Positions 1 to 64,000 of a stretch of DNA of 64,000 nucleotides are shown here, in pieces. The notes under the pieces were generated by a model. It ran no database searches, was not told the DNA's origin, and was given only the letters and a program-made list of their open reading frames with translations. Each line of letters opens with the position of its first letter. Position 1 is the first letter of the stretch. Both the position numbers and the translations under genes were made by a program. This DNA is from Tricholoma matsutake (Eukaryota; Basidiomycota; Agaricomycetes; Agaricales; Tricholomataceae): the NCBI GenBank assembly GCA_026075535.2, contig AP026544.2:8184001-8248000 (forward strand), read 5' to 3'.

Positions 1-1435
1 TCACTGGATATCTTTTACCCAACATGCCCCAGTCAACCCATGAATTCCCTGATTCCTGTACTCTGCAAATTAAAATTCCAGTGGATGGTTGTTCTATTAG
101 GCCAATTTGAATGACCAATGGGACTGCTCCACATCCTTTTGTTATGATCAACAATGCCATTAGTGACTTGCCTTGGTTTGATTGGTGCAATAGAATTTCG
201 AGAACTTGAACGCATAGTTATAGGCATTTGAGGACTTTGTCAAGAATAGTGTGTGAAAGTGGTATGGAGAATGTCACAAGAATAGAAATCAATATGACTT
301 GGAAATAGAGAAGCAGTGGGGAGCAGGGGAAGGAGGAACTGCTGCTCTGGCTAGCTAGATACATGGCTGTACAGAAGAAGTAGAGGTATTGATGATGTAA
401 CTTGAACTCTGCCACAGGTAGATATCTCAAATTTATGTGGATCACCTTTACTCAATGTCTCCCATTTACTCACCTTCATGCTGTGGTCAGCAGGCAATTG
501 GTCATATAAGTCATTAAATAGATCTTTTATCTCCTTCCATTGCTTTTTCTCCACAAGTTTGTGGGAAACACAAAGTTCCAGTCATTTACAGATTCCTTTA
601 TCTGCTTGCTCAGAGAGGCTGATTCATCTTGATCTGATAAAGGGCCCAATTGTGTGCTTAAATCCACATTGGACCTTTGATGTGATGGAGGCCATGATTG
701 TGATTGCAGGACCCTTCTAGGAACAGTCAATATCAGGGTGTCTGTCACAGACATTCATTGGTCTGGTGCAAAATTCATGTCTGGCATCACACCCATGGGA
801 GAAGTTGGATCAAACAAATGAGACATGGCAGGAGTCAGATTAGGTTCAATGTTTGTGGTGATCATTTAAACTCAACTGGGCTATTCTTTGTGTATCAACA
901 GCTGATCCACATCATTTTGAGGCTTGTGTATCTGGATCAATGTCCATCATGCTTGGTATACTGGGCCCTGCTAGTTGAGGATCAATTTCTCCCCCAACAG
1001 CTGCAAAGTTGGTTCAATCTGCCAACATCTTCCTCTTAATCCCTTGCAGCATGTGTGGGTCCTGTCCAACTGCAATTGAGTGCCTTCACATGCTGTAGTC
1101 AAACTGCAGCTGTTCACTCAATGAACGATGACCAAACACAGGTTTCTCACTGTTGACATTTGCATCACCAGACTATCATTTGGGTAAAGTATCTGCAGAA
1201 AGGTGAATTCCCTTGTGCGATAACACAGACAAAGAGCAATTGTGGTTTGGCTCGATAGATGGCGAGTGTAACAAGTTGCAAATTTGTAAACTGTTGTCCA
1301 GAGTCCTGAGTGTTTCATGTCTGATCAGCCACTCATCTCTCTTGAGAAAAGTGTTATGAGATATGTCAGGTGGGCCAGCAGAATGGTATGTCATGACAAT
1401 GCTTGTCATACTTGGCTTGGAGGTCTTTACACTCC
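1..1435. other. unassigned region with possible gene fragments
   Basis: I recognise no gene here. On the minus strand between about 1000 and 220 there are short open stretches that look exon-like; the best is at about 350-555, a polar segment ending at a plausible GTTACA donor. None can be joined into a convincing product, and the stretch could be a decayed transposon gene. It ends where the first TTTACACTCCCC terminus begins. Confidence 0.3.
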
Positions 1436-1680
1436 CCCCCCCCCAATCTGATCAGACTCCACTCAGACACTCAGATAGTCCTAGGACTGTCCGAGTACTG
1501 TCCAAGGACTTTGATTGGACTTTGCTCAGACTTCTTTGGCTGAAAGTCCTGCCAAACTAAATGTCCAGTCCGAGCTGAGTCTGAGCGTCCGAGTGGAGTC
1601 CGAGTGGACCAGCACTTGTACAGTCCTAGGACTGTCCAAGTTGCTTATATAATTGACTGAAAAATCAGTGGCTACCACAG

Positions 1681-1746
1681 GGATTGAACCCTCATAGTCA
1701 CATGATAAAGTACATTTGAGGCAACAAGATAACTGTTAGACTAAAG
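1681..1746 (-). other. tRNA-like module (A and B box)
   Basis: Read on the minus strand, a TAGTCTAAC-AGTTA A-box-like block is followed about 45 nt later by a perfect B box, GGGTTCAATCCC. No clean acceptor stem closes around it, so this is a tRNA-derived RNA polymerase III promoter-like module and not a functional tRNA gene. It reads outward, toward the element terminus. Its twin at 25811-25875 has the better A box, TAGTCTAATGGTTA. Confidence 0.55.
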
Positions 1747-1966
1747 TATCATTACAGGTAGATAGTTTTATCTCTCTATGTACCACCCCAGCTGTGATGA
1801 CAAATCAACACAGCCGCATCACCAACAATGATGCCAGCTCATCATCGATCATCACCAACCACCACCACCACCACTCAATGACGATGCCTCCCTCCTGCAT
1901 CCTGCTGCCGCCACTGCCCCCTGAACACCCCACAGCCATGGGCCCCATGCCAGCACACGATGAAAT

Positions 1967-2067
1967 GGGCCCAAATGACTTTATCATCGTTTGGGCCCCA
2001 GGTGAGTTTTTTCTTTTTTCTTTCCTCATGTTTTCTTTAAGCTAACACATTTTTTCATTAATTATAG
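1967..2067 (+). other. palindrome plus mini-intron module
   Basis: A palindrome with GGGCCCAAA and TTTGGGCCC arms (1967-1999) lies directly before a GTGAGT donor at 2002. The inferred 66-nt intron is pyrimidine-rich, has a GCTAAC branch site at 2041 and ends TTATAG at 2067. Equivalent modules with different palindrome sequences recur in the related elements, so splicing is inferred from conservation of donor, branch site and acceptor. Confidence 0.6.
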
Positions 2068-2142
2068 ATTATATCTATACTGTAGCAGCAAAATGACCCC
2101 AAACCCACCAAACGAGGAACAACAATGAGAGCATGCAGCCCC

Positions 2143-2500
2143 TTCAGTGTATTTGGACCAACTAATGGTGGCTTTAAGCTGTTTGAAATGGTCCAGCTAA
2201 TCTGGGCCCATGGATTATAACAGACCATAGTAGATAAGTGGGCTCATGTGGTAGATATAAGGTCATAAAAATAGGATGGGCTTATGGGTGATATGAGTAC
2301 TGCTATAGGCCATTTGTCATGAATGGGCCCATGGGTCAAGTCAATACTGCAGTGGACCATATGATGGATGGGCCCATGGGTCATGTCAACACTATAGTGG
2401 AACATATGATGGATGGGCCCATGGGTCATGTCAACACTGGAGTGGACCATATGATGGATGGGCCCATGGGTCAAAGGAAAGAAGATAACCATACAAAAGT
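2143..2500 (+). repeat. left inverted end of giant element, about 60-bp repeats
   Basis: After an ACTAATGGTGGCTTTA block (about 2161) come about five copies of a 55-60 bp unit containing GACCATATGATGGATGGGCCCATGGGTCA-type sequence, best preserved at 2321-2475. The same block and units appear reverse-complemented at 22.4-22.93 kb. Open frames across it are periodic artefacts of the repeat. Confidence 0.75.
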
Positions 2501-2557
2501 TCATTTGTCACCCAGTATGATATTGTATCATGAAATAAAATTGGAAATACAAATCAT

Positions 2558-3936
2558 TCAGACTGGCACAGATGAGAAAGTCTTGGTCACTGTCATCCAC
2601 TCAGGTGATCTCATCCTCATCCTCTCATGAACATTATCCCTCATATATTGGGCAATACATACCCGGTTCCCATTAATCTCTGAAATTCCATGTCGGATTA
2701 CCTTTCCCAGCAGGAAAACCATTGTTCCCAAAGGATAATCCAGCTCCAATCCAAGGTTCTTGAATTTCAACTGAGCTCCCTTTTCATAATCTCCGATGGT
2801 TGTTAAACAGTTGTACCATGGGCCTTGGGAATTGTTGTCCCGATGCATAGGGGTGATGCAATTACTGATCAAACCACATCCTGAGAAAGGTGTCATCCAC
2901 AGCCGTAAAACCTCTAGCACCTCCTCACCATCCTTTACCATGTCCAGAGAATCTCCCACCTTCTTCAGCACCCCCCGACCAATCTCATACAGTTCAGGAT
3001 GAACAATGCTGAGCAAGGCACCCATCAGTGTGAACAATTCTGAAGTTTCTTTCAGCCATCCAAGTGTGTTCAGGTTCTCCAATCTTGCCTTCAAGGTCTT
3101 TGAAATCTTGGGCTTGAATTTAGGAGTCTAGAACAATCAGAAGATAGAATTAAAGGCCCTGAAATAAAAACCTTCAACTTACATTGTGTGCTTGCTGGAA
3201 CCAAGCTGGCAAGAGATTGATATTGCCAGGATAAGGCTGAAATTTTCCAGGAGATTTATAATATTGAGGATCCGAACACCATTTTGTGTGAGTCGGATTC
3301 AGAGTAAGGGATCCTCTGAGAGATTGATCCATCTTCAGTGCAGCCTCCCAAAGAATTCTCTACAAGCCAAGTGATAGTCAAATGAATCAGAGGGGGGTAT
3401 TATTATATCAACAAGTTCTCACCTGTCTTTCAGGGCTCAGGATGCCAGGCAGGAACCAAAGTAGGATCTGTTCATGCATGTCTAGGACAATGGTTGGCTG
3501 GGTAAGTAGTCTCTGTCCACCATAACGGCTTGTCACGATCAAGGAATCCTCCTTGGAGTCGTTCCGACCAGTCAGTCTCTTCGATAACATGTTTGAGTCG
3601 CATCTTTGCACATCAAGATCATTGAATTTCACTGAAATCATTTAGCCAGAAATTTCAAATTGACAAAATCTAAATATTACTTCTATTGCAATAAGCATCA
3701 CCTGCCATTGTTGCCATTTGTTCACAGTCAACTGCAAGTTGAACTGATAGTGAAAGTGGAGGAAGTGGGCCAGGATTCTCTTGGTTATAGATCGGCCAAA
3801 TTGCCTTCATCTTTGCGAGATTGGGAACATTCTGATTCTCATGGAGCTTCCTTGAAATCACCCACCGAAATTGGGCTCAGAGGTAGTCCAAAACAGTGTC
3901 AGTCAAGAAGAAAGGCGAGTTAGATGGTAATGACAT
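2558..3936 (-). CDS. TET/JBP-family 2-oxoglutarate/Fe(II) dioxygenase
   Basis: Four exons, all with GT-AG introns and matching phases, are 3936-3702, 3631-3423, 3359-3183 and 3127-2558, giving about 396 codons. The C-terminal domain has the double-stranded beta-helix signature: HRD (His302, Asp304) for iron, a second His353 in RHGIS, and Arg362 for 2-oxoglutarate. The spacing and context fit the fungal TET/JBP group, whose known members oxidise 5-methylcytosine or thymine in DNA. It sits just inside the left end of the giant element and is transcribed toward that end. One in-frame TGA (3879-3877, codon 20) interrupts exon 1. It reads as a CGA that lost its CpG, so this copy is either inactive or starts further down. 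The family call rests on motifs and on linkage to the KDZ transposase, without a search. Confidence 0.75.
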
Positions 3937-4239
3937 GTTGAATCCGATGAATCTGACATAGACAACAGATTGTATTTATATAAATCAGAGGGGCCTTTAT
4001 CTACTGATCACTCAAATCAATCTGATATCTGACATTCCAATTGTCAAGAATGTCCAGTGAAATGAAATGTCACTGTGATTGTTGTCCATCCCGATCCTGA
4101 TCCCGATTGATGTTATCTTTCATCTATGAACATCATCTGAACATCATCAGTGACTTTGATCTCCGATACCAATAAGCGATCAATGATAGATGTTGATTTC
4201 TCTAATCATTCTCATCAATATCTATCATTACTCCTGACA

Positions 4240-4979
4240 ATGAGTGCTCCAAAAGTAACATGCCAGGCAGTTGTTGATTATCTCTGCTCCTGGGCTAGAG
4301 CAGCAACACTTGAAGCTAAACAGCCTCATTGTCAGTCGGGTCTCAATGAGTATTATCATATTTGGAAAGCCAGGATGAAGCAAGAACTTGTAAGTTGCAT
4401 TACTCCTACATAACTACATTTTTATCCAGTGTTAGGGGATTCTGGAAATTATACTTGGATGGATGATCCTTGAGAACAAGTTCCTTTATCTCACCCCTTT
4501 TCAAAAAAGACTGCACTCCTTGGTCATGGATGTATCAAGTTCAGACATCGGCACATTCAAGGGAAGCCTTTCGTCACTCAGGGAGGCTACTACTGACATC
4601 GACTTGACAAGGAGTGTGGAACCATACCTCGATCCTTGGTGGATCATCAGTACTCCCATGGTCATCAATCCAGACCTTTTCCCAGATGTACCAAGATTCT
4701 GGAACATGGTATGTAGCACTACATCTCATTATTAGATACTAGAATGATAATATTTTTTATTGATAACAGGTGGGGCCAGCTGTCAATGAAATTGCCCCTT
4801 CCTTCCAATCAAGGGTTTTGCTTGATGTCAGCTAAAGTCAGCAGGACTCGTTGCTGGCATTGGGAATGGTATATGTGGCTGTGGGAGAGCTCTTGATAGA
4901 AAGGGAAGATCTTGTAGATGATGAGGAGGTCTCCGATGTGGAATGTCCAGTCCAACTTACCTTGCCTTTAACCCGGTGA
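4240..4979 (+). pseudogene. spliced gene of unknown function, one in-frame stop
   Basis: Three exons fit: 4240-4389, 4436-4708 and 4770-4979, with GTAAGT and GTATGT donors and TTAG and ACAG acceptors. The frame is continuous except for a TAA at 4833-4835 in exon 3. After it the frame stays open for 47 codons of acidic, protein-like sequence to TGA at 4979. I do not recognise the product. It follows the dioxygenase gene divergently, about 300 bp away, and precedes a second unknown gene in the same direction. An ATG further upstream in frame (4150) is possible, but 4240 gives the more protein-like start. Confidence 0.6.
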
Positions 4980-5097
4980 TCAAAAGTAGATAATGGAGTC
5001 TTGATGATTGGAAGTCTGCTTATGGCTATGCAACTTATGTAATGATCAACATTGGATATATTTACTTGAAACTTGAGAGATGGTCAAATAACCAACC

Positions 5098-5832
5098 ATG
5101 AGCATCAGCTGGAATGTATTGCCAGCATTTATCCATGAAGGTGTTGTTGATTTCCCCTTTTTGAACAATGCCAAAGCACAGGAATTCATGGATCTTCTCT
5201 GCTCATGGAGTTTGTTCATGGCAGCAATCAGTCCTGATAGTAATCATTCAACGGAGCATAAATTGCAATATCTGCAAATGATTAGAAAAGAATCGGTAAG
5301 TGAACCAATGGGAACTGTCATTTCATTCAGTTTTCTAAAATTGGACAGGCTGTGGGTCAACAATTCCTGGGGAAATGTTATCTGAAGAGTTTCCACATTA
5401 TAGTTCCAGAAGTTTATAAGCAAATGCATCATATTGTCAAGGCAGAAGAAGAACTCCTTGGACTCCTTGAAAAGATTAGAGGATTGCATTCTAATTACTT
5501 ACAAGAACATCCCACCACTAGTGGCCAGAAAAGACAGCCCTGGTTCTCAATATCTTTGAACAACCAGTGGGGTATGAGTCTGGAGCAAGCACTTCAGGCA
5601 CAAAGAGAATTTGTGAGTGATCCTCTTCATATTGGATTTAATTTTAAATGTAACTGGACAATGCTCATTGTAATCATCTTAGAACATCACTGGTGATGAA
5701 AACACCAGGCAACACCATCCTATACTTCCAAGGGAACTCCTACCTGCTATGATGGCAGGATATCGAAACATGTTGGAGAGTCAAACAAGAGTGGCTAGTA
5801 TTTGGGCAGCTATACAGGATGATTTGAGATAA
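5098..5832 (+). CDS. small spliced gene of unknown function (203 aa)
   Basis: Exons 5098-5295, 5349-5612 and 5683-5832 each hold a whole number of codons and join to a 203-residue frame without stops. Introns are 53 and 70 nt with GTAAGT and GTGAGT donors. The product is soluble and alpha-helical in character, has no signal peptide or membrane segment, and is rich in Gln and Glu in the middle. I do not recognise the family. It lies between the first unknown gene and a foldback satellite, and converges on the KDZ transposase. It is one of the few undamaged frames in the giant element. Confidence 0.65.
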
Positions 5833-5964
5833 TGGAGAGAGACTTACCTATGGAATTATATATTGGACCATCATTATTTACATTTGGACCATGAAAGATA
5901 TTCGAATGTATGTGAAATGATTACAACAATATAAAACCACCCTGCAAAATGGAAGTGAGATCAA

Positions 5965-6733
5965 TCTGACAAAATGACCCAACAAAATGGCCAGATAAGT
6001 ATTCTGACCCGACACCAGATGACCCAACAGTAGATGACCCGACCAGATGATCCGACAAAATGACCCGATGCAATGACCCGACAAAATGACCCGACAAAAT
6101 GACCCAACAAAATGACCCGACAAAATGACCTGACAAAATGACCCAACAGTAGATGACCCGACAAGATGATCTGACAAAATGACCTGACACAATGACCTGA
6201 CCAAAGCGACCTGACACTAGATGACACAATGACCCGACCAAAGCGACCCGACACTAGATGACCCGACATGACCCGACAAACAACCCGACAAAATGACCCG
6301 ACTCGATGACCTGACAAAATGACCTGACAAAATGACCCGACAAAATGACCCGACACCAGATGACCCGACCATAGATGACCCAACAAAATGAGTTGTTTAT
6401 TGAGTCATAGTGTCAGGTCATCTGGTGTTGGCTCATTGTATCGGGTCATTTTGTTGGGTCATTTTGTCAGGTCATTTTGTCGGGTCATTTTGTCGGGTCA
6501 TTGGGTCATTTTGTCAGGTGATCATTTTGTTGGGTCATTTTGTCAGGTCATTGAGTCGGGTCATTTTGTTGGGTCATTTTGTTGGGTCATTTTGTGGGGT
6601 CATTGATCGGGTCATCTAGTGTCGGGTCATCTAGTGTCAGGTTGGAATACTTATCTGGCCATTTCGCCAGGTCATTTTGTCAGGTCATTTTATCGGGTTA
6701 TCTAGTGTCAGGTCATCTAGTGTCAGGTCAGGA
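5965..6733. repeat. foldback satellite 1 (13-bp unit, strand-switching)
   Basis: The left half (5965-6385) is a tandem array of a 13-bp unit, ATGACCCGACAAA, with C/T variants. At about 6390-6420 the array switches to its reverse complement, TTTGTCGGGTCAT, and continues to 6733. Further symmetric landmarks, such as GATAAGTATTC near 5993 and GAATACTTATC near 6646, show it is an inverted repeat and not just low-complexity sequence. It fills the gap between the 3' ends of the gene at 5098-5832 and the KDZ transposase. Open frames within it are repeat artefacts. Confidence 0.9.
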
Positions 6734-6751
6734 CACTTATGTACTACTACT

Positions 6752-9700
6752 CTAATCAATATTCACCCCCAATCTAATAAATGACTTCCTTGCTGTATCA
6801 GCAAAATCCTCCCACATCATCTCCTGTTGTGCAGCATAGATCTTATGTCCATGAGAGTAATCAGCCGCTTTTCTCTTCCTCCACTCTGCTGCCCAATGAT
6901 CGAAGTATGCTGTTGTCCATTTCATCTCATACTGAACAAGGGTGTTTTCCTCTGTCGCTCATTCAAATGCTGCTTTTGCTCTCAGCCAGTTCACCCAGTG
7001 AACTACATATATATCTTTAGTTTTACACATCAGTCAATCTTTTATCCACTCACATTCTTTCATATAATTAGATGACAAACTGTCACCCTCGACATCCATA
7101 TACCAGAACCATGGCAATGAATCATGCTTCCATCCAGACTCCTTTGGGTTTATCAATGTAGTACTCATCTTTAGATGGCTCTGATCAAGGATTTGGAATT
7201 GATCTAGCATTTCTTTTGAAGCTCCCGATGACACCAGGGCTTCCCTACCAGCCCGATAGTTTTGAGCATAGAGTCGTAAGGCCTGGTCGGTAGAGTGAAT
7301 ACCATCCCAAGATTTCATTTTTCCTGTTTTAGGTCCCTTGGGTCAGATCTTTGTAATGAACAAGAAAGCTTTCTTTCCCAGCATGAGCCTGATCCCTTTG
7401 AGGTTGTTGTTGCACTGCCCACTCCGAAGTTCTGTCTCAAGCTTTGCCAGCTCCACCAGCCCTCTCTCTCTGATTGCTTTGGCGGTCAGAGATGATGGCA
7501 ATGCAATGACGGAAGTCTGAGGCCTGTTCCCCGATCCCACATCATTGAATGGGTTGGATGAAACAGGGCAAGAGATTAGATCAATCTCACCATTGTCATC
7601 AGTGATGAAGACTTTGGAGGGTTCATAGGAGGAACTGATATTTTCCAATGATGAGTCAGGTTGGAGAAAGTGATTTGCTTTCCTCTGATGATCCAAGATT
7701 CTTGTGAGAAGCCAACTTCATTTCTTAGTAATTTTGATTTGCTCAGTTGTTGTCAGGACACCACCAACCTGTCTCAGGTAACTTTGTAATGACAGCCTAT
7801 CCCAAGAAAGGAGTGAAAATGCTGACAATAGCTTTACTAAATGCTTACTGAGACTCTTGAATTGAGATCCCTTCTGAAAGGAATTCCACTGAAGAGACTT
7901 TGCCTGAAGGCTGTTCTTGGCTCAATTGTAACTGCATCTCGGCTTTACCTGGGGCTGATTCCAGGTAATGCTTGAGTTCAGGGGATTGGAAATAAGAAAT
8001 GAAGAGGACAGTACCTTGTTTGCATTTCAGGGCATAGTAATCCATACTCTTGACATTTTCATCCCTATTTTGTTGCACTGTCATCTCACCCTCTCTCCAA
8101 GCTTCTAAATCTGCTGGTGCTGCTGACTCAGTCAGTTTCTTATAGGATTCTTCTGACCCCTTCAACAAATTCATTGCCCGTTTCATCTTCCAAACCAACG
8201 ATGATTCTACATTGAATAACACAGTCAATATTCAGTGTAGGGGAAGGATGATGAGACATTTACTCATGCTGATTAGCTTTTTCCAGTTTGAGTGATTCAT
8301 GTGGTCATCCAGAATTTCATTCTGATGGGCCATAGTTGCACTCTTGGCCACTTTGGGATGTTTCATTCAAGACAGCCCACAAAGTTTCCACAATTTTGCC
8401 ATCAATTACACTACTCCCTGGCACATATGCCAATGTATATCTAGGAAGGCAATCATCAACGTGTCCTACCACATGAAAGTCCCTGATCGCTCCTGTGATC
8501 CTAAGACCTTCTGGGATAGACAGAAAGGGTGACTGATTCACTCAGAGGCGAAAGTTGATTATCCACTGACAAAAGATGTTGTATATGAGTAGCAATCGAT
8601 TGATCCCCTTCATCGTCTTGCTGTTCAGGGCTTTACAAATTGCATAGTCGATGTTTTTCTGCCTGTAAATTCAGATGAAATTGAGGATTCATGATGGGAA
8701 GAGACTTACTGCTCTCCTTTTTAAAGTCAATGGTGGCCTCGGGTTGAAAAAATCCATGCCGAAGACAAACCACCGATCCAATACCAGTTGCATCATAGCC
8801 AGCAACATTGACATTCCGATCAGCTTTGAACTCATTGCATGTACAAGGAGGCTGCTTGAATTCCCTGGCTATCTTGAGGTGAGCTTTATAATCCAAGCTC
8901 TCTGTCATAAAGCTCTGGCCATTTGTCAGTGGCACGTCATCCTTGGGTTGTTTCTGATGTTGATGAGAAGCTGTAAAATTCCCATCAATGGCAAAAGACC
9001 GAGTATAAACCCATCTAAAATATCTTTAGTGTTTACTGGGGACTTGGTGTAAAAGTAGTGCTTGCTGTTCTTCATCATTCTTCCAATCTTTGGGCAAATT
9101 AATCCCAACCTGTGGACAGGCGGGGCAAAGGACAGCAAGATCCCCAAGTCCTGGACTTTCGATGTTATGCCCAAATCCATGCCACTTCAGATGTTTGAGG
9201 TTCCGGAACATCGGAGAAGTTCCCGATATTGGTCCTGGCAGATTACATGAGTATCAGTGTTGTGATGATCAGTATTTCAATTGGTGGGATGGAGCTTACT
9301 GGAATAGTTTTGGGAAAGCATGTGGAGGTAAATCTCCTCAGCTTCTGGTGGTAATGCCAAGCAGAGGATTTGCACTCCTGGTTTTTGGCAAGGAAGGAAT
9401 CTAGACCTTCAAATGTGAACAAGGTCTTGACTTGCTTGAAGGAGGCAGGGAAGAAGTGCAGATCAAGGGCCTGTATATCATCAGGTATGTGTCCAGGGCA
9501 CCTGCACCATTGGATTGGAAGATGGTGGACACCATTGCTATGAACGATGACTAGTACATTCTTTGCATAGGTAGTTTTATCCCTAACATCTCTCTCCAGC
9601 AACGATCCATCGTCTTCCAATTCCATTTGAGAGAAAGGAACTGAGCCAAACTTGAGGTCATCATCATCATCCAATAACTCAGATGGGAGATCAGGAAGGC

Positions 9701-10369
9701 CAAACAGCCATTCATCCTCACCCTCTTCTTGGTGGGAGTCATCACTGGGGTTTGAGGGGCATAGCTTTCCACCATGACCGAAGTGAAGGGTAAGACCGGC
9801 CTGTAGAAGGGTGGAATCTTTGAAGTACTCATTTTCCCAGTGTTGAATCTTGTGAAAGGGGTTGTTCCGATGAGCCTTCTGACAACAGTCCTTGCAAAAC
9901 ATTGGACATCCAAGACAGTCCAAACAATGCCAGTCTCCTGATGACCCACAGCTGCTGCAAAGCATCTCGATCGGAGGCACCTTGGATGAGAGAATACATG
10001 CTAAATAGAACTTCCTTTTATGCAGGTAATCCCTCATGTAGTCATTTTGTGACTGAATACAAAAGGTCAAAAAGGTATCGAGGGCCAAATGGGTAAGGCT
10101 CTCACCTTAGACTTGGGAAGTTGGAGGGGTTCTAAGAGCACATTGTCAAAGTTAATATTTTGTCTATCTTCAACTGAAACTGAGGGAGTCAATCCTTTGA
10201 TAGGTTTGGAAGGGGACTTGGATGGGGACACAGAGGAGTGTGAATTTTGCTTGCTAACTTTCGTCTTCTTCACCAGGCCTCGAGCTGTGTAATGGCTGGT
10301 AGTGCTGATAATTAGAGTGTCACCACTGGCTATATTTCTGAGATTAGGATTGAATTTTTTGATAGGCAT
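6752..10369 (-). pseudogene. KDZ transposase with CxC2-type cysteine cluster, decayed
   Basis: The start at 10369 opens an 88-codon exon (to 10106), with GTGAGA donor and re-entry at 10052. Next come a CxC2-type cluster (CSSCGSSGDWHC, CLGCPMFC, CCQKAH; about 9965-9835), the NGVHHLPIQWCRCPG segment (about 9545-9490), the CPACPQVGINLP motif (about 9120), and the RNase-H-fold core. That core has the first Asp in IDGNFTASH (about 8975), the YxIxCQW motif (about 8580) and the Glu in DGKIVETLW (about 8370). The C-terminal helical region ends at TAG 6752. The second catalytic Asp is Asn: the codon at 8580-8578 is AAC. TGA stops at 8544-8542 and 6961-6959 and at least two frameshifts (near 9205 and 8330) make the copy inactive. 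This is the presumed ancestral transposase of the giant element. Confidence 0.85.
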
Positions 10370-10579
10370 GAGATGTTGGTTGCTTGTGTGAACTGCTGAC
10401 TAACCATCAATCATTGGATGCGAGGGTCCCAGGGCAATTCAGACCTGCCAGTGGTGCCAAAGAAATTCATTCACTCATAGCTCTTAATGGATCACTTTGT
10501 GATTATCGATATTGACTGATTGATAGATGCCTATGATAGTATTTCGAGAGCATTCCAATGAAATGTGCAAATCATCACC

Positions 10580-11795
10580 ATGGTTCCTCCCCATCAGCAA
10601 AATTCCTCACAGCAAGAGCTTTTTGCTCAAATTGCTCAGCAACTTGTTGTTCTGATCATCAACATTGTCATTCCTGAAACCTTGAAGATTATACAGCAGT
10701 ATTATTTCAAGGAGCCATGTTACATGTCAATTCTCACAGGGCAGGCTTGGGTCAATGAACTACTCCATGGTCATCCGAAGCGCATTCGCACAGCTCTTGG
10801 AATGAATAAGCAAGTTTTCAGGGCTCTCGTGTCTGTATTACGAGGGATGGGCTATGGGGATTCCAATTACATCACTCTTGAAGAGCAGCTTGCTATTTTT
10901 CTATATTGTTGTGTCACTGGTCTTCCTATCTGCCATCTTGAGGAAAGGTTTCAACATGCTCCCAAGACGATATCTGTGTAAAGAATTCATTTATTTCTGC
11001 TATCATCATTTTGGACTCATAGGTTCACAGATACTTCCATAAAATGGCTCGTATCTTTGCATTTGCTCCTTTCAATTCCAAATACATAAAACAAATATCC
11101 CCCAACAATCCACCTTCATCAAGACTTTTCAACAATCTGAAATTATGGCCTTTTCTCTGATCTGCCCTTGGGGCAATCAATGGTAGCCACATCCATGCCA
11201 CTGCTCATGCTGAGTATCATGAAGCATGGCGCAACTGGAAGGGCTTCATATCACAGAACTGCTTGTTCAGTTGTTCATTCAATCTTCTTTTCACATGTCC
11301 TTACCGGATGGGAGGGCTCTGCATCAGATGCCCAAGTTTATGAAAGTGCAATCTCTGATGATCTTATTGTACCTGAGGGATTGTATCTCCTTGCTGATGC
11401 AGGCTTCCCACATTGCAAGGAGCTTCTTGTTCCCTACCACGGCATCCATTATCATCTTGCTGAATGGGGGCATGCCTCATTACAGTATGTTTGTGTTTTT
11501 CAGTATAAGGCATGCCTAAATTCATGAAATGTCCAGACCACAAAATAAAGAGGAGCTTTTCAACTTGCGTCATGCTCAGGCAAGAAATGTAATTGAGTGC
11601 ATTTTTGGAGTTCTCAAGAAGCGCTTTCACATACTTTTGATTGGCCCAGAATATGACATGACAATCCAAGCACAAATTCCGGCAGCATTGTGTGCTATAC
11701 ATAATTTTATTTGCATTCATGATCCTCACAAAGAAGAACTTGCAAGTGAAGAATACCCAAACCAAGGTGGCCACACTGGTGATGGCTTTGTGTGA
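10580..11795 (+). pseudogene. Harbinger-type DDE transposase, decayed
   Basis: The N-terminal helix-turn-helix region (10580-10978, ending at a GTGTAAAG donor) has the family's GHPKRI, ALGMNKQVFRAL and LEEQLAIFLY signatures. The catalytic fold follows: the GAI-D-GTHI motif reads GAINGSHIHA (11170-11200), so the first Asp is Asn (AAT at 11179-11181). The second Asp is intact in GWEGSASDAQVYE (about 11315) and the Glu is intact in ARNVIECIFGVLKKRF (about 11585-11630). A TGA at 11158-11160 just before the first motif and a frameshift near 11285 break the frame. The last exon begins after an intron at about 11487-11531. It is catalytically dead as written. Confidence 0.85.
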
Positions 11796-11986
11796 CAAGC
11801 CAGCAATGTAGAAGACAACAACCCAAATGGGGCGGTTGCAGGTCGGCAAAACGAGATTGCACAGTCAATGTGGAATAGCTATCAGGCAATTTTGCAAGAA
11901 TGCGAGGCCAGTGACGACGTTGATGAATTTTTGTACAATACAGATGTAGAGTAATACAGTGTACAGTACAGTTAGTGTACAAAAAT

Positions 11987-13464
11987 TTAGGATACAGCTG
12001 GCTTCAAGATCGTTTGAAGAGCATAACACAATGTATTTTCCCGCTGCACATCAGACATGGCTATGAGACTACTGGCAGCATTTGGATTATTGCTATAATA
12101 GAATGAAAGAGCACCTCGTTCATTATCATCAATATGGTCTGCATTTTTGATCAGCTCCATTGCCAACTCAATTTGCCGCGCATCCGATTGAAACAGGCTT
12201 TGTTGCATAGTCATATTAAGATTGTTGATGGCCCCAGTTGCTCCAACGAGAGCAGAGATGCTTGTATTGGTCTTTGTCGATGTTGTTGCACTTGATTGTG
12301 GCTTTGAAGCAGTTTTGGATGGTGGCCGATTGGGCATGTGATCATCCCCTGATGCCCATTTGCATTTTCCTGATGACTTCGATTTCACTGAGGGCATGCT
12401 AGGAGCTGATGCTGGGGTAGGGGGATGTGAGGATGCTGATGTAGGGGGATGCGAAGATGCCAAAGCAGGGGGCTGTGAGAATGCTGACATAAGGGGATGC
12501 GAAGGGGGCTGTGAGAATGCCAAAGCAAGTGGGGCTGAGGATGGAGTCGTTGTTGGGACTGATAGGATAGAGAGCAAAGATGAGGCTGTTGCAGGTAGTT
12601 GGCCTAGTAAAGGACGTGACAACGTTGATGGGAGGGCTGGATCAACAACATCCATGAAAGTCGAGCCATCTTGTGTGGCAGGAAAGATGATCCTGGCTGA
12701 AGACGAAGGGGCAGCATGCCCAGTCTCATTAACCTCACCATTCCCATCAATCAAGAGGTTGGGAGGGGCTTGGGCAGTGCCCCTGTGTGCAAATTGACCT
12801 TTCATGATAGATTTCTCCATGATTGCTTGCATTTTCACATATTGTGGAAATGATGCATTGAGGAGCTGACGACAGTACCTTTTCTGTGATTTGAAGGTTA
12901 GATACATATGAAAATAACAATATAATAGGAATGTACCCGATCCTTCCCTAAATTCTTCTCAAAATCCTCATAATGTTGAAGCTCAGCACTTGTTTGTGCC
13001 CAGATACCTGATCCAGCAGGCATTGCACCCATTCCTGACCTTCCATAGTAATCCTCAACCACCCTGTACATATCTTTATACTAGTAGAATGGTAAAATGG
13101 AGGAAAAGGATGTAGAATGATTATATCATGCACCATAGTAAACTTGGCTTTGATGGCAGCTATTGTTCATGGAGAATGTGGGTGCTTGCAGTTTAGCTGC
13201 TGTCCAGACAACTGGCTTGAAGTTCCCTGGAGAGCTGGCTTCAGAACGGTGGTTGTACAAGAAAGCAACGAGGTCTTCAATTTCTTGATCTGACCACTTC
13301 TTCACTTGACTCTTCACTGCTTCGGATGTTGTGGCATCATCAGCATTGATGGAGGGGAGCACATCCATAAGGATAGGGAGACAGATCTGTACAGCAGCAG
13401 CTGCATAGTGAAGAATGTGTTGATGTAGATTATCAATTGGCATATAATCGAAACCTAGAGACAT
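11987..13464 (-). CDS. Myb/SANT-like DNA-binding protein of Harbinger
   Basis: Exon 1 (from ATG 13464 to about 13149) carries a Myb/SANT-like segment beginning KKWSDQEIEDLVAFLY and ending in a W-TAAKLQ helix. The next exon (about 13073-12940) continues with the ELQHYEDFEKNLGKD motif common to these accessory proteins. The last exon (about 12900-11987) is a Ser/Pro-rich disordered linker with an imperfect repeat (ASSHPPT) and a C-terminal helical tail. In Harbinger elements this second protein binds the termini and brings in the transposase. It converges on the transposase gene with about 190 bp between stops. The frame looks intact, and the donor after exon 1 (GTTTAC) is weak. Confidence 0.7.
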
Positions 13465-13507
13465 CGCGGGAGGGAGGCGGAGAACGAAGCGGCACCCACC
13501 GGCAGGT

Positions 13508-14416
13508 TACCCTCTGTAAAAAAGGAAATTTCTCAGTCACGTGATAGTTAGGTGCAAGTCAACAAAGTCAGGTAAATGTTAAAAAACTGGTCAAAATGTC
13601 AGGTCAAAGAATGCAAAGCTAGTAGTAGTAGTAGTAGTAGTATTCAAGTAGTATTGAAGAAGATGGTAGGGAGATTTAGTGGCTATCATGTGACTACATG
13701 ATCATGACATATCAAGTCTATCACACAAATGACATTTGTACAATATTCTAACTGAATAGATTGTTAGACATGTTAAGAATTTAAGGTTTTAACTCAAAAA
13801 CTCCAAGTTTTGTTTTGTTCAGAACATAAGTAGATGGTGATGTACAAACCACAATTTACATTAGATCAGAAACTTCTAACCATGAAACAACCAATGACAC
13901 TTGTTCCTCATGATCTCATCTTATCTTTGAAGAATGTATATTATGGGGATTTATGATTTAGACAGTGCTTTTTTTCTTATGCCTTTTTACAACCAAACTA
14001 TCTAGAAGTGATGCCAACTGACTCAAATATATGACTTCATACTAGGTGACAAAAAGAAAGTTGACAAGTGGTTTGATTAAACTGAAAGATTGGTCTCCAA
14101 ATGATCACTGATATGATTTCTGAGCATTTCTGAGCATTCCTTGGAGCATATTGGTCAATATGTGTGATCAGTGACTGGACTCATACAATTAGGGGCTTTT
14201 CAAGACTCAGGATCGATGGATTAATTAATGATCAACAATGATTGACAATGATCAAAATTGATCAACCATGATCGACCATGATCAACAATGATTGGTATAA
14301 TTGATTCCATAATGAAATGATTTCCCCTGCATCCTGATTTGTACTTGTTTCAATACCACAACACCAAAAATACACTTATCCACCATCACATCACATACAT
14401 TACATCACTATACGCT
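13508..14416. other. intergenic; microsatellite and GATCAA-type repeats
   Basis: No gene is seen. It holds a (TAG)n microsatellite at about 13619-13642. At 14220-14300 a run of about 10-13 bp units of ATGATCAAC type occurs before the promoter side of the next gene. The rest is AT-rich without visible structure. Confidence 0.6.
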
Positions 14417-16646
14417 ATGCCAGCTGAAGCCCATGTTCCTCCCGAACTCATCCACTTTAAGCTGACAGGGGAAGATGTGGAAATCCTAGAAGCCAGAAAG
14501 GAACAATGGCAAGAGGAAGATTGTTCACAGCAGAACAGAATTGGTCAGAAAGTTTATGATGAAATGAAGAAAAATAATCCCCACTGGTCTAGGAAAGATA
14601 AGGAGTTGAGGAAGAAGGTCAGTTCATGAATTGGAAAGTATTTTGCAATGCCTTTGAACAGGGCATTTTTGAACAGGGTGTATATGCTTGGTTCCATACA
14701 TATGGAAGAACTAGAGAATCGTCTGAGAAATTTAAGGGGATCAAGAAATGGATGGGTAGAAGGGTTCTCGGCGTTCAGGCAAAAGGGGAGTTAAAGGAAA
14801 CGATTCAAGGAAAAATGGGTGGATGGGTAGAAGATACTTCATGCAAGGCGGACAATCAAAAGGCATTTGGCACATACCAGAAGGAGTTGAGTAACCTTTG
14901 GGGGAAGACATCAGAAGCAGAGAAAAGGAAGATGGAGGACCTGGCCAATATATGGAATCGAATGGGTCCCCCAGCTGAGGAGCAAGCAAGGTAGGTCATT
15001 CACATTGAATTTTGGTATTATCAATACTAATGCAGAACAGGAATGCAAAACAGGCTCATAAGCATGTGAAGTCCTTCTGCAAGCAAATGAAAAAGTCTTG
15101 TGGAATGGACTGTTTGGTATTAACATGCCACAAGGAAGTGAATGGAGTACTTGTCACGAACACGTTAAGTCTGTTCACTGTCTGAATTTGTTTCTGCCAG
15201 TTAAACCTTTTTCTTTGTAGGCATGAATTTATGGGAGATCTTGGAGGGAAGTCTTTCTTCCAAGCAAACAAAGATTGGGATACCAAGCCAATCATGGGGC
15301 TTCTAAACATGCATGCAAAGGAGATGTATTGTAAATGGATAATTTCTCATTGGAAAGATTCAAAATAATTGTCTTTTGTTAGCTGCAGCTGAAGAAGCAA
15401 AGTTCCAAGTTCCTATTGGAACCTCAAGTCAAAAGCCATATGTTCAGTTGGATATGGATGCCAATGGGAATCCATTGCTTCCTGAGCCGACTGACTGGCC
15501 AAGCAAAGGGATGGATAAGAAAGCGTTAATCAGGTCATATGTTGGGTCAGTATGGTCGGCAATCATTCGTTCATTCTCATCCCAGATGACTTGTCAGGTC
15601 TGGCTTGCAGTAATGAACATGCAATCCCTCCTTGGATGTCGTTCATTGAAGATGCAGATAAGTACTTTGGGAGGATCAGGTTCCTGATGGTTTCAAGCTT
15701 ATGGATCCATTGAGGATGAAGGACCACCAGATCAAGGAGATTTTGACATTTTGGTACTCTAATCAGGAAAGTGATGGTTTTGGTTTCAAATTCTATCAGG
15801 ACAAAAAATTGAAGGGAAAGAAGAGATCAAGAGATGATTCCGATTCTGATTCTGATTCCAATGCTGATTCCAATGCCAAAACACCAAGCCGCCCAAGCTG
15901 CCCAAGGACCAAGAAGAGTGAGAGGGAGGGTAAAGGCAAGGAAAAGAGGGTGGAGAAGCCTGAGGAAAGGTGGACTGACCATATTGTTCCAGATTCAAGA
16001 AGGCGTAAATGGAGGGCTCCCACATTAAATGAGGTTGAGGAATCGGGTGAAGTGTTTGATTTCACATTGGTCGATCAGATGGAGTCATCAGAAGAGGAAG
16101 ATGTAATGCAGTCTGGACAACTGAAGGTTGGGCCAAGCAAGACACCAATTCTGATCAAAGGAAATTCCAGAAATAGCAAGATGCAACCAGTTAGGAAACA
16201 GCAGAAGCTCAGCCTGGCGACGGAACTTGTTTGAAAGAGTACGATGCAACCTTTAAGCAAACAGACTGGTAGGGCCATGGATGCTGGGAAGAGTGCCAAC
16301 ACTGCGACAAATGAGTATGAGATTCAGGGGGGGAATCAGCAAGAACCAGAGATGATGCAGAAAGGAAAGGTGATGAAATCGAGGTTGGCTGAGAAGATAA
16401 AGGAACCACCGAAGAAGAAGCCAAAAGTTTCTATCAATGTGCCTGCTCATTCACAGTCATTGGGTAAGCTTGGTCTATTTTGTCCAAGATGATGAATAAT
16501 TGAAATGTCCTGCAGTTTTGAAGCCCCCTCAAAGGTGGTCTACTCGAAACACAACTGAAAAACCAGTACCAATAAGTGAGCAGCCTAATTTAAAGATAAT
16601 TCCAAAGAAGGCAGAGATGAAGAAACGAAAGGGAAGGAAAATGTAA
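14417..16646 (+). pseudogene. multi-exon gene of unknown function, decayed
   Basis: ATG 14417 opens exon 1 (to 14617); exon 2 is about 14678-14990, exon 3 about 15036-15170, exon 4 about 15221-15334 and exon 5 from about 15382. The later part (15701-16234) is strongly charged, with a Ser-Asp repeat and basic blocks, then continues to a Lys/Arg-rich end at 16646. The N-terminal half, with KVYAWF-like and KMGGWVEDT segments and a following Lys-rich helix, resembles a protein type I have seen beside Agaricomycete transposons, but I cannot name a domain. A TGA at 16232-16234, in a context suggesting loss of a CGA, and frame changes near 15560-15690 suggest a relic. It may be nuclear given its basic stretches. 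Confidence 0.55.
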
Positions 16647-16685
16647 ACATAGAATAGTATCCAGACAAGCATAGTGGTCTTTGTT

Positions 16686-17775
16686 TGGAATTTTTGAGCA
16701 TTCACTATAGACAAATGACCTGACAAAATGACCCGACAAAATGACCCAACGAAATGACCTGACAAAATGACCCAACAGTAGATGACCCTACTAGATGATT
16801 TGACAAAACGACCCGATGCAATGACCCGACAAAATGACCCAACAAAACAACCCAACAAAATGAGCCAACAAAATGAGCTGACAGTAGATGACCCTACTAG
16901 ATGATCTGACAAAACGACCTGATGCAATGACCTGACACAATGACCTGACCAAAGCAACCCAACACTAGATGACCCGACAAAATGACCCAACAAAATGACC
17001 CAACAAAATGACCCAACCAAAGCGACCCAACACTAGATGACCCGACACCAGATGACCCAACAAACGACCCGACAAAATGACCCGACAAAATGACCCGACA
17101 AAATGACCTGAGAAAATGACCCAACAAAATGACCTGACAGTAGATGACCCAACAAAATGACCCGACAAACTGAGCGCCTGACAAAATGACCCGATGACCT
17201 GACAACATGACCCAACAAAACCAACCCAACACAGTAGCTGACCCAACACTGGATGACCCAACAAAATGACCCGACAAAATGACCTGCCATTAGATGACCT
17301 GACAAAATGATCTGATGAAATGACCGGACCCAATGATGACCTGACAAAATGACCCAACAAACTGATTGCCTGGCAATATGGCCTGATGACCTGACAAAAT
17401 GACCTGACCAAACCGACCCGACACTAGATAACCCGACACTGGATGGCCCCACAAAATGACCCCACAAAATGATCACCTAGCCAAGTAACCTGAGGATGTG
17501 ACAAAATGACCTGACTAAAGGACCCGACAAATTGACCCAATAAGTATTGTGACCTGACAATAGATGACCTGACACAAGATGACCCGACACTAGATGACCC
17601 AACAAAATGTCGGGTCATTTTGTCCAGGTCATTTTGTTGGGTCATTGGGTCATTTTGTCGGGTCATCAGGTCATTTTGTTGCGTCATTTCATGAGATCAT
17701 GTCAGGTCATGTTGTTGGGTCATGTTGTTGGGTCATTTTGTTGGGTCGTTTTCTCCAGTCATCATTTTGTCACGT
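16686..17775. repeat. foldback satellite 2 (same 13-bp unit)
   Basis: About 900 bp of ATGACCCGACAAA-type units (16700-17608) meet about 165 bp of the reverse complement (17609-17775). Unit and polarity are as in the copy at 5965-6733. The right edge has CAGTTATGTACTAG, compared with CACTTATGTACTAC in the first copy, so the two share an end sequence. It lies between the 3' ends of the genes at 14417-16646 and 17853-20492. Confidence 0.9.
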
Positions 17776-17852
17776 CAGTTATGTACTAGTTTGCATGCAG
17801 TAATCCATGAACGCCTATCTTACCAAAGCTGTTGACAATAATCATTTTAACA

Positions 17853-20492
17853 CTACAATAATATTTCCCAGTTATACTGACAATCCCTGTCCAATTCTTC
17901 ATTGGATTCGTCGATTGCCATGGCAAAAGAATCTCTATCATATTCATCTTCCATTCCTGACACTGGAGATTCCATTATCCTAGGCATGACCATCCTAGGT
18001 CTCTCAGCCTCCTGTTCCTTTGTTATTGCGCCATCACTCTCATCTACATTCTCAACCTCTGGCATGATATTCAATGCAACCTCCGGGGCTACCACTTGTG
18101 AAGCCATCTCTCATACATCCTGTCCACTCACCAAAGCTGCATGGGATGGTCCCCCAACAGGTCATTCTTCCTCCATTGCAGCATCAGAGGTTCGATGATA
18201 CTGACCGGAAGGATTCGGACTTGGTGTAATCCTGAGTTTGTTCAGCTGTAACATGCTGGGCTGAATAATGTCATTGGAGACTCTTGAACTCCTTGGAGTG
18301 ATAACGGGTGATGTGAAATCATTAGGGGGATAAGGAGAGGGATATGGGACAATGTTCATAGAATGTGAGGGATAGGGTGATGATGAAAAGTGGGATGGTG
18401 GCATGCTGAGACTCTCCATGGCACCTCCATCCTCAGGTGTTTGGCAGTTGGAGGGCGTTGTAGGTTGGGACATGACTTTGGTCAACGTTTGCCGATGCTG
18501 TTCCAGGAGTGCAGTATGGGCATTGTGGTTGCTGATAAGCACCCTTTGGCTCATTTCCATTGCTACCATCATCTCCTTCATCTTCCTCATCTCCTCTCGC
18601 ATCTCTGTGACCTCCTTAGTCAGTTGGTTATTCTCCCATTGAAGCTGTTGCACCATTGCCATTTCTCCCTCAACACTTGCCTCACCATTGTTGACAACTT
18701 GGACAGCCTCACTGACCTGTTCCCCTTTCCGATTTACGAAGTAAAGGTACTCCGATGGTACCTGCCCCAATGGATGCACTGTTACTGCCCCTGGACTCCC
18801 TCGGCAAGTCTCTCCACCATCCGACATGGCTTTGTCCTCATCCATCTTCCTGAATTTCGACTTGGATCGACTTCTTGGCTTTGCTTTTCCTGTCGCCTTT
18901 GGTGTTGCCACTGCTGCCCTTGTTGGTTTTGAAGTCATCCCTCTCTTTGGTGTCACTGGTGGCTTTGGCATCAATCCCCTGCTTGGGGTTGATGAAGCCT
19001 TAGCTGCCTCAGGTGGCCTTGAAGTGCTTCGGGTCCTGGTTGATCAGCATAGGCTTGGGTTCGATGGGGAGGGTTCCAACATGTTTTCATCACCCAACGC
19101 AGGTGTTGTTGGGGTTGCTCTTGGTTCTGACTTGATGACCTATGTCTTTCCTTCCTTTGTCACTGTCACTTTCCCTCTTGTCCACCACTCCCCAACAACC
19201 TTTGTACACTTCTGCTTGCAACCTCGACATGACAAACAAGCAGTGTTGCCTGCATACATGCATCTCACCTCCAGCTTCACACACCTTGCACAAGCCTCCG
19301 TGTTGCCCAAATTCGGCAGATGCATGGTCTTTGTTCCAGGCTTCATGCTTGATTTTGACGTTGTTGCCTTGGGTTGTGATCTTCTTGAGGGTTGTGATGA
19401 CCCCTCCACAGGCTGGTCGATCTCCTCCGAATCCACATCCATCACCTCTGCTGTATCCTTCTGCTTTCCTTTAACATCCACCTTCTTCATCCTGCTCTGC
19501 CCTCTCTCTCCTGCTTCTTCCAACCAGGCCTCTTCCTTTATCTCATCAGAAGAGTCATTCACATACTCACTGCTTTTGATATGAGTCTGTGAATGGCTCC
19601 TCCGTCCCATGGGAGTCATTTTCAAAAGCTGGTATTGTGTTGACGGATCCACTGTCATTCTGGCCAAAGGAATGCTATGATGACTTGAAGCTGGGCCAGT
19701 TGAAGTGGGCGGTGGGGGAATAATTTGCAACATTTCATCCCTCAAATGAATCTGGATGTTGCCTGGGATGATGATTGGATTTATTATAGAGGCAGCTACT
19801 CCATTCCGAACTGCACGAGGTACTATATGTGATTCAATATGTAGATAATTCAAGCTAAACTGAGTGAAACCTACCTGGTGTCTGATGCCCTTCTGAAAAC
19901 CACTCCTGAGTACTGCTGCCCTCCTCTGAAAGCATCGGGTGGTACCACAACAAGGGGTCTTCCCACTTTATCTTGCCAAAGTCGACTTCTGTTCCTTGAG
20001 TATCAGCTTGGTCAAGCTGCAAGGCCGCGCTGATGAGCAGATGAGATGGGACAAAGTCATATCTGCCATCTCCCTCACATTCCGGTACATCTTGAGCACC
20101 TGATGAAGTAGTGTACTAGGAAGTACAGTTAGAAACTCATTGACAGGTAAATTGAGTTAACGTACAATCCAACTCTTCAATTTTTCCTCATTTACTGTAT
20201 AGCCTCGGCCATGTTGTAGAAGAACAATCTCCAGCTTGCACTCGTCGATCCATACCAACAACTGTTGCCCAACGAGGGTATTCAATCCCTGATTTGATAG
20301 AAATGATACATTATAGGATGAAATTTGGATAGTTAACAGACATACTGGTGAGTTTGGAAGTTCTTGAAGGAGTAGTAAAAGATCTTCATCACCTCCGAAG
20401 ATGGCCTTTGTGACAGATCGATGGAGATGTGGTTGAATGGAAGGGAGGATGTCGTTGATGTAAGATTCAGCAACTTGATTGTAGGAAGGCAT
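17853..20492 (-). pseudogene. zinc-cluster-like, coiled-coil protein, decayed
   Basis: Exons run from about 20492 to 17853. The N-terminal exons (about 20492-19880) include an acidic WYHPMLSEEG-type segment. A long exon then carries a cysteine motif (about 19305-19215) of the form C-x2-C-x6-C-x7-C-x2-C-x3-K-x2-C, similar to but not identical with fungal Zn2Cys6 clusters. A basic linker follows, then a Met/Glu-rich coiled coil (about 18660-18520) and a Ser/Pro-rich C-terminus. The layout suggests a DNA-binding or nucleic-acid-associated protein, which is inference. Several TGA codons (for example two between 18180 and 18100) and a TAG near 19138 interrupt it. Confidence 0.55.
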
Positions 20493-20672
20493 TTGCAGAG
20501 TTGATATCCGAAGCTGAAGGGCAAAGTATTGTTAATTGATTGAGTGAACAATGTTGAAGTACTGGATCAGTATTGTTTGCAAGAATCCGATCGGAACCAC
20601 ATGGTAAGTCACTTGATCAATCGAGAACTTGTGTACTAAAACAATTCAAACATCCCCGAAACCAATATTCCA

Positions 20673-21979
20673 ATGCCAAAGATCAAGGTAAGTGAATTGT
20701 AATACTAATTTAGTTGTAATTACATTGTTTTCAGGTGGTCCCGAAATCAAAACAACCTGCTCCCTCTATGCTGGACTACCAACCCTCATCCAGACTGACA
20801 AAGCATCGAAAGTTGGACTTATCTTCGGATGGCAGTACATCTGCTGTCCCCAACCCCAACACAGCTCTGCTAACTCTTTCTACTGCTGAAATTGAGCCTC
20901 TGATGGTTCATTCTGGATTTCAGCCATCTTCAAAACTGAGAACTCGTCCGAAACTGAGCAGATTGATGGTCGCCAGTACCTCCACCCTCCCTGAAACACT
21001 GGCACCTCCTCAGGTTCCAATAGCCATGATGAGACTGCCAGCTATCCATCCCCAATTTCAAGAGGGTTCTGTGGGGGGACTCATTCCATCTTCCCAATTC
21101 TATGGCATGCCAGCACCCACACTTCCACTTGGTGGATATGTCGAGGAGGGTGATGATAGACATGTGAGGTTCAAGAGTCCACTGGAGGAGGGAACCCCAC
21201 TCCACATACGACAGGTGACTATAAACAAGCACCGGATGGAAGGAATTATGGAAGGAAATGTTAAGTTAGATTCGCTACTTCCACTGCCGTTGCTGCCCCC
21301 GCCTCTTCCTCTCAGGACAAGGCCTGTATTCATTCCTCACCCACCAACACCCCCAATTGTCACCATCCTGAAAACTCTGTCATCTCCAGCCTCCGACCCC
21401 ATTGACTTTGCTTCTACACCTGACTATGATGTCGGAATGACAATATGCGGTGAGAAACAGCCATCCCCAAAATGGCCATGATCTCATACACCGCCTTCTC
21501 CGACCTCTGAAGACAATCGATCACCCAAACCAGAAACTGAGGAAGAGGAGCAGGTGGACCAGCTGGGGGATGATGGTGGCGATGAATTGGATGAGGTGGA
21601 GTTTGTGGAGGAGGAGAATCTGCAGGAGACGGTGGGGATAGTGGAAGTGGATGACATCATGCTGGGATCTGGGAAAGTGGTGAAGGGAAAGGGGAGAGCA
21701 GTAGAGGATCGGGGGGAAGGAATGATTGAAGAGTCAGTGGCTTCAGTCCGCTCCTTCCTCTTGCAGCCTGGCATCAAGGAGTTGATGAAGGATTTGGGTT
21801 TGGAAAGTGGAAGTGGAGAGGCAATAAGAGGCATTGAGGTAAGGACAACAGCAAAGGAAAAGCAGGCCATCCTGCTCTCCAGGTTGTTGGAAGCAGAGTT
21901 ATATCTTGCAGCTGGTGTTGAACAACTGCATGATTGCCTCAAGACATATGTAGCTAACAATTCAAAATTTGAGTTGTAG
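20673..21979 (+). pseudogene. Pro/Ser-rich protein with acidic C-terminus, one stop
   Basis: A 5-codon first exon (20673-20687) is spliced over a 47-nt intron (GTAAGT donor, TACTAAT branch site, TTCAG) to a long exon from 20735. The product is disordered and Pro/Ser-rich, then acidic (about 21540-21660), then ends in a helical segment with a leucine-rich stretch (about 21740-21960). A TGA at 21479-21481 splits the frame, which continues in phase, so it fits a CGA to TGA change. Function is unknown. It is divergent from the zinc-cluster-like gene, with about 180 bp between starts, and is the last gene before the right end of the giant element. Confidence 0.55.
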
Positions 21980-22954
21980 TTTACATTATTTTAATGAATG
22001 CCAATATTGGGATGTAAGCTTGAAGCAGGAATGAGTACATCAGAGTGAATTATATTATCACTGACACTAACACTACTTAAATATATTAGGCTGGAACAGT
22101 CCAACAAAAGTATAGAAAAGTGGAAATATACTGATGTTCTGATCTGATGTTCCCACATTGATGAACCAATTCCAATGGTACTAACCTCAATGAAATTCCA
22201 ACACAATGGACTTACATCAATGGAACAATCTTCTCCCGATGTACCTACCCTGATGGTTCAATCCCGACATTCTTACCCTGGTGGACCAATCAAGATCTAC
22301 TCACCGAGATGGTTCAATCCTGATGTACTCACCCCGATGGTTCAATCCAGCCACAAGTAGAGGACAAATAAATATTCAAGGTCTACTATGAATCTATGAT
22401 GCTGATATGTAATATGGGCATTTGCTACCATGTAGTCTCTTGGAAGGCTAAGATGTAGCAATGGTAAGAGCCTCATCTCATTGTCTAATACACTGCTAAC
22501 ATGACCTACATGGGCCTACCATAACATTCATAGTCTACTGCTTCAATATGTCCTATAGGCCCACCCATCAGCCATGGTCTGCTCCAATGCTAACATATCA
22601 CATAGGCCCACCCATTATACATGATCCATACCAGTCCCAAAATTACACTTGGGCCCACCCCATCATCCATGGTCTACTGCTAAGTCCTCATGTCCTATAA
22701 GCCCACCCATCATCTATGGTCTATTCCAATACTAACATATCCCATGGGCCCACCCATCACATGTGGTATAAAGCTCTACTCATTTCACCCATGAGCCCAT
22801 TCAATTTAAATGAACTTATACCTGCCAGATGAGCCCACACATCTTCTATGGTCTATTACAGTCTATGGGCCCACATTAGCTGGACCATTAAATATGGCCT
22901 AAAGCCACCATTAGTTAGTCCATATATAATGGTCTAAAGTCACTGAGAGTTGTG
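21980..22954. repeat. right inverted end of giant element
   Basis: At 22180-22350 there are short repeats with CCGATGGTTCAATCC. From about 22440 to 22900 come seven or eight diverged units of about 60 bp with GGGCCCACCCATCATCCATGG-type cores, the reverse complement of the units at 2.3-2.5 kb. The CCACCATTAGTTAGTCC block near 22905 mirrors the left end. No gene is seen. Confidence 0.7.
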
Positions 22955-23607
22955 GACCATGACCCAGCACCCACCCCCACCAGTGCGAGCATCTGCTCAT
23001 GGGGTGGTTCAGGGGGGAGAAGAATGGGGACAGGAGAGCGAGACGGCCAGGGGACAACTCAGGGAGAGATGAACGCCGCCATGGGCAACTGTTGCTCATG
23101 GTGGGTGTTTTTAATTTATTTTTATTATTGATAGTTACAGCCCCCTCCCCTCGAGCTTGTGAGGGGAGGGCTTAGTATTATTTTAATTACCCATATTAAT
23201 TACCCCTCGCACAGATGCAAGGGGGACAATTTAATAATCTATGCATGATATATATAAAAATTAGATTTCAGTAATAAATAGATATGATGTATGTAACTTG
23301 AAATGACTACTTGGCTTAAGTGGTAGAGTGTGCATGTTTCATCATCATGTGATTGCTAGTCCAGAAGGCTGTTGGTTCAATTCCTGCTGTGCACACATTA
23401 TTTTGTGAGACTTATAAGACTTTCTCTAAGACTTTCTCTAAGACTGGAACTCAGACTTTACTTGGACAGTACTTTAGAAGGTGTAAATAAATGCACAATT
23501 GATGTTGTCTGAGCAGAGTCCAAGTGAAGTCCTTGGACAGTCTGAGTGTCCGAGTGTCTGAGCAGAGTCCGAGTGGAGTCCACTCAGACTGGGGGGGGCA
23601 GTGTAAA
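22955..23607. repeat. right half of interrupted TIR scaffold element
   Basis: From GACCATGACCC it matches the scaffold copy at 23.7-25.4 kb in reverse. It contains GAGCAG-type hairpins (22985 and 23085), two GC-rich hairpins in AT-rich spacers (23141-23171 and 23203-23227), an outward tRNA-like module, subterminal GTCCGAG repeats, and the terminus GGGGGGGGCAGTGTAAA ending at 23607. Confidence 0.75.
23312..23384 (+). other. tRNA-like module (A and B box)
   Basis: The A box TGGCTTAAGTGGTAGAG (23312-23328) and B box GGTTCAATTCC (23374-23384) are close to consensus and correctly spaced. A partial T-stem can be drawn but there is no matching acceptor stem. It reads outward to the terminus at 23607. 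The other-strand twin is at 23947-24011. Confidence 0.65.
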
Positions 23608-23716
23608 GTACTGATACATATATGGGTAGTGTCTCATGGAGATGGGTCCCCCTCCAGTTAGAGCCTGTCCATTAAATCTGACCTAGTTGCAGTAAGTGAG
23701 TCAAGCCAAGCAGTAC
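23608..23716. other. 109-bp spacer between two inverted scaffold elements
   Basis: Single-copy-looking sequence bounded by GTAC on both sides. It separates the right terminus of the interrupted scaffold from the left terminus of the complete one, so the pair forms a large inverted arrangement around it. Confidence 0.6.
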
Positions 23717-23946
23717 TTTACACTCCCCCCCCAGTCTGAGCGGACTCCACTCGGACACACTCGGACACTCAGACTGTCCAAGGACTTCACTCAGACTCTG
23801 CTCAGACACTCGGACTGTCCGAGGACTTTGCTCAGACTTTGCTCAGACAACATCAATTGTGCATTTACTTACACCTTTAAAGTATTGTCCAAGTTCCAGA
23901 CTTACAGAAAATCTTATAAGTCTCACAAAATGATGTGTGCACAGCA

Positions 23947-24011
23947 GGAATTGAACCAACAGACTTCTGGACTAGCGATCACCAAACATGCACACTCTAC
24001 CACTTAAGCCA
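23947..24011 (-). other. tRNA-like module (A and B box)
   Basis: Minus-strand A box TGGCTTAAGTGGTAGAG (24011-23995) and B box GGTTCAATTCC (23957-23947). It is almost identical to the module at 23312-23384 and reads outward to the terminus at 23717. Confidence 0.65.
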
Positions 24012-24506
24012 AGTAGTCATTTGAAGTCACATACATTATATCTATTTATTACTGAAATCTAATTTATATATATATATATCATGAATAGATTATTAAATTG
24101 ACCCCCTCGCATCTGTGTGAGGGGTAATTAATATGTGTAATACTAGGCCCTCCCCTCGCAAGCTCGAGGGGAGGGGGCCATAACTATCAATAATAAAAAT
24201 AAATTAAAAACACCCACCATGAGCAACTGTTGCTCGTGGTGGCATTTGTCTCTCCCCAGGTTGTCCCCTGGCCGCCTTGCTCTCCTGTCCCCATTCTTCT
24301 CCCCCCCAAACCACCCCACGAGCAGATGCTCATAGGCATGGGGTGGGTGTCATCATGGGTGTCCCCACTCATTGTTGTCTCCCTTCCCTCTCGTCTCCCT
24401 TCCCCCTCGTCTCTTCACCCTCACCTTCCACCCTGTGAGCAGGGGCTTGCAGCAGTGGTGGTAGTGGTGTCCCACTGTCGTCGTCGTTGCCAGTAGTAGT
24501 TTGTAC

Positions 24507-24595
24507 CTATAAAAAGTTAGTTAGCATTGAAAAATGAAATGAGAAAAGAAAAAAAGCTTACCTAGGACCCAAGAGACATTGATGTCTCTTGGGTC
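24507..24595 (-). other. palindrome plus 55-nt mini-intron
   Basis: The near-perfect palindrome GACCCAAGAGACATTGATGT plus its complementary arm spans 24567-24595. Five bases later on the minus strand is a GTAAGC donor (24561). The intron has a T-rich tract, GCTAACTAAC branch site and TTTATAG end at 24507. All consensus intron signals are present. Confidence 0.65.
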
Positions 24596-24854
24596 TCCCC
24601 TAATCATCATTGTTCCACCCATTGTCCACCCTATGAGCAGTGGCTCATAGGGTCGGGGCAGGTGGTGTCGTTGTTCCCTGTCATCATTGTTCCACCTGTC
24701 ATCCACCCTATGAGCAGTGGCTCATAGGGCTGGGGCAGGTGGTGTCATCATTCCCTGTCATCATCGTCGTCATTAGCAGCTGTTCTCCCATGCGAGCAGT
24801 TGCTCATAGGCATGGGGTGGGTGTTGTTGTGGGTGTCCCCACTCGTTGTCGTCT

Positions 24855-25065
24855 CCCTTCCCTCTCATCTCCATTCCCTCTTGTCTCCATTCCCTCTTGT
24901 CTCCCTTCCCTCTTGTCTCCCTTCCCTCTTGTCTCCATTCCCTCTTGTCTCCCTTCCCTCTTGTCTCCCTTCCCTCTTGTCTCCCTTCCCTCTTGTCTCC
25001 ATTCCCTCTTGTCTCCCTTCCCTCTTGTCTCCCTTCCCCCTTGTCTCCCTTCCCCCTTGTCTCTT
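24855..25065 (+). repeat. 16-bp minisatellite TTGTCTCCCTTCCCTC
   Basis: About 13 tandem units with CCC/CCA variants. Because 16 is not a multiple of 3, all frames stay open by chance over long stretches; no protein is implied. It sits between GAGCAG hairpins in the middle of the scaffold element. Confidence 0.9.
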
Positions 25066-25149
25066 CACCCTCACCTTCCACCCTGCAAGCAGGGGCTCAC
25101 AGCAGTGGTGGTGGTGGTGTCCCCCCATCATCGTCGTTGCCAGTAGTAA

Positions 25150-25245
25150 TTTGTACCCATAAAAAGTTAGTTAGCATCCAAAATTGAAATGAGAAAAGAA
25201 AAAAAGCTTACCTAGGACCCAAGAGATGTTGATGTCTCTTGGGTC
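25150..25245 (-). other. second palindrome plus decayed mini-intron
   Basis: A duplicate of the module at 24507-24595. The palindrome is at 25217-25245, with GTAAGC donor at 25211 and GCTAACTAAC branch site, but the acceptor ATAG reads ATGG, so splicing at this site should fail. Confidence 0.6.
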
Positions 25246-25467
25246 TCCCCTAATCATTGTCGTTCCACCCATCGTCCACCCTACGAGCAGTGGCTCATAG
25301 GGCTGGGGTGGGTGGTGTTGTCATTCCCTGTCATCATCGTCACTGTTAGCAGCCGCTCTCCCCCATGTGAGCAGTTGCTTGCAGGGGTGGCTGCTGGGTC
25401 ATGGTCTTGTTGTTGTTCCTCATTTGGTGGGTTTGGGGTCATTGTGCTGCTACAGTATAGATATAAC

Positions 25468-25568
25468 CTATAATTAATGAAAAAATGTGTTAGCTTATAG
25501 AAAACATGAGAAAAGAAAAAAGAAAAAACTCACCTGGGGCCCAAACAACTCTATTGTCGTTTGGGCCC
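25468..25568 (-). other. third palindrome plus 66-nt mini-intron
   Basis: The palindrome arms GGGCCCAAAC and GTTTGGGCCC (25536-25568) precede a GTGAGT donor (25533). The branch site is GCTAACAC and the acceptor TTATAG (25468). It is the inverted twin of 1967-2067. Confidence 0.65.
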
Positions 25569-25810
25569 ATTTCGTCGTGTGCTGGCATGGGGCCCATGGC
25601 TGTGGGGTGTTCAGGGGGCAGTGGCAGCAGCAGGACGTGGGAGGGAGGTGTTGTCATCGAGTGGTGGTGGTGGTGGTGGTGGTGGTTGGTGGTGAATGAT
25701 GATGATCGATGATGAGCTGGCATCATTGTTGGTGATGTGGCTGTGTTGATTTGTCATCACAGCTGGGGCGGTACATAGAGAGATAAAAACTATCTACCTG
25801 TAATGATACT

Positions 25811-25875
25811 TTAGTCTAATGGTTATATTGTTGCCTTAAATGTACTTTATCATGTGACTATGAGGGTTCAATCCC
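25811..25875 (+). other. tRNA-like module (A and B box)
   Basis: A box TAGTCTAATGGTTA (from 25812), typical of Asp/Glu-type tRNA D-arms, and B box GGTTCAATCCC (25865-25875). Outward-reading twin of 1681-1746. Confidence 0.6.
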
Positions 25876-26209
25876 TGCGGTAGCCACTGATTTTTTGGTC
25901 AATTATATAAGCAACTCAGACAGTCCTAGGACTGTATGAGTCCTGGTCCACTCGGACTCCGCTCGGACTGGACATTTAGTTTGGCAGGACTTTCAGCCAA
26001 AGAAGTCTGAGCAGAGTCCGAGCAAAGTCCTCGGACAGTACTCAGACAGTACTCGGACAGTCTGAGTGTCCGAGCAGAGTCCGCTCAGATTGGGGGGGGG
26101 AGTGTAAAGACCTCTATATGTATCAGGCTTCCAAATGGAGAGTGAGTCACTTGGATTGCTAATGGATTAATAGTAATATAATTTTGAAGCCTACTACATC
26201 TTATGATGA

Positions 26210-26468
26210 ACATTGTTGTTTGTAGTGTAAATTACTATATGTATCACAGGCATACACTGATTGCAATTGTACTGTCATGCTAGTATGTGTATCAGAATAT
26301 TCTTTTAGTTGGGTTTCAGTCTGAAGAAATTTCAACAAACATTGTTGTTTGCAATGTAAACTACTATATGTGTCACAGACATACACTGACTGTCATCTCA
26401 TTCACACATGGCTAGTATGTGTATCAGAATATTCTTTTGGTTGGGTTTCAGTCTGAAGAAATGTCAAC
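26210..26468. repeat. tandem duplication of about 130 bp
   Basis: 26210-26338 and 26339-26468 are diverged tandem copies sharing ACATTGTTGTTTG, CATACACTGA and TATCAGAATATTCTTTT blocks. No coding is seen in 26109-26538. Confidence 0.8.
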
Positions 26469-26538
26469 AAATGCTAACTGCCAGGGAATTGGGGTCCTGG
26501 GGGTCCCTATTCCCTGGAAATGCCCGGCCAAGAGCCAT

Positions 26539-28400
26539 TGATGATACTTGACCCAGAAACCCAAACAAAACCCACAAATAGGTCTCAGATGGTATAACAT
26601 GAGTTAGAGGAAGGTTGAGAGGTGGTACTAAATATCACCGCAATGAACCAAATGTTGGGGAATGAGGTGCAAAGTTGTGTGAAGTGATACAAAGTGACAC
26701 GAAGCAATTTGCTAAGATGTTTGAAGACGTTTGCAGAGATGTGAAGTAGTTTTGGGAGGTTAGGAAAATAAGGGCAATGCCAAATGACAAGGGCGAAGGA
26801 TGATAATGATGTACAATAGAGCCAATAGACAATGGTGACAATGTGTGATAGTTTTGAGATGTTTAATACAAAGTTCAAAGAAGTTTGCAACAATTTGCAG
26901 AACTTAGCACTAAGACAAAAGATTTGGACTCAAGTTTGAACCCTTAAGTCAGACAATATATGAGAGGTGGAGACTATCTTTTTCTTGTTCTTCTAGGTAG
27001 CTAGTACAAGTATATATAAGCTCTGTAGCCATAGTACTAAAAAGGAAATAAAACATGAGGAGTACATGAGGCAGAATATGAGGCTAAATGAATAAACCTG
27101 TATCACTGAGGAAATAAGAAATGATATGAAAGATAGCACCCAAAATCATTCTGTTTCCAAAAGAAGCCATCTTATTGTTCTAATAAATCACCTACACTTT
27201 GCCAAACACCTCATTGCATCCTAAAGTGTGTGTTTCATTGTTGTTCTGTGCTCGATAAGCTTGCCATGCATTGCCAAGAGGTACAGGGATGAAACACGAG
27301 TGTCAAAAGATAGGGATACATCAGCTGAGTCCGTTTGAAGTAGTTTGAACTGCTACAAAGTTGTCCAAAATTGTTTGATGTTTTACAAAAAACTTTATAG
27401 AAGTTTTGGAACATTAGTAGGTGTTTGCAGGAGTTTGGAGTGTTGTGGGAGCTTGACACAAGGTCTCTGTGGTGTGTGGGATCAGTTTCAGAGCTCTATT
27501 GATGAAGTGGAGCCTTAAAAAAAATGATGAGGTTGGGGAAACATGCAGGATGCTGGAAGACTCTCAAACTCATTTTGAGGAGCTACTGGTGGCTGAACAT
27601 GTCTTGATACATTGGACAGTACTGCAAGACTTGCAATATGTGTATTTGAATGAAGGCACAAAAATGCAAACTGTTCAGCAAACTACACCCTCTCCCTGTG
27701 CCTGAAGCTCAATGGGATGTCATCAGTGTCAATTTCATTATTGAACTTCCTGATTTGAATGGATTCAACATGGCAATGGTTGTAGTGGACTTGGTGAGTA
27801 AACAAAGCCATTTCATACCCACTCACACCACCATCACACTGCTGGGTTTGGCTCAACTCTACCTCCAAAATGTTTGGAAGCTGAATGGCCTCCCCAGGTT
27901 GTTGCTGTCAGATCAGGGACCCCAATTTGTCACTAGGTTCATGCACAAATTATATCGTCTACTGGAAATCATGATTTCAGTGTTGACAGAGTATCACCCA
28001 CAGTCAGATGGTCAAACCAAACATGTTAACCAAGAGCTCAAACAGTACATTCAAATTTTCATGAGTGAATGACAGAATGATTGGGACATGCTTCTACCCC
28101 TAGTCAAATTTGCATATAATAACCACATCCACTCATTTATGCAGCACTCCCCATTCTTCCTCAACACCAGTAGACACCCTCAAATGGGCTTTGAACCCAA
28201 TCAATGCCCATCAACACTTGAAGCCATCAATGAATTCACAGATCAGATGAAGTCTATGCTAGATGAGGCATGGGCCACCATTTCAAAGTCGAAGGATGAC
28301 ATGGTGAGGTACTATAACCAGCAATGAACCCCACCACCAAAATTCATGGTGGGCAAAAAAGGGTCTTCTTAGATGCTGGAAATGAGCCAGAATAGGTGGA
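26539..28400 (+). mobile_element. truncated Ty3-type retrotransposon (LTR plus integrase)
   Basis: The LTR begins TGATGATACTTGACC at 26539, homologous to the solo LTR at 39780. It contains a TATATATAAG box near 27012 and ends somewhere before about 27460. Most of the internal region is gone. Only an integrase-coding remnant follows, so this is an internally deleted copy. Confidence 0.65.
27660..28340 (+). pseudogene. Ty3 integrase remnant, catalytic Asp changed
   Basis: The core is recognisable: VPEAQWDVISV-N-FIIELP, then MVVVDLVSKQSHFIP, LLSDQGPQFV (second Asp), HPQSDGQT and VNQELKQY (Glu). The first D of the D-D-E triad is Asn (AAT at 27731-27733, preceded by C). TGA codons follow at 28070 and 28325. 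The RT and N-terminal regions are missing. It cannot be active as an integrase. Confidence 0.85.
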
Positions 28401-28599
28401 ATATAGGCCTGTATTCCCAGATAATATATATAGGTAGATACAACTGTCCTACCTCTCCCCCCATCTCACACATGTGATCTCAGGGTTTTCAGCACATGAT
28501 ATTATGGTTTCCAGGCCATTAGTGTACACATGTATGGAAGGTTGCTTACAATGACAATTTCAAGTTTTCACTACCTGTGTGTTGTTTAAAATCTTATGT

Positions 28600-29290
28600 A
28601 TTCAGAGGTACTACACTATTATGTACATAAAAGATAACTCCCCTCACATTTGTGTGAGGGGGCAGCGCAACAATAATAAACTGAAAAATAATAATTCCCA
28701 CCCTGCACAAAATGCAGGGGAGAGGGTCATCCAAAGTGTAAAAAATAAAATAAACTAAGGGACACCCTCCTTGCAAAGGATGTGAGGGAGGGGGGTTAAG
28801 GGTGTGGGCCCATGGTATCATTGTGTTGCACCATGTTGTTGTTGCCATCCTTGTGGCCAGCCCACTGTTTTCTCACCCCTGTCATCGACCACCTGCAATC
28901 CACCATGCAGTGGCTTGTAGTGGTAGGGTGGGGTGCTCAGGTAGTCCTGGGTCATTGTTGTCATCCCTTCTCCTTGTCGTTGTTGTCCCCACATCCCTGC
29001 CCATTTTGTTGTGGTCCCTGTCCTTGTCCTTGTTGTCATTGTCTTGTTCTGGTCCTGGTTCTCATATTGTTGTTGTCCTCTGTCATCCTCCTCCTACCCC
29101 CTGCAATCCACCCTGTGAGCAGGGACTCACAGCAATGTGGCAGGTACTGGGTCAGCTTTGTTGTCCTGTCTTTGTCATCAGCAGTTCTAGTTGGTGCCTA
29201 AAAAAGTTTGTTAGTAACAAAATAATGAAATGAGAAGAAAAAAACTTACCAATGGCCCAAGAGATGTCATTTGACATCTCTCAGGCCTTT
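28600..29290. repeat. scaffold-type arm, left (hairpins and mini-intron)
   Basis: GC-rich hairpins stand in AT-rich spacers at 28639-28664, 28697-28727 and 28763-28798. GAGCAG-type hairpins lie at about 28901 and 29108. Then comes a minus-strand mini-intron (29250-29198, TACTAAC branch site, 53 nt) preceded by a palindrome at 29255-29288. It is mirrored at 31555-32245. No TTTACACTCC terminus is visible for this arm. Confidence 0.65.
29198..29288 (-). other. palindrome plus 53-nt mini-intron
   Basis: The palindrome GGCCTGAGAGATGTC with its partner arm lies just upstream of a GTAAGT donor. A perfect TACTAAC branch site and TTTTTTAG acceptor follow. Near-identical inverted copy of 31562-31652. 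Confidence 0.65.
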
Positions 29291-29889
29291 CATTTGTGTG
29301 CTTTGCCTCCTTCTCATTGTCACCCCCTCATCTCCCACTGTCTCATCATTCCATTGTCTGAGGAAATGTGAGATGGGGGTATTGGCCAGCTGGTAAATAC
29401 AATATGGTTGTGGGAATCAGAGGACATTTTGAGATTGGAAAATCCAGATGTTCATCCATCTGTCCATCTGTCTGCTTTAGGTAGCAAGCATAATTAAGTG
29501 TAAATAATGGTTGATATCATTGCTGCATGTCTTCCTCTCAACATTCATACACTGTGGTCATGTACCAAACTAACTTGACTTGTACTAGCTGCTGCTGACA
29601 AGTCCCTGCCCAGATATGTTGGTCGAACATCAATGGCAATGCTGGGTGATCATTTGTTAGCTGTGAGAATGTGCAACCTGATGGCTCCCAATGCAAGTAC
29701 TATCATTGGCTAACCCCAAAGTCATCACCAACTCTGACACCTACCTCATTTCCAGTACTTCCATCTCTGAGTCCCACACCTCCTGCTGCTCCCTCTTCAT
29801 CCATAGTGCTACCAGTCTCTTTGACCTCAGTTCCTTTGCCCTCACCAACAACCTGTGCAAGACCAGACTGCACTTCAACCTGAATCAAC

Positions 29890-31008
29890 ATGCGGTGTGT
29901 CAATAAACAGTGCTGCAAGCACTACTGTGAGATTGATGGATGTACTGCTAAGGACCACCATGGCTCTGGTGCTAGTCAAGGAGCTGTGGCATCTAGTTGC
30001 TTGAGCCATCAACCTACTGCTACCTCTTCCCCATGACCTTCTCCATCTCAACATGATGGTTCTATCCTACCATCATCCTCAACCATCATAGCTCATCCAT
30101 CCACAAATCCTGCCACTCCATCCTCCATAGTTGACCCTCGCCTGAATCCATGCTACATATGACACATGTGCCCTATCTTCACCAAACATTATGCAACACA
30201 GCAAGAGATCACTGAGAAGTGATGAAAGGCAGAGGCTGAATGCTTGGGTGCTATTGAAAAGGTGAAGCATTGTGTCATTGCCTATTCCTGGATCCAAATT
30301 TCCAAGGAGCCAACCATCTTTACTTTCCATGATGGCTTCACCTGGCTGCACTTTGTTGTCACACTGGAAGTTCTCTGTGATCTCAATCTTGTGCCAGAAG
30401 AGGTTGATGACACCTCCCAACTTTGTATTGTGATCTACAATTTCTCACTGCGGTCCTGGACTAAGTTCAAGCTACCATATGTGGTTACCCTGAAGGAGGA
30501 ACAACACTGCATGTTTTTTAAGGCAGCAAACATCATGGACTACCTTAACTTTGATGCCCACTTGAAGAACAGCATCACAAGGAATGAGCCATACAACCTC
30601 CATCAAGATCTACATCAGGAATGGGCACATGTATGCAATCAATGGCATGCACTGAAGTCCATAGCACCTGATATTGACCTGATGTCCTCAAGAGATAAAG
30701 AATCTGTTTCAAAGCCTCAAGAGGAAGATTCTGCTTGGAAGCCTTGCCCTGTCATTATCAAGCTGGAACCAGGTGCCAACAAAAAGAATGTGCTGATCTC
30801 TCATGTGCAGGCTGTCCCAATCTCTTGTGCACAGGCCATCACTTCCTCTTCAGCTCCACCCAACCATAAACATTTGCCTTCTTCCTCAGAGGAGAACAGT
30901 GACTTGCCTACAGGGCACACCACAAGTGATGTGATCTGTGTTGATGACAATGATGGGGATAAGCACTACAGTGAGGAGAACAGCAGTGGGGATGACAACC
31001 ACTACTGA
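29890..31008 (+). pseudogene. cysteine-motif protein of unknown function, decayed
   Basis: An N-terminal cysteine block (CVNKQCCKHYCEIDGCTAKDH) is followed, after a Ser/Pro linker, by a longer folded region. That region includes HCVIAYSWIQ, PTIFTFHDGFTWLHF and SWTKFKLPYVV (30244-30500), and the end is acidic and Ser-rich. I have seen this architecture as an Agaricomycete-specific family but know no function; the Cys/His block may bind zinc. Stops at about 30034, 30160 and 30220 are all TGA, and the frame otherwise continues. The gene is flanked by inverted scaffold arms, so it may be cargo. Confidence 0.5.
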
Positions 31009-31227
31009 AGAGAACTGGTCTGGCCTACCAACTTCTTTGTTGTTGATATTGTGGCTGCATTTTCTGCATGTGACAAGGCTCACCATTGTGGTCATAGTGT
31101 CGGTGATGCACAATATGGGACCAAACAATATGTTCATTTTCCCAACTGCACATCAACAACCTCAGCACACTACACCACTGTTGTTGATGCTGCCTACCTC
31201 CTATCCCTAGAACCAACAGCAGAAATT

Positions 31228-31324
31228 GGCCCATACAATGATAATGTTGTTTGGGCCCCTGGTAAGTCTATTATTATTATGTTTTCTTTTTATTCAACTA
31301 ACCTATATTTTTCATTTTTTATAG
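31228..31324 (+). other. weak palindrome plus 63-nt mini-intron
   Basis: Arms GGCCCATACAA and TTGTTTGGGCC are followed by a GTAAGT donor at 31262, a CAACTAACC branch site and a TTTATAG acceptor at 31324. The exon then continues CAACAAAATGACCCC, as after the intron at 2067. Confidence 0.55.
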
Positions 31325-31561
31325 GTTTTAATTTATAACAACAAAATGACCCCCAGATGATGACAATGGCCACTCACAGGACCATGAAAGCTCCCTCAAC
31401 CACCATTGCAAGCAACTGCTTGTGGGGTGGGAACACATGCAACTACAAATCAGCAAGAGAATGGCAATGCTGCCACCAGACCAAATGGAATGACAATGGA
31501 ACAACGAGACAGTGGGAGATGAGGGGGTGACAACAAGAAGGAGGCAAAGCACACAAATGAA

Positions 31562-32245
31562 AGGCCTGAGAGATGTCAAATGATGTCTCTTGGGCCATTG
31601 GTAAGTTTTTTTCTTCTCATTTCATTATTTTGTTACTAACAAACTTTTTTAGGCACCAACTAGAACTGCAGATGACAAAGACAGGACAACAAAGCTGACC
31701 CAGTACCTGCCACTAGGGCAAGGCAGGGGTTACCCCTGGGTGTCAAATCTCATACCCTTACCCCTACCCCTGAACACCCTACCCTTAGGGGTAAGGGTAT
31801 GGAAACATATAAGGGTTGCCAAGGGTGTGGGAGGGTTTGTCAAGGGTACAAGGGTTTGGCACAAAATCAACATATTTAGAGCAAAATTCATTTGAAAAGT
31901 GTTGATAACTATTGTATTTACTATTAATATCACATATTAATACCTCTTATTAACATATGAAAGCCATATTGGACAATCCCAAAATCTGAATTTAATTGAC
32001 AACAATCTTGAATATGAGTCAAAAAAATCAAATGATATTCTTACATAAGCATACCCCTGTACCCTTAGTAAGGGTACAGGGGTATGCAAGGGTATGAACT
32101 TCCAAACCCCTACCCTTACCCCTCATACCCTTAGCCCACAAACACAAGGGTATACCCCTACCCCTGCCTTGCCTTACCTGCCACATTGCTGTAAGTCCCT
32201 GCTCACAGGGTGGATTACAGGGGGTAGGAGGAGGATGACAGAGGT
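31562..32245. repeat. scaffold-type arm, right, with mini-intron
   Basis: A palindrome (31562-31595), GTAAGT donor (31600), TACTAAC branch site and acceptor at 31652 are followed by the sequence found reverse-complemented at 29090-29200. A MITE (31714-32176) interrupts it. Apart from that the homology resumes exactly and runs to about 32245. Confidence 0.65.
31714..32176. mobile_element. hAT-like MITE with 8-bp target duplication
   Basis: The ends are TAGGGCAAGGCAGGGGT and its near-exact reverse complement ending CTTA. They are flanked by the direct 8-bp repeat CCTGCCAC (31706-31713 and 32177-32184). The empty site exists in the inverted paralogue at about 29140, where CCTGCCAC occurs once. 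Internal sequence is (CCCTTACCCC)-rich at both ends and AT-rich in the centre. An 8-bp duplication with TAGGG-type ends points to hAT. It is non-coding. Confidence 0.9.
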
Positions 32246-32913
32246 AGGGTGTAGCATGTGTCACACCATGGGTAAATTTTCACACACTGCACCCATGCCT
32301 GTGTACACCATACCCATTCTAACACTGCAACTGCAGTGACAGGTTTTACCCATGGTCTGTTGCAGGTGCAACACCACAAATATACACTGTGGTTTTGACT
32401 CTTTTTTTCCCTTCTATTTAATGTTTGACATTGTTAAACATAGTGTATTGTGTTGTATAACCCTCAACTAACTTAATTACACCCTGTATACATACCTGAG
32501 CAACATACAACAAGGCTTTTTATTTGAAGAATGCTCACATTCACCTGAGGGGGCAACACAGATATTAAAATTTTTTATTAAACTAATTAACAGGGACAAA
32601 ACTAATTAATGATGAAAACCTCCCTCATGTTTCTTGTGAGGGAGGGGCCCACTCCCCATCATCCCTGGTGTCCTCATCCATTTCCCCCCCATTGTTTGTT
32701 GTTTGTCCTGCTTCATTTATTTGTTCCACTTCATTTGTTGTTGTTGTCCTTGTGGCTGGCTGTCCCCTCCCCATTGCTCCCCATTTCCACCCCGCAAGCA
32801 GTTGCTCACAGACATGGTTGGGGGTGCTGTGTGATGGTGGTGGTTGTTGTCCCCTTGCTGTCCTCCTTGTGTTGCTGTAGTCCTCATTGTCCACATGGCT
32901 TGTAGTGCAGTAC
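32246..32913. other. non-coding mosaic with hairpins
   Basis: No gene is seen. 32260-32380 is rich in short inverted CACACC and ACCATGGGT motifs. A GC-rich hairpin lies at about 32622-32648 (CCTCCCTCATG / GTGAGGGAGG). A GAGCAG-type hairpin lies at about 32793, consistent with another decayed scaffold arm. Confidence 0.5.
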
Positions 32914-33430
32914 TTTACACTCCCCCCCCAGTCTGAGTGGACTCCGCTCAGACACACTTGGACACTCAGACTGTCCTTGGACTCTGCTCAGACACACTTG
33001 GACACTTGGACTGTCCTAGGACTTTGCTTGGACAACATCAATTGTGCATTCATGAACACCTTTAAAGTACTGTCCATGTAAAGTCCAAGTTCCAGACTTA
33101 GAGAAATTCTTATAAGTCTCACAAAATGATGTGTGCACAGCAAGGATTGAACCAGCAGACTTCTGACTAGCAATCACATGATGACCAAATGTGCACACTC
33201 TACCACTGAAGCCAAATAGTCATTTAAATTTACATACATTATATCTATTTATTACTGAAATATAATTTTTTATATATCATGAATAGATTATTATTATGAC
33301 CCCCTCACATCTGTGCGAGGGGTACGACAAGTAGAATACAAGGCCCTCCCCTTGCAAGCTTGAGGGGAGGGGGCCGTAACTATCAATTATAAAAATAAAT
33401 TAAAAACACCCACCACGAGCAGTTGCTCAT
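32914..33430. repeat. truncated left arm of a third scaffold element
   Basis: Terminus TTTACACTCCCCCC, subterminal repeats, tRNA-like (-), GC hairpins at 33300-33322 and 33342-33375, and a GAGCAGTTGCTC hairpin at about 33417. The arm then stops abruptly at a gag fragment. Highly similar to 23717-24240. Confidence 0.75.
33144..33215 (-). other. tRNA-like module (A and B box)
   Basis: A box TTGGCTTCAGTGGTAGAG (33215-33198) and B box GGTTCAATCC (33154-33145) on the minus strand, reading outward to the terminus at 32914. Confidence 0.6.
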
Positions 33431-34330
33431 GGCTATCTACCAACTACCTTCTATGCCAGAGAAGTTGGATGAGTGGTATAATTGGACGATGCATCTTGAT
33501 CAGCAATATTGGCAGGAACAGGCAGAATCAAAGTTGATGTATGGAAGTAGTAAATTTGGAAAGCCATCAGGAGGAAAGTCCAAGAAAGGAAAGGCACCTC
33601 AGGCACAAGCTCCGAGGGCACAGCCACCTGCCATGGCAGTGACACCTACAGTTATGGAGTCAGCAGCACCAGCAGATGCAATGGAGGTTGATCAAGCAGG
33701 GAGATGAGCCCCACTTAAATGTTTTAACTGTGGGCAGTTAGGACACATTGAAGCTGGCACAACCTATAATGGTGTACAATATTGATGGAACAGTTAATTG
33801 TGGAGGAACTATCAAGGAGGAGGTGACTATGGTACTAAAGTATCAGGAGCATCAGGAGTGAGCTGTATTTGAAGTGTGATCTTGGGAAAACCAATCTAAT
33901 AATAGGATGTCCATGGTTACGGAAGCATAATCCCAAAATTGATTGGAAAACTGGGAAAGTACAAATGACTCATTGTCCTAAGGAATGTAATGTGTATGGG
34001 AGGAAGATGAAGAAGGAGAAAAAGAAAAAAAAAAAGAGAAAGAACATCTGAGGAAGTATTCTGTTACAATGGAGGAAGTGGAGGATGAGGAAATGCCAAA
34101 TGGGGAAGTTCCAATCATGATCAAAAAGAAAGAGCAGAAGCAAACCTTTAGAGCAATTTGTGGAGGACAGTCATGAGACAAGAATATTATGAATGAGGAG
34201 AAGCCAGTGGAGGAGTGGGTACCAAAAGCATATCATGAATAAGGAGTCTGAGCAAATGCCGGTGCAGAAGGAAGCCATGGGATCATGTGATTGAGATGAA
34301 GCCAGGGTTTGTGTCAAAGAAGTTGAAGGT
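33431..34330 (+). pseudogene. Ty3 gag-protease remnant
   Basis: A gag C-terminal helix (YQLPSMPEKLDEWYNW) and basic linker run to 33706. A zinc-knuckle start (CFNCGQLGH) follows a TGA. The NLIIGCPWLRKHNPKIDW segment that follows the retroviral-type protease is at 33885-33945. Lys-rich low-complexity sequence ends it. It lacks start, RT and LTRs. Confidence 0.7.
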
Positions 34331-34568
34331 ATATCTGCTATCTCCAATGGAACAACAACAACAACAACAACAACCCCACCCCACCCCATCCTTTAAAGTT
34401 GCTTTCAGTGCCTCCACTGCTTCAAATTTGCTCACCAATGCTCATATCTGACCTGCTTAACCCATTTCACCTTTTTACCCATCCTAATTTGAGCCAGTTT
34501 ATATTTTTATGTGTCTCAGATCTTTCTCCACACTTCCCCATTTGTCAGGACCCTGAGAGTCTGTAGAC

Positions 34569-36631
34569 ATGGCAAATGCTCCCGATATCAATCCAATTCC
34601 ACCTACCACCCCTCCTCCTTCATCCCCTACTATGACCAAAACAAAACCCATGTTCACCCTGCATACAAAGACCCAAAGTGTTGCTAGGCCAGTGACTCCA
34701 GAATCTGATCTCAGCTCTGATGATGGCAGTATGCCCTTTTCCCTTGCATTACTGCCAAAGGGCCACCAACTGGTTGTATGTGGTGTTGTCCCTGCATCAA
34801 ACAAGACCCCAGCTGGTACCATCAAGGATTTTCTAATTGGTCTTGAGTCTGACACTGTTTCAGTGATCTTGCCAACTTTGGTCTCAACGTATTACTGTTC
34901 AGTGACTGTGCTGCAAACTTACCATCTGCGTGTTACATTGAGGTTCTGTTGAGTGGAGAAGCAGAGCCATGTGTGGACCTCCTAGAGATTGTTATGGAGG
35001 CAATTGGAATGGTTAGGCCAGAGTGGGAAGTCAGGTGGAGTGCTAGCAAGAAGGGCAGGAGTGATAAGCACCTTTCCTGCTGTCTCCTGGACATCTACCC
35101 CAGCATTACTGACCGCATGGCCATCCCACCAGATCATCTCCTGCTCATCAGGGCTCACATTGAGAAAATGGGTTTCAAAATTGCCAGCATCTTTGTGTCA
35201 TTCGGTGGACCTCAGATCACCTTTCTCTTACCCTCAGATGCAGATCCATTCCATGCTCTGCAGTTTATTGACATCCCTGCAAAGGTTTCCAAGGAACAAG
35301 CTCGCATAGAGCCTCTTAAGGAAATCCTAATTCTTCAGCCCTTTGAGCTTGTTGTCAAAGGTGTTCAGGACTTCGACCTTCTTGAAGGAGTCCTCAAGAA
35401 ATGGATTAGGAAGACTGTTCCCCACTCTCTGGTTGAGACTCATGTTATGCCACTCAACTCTGACCTCATCATCTTCTCTATGTCAATGTGGAATGACACT
35501 GCCAAAATTTTGCATAGTGCTGACTCCTTCAACCTTCACTTCTGTAACCAACTTTCTGCACCCTGCCTGTTGTGGGATTACAATGATGACCCACTTAACA
35601 AGAATTCACTGGGTGACCAGGTTGCAAAGGGTGCATCTCAGATCAGTGGGACTGTATCATCGCTGTCTCATCAGATTCAGGAACTCTGGGGCAAGGTCAC
35701 GGTCATCAGGCACCAGCAGGATGAATTGGTCATGAACCAAACTAAAATTGTCATGCCATCTCTGAGCTTGATGTATGGGCCAGACCCAGCAGGCTATTCT
35801 CATCCAGGATCAGGAGTTTTTGCTACATTCTCAGATTGGCAACAATGAGTCAAAGATCAGCTTTCTATGTGTTGCCTCCATGTTCTCTAGTGGCAAGGTG
35901 AAGGAAGACTATGACAGGGCAACCGCAGAATATGAGAGGTTGGTGGCTGATAAGAGGGAGCGCCTCTCAAAATTCACTAATCAACTTGTGGCTGTCACTG
36001 GGATCCCTCTCCTTCCTTCACCCTATCCTTCAACTGCCACTCCTCACTCTCCTCCTTCAGTCTCTCCTCTGCCGCCTCCTCCACCTACTCCTCCTTGTGC
36101 TTTAGCCCCACCCCTTCCACCTGTTTCAGTGTCCTCTGCCTCTTCTCTTGGAGTGGCTCTGAATGTCTTGGCACCACACTGCCCATCCATGTCCATGAGT
36201 GTACCTGGCAATGCACCAAAGAAGGGAGAGTCAGTGGCCCTCAGAGCCCATCTGTGCCTCATGTCCTGCACTCTACTGTGCTGCCTGTCTCTGCCCCATC
36301 TGACCCAGATCCTGTGACACTAGCTGATCTTATGGAAGAAGATGGGGATATGGTGAGCTCCTACTCTGCCTGTTCTTTATTTTCTTCATCTGTTTATGTG
36401 GGTGTTCAATGTATCAGTGACAGACCTAATGAAATTGCACCAACATTAACCTGCATCTCAGCACTGAAGGCTGATCATGACACTAGGCTGTCTCAACGAA
36501 GGAGATTGTTACCTCATGGTACTACTTGTCAGCCCATATATACCATGCCCAGTTTGCCTACATTTTCATCCTTTTCCTCTTTTGAATCTGCTCAGCATCT
36601 TGCTATGAGGAGCTCGTTGTCCTCCCATTGA
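34569..36631 (+). pseudogene. LINE ORF1
   Basis: The region upstream of the endonuclease-RT ORF of a Tad-like LINE encodes a long soluble protein in successive frames (34569-34950, 34949-35848, 35775-36330). It has a Pro-rich N-terminus, a folded middle part and a coiled-coil-like stretch at about 35640-35740. The position and composition fit a LINE ORF1 nucleic-acid-binding protein, although no RRM or zinc knuckle stands out. Frame changes indicate decay. Confidence 0.5.
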
Positions 36632-36774
36632 TCCCATTGACTGTTTATATTGGTAACCCTCTGGTCAGCTGTGCCCCTGTCTCTGAGGTTGCGACCTCCA
36701 ACTTTGTGTATCATAATGAACCACTCTGCCTCGTGTCTTGTGTTGTGTTCTTATGCTTTTGACATTGCTCCCTG

Positions 36775-39700
36775 ATGTCTTTTCTTGTTTTGTTGTTGCT
36801 TGTTAATACTACTATGGCAATTCCCATGTTTGCACAATCCAAACTCTCTGTCTGCACACTGAATGCCAATGGTGTGATGAGCCCAGTCAAGCTGGCTATC
36901 ATCAGTCCACTTATTATGAAGTTGGCCCCTCATTTCTTTGTGCTTGCAGAGATGAAGACCCAAACCAACGCTGTCTCAAACCTTCAGATCTCCAATTATA
37001 AGGTCTTTGCAGAGAAGGCAGTGCCTTGCACAGCACTCTCGCTTGGCGAAATGGGGGATCATTTTAGGTGTCCAAAAGGACATACAGATAGTGGCTCATG
37101 TACCACTTGATCATGAACCCCTTAAAGGTCATGCTGTTTGTGTTGATGTGGTTGTTTCTCCTTTGTCATCATCTACATCTCCCTTCATTCATTGTGTTTT
37201 TGCAGTTTATGCTCCATGTGACCCTGGCACTGATGATTTGTCCCTTGATTTCTGGCCTTGTCTGACAGATGTGGTACAGGAATCAAAGACTTTGTGGTCT
37301 CTCTTTGGAGACCTCAATGCCACTGTTTCCACCTTTGAGCATGCCTCAGATAATATGCTGGCACATTGTGCATTTAAAGGGTTTCTTCTGAATACTCATG
37401 GTACTGATTTATGGAAGAAGTGTCCAGATCGTAACCATTTCATTGACTGGACAAGTCGAGGTTGGCATTCTACTGATGGAGGCAGCATTATCAACTGTGT
37501 TGTCATCTCAGACAATTGTCTTCTTGACTCCAAAATTTCAACTGATCCAGTGTGGATTCCTGCTCCAATCATAGGGCCATCAAAGCTAAGTTCATATTGA
37601 GGTCCCTGGTCCCTAATTGTTCAGTGGTTTCCTCCACACTTTTTGTTCCATCCAGGTCTCTCCCACCTCCAAGGATCAAGTACCCATCAAAGGATGACAA
37701 GTACAAGTTTGGCCTTTTTGCAGAGTCAGTGGATCTGCTCATGGTGTCTCACTCAGCCTCCCTTCTAGCCAAAATCACAAGCAATGAGTCCTATACCAAA
37801 AGATACAATCTGCTGACCACCCTTTTTGAGTGGGCTGCAGTCAATGTCTTTGGACAGAACAAACCCTACCAGTTTGTTGAAAGGCGGATCTCATCTCCTT
37901 GCATCAGGGAGCTTGTGGCCCTTATCAGACACCTGGGTGGAGCTATTTCATGGTCCAAGGGCAGCTCACAACCAATGTCATATGGCTCATGCATGATCTT
38001 TAACCAGTACTCTGTACAGTTCTCGCTTAGTGAGAAGTCTCCCTTCAAGTCAGTCACCAAGTATATGGTTGATGCCAGACAGAAATGCCACAAAGAACTT
38101 TACACTGCCAAGAAGGTGGAAATACTGGAATGAGCCAGGTGCTATGATTCTGGTCAAATTAGGGGGGTACTCCTTGGTGGCTCATCAAAGAAACTCATGT
38201 CTGGGTCTGCTGCTTTTGTTCCACTCCCAATGGTGGTCAAGTCTACTTCATTGCCTGGTGTCATTGTTATGGATCCTGCCTCTGTTGCAGAAGAGACTAG
38301 ACAGTACTTCACTGAGCCCTACAATTGCTCAGCACCTCCTGACAAGCCAAAGCCATGGCTCACTACCCCTTCTGTTCAGGCTGTCAAGGACCATGTCATG
38401 GAAGATCCCTTTCCCTGGCCTATCATTGCAACCTTAGCTGACTTTGCATCATGCTTTGCAAAGGAAATCCGTGGCCTTCTCCTGGGCCTGATGGGTGGGA
38501 AAGGTGGTGCATGAAGCTCTTGGATAAAGCTCTTCAACTTGTTCTTGACCTACATAGCTACTCGGTTATCAATGTGAGGTTCCTGGGAGATATCAAAGAC
38601 ACCCACCTCACCTATTTTCACAAATGTGGAACTCGTACTGACTTGTCAAACTGGAGGGGTCTCCTTATTTCTAACTTCCTAGCTAACTCACTGATGACTT
38701 GGCTCAACTTCAAACTCTCACCTTACACTGCCCACACAGGTATTATTCCTGAAACCCAAGTTGCCATGCAGCCTGGTGTCCAAACCCATGATCTTATGAG
38801 CTTCCTCGGTGGGCTGAAGACATGGAGTCACTGTATGAAGACTCCTCTCTATCTCCTAACATGAGATCAGATGAAGGGATTTGACTATCTTGCTCCACAA
38901 GGTTTCTATGATGCTTGTGCAGCTTGCAGCTTACTGCATGTAGTTGCAGATCTAGACCATGCAGCTCAATCATCAACACAATGTTTCCCTCAAACTGCAT
39001 TTGGCATTACCAATCCTATTGTTGTTGAAGGTGTCACCAAGCAAGGTGGACCCATGTCACCCTTCAAGGCCACCATCACCACCAGTCTTGGACACTGCTA
39101 TCTGGATGACCTAGCTTCCTCTGACCCGGACTGTGTTGTTATCCAGAGCACCTCTAAACGAGGGGGTGACTCCCATCTTCCAGATTATGATGCCTCACTA
39201 TGTTTTACCATGGCTGAAGCTACTGATGACTCCTATATTGCAGCACTAACCTTTCCAGCTCTTCAGCACTTCACACTGGCCATGGAGCATTTTCAGTTTG
39301 TCTATGGATAGCTGACCTCCTGGGAGAAGACCACATTGCACATCCTCAACAGCCCAGATTCTCCACCAAGGACACTCCCACTTCAATCAATCACTAATAT
39401 CCCAGGAACTGACTCCTGGACAATTACAGAGCATGAGGTTCCTGTATCCACTGACAAGTTCAATTTTCTGCAAATGCAGGTCGACGACCCCAAAACCCGT
39501 TACTTGGAACTAGTGGATATAATTGACTCCTTCTCCTTTCCAGCCTTCTCAGTCCGCACTCCCTTCACACTCCTACATAAGATTGTATTGCAGAATGTCA
39601 TTTCTCGATGCCGAGTGCTTCTTTCTCTCCAACCAATACTCCATACTGATGCGACCAGACTGGACCAATGAATCATGAAGTGCATACATGATATTCTTGG

Positions 39701-42476
39701 TTTTCCTTTCTGTCCATCATCATCTGTGTCCACTCTCCCCCTAGCACTCAGTGGCTTTGACTTCCCATCTATAGCATGCTGATGATACTCAACCCGGGAA
39801 AACCACCAAAACAGCCAATGAGGCAATTGATGATATTTGTGACGAGTCAGAGGAAGGGAGTGAGATGTTCCAAACATTTGTGGTCAGACCTATGGGAAGA
39901 TAACTAGTTGGTACTAGTCATGAAAGAAGTTCTATAGGAGATGAAGGTGTTTGGCATTGTCCAATCAATGGCTAGGAAGTGTTGGAAGGGTTGCTAGTGC
40001 TAACAATCAGAGGATCGTAGGAAGATCGAGGACAATGATGGTTGCAGAGGTTTCTCATTGATCGAGAAAACTTGTAGAAGTTTAGATTGTTTTAGAGGAT
40101 AGATCTGATTCTTAGAACTTAATATGAGACGATAGGTGAAGACAATTTCTTGTTTTTCCAAGTAGATACTACAGAGTTTTATATGTTTTAAAGAAACTTC
40201 CTAAAATGGAATGAGAAACATGTGTAGAACATGAGGCAAAAGATATGAGTTAAGGCACAAGGCCAAAAAGGAGACTGGAATCTGAACAAGAAAGATATAT
40301 ATCATATGATGAAAGAGCAATAAAGGGTATAGAACTGAAAGGGGACTGTTCTTTGTGTATAAATCGCACTAAGTCTCACAATAATTCATCCAGTGGGTTC
40401 TGTGCACAATAGGAACTTGGAACAAGGCTGACCTACTATCAGCAGGTTTGGGCATGACTTGGAATCCTTCCTGGTGCATGGTATTCCACCATATAGATAA
40501 CAAATGCAGCACCCAATGTTGCTCATAGTCTCTCGATATCAATTGATGACACTCGATGATGGTCAACAATGTTTGATCATGGTTGCAGTTTGTTCAAAGA
40601 TGATTGGGGATGTTCAATGGTCATTTAAAAGGGGTCTTAGGGGCTTTCGACATAGTCCTAAGGTTGTGCGATGTGGTCTCTTGGTATGATCGATGTCACT
40701 GGTGATGTTTCAACATGGTCGATATGATATCACAATTGATAGACTGGGTTGCGCTGCATCTGGGACCTCATAGGAGTTAGCTGATGTGATTAGAATGTGG
40801 TTAGAATGACATATCGGCCTTTGAGCTAAGGAGACAACCTATCAATGCATCAATGCTGGCATTCCCATAGACAGTCTAGCATGGGATCTGAACCACCATA
40901 TTCCTGCCTATAGGACTATGGCACTCATAACAATGGCAGACTGGACCTGCCAAATCAACAGATGCATATACCCACTCAATTGTGAAGGCTTGAGGAGGCC
41001 ATTCACTCATTTCAAGGACTCGATTCCTGCTGCATGGATCATTGTGCAGGATCAGATGTTGGAACTTGGGATCAGTCTCTGTCAAACTGATCAAAGTCAC
41101 CTACTCAAAGGACAGTGCTCTATCTCGCACACATTATCACTGATCAAGCCTTCTATCTCCAAAACTGAGTGTCCAACTGGACATGCTATTAGGTCACTTT
41201 GCTCCATGGGCTTCCATTTGCTAAGTCATATCAGAGGATGGACCATGAATAGCCCAAACCTCACTACTTTCTCTGTTAGGGCATTTCCACCTGGGAAGTG
41301 GTCGCCTGCTCAAAGGAAGAACTAGGGCTTGATCAAAAAAGCTCTCTCTCAAATGCAGATCAGAGTGCTCTATTCTGGTCTGCCTGACCTGCTGCTCCCT
41401 CGAGCTCTTAGGTGACAACAGGCTGAGGATTTCATACAATCCATTGTGCTCACTGATCAATTTCTCCCCTCTGAAGTGTCTTTGGGCACCCAAGCTTGGG
41501 GAACAGATGGCTCCATGCTTCCAGCATCTGCTGGCCATCTTGATGACAAATTGGTCACCTCTGCAATCACAGGCCCACATACCATTGTTATGAAGCTTTA
41601 TGGCTGTAACATTTCTATTCTTCATGGCAAGGTCGTTGGAATTATCAGTGGTCTTGTCCTATCTGACCCTCTGGACAACTCCACTGTAATTTATACTGAC
41701 CATCTCAACTCTACCAGGCTCATTTATGACAGCTGAACTTGTGCAAACATTGAGGCTTGCATCCGACACATGAATGGCCACTCATATTACAAATGGATAC
41801 TCCACCTTCTGGGATCTCAACAGGCAGCTATCCATTACATGAAGGGCCATTCAGCTGAGTCGTCAATCCCCTCTATCCTCAATGCATCAGCAGACTATTA
41901 TGCTTCCAAATCCCAACACATCTGTCCCTACCTACACCATGCTCCTCTTCCCACCTTTTTCATGGATTGCTTCACATTTTTCACTCCCACTGATGGGTGG
42001 ATTGAGTCAAACATATGAGGCTTCACTGATCACATGCTTTCAGCCCAATGCTCTCATGAGCTGGAACTCAAACATGGTCTTTGCCTAGTATGATCAGCTT
42101 ATGACCCTACGCCTCCACCAACTTATCCCTATCTACGTGCCATGTCATACTACTCAGCACTTGTTCAGCTCTACTCACATTCTGGACAGCTTCCCACAGC
42201 AGCTCATCTCCACTCCTGACACAAGATTCAATCCCACCAATGCTGTTTTGGCTGCTCCAACATTCCCAAGGATGATCACCACCTCTTTGTTGAGTGCCCG
42301 TATTTCACTGAATTGTGCTCAAACAGTTTGTCAGACATTGTGAAGTTCACTGAAGTCAAATGCCAGGATATGGTTGAGGAGCACCTGCTATCTCATGGAG
42401 AGACACAATGTCTCATTGTAGCAGCTAAGTCTCTCTTCTGTGATGATAGTGCTATGAACATGATCAGTTTAGGGTA
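36775..42476 (+). pseudogene. LINE ORF2: endonuclease, reverse transcriptase, RNase H
   Basis: The endonuclease starts LSVCTLNANG (36840) with LAEMKT and GDLNAT motifs and ends at a DHRA motif (about 37560). The RT region runs from about 38200. It includes the QMKGFDYLAPQGFYDA segment (38870-38915), a PMSPFKATI segment (39050) and the catalytic pair in EATDDSYI (39215-39240). RNase H is at 41490-41920: GTDGS carries the first Asp and NASADYYAS the last Asp. A His/Cys motif at 42275-42300 closes the ORF. Several frameshifts and TGA stops occur, plus the LTR insertion. Confidence 0.8.
39780..40844 (+). mobile_element. solo LTR inside the LINE (1065 bp)
   Basis: The sequence starts TGATGATACTC and ends CTATCA. 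ATGC flanks it on both sides (39776-39779 and 40845-40848; five bases with one mismatch, CATGC and AATGC). Removing one ATGC and the LTR restores the LINE frame across the junction (...SIAC-INAGIPID...). It is homologous to the LTR at 26539, including the CTTGTT..T-CC-AAGTAG zone. Confidence 0.85.
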
Positions 42477-42523
42477 GGTTCGACACATATGATTACATGT
42501 GACATAATTCGTGCACCCTCAAG

Positions 42524-42590
42524 GATTCAAACTCAGTTTCACCAGTCTGTCTATGACAGTTGCTCGCCTACTAAGTTGTACAACAGACGG
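42524..42590 (-). other. possible tRNA-like module
   Basis: On the minus strand a TTAGTAGGCGAGCAACTG block is followed by GAGTTTGAATCC, resembling A and B boxes. It lies just after the LINE. It is weaker than the scaffold modules and could be a tRNA-derived SINE head. Confidence 0.35.
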
Positions 42591-42599
42591 TAACAAGTC

Positions 42600-43320
42600 T
42601 AGGCTTCAGATACGACCAGCAAGATAGAGTGTGTGTGCCACTCCAAGGTGATGGAGTGGATGATGCAGGACAGTTTGATGGAGGGGGATAGGGAGGAGTG
42701 TGGTGTTGGATGTTCAAACCTGAGGAGTTTGGTGATGTTGGGGATCTGACCTAGGTAGAAGGCTGAGTGGTGCAGTGGCCAAGACTTGAATAAAGAGGGA
42801 TTTAATCCTGCTTTCAAAAATTCTACCAACACCGCTTCTCCCATATCCATCTGTGAAGCTTCTGCTTTGAACTGCAAAATAAATTCATCTGCCATTAGGG
42901 AACCTTGGCACATGGTTTTTAATTTGGCATTGGCTGTCACCTTTGGATTAGGGTCCCCAAACTGTGCCTCCAATCTCTCCAGAAATTCCTTGAAGGTTTA
43001 TTTCCCATGGCAATTTGATTAATAGCCTCATTTCTCCAGAACTGTGCTTTCCCCCCCTGAATGTATGAGAGAGCAAACATAATCCTAGACTTGGCTGTAC
43101 AAAACTCTAGCTTCCTCCCATGGATGTACAATACTATAGAGCTGATAAAAGATTTTGTATTCTCCATGGTACCATCAAACATTTGTGGGGGCACATACTT
43201 AGGTAAGCACACTTTTCCATTTCCAGATCTCTCTGCCATCTCATCCTCCTGCAACATCCACTCCACCATCTCCACCATCTCATCATCTCTATCTCCTGTC
43301 ATCTCTGGCTGTACTTATGC
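42600..43320 (-). pseudogene. Ty3 gag remnant
   Basis: Capsid-like sequence with PPQMFDGTMENTKSFISSI, FALSYIQGGKAQFWRNE and, in the next frame, FILQFKAEASQMDMGEAVLVEFLKAGL. A frame change near 42970 splits it. It ends in non-gag sequence before about 42770. No LTR or pol is attached. Confidence 0.7.
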
Positions 43321-44098
43321 TTGTCTGGGCTGTGATGCTGACAACACTGACACTAATTGTGACATTTGTGCTGAAAGCGCATCAATGTTCACCTCTAGTG
43401 CTGGTGTGGGAACAGGATTAGGGCCAGGATTAGAAGTTGAGGGTTTGGACATAATTGTTAGATCTGTGATGAATCACTTCTTTGACTTGTTCTTCAAGAC
43501 CTCTCCAAGCATTGACAGGTCATGTGATGTTTGTCAATCATTCATCAATTGTTCATTTGTTCATCAGGCACCTAATTTGGCACTTTGGATCAATACCCCT
43601 TTCCAACAGTGCCTGATCTCAGGGATAATACTGAATTCAGCTTGTAACTAAAATAGTCTTCTGAATAGAGTAATGTAAATTGCGACTAAACCAGATCCAA
43701 TTGGTTGTCTGGTTGCAGCTGTCTTAATGATGAGCACTGCCTCTCGATCACTGGCAGTCGCAATGTAAGGCGAGGCCTGGCATTGGCTTACAAAAGAAAA
43801 GGTAGATTACATATGTACAAGTACTCCAGCTTGTGCTGAAAGGATGAGTAATCGGATGTGGCACAGTGAAACAATGACATATGCACAAGTAAGAGAAGGC
43901 ACACTGATATGGCAAGTTGTGTTCTTCTGTTAGGGTGACACCCACTATCTGCTAGCTAAGACCATGTGGATTCTCTCTACAAGAAGGGGGCGGAATCCAC
44001 ATGCATGATGGGGGGATTGATGGTTTTGATGCGAGGGGTTATTTATAGATGAGTTTGTTGAGATAGGCTGTTCACACCACAAGCATAGGTGGAATACC
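43321..44098. other. no gene recognised
   Basis: 43321-43650 may be the degenerate N-terminal part of the adjacent gag. The rest up to the LTR is AT-rich without recognisable structure. Confidence 0.5.
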
Positions 44099-44540
44099 TT
44101 AAGGCTGTAGATTGCCTAGATCTAAACTAAGGACATCCCTACTATGAGTTGCAGTACTTATACTACAAGGGAGGTCCTTATCATCCAATTGGAAAGGTAG
44201 ATGCATATCAAGTAAGAATAGAAACAATAGGCCTCATGCCTAGCATGAGGTGTCTGATGTCACGAATCCGATGTCAAGGATCCGATGTCATGGACCTCAT
44301 GTCAAGGGGCTGTCATATCATAGCATGTGTAGGTGTGGGTTCGGGTGCATGGAGTCACTATGTGTCAAGGGTGCCTTCCATGGGAAGGGGATCAAATGCA
44401 TGCAGTCGGCATGTGTTGTGCACGTATCTGGTGTCAAGGACATGCCCTAGGCATGAATCAGGTAGTGCCTCCTGTCTGGAGAGGATCATTGGGTCGGTCT
44501 GGTCAGTCAGGTCTCATGAGTTACAAGGAAAACTGTAACA
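44099..44540 (-). repeat. 3' LTR (truncated)
   Basis: About 440 bp matching 52835-53322 with a 60-bp length difference. The outer part present in the right LTR (about 52560-52834) is missing here, so this LTR is truncated or recombined. Confidence 0.8.
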
Positions 44541-45065
44541 TTACCCCCCCACTATGGTCAAAAGTTCCACACTTTGACCTAAATCTTCATCTCTCCTTTG
44601 TGGTCTGATTGGGCATGGTCTGGTTATGTGGGTAGGTCGGGGTCAAGGGATACAATGGAGGAATAGTTCATGTCCGAACTCAGACCATGATCAGGTTCTT
44701 CTGGTTTGCGCTGCCCTAGGTAGCAGTGTCAAGGAGTTGGTGGTATCATTGAAAGGGGGGCATTGCAGGATGGCAAATTCAACGTCTGTGATTGGGGGTT
44801 CAGGTTCTGTTCAGAAGATGGCAGAGAGGCAAAATGCGAAGGTCAGGGCTGCCGCTGCAGCCAGGGTCGTGCCAACGATGATGGCGAGGATTGTAATTCC
44901 TGTGAGCATGGGTCTGTCTTGTCATGCCATCGTCTTGAGCTCTGCCTTTTAAATCCTTCCATACAGTTCTCCTGTCATGTTTCCCATTGTGTCGTCATCA
45001 AAATCATTGTATCTGGAGTTAAAGAAGAGCCGCTGCCTGTGTTCAGCTTCTCTTTGATCGGTCTC

Positions 45066-45308
45066 TCAATCTTTCCAAGGTTTCTCCAGGCAGTTCATCC
45101 TATAGTGTCTGGGGCCTTGCTGTTTGCAATACTTGCAAATATATCGTTGGCAAATCAGGCCAAAATGGCCTATCTCTTGGCAGATGAAACATCTGGCATG
45201 TCTCATGTGTGGGGGGGACCAAGGCGGTTGGGTGGTTTTTGGTTTGGGTTTGGGGGTGGTCAGATCGATTACTTCAGGTGCCCTAGGCATGATCTTTGGG
45301 TTCTTCAT
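45066..45308 (-). CDS. zinc-knuckle ORF downstream of pol
   Basis: An 80-residue frame after the chromodomain has a Pro/Lys-rich start and two Cys motifs: CFICQEIGHFGLIC and CKYCKQQGPRHYRMNC. The first is C-x2-C-x4-H-x4-C, the retroviral-type knuckle, and the second a longer variant. Its place after pol and before the polypurine tract is unusual for a Ty3 element, where the knuckle is normally in gag. It may be an extra nucleic-acid-binding protein or the tail of a longer frame; upstream continuation is unclear. Confidence 0.55.
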   Translation of the reverse strand: MKNPKIMPRAPEVIDLTTPKPKPKTTQPPWSPPHMRHARCFICQEIGHFGLICQRYICKYCKQQGPRHYRMNCLEKPWKD

Positions 45309-45517
45309 AGAACAGGAGGAGTCTCCAGAGGGAGCTCATCGTTTGTCTATGTGGCTCCACTCACTGAATGGTGAGGGTGAGGTTAGTGGTCATCTGTGTC
45401 AATCTAGGGGGGTGTGAGGTCTCTCCTCAGCTATTCTTGGTCTGTCTGACCACGGTGCAATCATCTCCTGGATCATCTGTTTGATCCCCAGGGCATCTGC
45501 ATTGTTCATTGCTTCTT

Positions 45518-48500
45518 CTAGGTTTCATTCCATTGTTCGATTGTGCTTGCATAGTAGAAGCACAACCTCTTTTTATATGCCATCAGGATCTCGGAGGCAT
45601 TCTTCAGGTTCGATTTGGGTTCCCATGTGTTTTTGGATGTCGGGTAGTCAACCCATTTCACGAGGTAACGGCGTGTCTTGCTGTGCTTCTTGTGTGTGAT
45701 AATCACTTCCCCCTCGTATTTGTTTTCTCCTTCCATGAGGTCAGGTGGTGGAGTCAGGAAGTTTTGCCCATGAGTGTCATTCTCATAGTATTGCGTGAGT
45801 AAAGCTGCATGGAATACCAGGTGGATCTTCCATCTTGGCGGCAGTTTCAATTGGTATGTAATTCTCGACAAGGCATCTTCAATCACGAAGGGCCCTTCTC
45901 ATTTTGGCGCCAGTTTTCTTGTTGGGTAGCCAATCTTAAGGTTCTTGGAGTCGAGCCATACTTGCTCTCCAACCTTGAATGGTTTGTATTGCCCCTTCTT
46001 TTGGGCAGCCATAGCCTGTCTGGCTAGTTCGTGTGCAGCAAGAGCTTCCCTCCTCACAGAGAGAAGTTCTTGGATGCTCTGTTCAGCAGCCGGCATGTTT
46101 GTTTTTTTGTAAGGGGTGGGGATAGCGCATGGTTGATATCCCATCATCAAGTAAAACAGCAAGTGTTTTACTGCGGAGTGCATCTTCTGGTTGTGCGTGA
46201 ATTCTGCCATTGGGAGATAATGCTCCCAATCTTTGGATTTGTTCAAACAGAACATGTGGAGGTAAACCTCTAGCTCTTGGTTTACTTGCTCTGTTTCTCC
46301 ATTAGTCTGGGGGTGATAGGCAGTGCTCATGGATAGCTTAATCCTGAGCAATCATCTGAGTTCTCAGAAGAGTTTGGATGCGAATCGAGGGTCTCTGTCT
46401 GAGATGATTCTTCTGGGGAGTCCAAATCTTGTGTATACATGGCGCAGGTAAAGGTCTGCGGTGCCAAGTGCATCGATTGTCTTTGTGCAAGGGATACAAA
46501 TTACCCCCTTTGTAAGACCATGGTCTACCACAACCATGATTGAGTCAAATCCATTTATCATGGGCAAGTCCATAATAAAATCTGTCATTACCAGCTCGAA
46601 TGGTCTGCTGGCCTCGGATGATATCAGTGTCGGTGGTGGGGTCATCAGGTGTGTGTTCACTTTCATTTGCTGGCACTTTGCACAGCCTTCAACATACTTC
46701 TTGATGAAGTTGGCCATTCCTGGCCACCAGTAGTTGCGTCGGATCAGTTCAATTGTTTGCCATTGTCCAGGGTGTCCTGTTGTGATGCCATCATGGTATT
46801 TTCATATGATCGCCTGGTGGAGGGTTTCATCCTGTGGCACATAGCATCTGTCTTTAAAAAAGAGCAGGCCATCTTCAAATTTCCAGTCCCCCAATGCAGA
46901 CTTGATTGGGGGAGTTCCGTTGTTCTTCAGAGCTCATAAGGCATCATTTACGAGGTCGTCCTTCATTATTGCTGAGACCAGGGCTCCCTGGAGCTCAGTG
47001 TCGATCATTTTGACGAACAGTTCATTGGCAAGGATGGTCTTGTCCTCATTATCAGTGTCTTCTTTGGCTATATGATCTGCTCTCCTCGATAGAGCATCAG
47101 ATTGTACCATCTGTGATCCTGGTACATGTTGTAGCTTCAGGTCAAATTGTGACAGGTAGATGCTCCATCTAGCCTGTCATCGGTTCAGTTTCTGTGGCTG
47201 ATGGAAGTATGTCAAGTTCTTGTGATCGGATAGTACCATCACAGGGAACGGCGTCCCCTGTAGGTAGTGTCTCCATGTTTCCAGTGCTTGGATCACTCCC
47301 AGTAGTTCCCAGTCATATATCTCATAATTTCTTTCCACTTTGTTGAAAGAATGCAAGATGTATCCGCATGGGTGCCAGTCTCCATTGGCATCCTGTTGTC
47401 TGAGTACTGCACCTGTTGCAAATTTTGAGGCATCAGATTCCACCACAATTGGTTTCATTGCATCTGGCATCAGCAGTACTGGGGTTTCATTGAACTTCCT
47501 TTTTAGCGCATTGAACGACTGCTGGCAGTCATTCATCCATTCGAATTTCTGGTTCTTCTTCGTCAAATTGCTCAGTGGTCTGGCCAGATCCGTGAAGTGT
47601 CCAATGAATCATCGATAGAAGTTTCCAAATCCTAGGAAGGATCTTACATCCTTCACTATCTTTGGCGTGGGCCAGTCCTTGATCCCAGCCAGTTTTGTGT
47701 TGTCCATTGCAAGTTCATTGGGCCTGATGATCATGCCCATGAAGTTGACTTCTTGCACATTGAACTTGCATTTCTCTATTTTCAGGTAGAGATCATATTG
47801 CCGCAGTCACTCAAGTCCTCGTCCAGTGATCTTCTTCTGTCCTCGAGAAGATCAGGATGTCATCCATATATATGATGAGCCATCCTTCATCTAGCATGTC
47901 TCAGAAGAGTTCGTTCATCATGGCCTGGAATGTTGCCAGTGAGTTGCACAGCCCAAAGAACATCACCATTGGCTCAAATAGCCCTCAGTTAGTCTTGAAT
48001 GCTGCCTTCCACTTGTCTCCTTTCTTTATCCATACGCTATGATATCCCCATCGAATATCAAGTTTCATGAAAAATCTTGCTCCCTTCAGCTTGTCCAAGA
48101 GGTCTCCAATCAGTGGCAGGGGGTAGTTGTTCCAGATTGTTCCTTCATTCAGATAGCGATAGTCTTGGCAAGGTCGCAGAGCATCAGAGTCCTTCTTTGA
48201 TACAAAGAAGAATGGGGATGCCATGGGTGATTTTGACAGTCGGATGTATCCTTTTTCCAGGTTTTCATCGAGAAATTCATTGAGTTTCTCTTGTTCTTTC
48301 AGTGTCAGTGGGTAGACTTTGCAATCCTTTGGTACAAAGCCTTCCTTCAAGTCAATTGCATGATCCCACAGTCTTGATTCTGGGAATCATTCAGATGCGG
48401 CCTTTTCGAATACCTGCCTGTATTTCTGGTATTCCGGTGGCAGTAGGTCATCCAGGGTCCATTTGCTGGCCTCCTTCCCCTCATCCTGTTCATGCGCGAG

Positions 48501-48599
48501 TTGCTGGGAAATGGATGTCTTTGCTCTGATCCATGCGCTCTTTGAGAATATGTATCGTGGGGAGTCCTTGGCTCTTGTGATCTTGGAGATTGTGTTCAT
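45518..48599 (-). pseudogene. Ty3 pol: RT, RNase H, integrase, chromodomain
   Basis: In element sense: RT with [13 protein letters not shown] (about 48060) and YMDDILIF (about 47865). RNase H has [14 protein letters not shown] and [10 protein letters not shown] (47450-47200). The integrase zinc region is CAKCQQMK (about 46685); its core Asp in MTDFI and ISDRDPRF and Glu in VNQELEVY are all present. A C-terminal chromodomain, with YLVKWVDYPTSKNTWEP, is at about 45690-45620. TGA stops near 46345-46365 and others break the frame, so it is a recent but inactivated copy. Chromodomain integrases target methylated-histone chromatin in known chromoviruses. Confidence 0.85.
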
Positions 48600-49339
48600 T
48601 TTCCATATGTACGCATGGGTCAGTCCTCGGTGTTCCTTGGTGAGGGGTGGTTCTTCTGGTGGTTCAAATATGCCAATGACCGGTTCTCCTCATACATATG
48701 TGATCAGGAGGTCTGTTGCATCTTGTTCATGGGTTTCTCCCATTGCTTGTATTTCCATACCGGTGTCTGCCAGTAGTTTTTCATCAGGTATCTCCTTGAT
48801 CTTCACTTGTGGGGGAGTCTCCCTGGGCATAGGTACTTCAGCATTGATGGTACCATGATCTGGGGTCCTAATATTGTGGGTCGGGGTAGTCCCTTGTCGA
48901 GGGTCGATTGTCCTATTTCATGGTGTCATTTTCGAGTTTCTTTTGCCGGTGCTTCTCTCCCCTGTGGAGGTTAGCAATTCTTTTACTTTTTGCAGGATTC
49001 ACCATGTCTTGTCGCATTCATTGTTCTTTCCCTTCTCCAGTTGTCTTTTCTTCTGGTTCTCTTGGGTCTTCAGTAATTTACCCTCCCCCACCTATTCTGG
49101 TCGGAGTCCAGTTATTCCGGTCGGAGTCCAGTGATTCCAGTTGGAGTCCAATTATTCCAGTTGGAGTCCAGTTATTCCAGTCAGAGTCCAGTTATTCCAG
49201 TCAGAGTCCAGTTATTCCGGTTATTCCGACCAGATTCTGGTTACTCCAGAGCCTCAACTTAGAGTATATACCCTAATGGATAGTCAAATTTCAAGTCTTA
49301 AGTTGTCAAAGTGCCTACAAAATATATTTGTGCAGAGTA

Positions 49340-49414
49340 AGGATTGAACTCAAGACATCTTTATTAGAGTGGTCACATGACAAACCAAACATGTGTGCTT
49401 AACCAGTTGAGCCA
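49340..49414 (-). other. tRNA-like module (A and B box)
   Basis: A box TGGCTCAACTGGTTAAGCAC (49414-49397 region) and B box GAGTTCAATCC (49350-49340) on the minus strand, reading outward to the left terminus. Confidence 0.65.
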
Positions 49415-49504
49415 CAGGAGAATTATTAGATAGTAATATAATGTTTATTCATGACACTCTAACTTTTTTCGAAGTAGTTAAGATCAAATTTTTTTAATTA
49501 ACCA

Positions 49505-49770
49505 CATCCCTCACATTGAATGCGAGGGAGTGGGGATAATTGTAATTATATACATACACAAAAAATCCTCCCTCTCACAAGATGCGAGAGGGAGTTTTAT
49601 TTATATACATAAAAAGCTAACCCCTCATGCCGAACACGAGGGGGGAGGTAAAAACATGAAGAAAAAAATCCCTCCCCCATGCAAAATGGGGGAGGGGGGG
49701 CACAATACTAATAAATAATTAAAAATACAAAAAAAATCCCTCCCCACATGAAGTGTGGGGGAGGGGGAGG
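49505..49770. repeat. array of five GC-rich hairpins in AT-rich spacers
   Basis: Hairpins at 49505-49530, 49567-49594, 49621-49645, 49670-49698 and 49738-49770. Each has a CCCTC-rich arm, a short loop and a GAGGG-rich arm. Spacing is about 55-70 bp and the spacers are A/T-rich with TAATTAAAAA-type sequence. The arms differ between hairpins but remain self-complementary. Confidence 0.8.
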
Positions 49771-50159
49771 GGATGCGACCCCGCTGTTGTCTGTCATTCC
49801 ACCCACATTCCACCCCACGAGCAGTTGCTCGTGAGGCTGGGGGTGGGTGGCTTGTCATTGTTCATCGCTGTCATCCCCTGTTTGGATTTCTGTTTTTTTC
49901 TTTTTTTTTTTGGGGGGGGGGGGGGGGGTTTGGGCATGTCAGTGCGATGTGGCATGAGTGCAGAGGTGGGTGGGTGCTTACTAGGCAGGTACCCCCCTTC
50001 TGGGGTCTCCTGGCATCCCTCTGCACCCTCCTAGCCTATGTCGACAGCCTCACATCCCATTTGAATGGGGAGGAGGGGATCAGGTGGGCGTGGGCATGGG
50101 TTGTGCGTTTTTTGTCGTGGCAGGTCGTCCCCAGTAGTATAGAGCCTAAAAAGCAATGA

Positions 50160-50244
50160 ATTACAATTAGTTGATTGATAAAAACAAAAACAAAAAACAA
50201 AAAAACTTATCTATGGCCCAAACAACATTGCCATTGTTTGGGCC
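50160..50244 (-). other. palindrome plus decayed mini-intron
   Basis: Palindrome GGCCCAAACAA / TTGTTTGGGCC at 50216-50244. The expected donor reads ATAAGT instead of GTAAGT. A T-rich tract and TTTTTAG acceptor follow. It is the counterpart of the modules in the other elements. Confidence 0.5.
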
Positions 50245-50310
50245 CGCATTCTGTCCAGTCGGCTCGTTTGAAGGTGGTGGTGATGGTGGCATTGGGTGTG
50301 GGAATGGTGG

Positions 50311-50565
50311 TGGTGGGTGTGCACACAGTGGTGGTGGGTGTGCACACAGTGGTGGTGGGTGTGCACACAGTGGTGGTGGGTGCACACACAGTGGTGGTGG
50401 GTGCACACACAGTGGTGGTGGGTGCACACACAGTGGTGGTGGGTGCACACACAGTGGTGGTGGGTGCACACACAGTGGTGGTGGGTGCACACACAGTGGT
50501 GGTGGGTGCACACACAGTGGTGGTGGGTGCACACACAGTGGTGGTGGGTGCACACACAGTGGTGG
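50311..50565 (+). repeat. 21-bp minisatellite GTGGTGGTGGGTGCACACACA
   Basis: About 12 tandem units. The first three carry a TGTGCACACA variant and the rest are nearly identical. The 21-bp period keeps all six frames open (Gly/Val/Trp or His/Pro/Thr periodic products), so these are not evidence of coding. Confidence 0.95.
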
Positions 50566-50752
50566 TGGTAGAGTGGAGAGGAGGAGGAGGCGGTGTTGGC
50601 AACAGTGGTGGTAGTGGTTGTGAGCTGGCAGTCACGTGTCACGTGTCATGTGTATGCATACTTATCAATTATTCCGCTAATGGCTGTGATTAACTACGTA
50701 CCTTGGTTGGGTAATAAAAGTATTAAATGTATACCAAAGAATAATTCCTTGG

Positions 50753-50810
50753 TAGCTCAGTGATTAAGTGTGCTGTTATGTGTGCAGACCCAAGGTCAAG
50801 AGTTCAATTA
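50753..50810 (+). other. tRNA-like module (A and B box)
   Basis: A box TAGCTCAGTGATTAAGTG (50753-50770) and B-box-like GAGTTCAATTA (50800-50810). It reads outward to the right terminus and is more decayed than the left copy. Confidence 0.5.
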
Positions 50811-51075
50811 TTGATGTGTGTCGAACTTTTATTTGGGAAAGCACGTGCATTCCAGTTATTCCGGTTAGTCCAGTTATTTCTGTTATTCCGGTTGTGATGA
50901 GTCCGGTCAGATTCCAGGGATTCCGGCTGTAAATTGGATCCTTATTCCGACTGGAATTGTGCTGCATAGGGAAAACTACATACAAAAAAATTTCCACCAG
51001 ATTCCAGAAATTCCAGAAATTCTGGCCGGACAAACCGGAATCCAACCGGAATAGGTGGGGGAGTGTAAAGTACTC

Positions 51076-52500
51076 AATTCCTTGCCTAGTCCAGTGACTA
51101 GGTATTTCATTGGGCTGCTCCGTCCATTGATGTGGAGCCTCCCTTTCACATATCTTGTGATCGTTCCCTGCTTGTTCAGGGTTCCATCTACATTTGTGGC
51201 CCGGATGGTATAGCCTAAGGGATATGTCTTGATCCCTTCTTGTTCGATGAATTTTGAGTCGATAAAGACTCCTCCTGCTCCAGAGTCGAGGAGCGCATTT
51301 GTTGCGACGTCTTTTCTGTTGTCTGACTCAGCTACCCAAATAGACAGGTGTATAGATTGTCTATTCATGGTAGCTAAGAGTACAGATTGTCTATTCATGG
51401 TTGCTAAGAGTACAGATCCTACAGAGATTTCAGCGGTGACTGGCATTGTATCAGGCCGCTGTTCTAAAAACCCAATTCCTCCATGAGGTTGAGGGCTCAT
51501 TCTTTTTCTTCTTCATCTAGTTCATCCAGCATTGTGCGGATCTTCTGGTAGGTGTCCACCCCAGTCTTGTTCTGGGTGAAGCGGTTGGGTCTTTTCCATC
51601 CTTGTGGTCGGATGATCAGTGTCTGGGTTGGTGGCAGATAAAACACAATCCCTTTTGGAGGTGTTCCCACGTTTTTGGTTTGTCAGTCGGTTGATGTCAA
51701 GAGAGGGCTGTCCTTTCTTCGTCGTTTCTTTTGTCTTCTGGTTTTGCCTGGTCTTCCCCAGGATTGCCATGGCCCATTTCCATTGGCCTTGGTATTTCGA
51801 GGCTGTCTTTATCCAGCCCTTGAGAGTATTGGGTACTGTTTCCATCATGTGTACCCTCTTCAGTAATTCAGGGTGCAGTCCGTCCATGAAATATTCGATC
51901 ATGGCTGCATCTTCTGTGATTCCTGTCCTATCTTTCAGGATGTGGAAGTTCGCCACATATTCCCTGAACCTTGTTTGAGATTCTTGATCTCAGTCTTTGC
52001 CATTCCAGCATTGTCGACGGTGAGAAGGCTTCTAAGACCTTCTGTCAGAAGTCTGCATATTCACCGAGTCCCTCAGACTGGTGTTGGTTGACAAATGCCT
52101 GCACCCAGGTGGCTGCTGTCCCTCCATTCATGAAGGACAGTGTGAAGATGATCTTTTTGTCATTCGTGTCATAGACCTGGTCATTGATTTGCAGGTACAA
52201 GTCTATCTCCTGCAGGAACTTGGCAGTTTTGGTCGGCTCTCCTGAGAAGTCTGTTGGTGATCAGATTTGAATGTCCTTCATGGACATCATTGGTGTGGTT
52301 GTGGATTCGGACATCTCGTTATAGAGGTCGTCGGTTTCGTCTGTTAAGAAGTGGGTGGATGTTTTGGGTGGGGGTGTGTGTGGTTGTTCAAAGTCTTTGT
52401 CAGTGAGGAAATCTCCTCTTTGTCTGTCAGTTGATCTGTAGAACCAACGCTGTGCTGGGCCAAGTAACAGACTAGTCTTCTGTTGTATCAGTACCAAGAT
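51076..52500 (-). pseudogene. Ty3 gag and protease
   Basis: Gag is at 52497-51522 in two frames, with a typical KANFHILKDRTGITEDAAMIEYFMDGL-type capsid end. The protease is at 51500-51076, with the active-site triplet in ALLDSGAGGVFID (about 51285) and the following YLVTGLGKE. The frame is then cut by the nested scaffold element, beyond which pol continues. Confidence 0.8.
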
Positions 52501-52559
52501 GAACCTGGCTGTGGTTCTGCTTCTCTTGGTGGTCGGTCTGGGGTTTGTCTAGACCTGGG

Positions 52560-53322
52560 TCATTGTGGTGTGTATCGAGACGTGTTGCCTACACCTAGGT
52601 AGGTGGGCTAGCAGGTAGTTTAGATCTTATGTTAAGGGCGAAGCCTCAACCACTCGATCTAGTCAATGTCATTCGATGAGGTGCTTCCTCGATGAGTCAT
52701 TCAGCACTAGTCTTACTCGAAACGTCCGATGTAAGATAGGTAGTGCACTCTAGCAGGGCTTCTGTGTAGAGTCATTCAAGTTCATGCACTAAGGGGCTTC
52801 CTTAGTGGTTTCGAGTAAGTTTGCGAGTTGCAAGTTAAGGCTGTAGATTGCCTAGATCTAAACTAAGGACATCCCTACTATGAGTTGCAGTACTTATACT
52901 ACAAGGGAGGTCCTTATCATCCAATTGGAAAGGTAGATGCATATCAAGTAAGAATAGAAACAATAGGCCTCATGCCTAGCATGAGGCGTCCGATGTCACA
53001 GATCCGATGTCAAGGATCTGATGTCAAGGACATGCTGTGCCACAGCATGTTGATCGTGAGAGTCCAACGTCATGGACCTCATGTCAAGGGGCTGTCATAT
53101 CATAGCATGTGTAGGTGTGGGTTCAGGTGCATGGAGTCACCATGTGTCAAGGGTGCCTTCCATGGGAAGGGGATCGAATGCATGCAGTCGGCATGTGTTG
53201 TGTGTGTATCTGGTGTCAAGGACATGCCCTAGGCATGAATCAGGTAGTGCCTCCTGTTTGGAGGGGATCGTCAGGTCGGTCGGGTTGGTCGGGTCTCGTG
53301 AGTTACAAGGAAAATTGTAACA
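52560..53322 (-). repeat. 5' LTR
   Basis: The right LTR copy is longer than the left one. It ends at 53322 with the terminus that reads TGTTAC in element sense. The inner boundary near 52560 is approximate, and I could not identify the primer-binding site. Confidence 0.65.
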
Positions 53323-53329
53323 ACAAGTA

Positions 53330-54093
53330 GCTGTCATCATCATCACCTGCATTTTACCCTTTGGATCCAGCAGGCCTGGGGGAGTGAGGAGAGCTAGGAG
53401 GGGTCTTGAGTCACTCAGAGGGTGGCCAGTCAATACCCAGAAGTTCAAACCCATCAATCCAGCCAAGTCCATACCTCGTTCCTCTGCAAAAGGCAGGAAC
53501 TGCAAGGTTGGCAACTCCATCCTCTCCATCTTCACCTGGAGGATCATACAAGGGCTGGGTGGGGCATCTGAGAGTGGTGAAGTTGGCATTCACCAATTGT
53601 CAAGAGAATTGGCAGTGAGGAGAGAGGGGCAATTGGGGGAAGGGTTGTCAATACAAGTTGGCAGATTAAGAATGATTGGAGGAGCATCTGGAGGAGTTGG
53701 GTCAAGTGACAAAGTTTGACTGTTAGCTATTAAGTCAATCCAGGGATCAAAAAAAGATGGTGGCCAATGATTGACCACTGAACCTCTATCACCAAGTTGC
53801 CAGAACTTTGGTGTAACAGGACAGGCAGGGAATGTGGTATCAAATGGCCTGTATCCTTCAGCCACCTTCTGAAATGCCTCCCAACCATCCTCACAGACAT
53901 TGGGAGGAAAATAAACACTAGGCTTGAAAGCAGAAATGGGATATGCCTCCAAGGGTTTGTTGACTGGAGCTTTCCACACAAAAAGCTGGTGGCAGGCCCA
54001 TACACCAACACACTCCACAGTATTGCTGTTCCAAACCATGATGAGGTGATACCAAGTCAAACCTATGCTAAATATGGAAGGTGTGCACATTGA
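53330..54093 (-). pseudogene. gene fragment of unknown function cut by LTR
   Basis: The frame from about 54093 to 53590 (VNHWPPSFFDPWIDLI, YFPPNVCEDGWEAF) continues in phase after one TGA (53590-53592). It stops being protein-like where the Ty3 LTR begins at 53322. The Pro-rich, Trp-containing sequence is not one I can assign. The remainder of the gene is absent, so the LTR insertion or an associated deletion truncated it. Confidence 0.45.
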
Positions 54094-54428
54094 TGTTGAT
54101 TTGATTGTGATGCAGTCGAATAGAAAGTTAAGGTTTCGGGGTTTAGATTAGATACTATTTTCACAATGATGCCATATATGCCATACATGCCATATAATGG
54201 CTATCTTTATATGGTCCTGACAGCTGCAGTCCATACCACCGTACTGTCTGATCTCAGTTAAGTTGCTTGACAGTATGGTAGCTGACCGTCAGATGGTACC
54301 ATGTATCCATCAATATATGGCATGGTGTGCAGTCCTATTTATCACAGATGATGCATGACTGCTTCTAAATGTGAAATTCATAGCTATGATGCATTCCTAA
54401 TAGAATCGCAGGCGTGGTGCCAATGATA
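54094..54428. other. intergenic, no gene seen
   Basis: AT-rich, with short ATATGCCATA-type repeats near 54175-54200 and an inverted pair around CAGTATGGTAGC (about 54245-54285). It is the 3' flank of the Crinkler gene. Confidence 0.5.
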
Positions 54429-57400
54429 TTAAGATAGTAATGACTTCCTGACTTCCTCTCGGATATCTCCTGCACAATCTTTCCAGCGAGTGCTCATCAC
54501 CACATTTGTAAACCCCAGGTCATGTGCAAAGTGAACCACAATTATGTTCTTCGATAACTCTATGTCAGACTGCCAAATGGGGCAGTAATCCTCTTGACGA
54601 GTGAAGTGAACAACCCATGCTTCATTTGCAGAGAGAAGTGCTGCATATTCAGGGGTTTTCCGGATGTGGGATTCAACAGAACTTGGTTCTCCTGTGGCCA
54701 ATAGCTCAAGAACAATTGTCAGGCTATCTTTCTTGAGCACAATGTCAGAATACTTGTGCTTCTTTAAATCATCTTCCAAGTGCCATTGACCATCAACTGA
54801 CCAACCATACTTCCGGACCCAGTTCGCAAGAATCCTCATGAGCTCAGTATCGTACACACTTTCTCGAGGGACATGGCGACCATGTGGGCCGTGGATTTTC
54901 ACCTTCGGTGTCTTGTACGAACAAGATGATGCATTGAGGATAAGAGCTTTGTCGAAGAACTTGAGTGATTCAATGAGTATGCCCAAAACATCGACATCCC
55001 CCGTGTGTTGAAGAGGGAGAGGTGATGAAGGAGCATTCGGGAATCTGGCCGGAATGAGTTGGTTTCGGACCAATCCGTCCACCAGAGGCGAAGCCATTCG
55101 GTAGCATGCCATGGCAGGATTCAGTTTTAACAATACACCTTCGGATGTCAGGGTGTCTGCATCCTTCTTCGCTTTCTCATCGGTCAGTGTCACATCACCG
55201 AGAAAACCGGCAAACTGTGAGCGGAGAAGGTCGACGGAAGAGGAGGCTTCTGCACGAGAGAGTGACTGGATCATGGAATGAAATGTATTGTAAAGCGAGA
55301 TCTCGCCATATAGCCACTCCGCAGGAAACCGTTGCCAGTGATAGTAAGAGATGGTCCGGGATTGGGGGCCAATCAATGTTTGCACGTTTCTGTAAATCGT
55401 ACGCCCACAAAGGCAGACCATTCCGGGGTGTCTACCAAGGTATTTTAGGAACTATACACCAGTTAAGTTGGGCGACTAACCCGTTCGATTTAGCCCATAC
55501 ATCCTCTATGATGGCATCGTCGATCGAAAAACCTAAATCCTCGGCAAATTCACGGAAGAGCTTCCTGACCTCATGGACGGTAAAATATGGGGATTGGACA
55601 ACATCAGTGACGTTGAACGGCGAGGCCGTCGACGGGTTCAAATAAACAATGCTAAAAGTCCCAGCAGCAATAAGGCACTGGACGGCGTGGTCTCTACGCT
55701 TGTGTTTGAGTCCTCGGAAAGCCTGGAGGCAATCATCTCGAACAGCATCTGCACCTTGATACAAACAACTGAATTCATCGAGGAGGAGAACAACATCTCT
55801 ATCCCAAGAATCTTTCTGGAAATAAGGCATGAAATCGGCTCGAGACGACATTGGTGTAGTGGATCCTTTGAGCAATCCACGACCGGCAACAGTGAGGTCA
55901 ATTGCCTTGCCGAATGATTCCCAAAAGTCCTTAGTGCTGCCCTGGTAAAGTAGGGTCTCAAATGTTATACTTATTGAAAGCAGCTCAGATTGTAATTGTC
56001 AGGGGACGTAAGAGCCACGTACTACAAAGCCCAATAACCCATCGCCTCGAGCCTTTGCCGGAGCCAGATTAACCGTGTCGACTTTCCAGACGCTCGGGCA
56101 CCCGCGAGAAGCACATACGTGCCTTGCGATACAGCATCCAAACAAAGCGAGGTTTCATTCTGAGTTCCAGGATCCACGTAGTATCGTCCATTCGCTTCAT
56201 CCTCAGTGATTGCTCCATTGACGGTCCATCTTCTCGCGAAGGGGCTAAAGGAATGAATGCAGTGCAACTCGCATGGAATGCAATTGAAACTTACCGTGAA
56301 GTACTAGTAGTGTGTTTCCTCTTTGCTTCACCATCGCCTTGTGCAGATGGCGGGCGAGCGTGTTTTCGGGAAGCTAGAAAACGTGGGTGTAGAGGGTTAG
56401 CGAATACGGGTGGAGAAATTGAGGCAGGTGGGAGTGGCGAAACATAGTTATAGTGCATTCAATGATGTGCGAGATCATAAAACAGGAGAGGCAACATAAA
56501 GTGATGACGAGAAACGGGGACGAGCGGTTTTAAATCAAAGAAAAGGAAACGCAAGAGAACGTCGGAAGGGATGAAGGGAACAAGTAGGTGACAGATAAAC
56601 AGAGCATAGAGAGATGAGGAGATGAGGAGAACATGCGGGAGGTGGCAGTCCGGAGCGGCGAGCGAATCGCGTTTGGGAGGCGGCGAAACGAATAAATGAC
56701 ATTGTTACGCACAAAGAGTATATAGTATGGCCGGCCCCAGACGCGACGACGGCAAAATGCCAATCCCAGCAGGAGAATGAAATGGGATATCGAGGAATTG
56801 AGGCGAACAACGAGTTGGCGAACATTGAAGGGAAGACGAAAGGGGAAGTGAGGAGATAGGAGCGATGAGGACGATCGAAACCAAGATGCGCAAGTGAGGT
56901 GAGAAGTTCAACGATATCGTCAGTTCTGCTCATAAGGAACGATGAGCCAGCAGTACGCACCAGGGCACTGAACGATGATATGAAGATTGTCCTCGGAATG
57001 CGGTTCAGGAAATAGCTCCCTCACTCTTCCTCCAGAACTCAACTTTCTCGAATACGCGTCGATGTCACCCAAGGCCTCTAATCGCTGTGCGAGACTATCA
57101 TCTGGATCGATAGGAACTGTCTCATTCAGCTGAAAGAGAAAGTCAGAAGGCGCACGCCCCTGGAATTTTAAGGAAACGACCTTCCAAAGCTTTAGATCAT
57201 CAGGATCTATGTCATGGAGAAGTTTGACTCTCTGTTGAATCCTTGCCTTCAATAGATCGACGTTGTCACTAATCGAAATGTTGTCGATTGAGTATGGCTT
57301 TGGACCGCCTTCTAGGAATAACCAGAGAAGTCTAGATGTTTGTGGAGACATGGTATGGAATACTGGAAGATAGCCGTATCGAACAAGAGGGTTAAAGTTT

Positions 57401-57438
57401 GAAGTAGGAAAGGGGCTGTTGGACTGTAATTCACTCAT
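54429..57438 (-). CDS. Crinkler (CRN)-type protein: header, P-loop NTPase, REase
   Basis: Five exons fit in phase without a stop: 57438-56961, 56373-56295, 56244-56026, 55936-55481 and 55431-54429 (744 codons). The N-terminal header has the ubiquitin-like CRN signature (LLWLFLEGG, DLKLWKVV, ending HIIVQCPG). A polar, basic linker follows. The NTPase has Walker A GARASGKST (residues about 234-242) and Walker B VVLLLDEF (about 55815). A helical winged-helix-like part includes SNGHPGMVCLCGR across the last intron. The C-terminus matches the restriction-endonuclease-like CRN domain, with Asp in SDIVL (about 640) and Glu in VLELLATG (about 653). CRNs are known as secreted or intracellular effectors and conflict proteins in oomycetes and fungi; no classical signal peptide is visible. 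A second start at 57351 (MSPQTSRLLW) is possible. The first intron is unusually long (587 nt). The locus is CpG-rich. Confidence 0.85.
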
Positions 57439-58034
57439 CGCAATAGGAGACTGAGCGTCGTGGGCGGAGATTGAATCTTGACAACCAATCGTCGATAATC
57501 ATGACGTCATACACTGCAGGAGCCAACTCATGCGTGCTTATAAAAGGCCAAAGACGAAGAGCCGCAAGATGAGGAAGGTGAAGCCTTAAAAATGAGTCAA
57601 AGGCAATATCAACTCCAATACATTGTATAGAATTCTGAGAATATTTATGATAGGAAGCCCCAAAAGTTGATGGGTCCTCTCTCAACACTAAGCAGGCTGA
57701 GTGCATTGTGTCAAGTTATTTTGAAAATACAAAAATGCCCCAAGTGAGTCATCAGGAAAATATAGAAAAATCTTAGCACACTTAGTGTGCTTATTTCATG
57801 GATAAGCCTGTTAAGTCACTCAAGTTGCTTATTTTCCACTTAGAGAGTTAGTTAGTAAGGGTGAGCAATAACCCAAGCACGTCATAAGTATGCCAAGTGG
57901 TTGTAAAAGCACAGGCAAGTAAATAAGTAGCAAAAACATGTAAGGCATGATAAGTACACACGTTTGTCAAGTGAACATGATAGTTAAGTCTCAACACTGG
58001 AAAGTAAGGATAGCAAGTGTATGTAAGGCAATCA
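57439..58034. repeat. upstream region and irregular AAGTA-type repeats
   Basis: 57439-57710 is the 5' flank of the CRN gene. 57740-58030 holds dozens of AAGT/ACTT motifs in both orientations and a perfect GCACACTTAGTGTGC palindrome (57776-57790). This fits subterminal repeats at the 3' side of the adjacent Plavaka-type element, an inference from position. Confidence 0.5.
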
Positions 58035-61000
58035 AGAGGTATCAGAAAGCAATCTCAAATGCATGGTGGTCTGCATATTTGTTGACATAGAACCTAGTAA
58101 ATGTATCAAGTGTGTCTGTGAATGAAAGAGTCTTGGAAACATGTTCTTTGCTGAACACTGGAAGGAGATGTGATGCTCAAACAATTGTATCGAGGTGTAT
58201 GATAGAGACTTGAATGGTTTCACCATCATCTGACATATCTGACTTAACTGTCCACATGCCAGTATTGTCCCATTGATCACCCACACATGAGAACCAATGT
58301 ATAAGGGCACAGGGGTATTCGACACCCTCATGAGAGAACAAAAAAAAGAGGCGCATGTGGGCAACTTCAAGGCCTTGCATACCATCCATAGATGGGTCGG
58401 TGTTGACAAAGATTGTGTCGTAATGACCAGATCCCTTCCACCAGGACTTCACTGTGCATATGTGTTCATGATGCATGCCACCAATTCCAAAGATGTCACT
58501 TGGTGCATGGAATGTGGCGACAGCAGAGGGATAGATAGTTATTTTGCCATAGAAGGTGGGGAGATCTGCAGAACTTGTGTTGGAAGTACAGTCAGAATGC
58601 TGTTGGTTGTAGATAAATTGTGCTGTGAGATTAGGAAAGTCAGGTTGTCAAATTTCGGCAGCGATATCTTCTGGATAAATGTGGTACACTGTAAACCTAG
58701 GTAAGTATATTCTGACAAGATCAAGTGACATACAGTGGGACCCTCAACATTGCCACCATCTTCATTGTCATCAGGTTCATCAATGTTAGTATCTGGGTCA
58801 CCATTGTGACCATGGTCACTGTGGTCTTTGTTGAGAGGATCTTGGTTGACAGAGAAATATGGTAGATTAGGATCAGCTCTGTTTGTTTCTATATTAGTTT
58901 AGGGGGTTATCTGAGTAAGCAGGAGCACGCATGAAGGATTTGTTCCCAAACTGCTGATAGACACATGTTCTGTAGCATCCCGCAGTCAGCAAAATCAACC
59001 TGAGCAGTGGCGAGCTTGTCGAGGTGCTGGTTGGTAAGGAGCATTTGACTAAGTGCTTCAAAATGACTTGAGCGCTGCCATGGCTCCTTTACAGCCTTGA
59101 TATGCTTAGATTTGGTAATTGAAGAGCAAAGCCCATTTGGGGCTCCATAGGCATGAATGAGTTTGATATAATGGATGAGAGAGTGCTGTCAAGGAAGATT
59201 GAAGCCCTCAGAGCAAACACCACTGGTACGAAAGATTTTGCGGTAGTGGTGAAACTGTTGAAGGGCATTGTCTAGGGCAGTGAGGCTGTATGTATCATGT
59301 ATGTCACGTCGAGCAAGATAGTAAAATTCTATGAAAGCTTGCATTGTCTGCACTGCCTCATCTGGTACATAGCCTTCGATTGCTGGTAGATAAACCTGTA
59401 CATGTATTTGTTAGACTTAGTTATAAAACATACCTTCATGAGCACCTTTGAATCATTGCCAGTCCATTGTTTGAAATTTCTACCTTCAGGAAAGCGTCAA
59501 AGCCCTGCAAAGGATGGGGCAAGTTCAATGCTATGATTAATTAAGTAAATATAATCATATCAATGAAGAGTTAAGCTTACTGCCAATTGATATCATTGAG
59601 TATCTTCTGTGCTTCTGCTGCTGGATGTTCAGCTTTGATGTAGCCATTCACCCATGTGACAAGATGGTCCTTGAAGGCACCTTTGATTAGTTGGTGTAGG
59701 AGGTCGGGTGACAAAAGCTCATTAATATTGGCTCATGGGAAATTGGCAGTGAATGGCTAAAAAGATAAAAAAAAGTCAGAGATCTGGCTACAGTGGATAA
59801 CCAAAGGAGATGAACAACAATATCCCCAACTAGTCCACACTCATCCCACAGCATGCCAACCTCAAACTCCTCAACAAGCAGTTCAGTATGTGCCTGAGAG
59901 CAATGCACATGTTGACCAGAGTCAAGGTCATTTCCAGGGGCAGTACATCTGGAATGACACATCAGCGGTGCATTTTGTTGGTAGGAATATGTACTTTGCA
60001 CACCAGCCTTGCACAATGCAGGCAAGTAAGGCCTGTTCTGGGTAGTCTGCAATATAGGGACCAAGCCCATAGATGACCAAAACAGATGACCTCAGGCATT
60101 GTCATGCCAGACTTGAGAGATTCAAGAATTTTTGCAAGTGATGAGTGAAGGAGTTGATGATGGAATTTGTGAAAGTGGGTGTCATCATGAAATTCATGAG
60201 CCACCAAATGAGGCTAACAAATATACATGCACATGTGCATACAGCATGACACTTACATTTGGGAATAGCAAGGAAACAGAGGAGCACAACACTGTTGCGA
60301 TGTGCTCATCGAATATGTTGCCAATAGAAAGATATATGGGCCAGTATTCATTATGTCCTGTAGCTACAGATACAGTAGTTTTGTCACTGCTGAGGATAAT
60401 GGGGCAAAAGACAGAGCTGTGAGTTTCGGGATCCTCAGCAATGATATCCTTCATGACAAGTATGAAGATTAGATCAAAGAGATGGTGGCAAAGACATACT
60501 GCCTGTGTCCAAGCACAATTTCCAGACATGAAATCTTGAAAGTGATGGGTCCCATCAGTTGTGTGCTCTTGAAATGGTGCATAATCAAAATTGGATTTGA
60601 AATCAGGATTAGACAGGAGGTTGTGAATGAGAATGTGGGGATCCTGGAACCAAACATCATACTCTGCCTCCATCCACAATGGTACATTGTTGACAGGTTG
60701 GGTTCTGTTGTACTGTAAGCTAAAGGATTCCCATGCAAGATCACTGAGAGGAGTAGAATCAATTGTATTGTACATATCCATAGCCTTTGAAAATGGCAGT
60801 TCATCACCATGGACAGCAAGTGACGCAGCCCACAGGCTGAGCAGGAAGTTGATATCCCCACTGGACATCTGATTTTGGTGGAATAGAAAGTCAGCAACTT
60901 CAAATTCCAGGTGGGAATTATATGGTGTCCAGTCATCAGGTCCCTTATTGGAGTCATGAGGCGGCGGCAGCGTGTCAGGCTGTATGTCCTCTCCATTCTC

Positions 61001-61550
61001 ACCACAGATCTGCCCTACAGGTGGTAAAGTTAAGATCTGCATATATTTAACAAAGATCGACTTACCATTGAGCTTGGGATGGTAAGTGCAAGTAATAGAT
61101 GGAGGGATAGGAATATGCTGGCTGCTTGCAAGCGGTGGGTCTTCAGATGGGGCATATCCCAAGTCAGAGTGCAGTTGTTCAACATCCCAGTTGACAGGAT
61201 CAAATTCCCTGTGTAGAGGAGGCATTGTAGACTCAAAGTTGGATGGAATAGGACTTGAAGGCCCAGGAGACAGTTGCGACAAGGATTGCACAGATGTTGG
61301 TGGTACAGATGGATTGGGGTCAGGAGGTGAGGACTCATCTGTCTGGTGCTTTGCTCATATATGTTTAGTGTGTCCACCTGTGCTGCAAAAGTGTCATGGA
61401 CAGTGGGGACATGTGAGGGTTGGTGGCAGAAAACCAAGGGTGAAAGCATTCTGAATGCACAGATTTTGATTTGGTAGCATGATGAGAGAATAAATTATTG
61501 TGTAAATTTGATGAAGTAAGTTGTGAGAAGTGAGCAGCACAGGTACGTAT
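58035..61550 (-). pseudogene. Plavaka-type (EnSpm-like) transposase, decayed
   Basis: An N-terminal C2H2-like finger (TCPHC...H...H, about 61410-61365, two TGA inside) and a Pro/Ser linker come first. The core then shows LSSDKTTVSVATGHNEYWPIYLSIGN (60390-60310), the EHTELLVEEFEVGMLWDE segment (59895-59840) and LLHQLIKGAFKDHLV (about 59690). It continues with VYLPAIEGYVPDEAV (about 59400), YGAPNGLCSSIT (59145), and the C-terminal DNTGMWTV and FYVNKYADHHAFEIAF (58270-58040). Several introns, TGA stops (for example about 59193) and frame changes are present. Plavaka transposases are RNase-H-fold enzymes of EnSpm/CACTA kinship found in basidiomycetes. The element ends are not resolved. Confidence 0.8.
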
Positions 61551-61697
61551 GGGTGACAGCATGGTAAAGTCCACAGTTATCAAAATCTGCAAAGTCACAA
61601 GTTGTACATTTGTGTTATTTGCACAGTTCACTGGCATTATTTTTTTTCATGTACCTCCTCAAACCCCTTGTACTCCACATTTCTTAACCAGATTACC

Positions 61698-64000
61698 ATG
61701 CCTGAAACTAGGGCAAGCAACAAATTGGCCAATCCAGGCGAGCCTATCACACCCAAACCCTGTTGAACCAAAGGTGAGGTCGAAGCAGAGCATGCAGATA
61801 AAGCCCAGGCAAAGGTGGATTGTAAAGAGGCAAAGAAGCAGTCCATCATCCATGCAGCTGAGTTCGAGCATGCAGACAGGGCTGATGAAGACCTCATCAA
61901 TGCTACTCCCTGCCCACCCTTCACTCCAAAGCAATGGCCACCTCTCCATAACAAAAACAAAGCCAACCTCATCCCAGTTGTAGACATCAGTGATATTGAG
62001 ATGTCTGATGATGTTGAGATGTCTGATGATGTTGAGATGTCTGATGATGTCAATAACGCCTTGTTTGTCCCACCCTGCTCTAAGAAGACTGTCAGTGAGG
62101 ATGACTCTGCTGTTGAAAGCAATGACCCACCTCCTTCCAAAAGGTCAAAGGCTCAAACAGCTGGGAAAGCCATAGCCAAAGTGGGAATAAAAGCAACTGG
62201 AAAAGTGGGAAGGAAAACAAAAGCTGATAAGTATGATGAAGAAATAGTGCCAGAATGAAGAGCAACCTCAGGAACCCAAGCCAAAGAAAGTGAAAGTGAA
62301 GGTGCTCAATGAGATCAACATCATGGCAAAGAAAATAGAAGACAAGACTCAAGGGACACAGAGTAAGTATGGTGATATAATGAAGTCCATGTCTACTACA
62401 CAAGCAGAAGATGGATCAAACAAGAAGCCAGCTTCCAAGACCCCATTGCAGGCCCAGGCGATGGGTGGCAGGAGGTTGAAGAGAGAGGGGGTGATAGCCA
62501 ATATTAATACATTGTATAACTCAGATGCAAAACCCAATTTCAGGCTGTCAACAAACTGTTCTGATCTGATGGAAGTCAATAACAGGTATATTTATATTCT
62601 TCTCACCATATATTCATGCTTTCATTGCTGACACTTTATCGATCCACACTGTTTTATTGGACTCAGTGATACCTCTCACAAGAAGCAAAAACATGCCTCT
62701 GCAATCAAGGATTGGGCCTTGGCAGTTCCTGCCACTGCTAAGCCTACCTTGAAAGCTCCATCCAGCCTTGCCAAGTCTGATGTTCCCCCACTTACTACAA
62801 GTGGCACTAGCCACTCATCTGCTCCATCAGTTCTTACTGACAATGTCAAGATTATCAGCCATCAAGCATTGGACTCAGTTAAGGTAAAAGCTGAACTGGA
62901 ACCCACCCTCTCATTGCACATTGATGGTGGTCTCTCTGACAACAACAAGAGGAGAGGTGAGGAACAGGAGGCCATGATCAACAGTCCTCCCAAGGGAAAG
63001 AAGTGAGTGACTAGCAAGGTAAGTTTACTTTAGTTGATTTAACAAAATATTCTAAGCACTATCAACCAGCAACTCATAATCCAAAAACCATTGAAGGCCA
63101 GCAAAATGGCTACCAGAAAGCCTCGAAATGAGGAACTCCCACAATGGGTTGAGGCACAATGGTTCTGACATATGTTCATCACAACTTATATGGCATTTGT
63201 TGGTCAAACCACCAATCCTTGGGATGTGCCAGTTAAGCAATCAGTCCAGGTGATACAAAAGATCTGGGATGCAACCAGTTGCTATGAGTATGAGATAACA
63301 ACATCTGCTGCAATCTATCAGAAAGTATGTGACCAACTTCACTCAAGAACAATACTAAAATATATTCCAGATGGTTCAATGCCTCTCTGACTCCTGGCGC
63401 AATATTATTGGATCCACTGGCATTGCAGTCCTCTTGGTGTTTTGTGATACTCAAGAAAGCTTACAAAATTCAGATGAAGAACATGTAGAGTTTGCAAAGT
63501 ACTACCTGGAGGATCTTCACTTTTTGTATCAAGTGAGCAAACATGATGACAAAAAGGTATGTGACCCCAAATGCTCTCTCTTTATATGTCTAATAATAAC
63601 ATAATACTTTTCAGAAATGGAAGGGGCTCTTTCACAGCCCCTTTGTCCTCCAGATGTTTGCTGCTCACCTCATGGCTATTGAAGGTTTTGCAAGGGTTCC
63701 CAATCTCCATGACAAACCCACAACCACTGCAGTGGGTGGGTTAGGCTTGGCTGCTGCCTCAGTATGTACTGTGTATTTTGCTTGCAGTGTTGTTCTGACT
63801 GTTGATAGGTCAAGAGGGCTCTAACTCTAGTTGCCACTAGGACATTGACTGTAGCAATGACATGCGCTAGCAAAGGCAAGATGGTAACACTTTCTTGGAC
63901 TCTCAATCACTCCACTGGGAAGGAGTCCATGCAACAGACAGGCTTCAGCAATACCGCTTGGGGTAAGGCCACCCATTGGACACCCCAGAGGTGCCCTATA
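61698..64000 (+). pseudogene. unknown Agaricomycete-type gene, runs off window
   Basis: ATG 61698 starts a disordered, Lys/Pro-rich protein interrupted by TGA near 61763. It has a threefold EMSDDV repeat (about 61996-62055) and a nuclear-localisation-like basic run (62140-62225). Later exons (about 62283-62585, 62665-63005, 63105-63325, 63365-63556) lead to a C-terminal part with VLQMFAAHLMAIEGF, KRALTLVATRTLTVA and TLNHSTGKESMQQTGFSNTAWG (63650-63960). A similar C-terminus accompanies transposon-rich loci in Agaricomycetes, but I know no function. It is divergent from the Plavaka gene, with about 150 bp between, and 3' truncated by the window. Confidence 0.5.

What the first reader, a model, noticed from the sequence alone, without database searches (positions are those of the whole stretch)
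23717..26108. A family of non-coding TIR elements built from hairpins, tRNA-like modules and structured mini-introns
Two complete elements (23717-26108, 49077-51069), one split element (1436-2125 plus 22955-23607) and a truncated arm (32914-33430) share TTTACACTCCCCC ends and a fixed module order. That order is subterminal repeats, tRNA-like, GC hairpins, GAGCAG hairpins, minisatellite, palindrome plus intron, tRNA-like, subterminal repeats. The primary sequence of most modules differs between elements while the structure persists, which suggests selection on RNA or DNA folding. No coding capacity is visible. I know of no described element with this combination. A CACTA/Plavaka-like mobiliser is plausible from the CACTCC ends and subterminal repeats.
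Basis: partly seen in the sequence, partly recalled or inferred. Interest (0 to 1): 0.9.

Follow-up and report, generated by a model that had tools for sequence, protein, structure and literature searches.

The report
Jumping DNA carrying tRNA-like ends
A very common gene-less jumping DNA element in the matsutake mushroom carries a tRNA-like switch near each end, both pointing outwards; its many hairpins look more like by-products of DNA copying errors than like a selected RNA fold.

Summary
The elements are real: a large superfamily of non-autonomous TIR DNA transposons in Tricholoma matsutake (genome named by assembly lengths). The 13-bp end occurs 1086+1089 times against 51+50 for the reversed control. 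True ends lie 6 bp further out. The target duplication is mostly 8 bp, which argues against the proposed CACTA/Plavaka mobiliser. E1, S and T are one subfamily (80-87% identical); E2 belongs to a related one. The "split" element is an E1-type copy broken by a nested 20.8-kb TET+ Kyakuja-like transposon, and E1 and S have exchanged flanks, most simply by inversion. In 33 complete copies, strict outward Pol III A/B boxes stand at 31 L and 26 R ends (57 against 0.8 in shuffles). Intron consensus is nearly strand-specific (67 against 2). Hairpins are dense (110 against 0-5), but three tested in subfamily A show no significant excess of pairing over shuffles, and loops of intron-side hairpins occur in both orientations. 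That favours template switching plus CpG decay over selection on folding. No autonomous partner was found; transcription is untested.

The parts
23711..26114 (+). E1, complete element, subfamily A; L end CAGTAC-TTTACACTCCCCC, R end GAGGTC-TTTACACTCCCCC (read outside-in); probably recombinant by inversion with S
23948..24011 (-). E1 L tRNA-like module (A box to B box), pointing outwards
   Evidence: (strict hit)
25812..25874 (+). E1 R tRNA-like module (A box to B box), outwards, T6 run 16 nt after the B box
24100..24242 (.). GC hairpins H1 and H2 and first GAGCAR hairpin H3 of the L arm
24851..25063 (.). 16-bp minisatellite, 13.3 copies
25468..25568 (-). palindrome (25537-25568) next to the 5' splice-site consensus of a 66-nt intron pattern (25468-25533)
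24507..24596 (-). second palindrome-intron unit (55-nt intron pattern 24507-24561)
49071..51075 (+). E2, complete element of subfamily E; no matching TSD at this copy
49341..49414 (-). E2 L tRNA-like module
50753..50810 (+). E2 R tRNA-like module (2 mismatches over the two boxes)
1420..2135 (-). S, R arm of an E1-type element in inverted orientation
22955..23613 (-). S, L arm of the same element
2136..22954 (-). 20.8-kb TET+ Kyakuja-like element nested in S (Tet_JBP 2558-3127, CxC2 9243-10106, both on -)
   Evidence: CA..TG termini and 7-bp duplication fit the Kyakuja description in PMC12730594
32908..33430 (+). T, truncated L arm, subfamily A
28600..29370 (+). fragment of a related element (GC hairpins, GAGCAG hairpin, palindrome-intron)
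31106..32300 (-). second related fragment; 31492-31713 is a 96% inverted copy of 29137-29358
1411..1419 (.). TSD-1 copy a (CTTGGCTTG); copy b is 23702-23710 in reverse complement: flank exchange
26115..26123 (.). TSD-2 copy a (TATATGTAT); copy b is 23614-23622 in reverse complement

Best explanation
A superfamily of non-autonomous TIR DNA transposons, usually 1.7-2.4 kb, moved in trans by a transposase that makes 8-bp duplications (inferred: a Zisupton/Dileera-type KDZ or a hAT enzyme; partner not found). SHOWN: shared ends and TSDs, high copy number, six related subfamilies, a pair of tRNA-like Pol III-promoter modules per element facing outwards, intron consensus almost only in one orientation, hairpin richness, no coding signal in the exon tested. 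INFERRED: the tRNA-like modules are the functional part, since they vary less than their neighbours. Most likely they bind TFIIIC/Pol III at both ends, keeping the ends open or paired for the transposase in a genome whose copies show methylation-type CpG decay. The intron cassettes are probably relics of the 5' transcribed region of a lost or rare autonomous gene read from the R end inwards. The hairpins are probably kept perfect largely by replication template switching, which also flips their loops, while CpG deamination erodes them; selection on folding need not be invoked.
For: Ends: 1086+1089 against 51+50. TSDs: of 31 complete elements with their own duplication, exact unshifted lengths are 21x8, 3x9, 2x7, 1x6, and 4 needing a shift or mismatch; the acceptance rule takes 62 of 16,002 mismatched pairings. 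Modules: strict A+B boxes 57 against mean 0.8, max 3 of 20 shuffles; L end 31 of 33, R end 26 of 33, all facing outwards; both ends in 25 of 33. Genome-wide 705+676 copies of the L-module A-box segment (<=1 mismatch), 0+0 control; of 37 exact ones listed on C1:0-5.38 Mb, 27 lie correctly oriented to an exact end, 3 by the opposite-strand control, about 1 at random. Constraint (24 copies of A): non-CpG-context sites with >5% variation 2% in the L module against 22% outside and 10-14% inside; R module 10% against 15% outside and 26-35% inside. Intron patterns 67 against 2; 56 of 67 have a >=9-bp hairpin ending within 6 nt of the 5' site, against 101 of 1340 random positions in the same elements. 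Loop orientation 9 TCTATY: 7 RATAGA over 16 copies, at least 6 changes on the tree.
Against: No transposase with these ends was found. KDZ, Plavaka, hAT and MULE hits listed on C1:0-5.4 Mb are not bracketed by exact ends (read by eye; for the first three only part of the candidates was scored). An about 8.2-kb copy with matching TSD (read by eye) holds a Gypsy ORF in the 3.5 kb fetched of its inside. No RNA or chromatin data. Cloverleaf pairing is near random, so an active Pol III unit is not shown. Module constraint rests on one subfamily and could partly reflect gene conversion between copies. H2 approaches an excess of pairing (120 of 2000 shuffles). The loop-flip tree is weak (1 of 13 inner branches starred), and exchange between copies could imitate recurrent flips. 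Template switching does not explain why the hairpins sit next to splice sites.
Confidence: 0.68

Rival explanations
1. Selection on RNA or DNA folding keeps the hairpins: a structured non-coding RNA, spliced and transcribed from the R end inwards, helps transposition.
For: 56 of 67 intron patterns have a >=9-bp hairpin ending within 6 nt of the 5' site, against 101 of 1340 random positions; hairpins are about 17-fold denser than in the rest of the window; intron consensus almost only in one orientation (67 against 2).
Against: No significant excess of pairing within subfamily A for three hairpins; loops flip orientation.
Confidence: 0.2
2. The element is a decayed derivative of a protein-coding gene on the minus strand; the exon before the palindrome is a real N-terminal exon.
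For: One frame is open from ATG to the splice site in 11 of 17 copies, while the other two frames carry stops in 17 of 17.
Against: Copies are homologous, so the stops are not independent; no codon-position bias and no synonymous excess; 7 of 17 exon lengths fall outside the commonest reading-frame class, and none of 19 alignment gap runs is a multiple of 3.
Confidence: 0.12
3. CACTA/Plavaka-mobilised elements.
For: CACTCC motif and subterminal repeats; Plavaka genes are abundant (167 matches) and one lies in the window at 60194-61354.
Against: TSD mostly 8 bp against 2-3 bp for Plavaka and 3 bp for EnSpm (PMC12730594).
Confidence: 0.04
4. The TET+ Kyakuja-like element inside S is the autonomous partner of E1.
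For: It lies between two E1-type arms and carries CxC2 and Tet_JBP.
Against: It has its own CA..TG termini and 7-bp duplication and interrupts E1-homologous sequence at one point; E1 termini and 8-bp TSD differ.
Confidence: 0.03

Closest known systems
Non-autonomous TIR DNA transposons / large MITE-like elements with 8-bp TSDs (hAT- or Zisupton/Dileera-mobilised)
   Same: TIRs, 8-bp TSDs, high copy number, no transposase seen, subterminal repeats
   Different: 1.7-3.3 kb; paired outward tRNA-like modules; repeated palindrome-intron cassettes; termini outside the TIR core differ at the two ends (CAGTAC / GAGGTC in subfamily A)
Kyakuja-Dileera-Zisupton (KDZ) transposons of basidiomycetes
   Same: 8-bp TSD for Zisupton/Dileera (PMC12730594, passages); KDZ genes abundant in this genome (165 matches, 150 of 831 candidates scored)
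   Different: No KDZ gene found bracketed by these ends; Kyakuja makes 7-bp TSDs
tRNA-derived SINEs (features recalled)
   Same: Pol III A/B boxes, often a T-run after them
   Different: Two modules per element, facing outwards, inside a TIR element with 8-bp TSD; no retroposon tail noticed (not searched for)
CACTA/EnSpm and Plavaka
   Same: CACTC-like motif, subterminal repeats (recalled)
   Different: 2-3 bp TSDs in those families, 8 bp here
Hairpin maintenance by template switching (PMC8794818, PMC8604942)
   Same: Perfect arms with inverted loops/spacers
   Different: Described there in RNA genes and yeast coding DNA; here in transposon hairpins

Membership tests
TIR (DDE-type) DNA transposon, non-autonomous | terminal inverted repeats | tested here: met
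   TTTACACTCCCCC-type sequence at both ends; the outer hexamers differ between L and R
TIR (DDE-type) DNA transposon, non-autonomous | fixed-length target duplication | tested here: met
   21 of 31 exactly 8 bp, 3 exactly 9; mismatched pairings accepted 62 of 16,002
TIR (DDE-type) DNA transposon, non-autonomous | autonomous partner with the same ends | tested here: inconclusive
   none found among listed KDZ, Plavaka, hAT, MULE hits on C1:0-5.4 Mb nor in the fetched part of an about 8.2-kb copy; only part of the genome examined
CACTA/EnSpm or Plavaka | 2-3 bp TSD | tested here: not met
   8 bp; reference values from PMC12730594
KDZ, Zisupton/Dileera | 8-bp TSD | tested here: met
   shared with hAT, so not diagnostic
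KDZ, Zisupton/Dileera | KDZ transposase inside an element with these ends | tested here: inconclusive
   not found among listed hits
hAT | 8-bp TSD | tested here: met
   usual hAT TSD of 8 bp stated in PMC12730594
hAT | hAT transposase inside an element with these ends | tested here: inconclusive
   one hAT hit 4.3 kb from an end lies outside a complete 2.2-kb element
tRNA gene | cloverleaf recognised by tRNA finders | tested here: not met
   ARAGORN 0 and Rfam 0 at gathering in the window, no tRNA family at E<=1 in two stretches; acceptor pairing near shuffled
Pol III type 2 promoter | A box and B box at suitable spacing, T-run after | tested here: met
   57 strict hits against 0.8 in shuffles; T-run within 50 nt in 32 of 33 automatic L hits and 33 of 33 R hits (no control for the T-run); activity untested
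Spliceosomal intron | 5' site, branch point, 3' site consensus in one orientation | tested here: met
   67 minus, 2 plus; shuffles 5.1 and 6.3
Spliceosomal intron | spliced transcript | not testable with these tools
   no RNA reads
Conserved structured RNA | compensatory change above chance | tested here: inconclusive
   three hairpins, 24 copies: shuffles reaching the observed pairing 1782, 120 and 477 of 2000; none significant at 5%, few varying pairs

The most novel reading that the evidence does not exclude
A new structural class of DNA transposon in which a pair of outward Pol III/TFIIIC-type modules is an essential end component: the modules recruit the tRNA-gene machinery to both ends, pairing the ends or fencing the element off from DNA methylation, while tandem palindrome-intron cassettes make a spliced non-coding RNA. 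More than a thousand copies of one module would then make this element a major landscape of tRNA-like sites in the matsutake genome.
Probability: 0.2. Interest if true: 0.8.

Novelty: new variant of a known kind. Interest (0 to 1): 0.5.

Why it matters
If the tRNA-like modules are active, over a thousand outward Pol III promoters have been spread by a DNA transposon through one mushroom genome. That could affect replication timing, chromatin boundaries and nearby genes, and would be an unusual end architecture for a cut-and-paste element. The flipped loops also make this superfamily a natural test set, with many copies, for whether perfect hairpins are kept by selection or by replication template switching, a question that matters wherever covariation is taken as proof of RNA function.

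Tried and rejected
Rejected: S as an autonomous KDZ element with E1 ends (the KDZ/TET part has its own termini). The ORF at 30226-31008 as a partner gene: homologues at two other loci (1.5-1.7 kb alignments) lack the element modules beside the gene. An about 8.2-kb TSD-matched copy as autonomous: the 3.5 kb fetched of its inside holds a Gypsy polyprotein. L042, L044, L059/L060, L061 and L062 as large autonomous copies: nested Gypsy, Harbinger-like or Helitron-like ORFs (families read by eye, not by a profile search), or short elements. The hAT hit near C4:6846627 lies outside a complete 2.2-kb subfamily-E element. Rfam matches at E<=1 (MIR533, mir-1784 and others) are below gathering scores; the MIR533 one spans the junction of two inverted ends. 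Coding exon. Papers: the listings of searches (titles and starts of abstracts; one returned nothing) showed no description of paired tRNA-like modules in a DNA transposon, nor of this element. A search of PMC6980582 for transposon terms found none of them. Absence holds for these searches only.
Full report
Identity of the genome. The window lies in G000, 161,040,721 bp in 13 contigs. Total and contig lengths (for example 11,264,506; 10,203,996; 9,869,253) equal those of the telomere-to-telomere Tricholoma matsutake assembly (passages of PMC10211490). That paper leaves 25.4% of the genome as unclassified repeats and lists 2,342 'small RNA' repeats covering 1.94 Mb; whether the present elements are among them was not tested.

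Ends and duplications. TTTACACTCCCCC occurs 1086+1089 times genome-wide, the reversed control 51+50. Reading flanks of fetched copies showed that the ends reach 6 bp further: in subfamily A CAGTAC on the L side and GAGGTC on the R side, both read inwards. Among 82 end pairs 1.5-3.5 kb apart in the fetched loci and window (overlapping loci repeat some pairs, and weak or chance ends are included), 42 had a duplication by a rule that accepts 62 of 16,002 mismatched pairings; the 40 not accepted include chance pairings and true elements without a readable duplication, among them E1 and E2. Without repeats, 31 complete elements have their own duplication: exact unshifted lengths are 8 bp in 21, 9 in 3, 7 in 2, 6 in 1, and 4 need a shift or a mismatch. 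Two of the 31 (L045, L050) share one target site and are segmental duplicates (flanks). Loci were chosen partly by similarity to E1 and partly from the first 5.4 Mb of contig 1, so subfamily A is over-represented.

What lies in the window. E1 is 23711-26114 and E2 is 49071-51075. S_L and S_R are the R and L arms of an E1-type copy in the other orientation, 87% and 84% identical to E1; T is a truncated L arm, 82%. Between the S arms lies 2136-22954 with its own CA..TG termini and a 7-bp duplication with one mismatch (GAGCATG / GACCATG), Tet_JBP (4.5e-19) and CxC2 (1.6e-19). This fits the TET+ Kyakuja description (7-bp TSD, CA..TG) in PMC12730594 (passages). Two points do not fit or are missing: the stretches just inside its ends look inverted-repeated by eye (sequence), where the paper reports no TIRs, and no KDZ-domain hit in the window is among those listed. 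The outer flanks of S and E1 are exchanged: 9 bp left of S equal the reverse complement of 9 bp left of E1, and the same holds on the right. The simplest reading is an inversion between two oppositely oriented copies, which would make E1 itself a recombinant. Fragments of a further relative lie at about 28.6-29.4 and 31.1-32.3 kb.

Subfamilies. 33 complete elements were studied: the 31 above plus E1 and E2. One further duplicated copy, L053_301_4315, was dropped because another element is nested in it. By ends they fall into A (24), B (4), C (1), D (2), E (1: E2) and G (1). That the subfamilies are related rests on short BLASTN matches (for example E1 to E2) and on reading the sequences, not on a formal tree. 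Subfamily-E ends occur 136+117 times genome-wide, control 0+0, and a second E copy shows AGCGGGAG/AGCAGGAG at its two sides (read by eye, not accepted by the rule).

tRNA-like modules. A strict A box (TRGYNNARNNG) followed by a strict B box (GWTCRANNC) is found 57 times in the 33 elements; dinucleotide shuffles give 0.8 on average, at most 3 in 20. All 57 face outwards: 31 of 33 L ends and 26 of 33 R ends, both ends in 25 of 33. All but one lie within about 450 bp of an end; the exception is in C, whose arm is lengthened. With one mismatch per box allowed, hits exist at all 33 L and 33 R ends, but the automatic hit at the L end of G was wrong, and a module with a poorer B box was found there by eye. 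A run of four or more T follows within 50 nt in 32 of 33 automatic L hits and 33 of 33 R hits (no control was made for this). ARAGORN and Rfam find no tRNA; acceptor pairing is 1.0-4.0 of 7 by subfamily against 2.9 shuffled, and the T stem is variable. So promoter boxes are kept and a tRNA is not. In subfamily A the L module is the least variable part: 2% of non-CpG-context sites vary in more than 5% of copies, against 22% outside and 10-14% inside; for R, 10% against 15% outside and 26-35% inside. An L-module segment occurs 705+676 times genome-wide (up to 1 mismatch), control 0+0. Of the 37 exact ones listed on C1:0-5.38 Mb, 27 stand correctly to an exact end, 3 by the opposite-strand control and about 1 at random; 10 have no exact end at the expected place.

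Introns. The pattern GTRAGY..CTRAY..YAG occurs 67 times on the minus strand (30 of 33 elements) and twice on the plus strand; shuffles give 5.1 and 6.3. Of the 67, 56 have a >=9-bp hairpin ending within 6 nt before the 5' site, against 101 of 1340 random positions in the same elements; units are repeated up to four times. The first exon of A has one open frame in 11 of 17 copies, but codon positions vary equally and synonymous changes are as expected (22 against 21.1, s.d. 3.8). No coding selection is visible among copies.

Hairpins: fold or copying error? Hairpins are truly dense (110 against 0-5 in shuffles; 7 in a similar length of background). In 24 copies of A, hairpins H1-H3 vary mainly at CpG positions; shuffled partners reach the observed pairing in 1782, 120 and 477 of 2000 shuffles, so none is significant at 5%, though H2 is near it. 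Loops of the first intron-side palindrome read TCTATC or TCTATT in 9 copies and GATAGA or AATAGA, their reverse complements, in 7, of the 16 copies in which it is intact; 17 of 24 A elements could be extracted and one of those lacks the palindrome. On a tree that leaves the palindrome out, at least 6 changes are needed, but only 1 of 13 inner branches is starred. Subfamily B shows GCAGATCGC and GCGATCTGC within one element, and a third unit of A shows both orientations; a fourth unit (CATCAAC-type) shows one orientation except in one copy. Template switching is known to homogenise arms and invert spacers (PMC8604942, abstract; PMC8794818, passages). It therefore explains persistent hairpins without selection, although it does not explain why they sit beside introns.

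Mobiliser. An 8-bp duplication fits Zisupton/Dileera (8 bp) or hAT (usually 8 bp) and not Plavaka (2-3) or EnSpm (3) (PMC12730594). KDZ (165 matches; 150 of 831 candidates scored), Plavaka (167; 123 of 786), hAT (151; 150 of 449) and MULE (60; 97 of 97) hits are plentiful, but none of those listed on C1:0-5.4 Mb was bracketed by correctly oriented exact ends (read by eye). The comparison covers a small part of the genome and exact ends only, so the partner remains open.

Mechanism. Shown: the anatomy above. Inferred: trans-mobilisation by an 8-bp-TSD transposase; TFIIIC/Pol III binding at both ends as the selected function of the modules; introns as relics of a transcribed region read from the R end. 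SINEs acting as boundaries of DNA methylation in mouse (PMC8136502, seen only in the search listing) are a precedent for the boundary idea, not evidence here.

Noticed in passing
2136-22954: Nested TET+ Kyakuja-like transposon with Tet_JBP and CxC2 genes; the genome holds 61 Tet_JBP matches. It contains a further DDE_Tnp_4 (Harbinger-like) ORF at 11141-11527.
   Followed up: partly
6005-6730 and 16713-17762: Two head-to-head pairs of 13-bp arrays (ATGACCCGACAAA-like, then its reverse complement) inside the nested element; meaning unknown.
   Followed up: no
60194-61354: Plavaka transposase ORF on the minus strand (PF18759, 5.9e-44).
   Followed up: no
29420-31106: Repeated gene of unknown function with a Cys-rich N-terminal part in one homologue; 61 matches in the genome, few of them close; two homologues are named hypothetical protein of T. 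matsutake.
   Followed up: partly
29137-29358 and 31492-31713: 96% identical inverted copies of an element fragment either side of that gene.
   Followed up: partly
45518-51989: Gypsy-type ORFs on the minus strand, with E2 lying among them (read by eye).
   Followed up: no
26209-26471: 132-bp unit in two tandem copies about 95 bp outside the E1 R end.
   Followed up: no
L045, L046, L050; L043, L048; L044, L047: Elements with the same flanks at distant places of contig 1: segmental duplications of already inserted copies.
   Followed up: no
subfamily A copies: In the exon aligned, 52 of 68 distinct changes between copies are transitions, and the hairpin changes sit mainly at CpG positions, as expected from methylated-cytosine decay.
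   Followed up: partly
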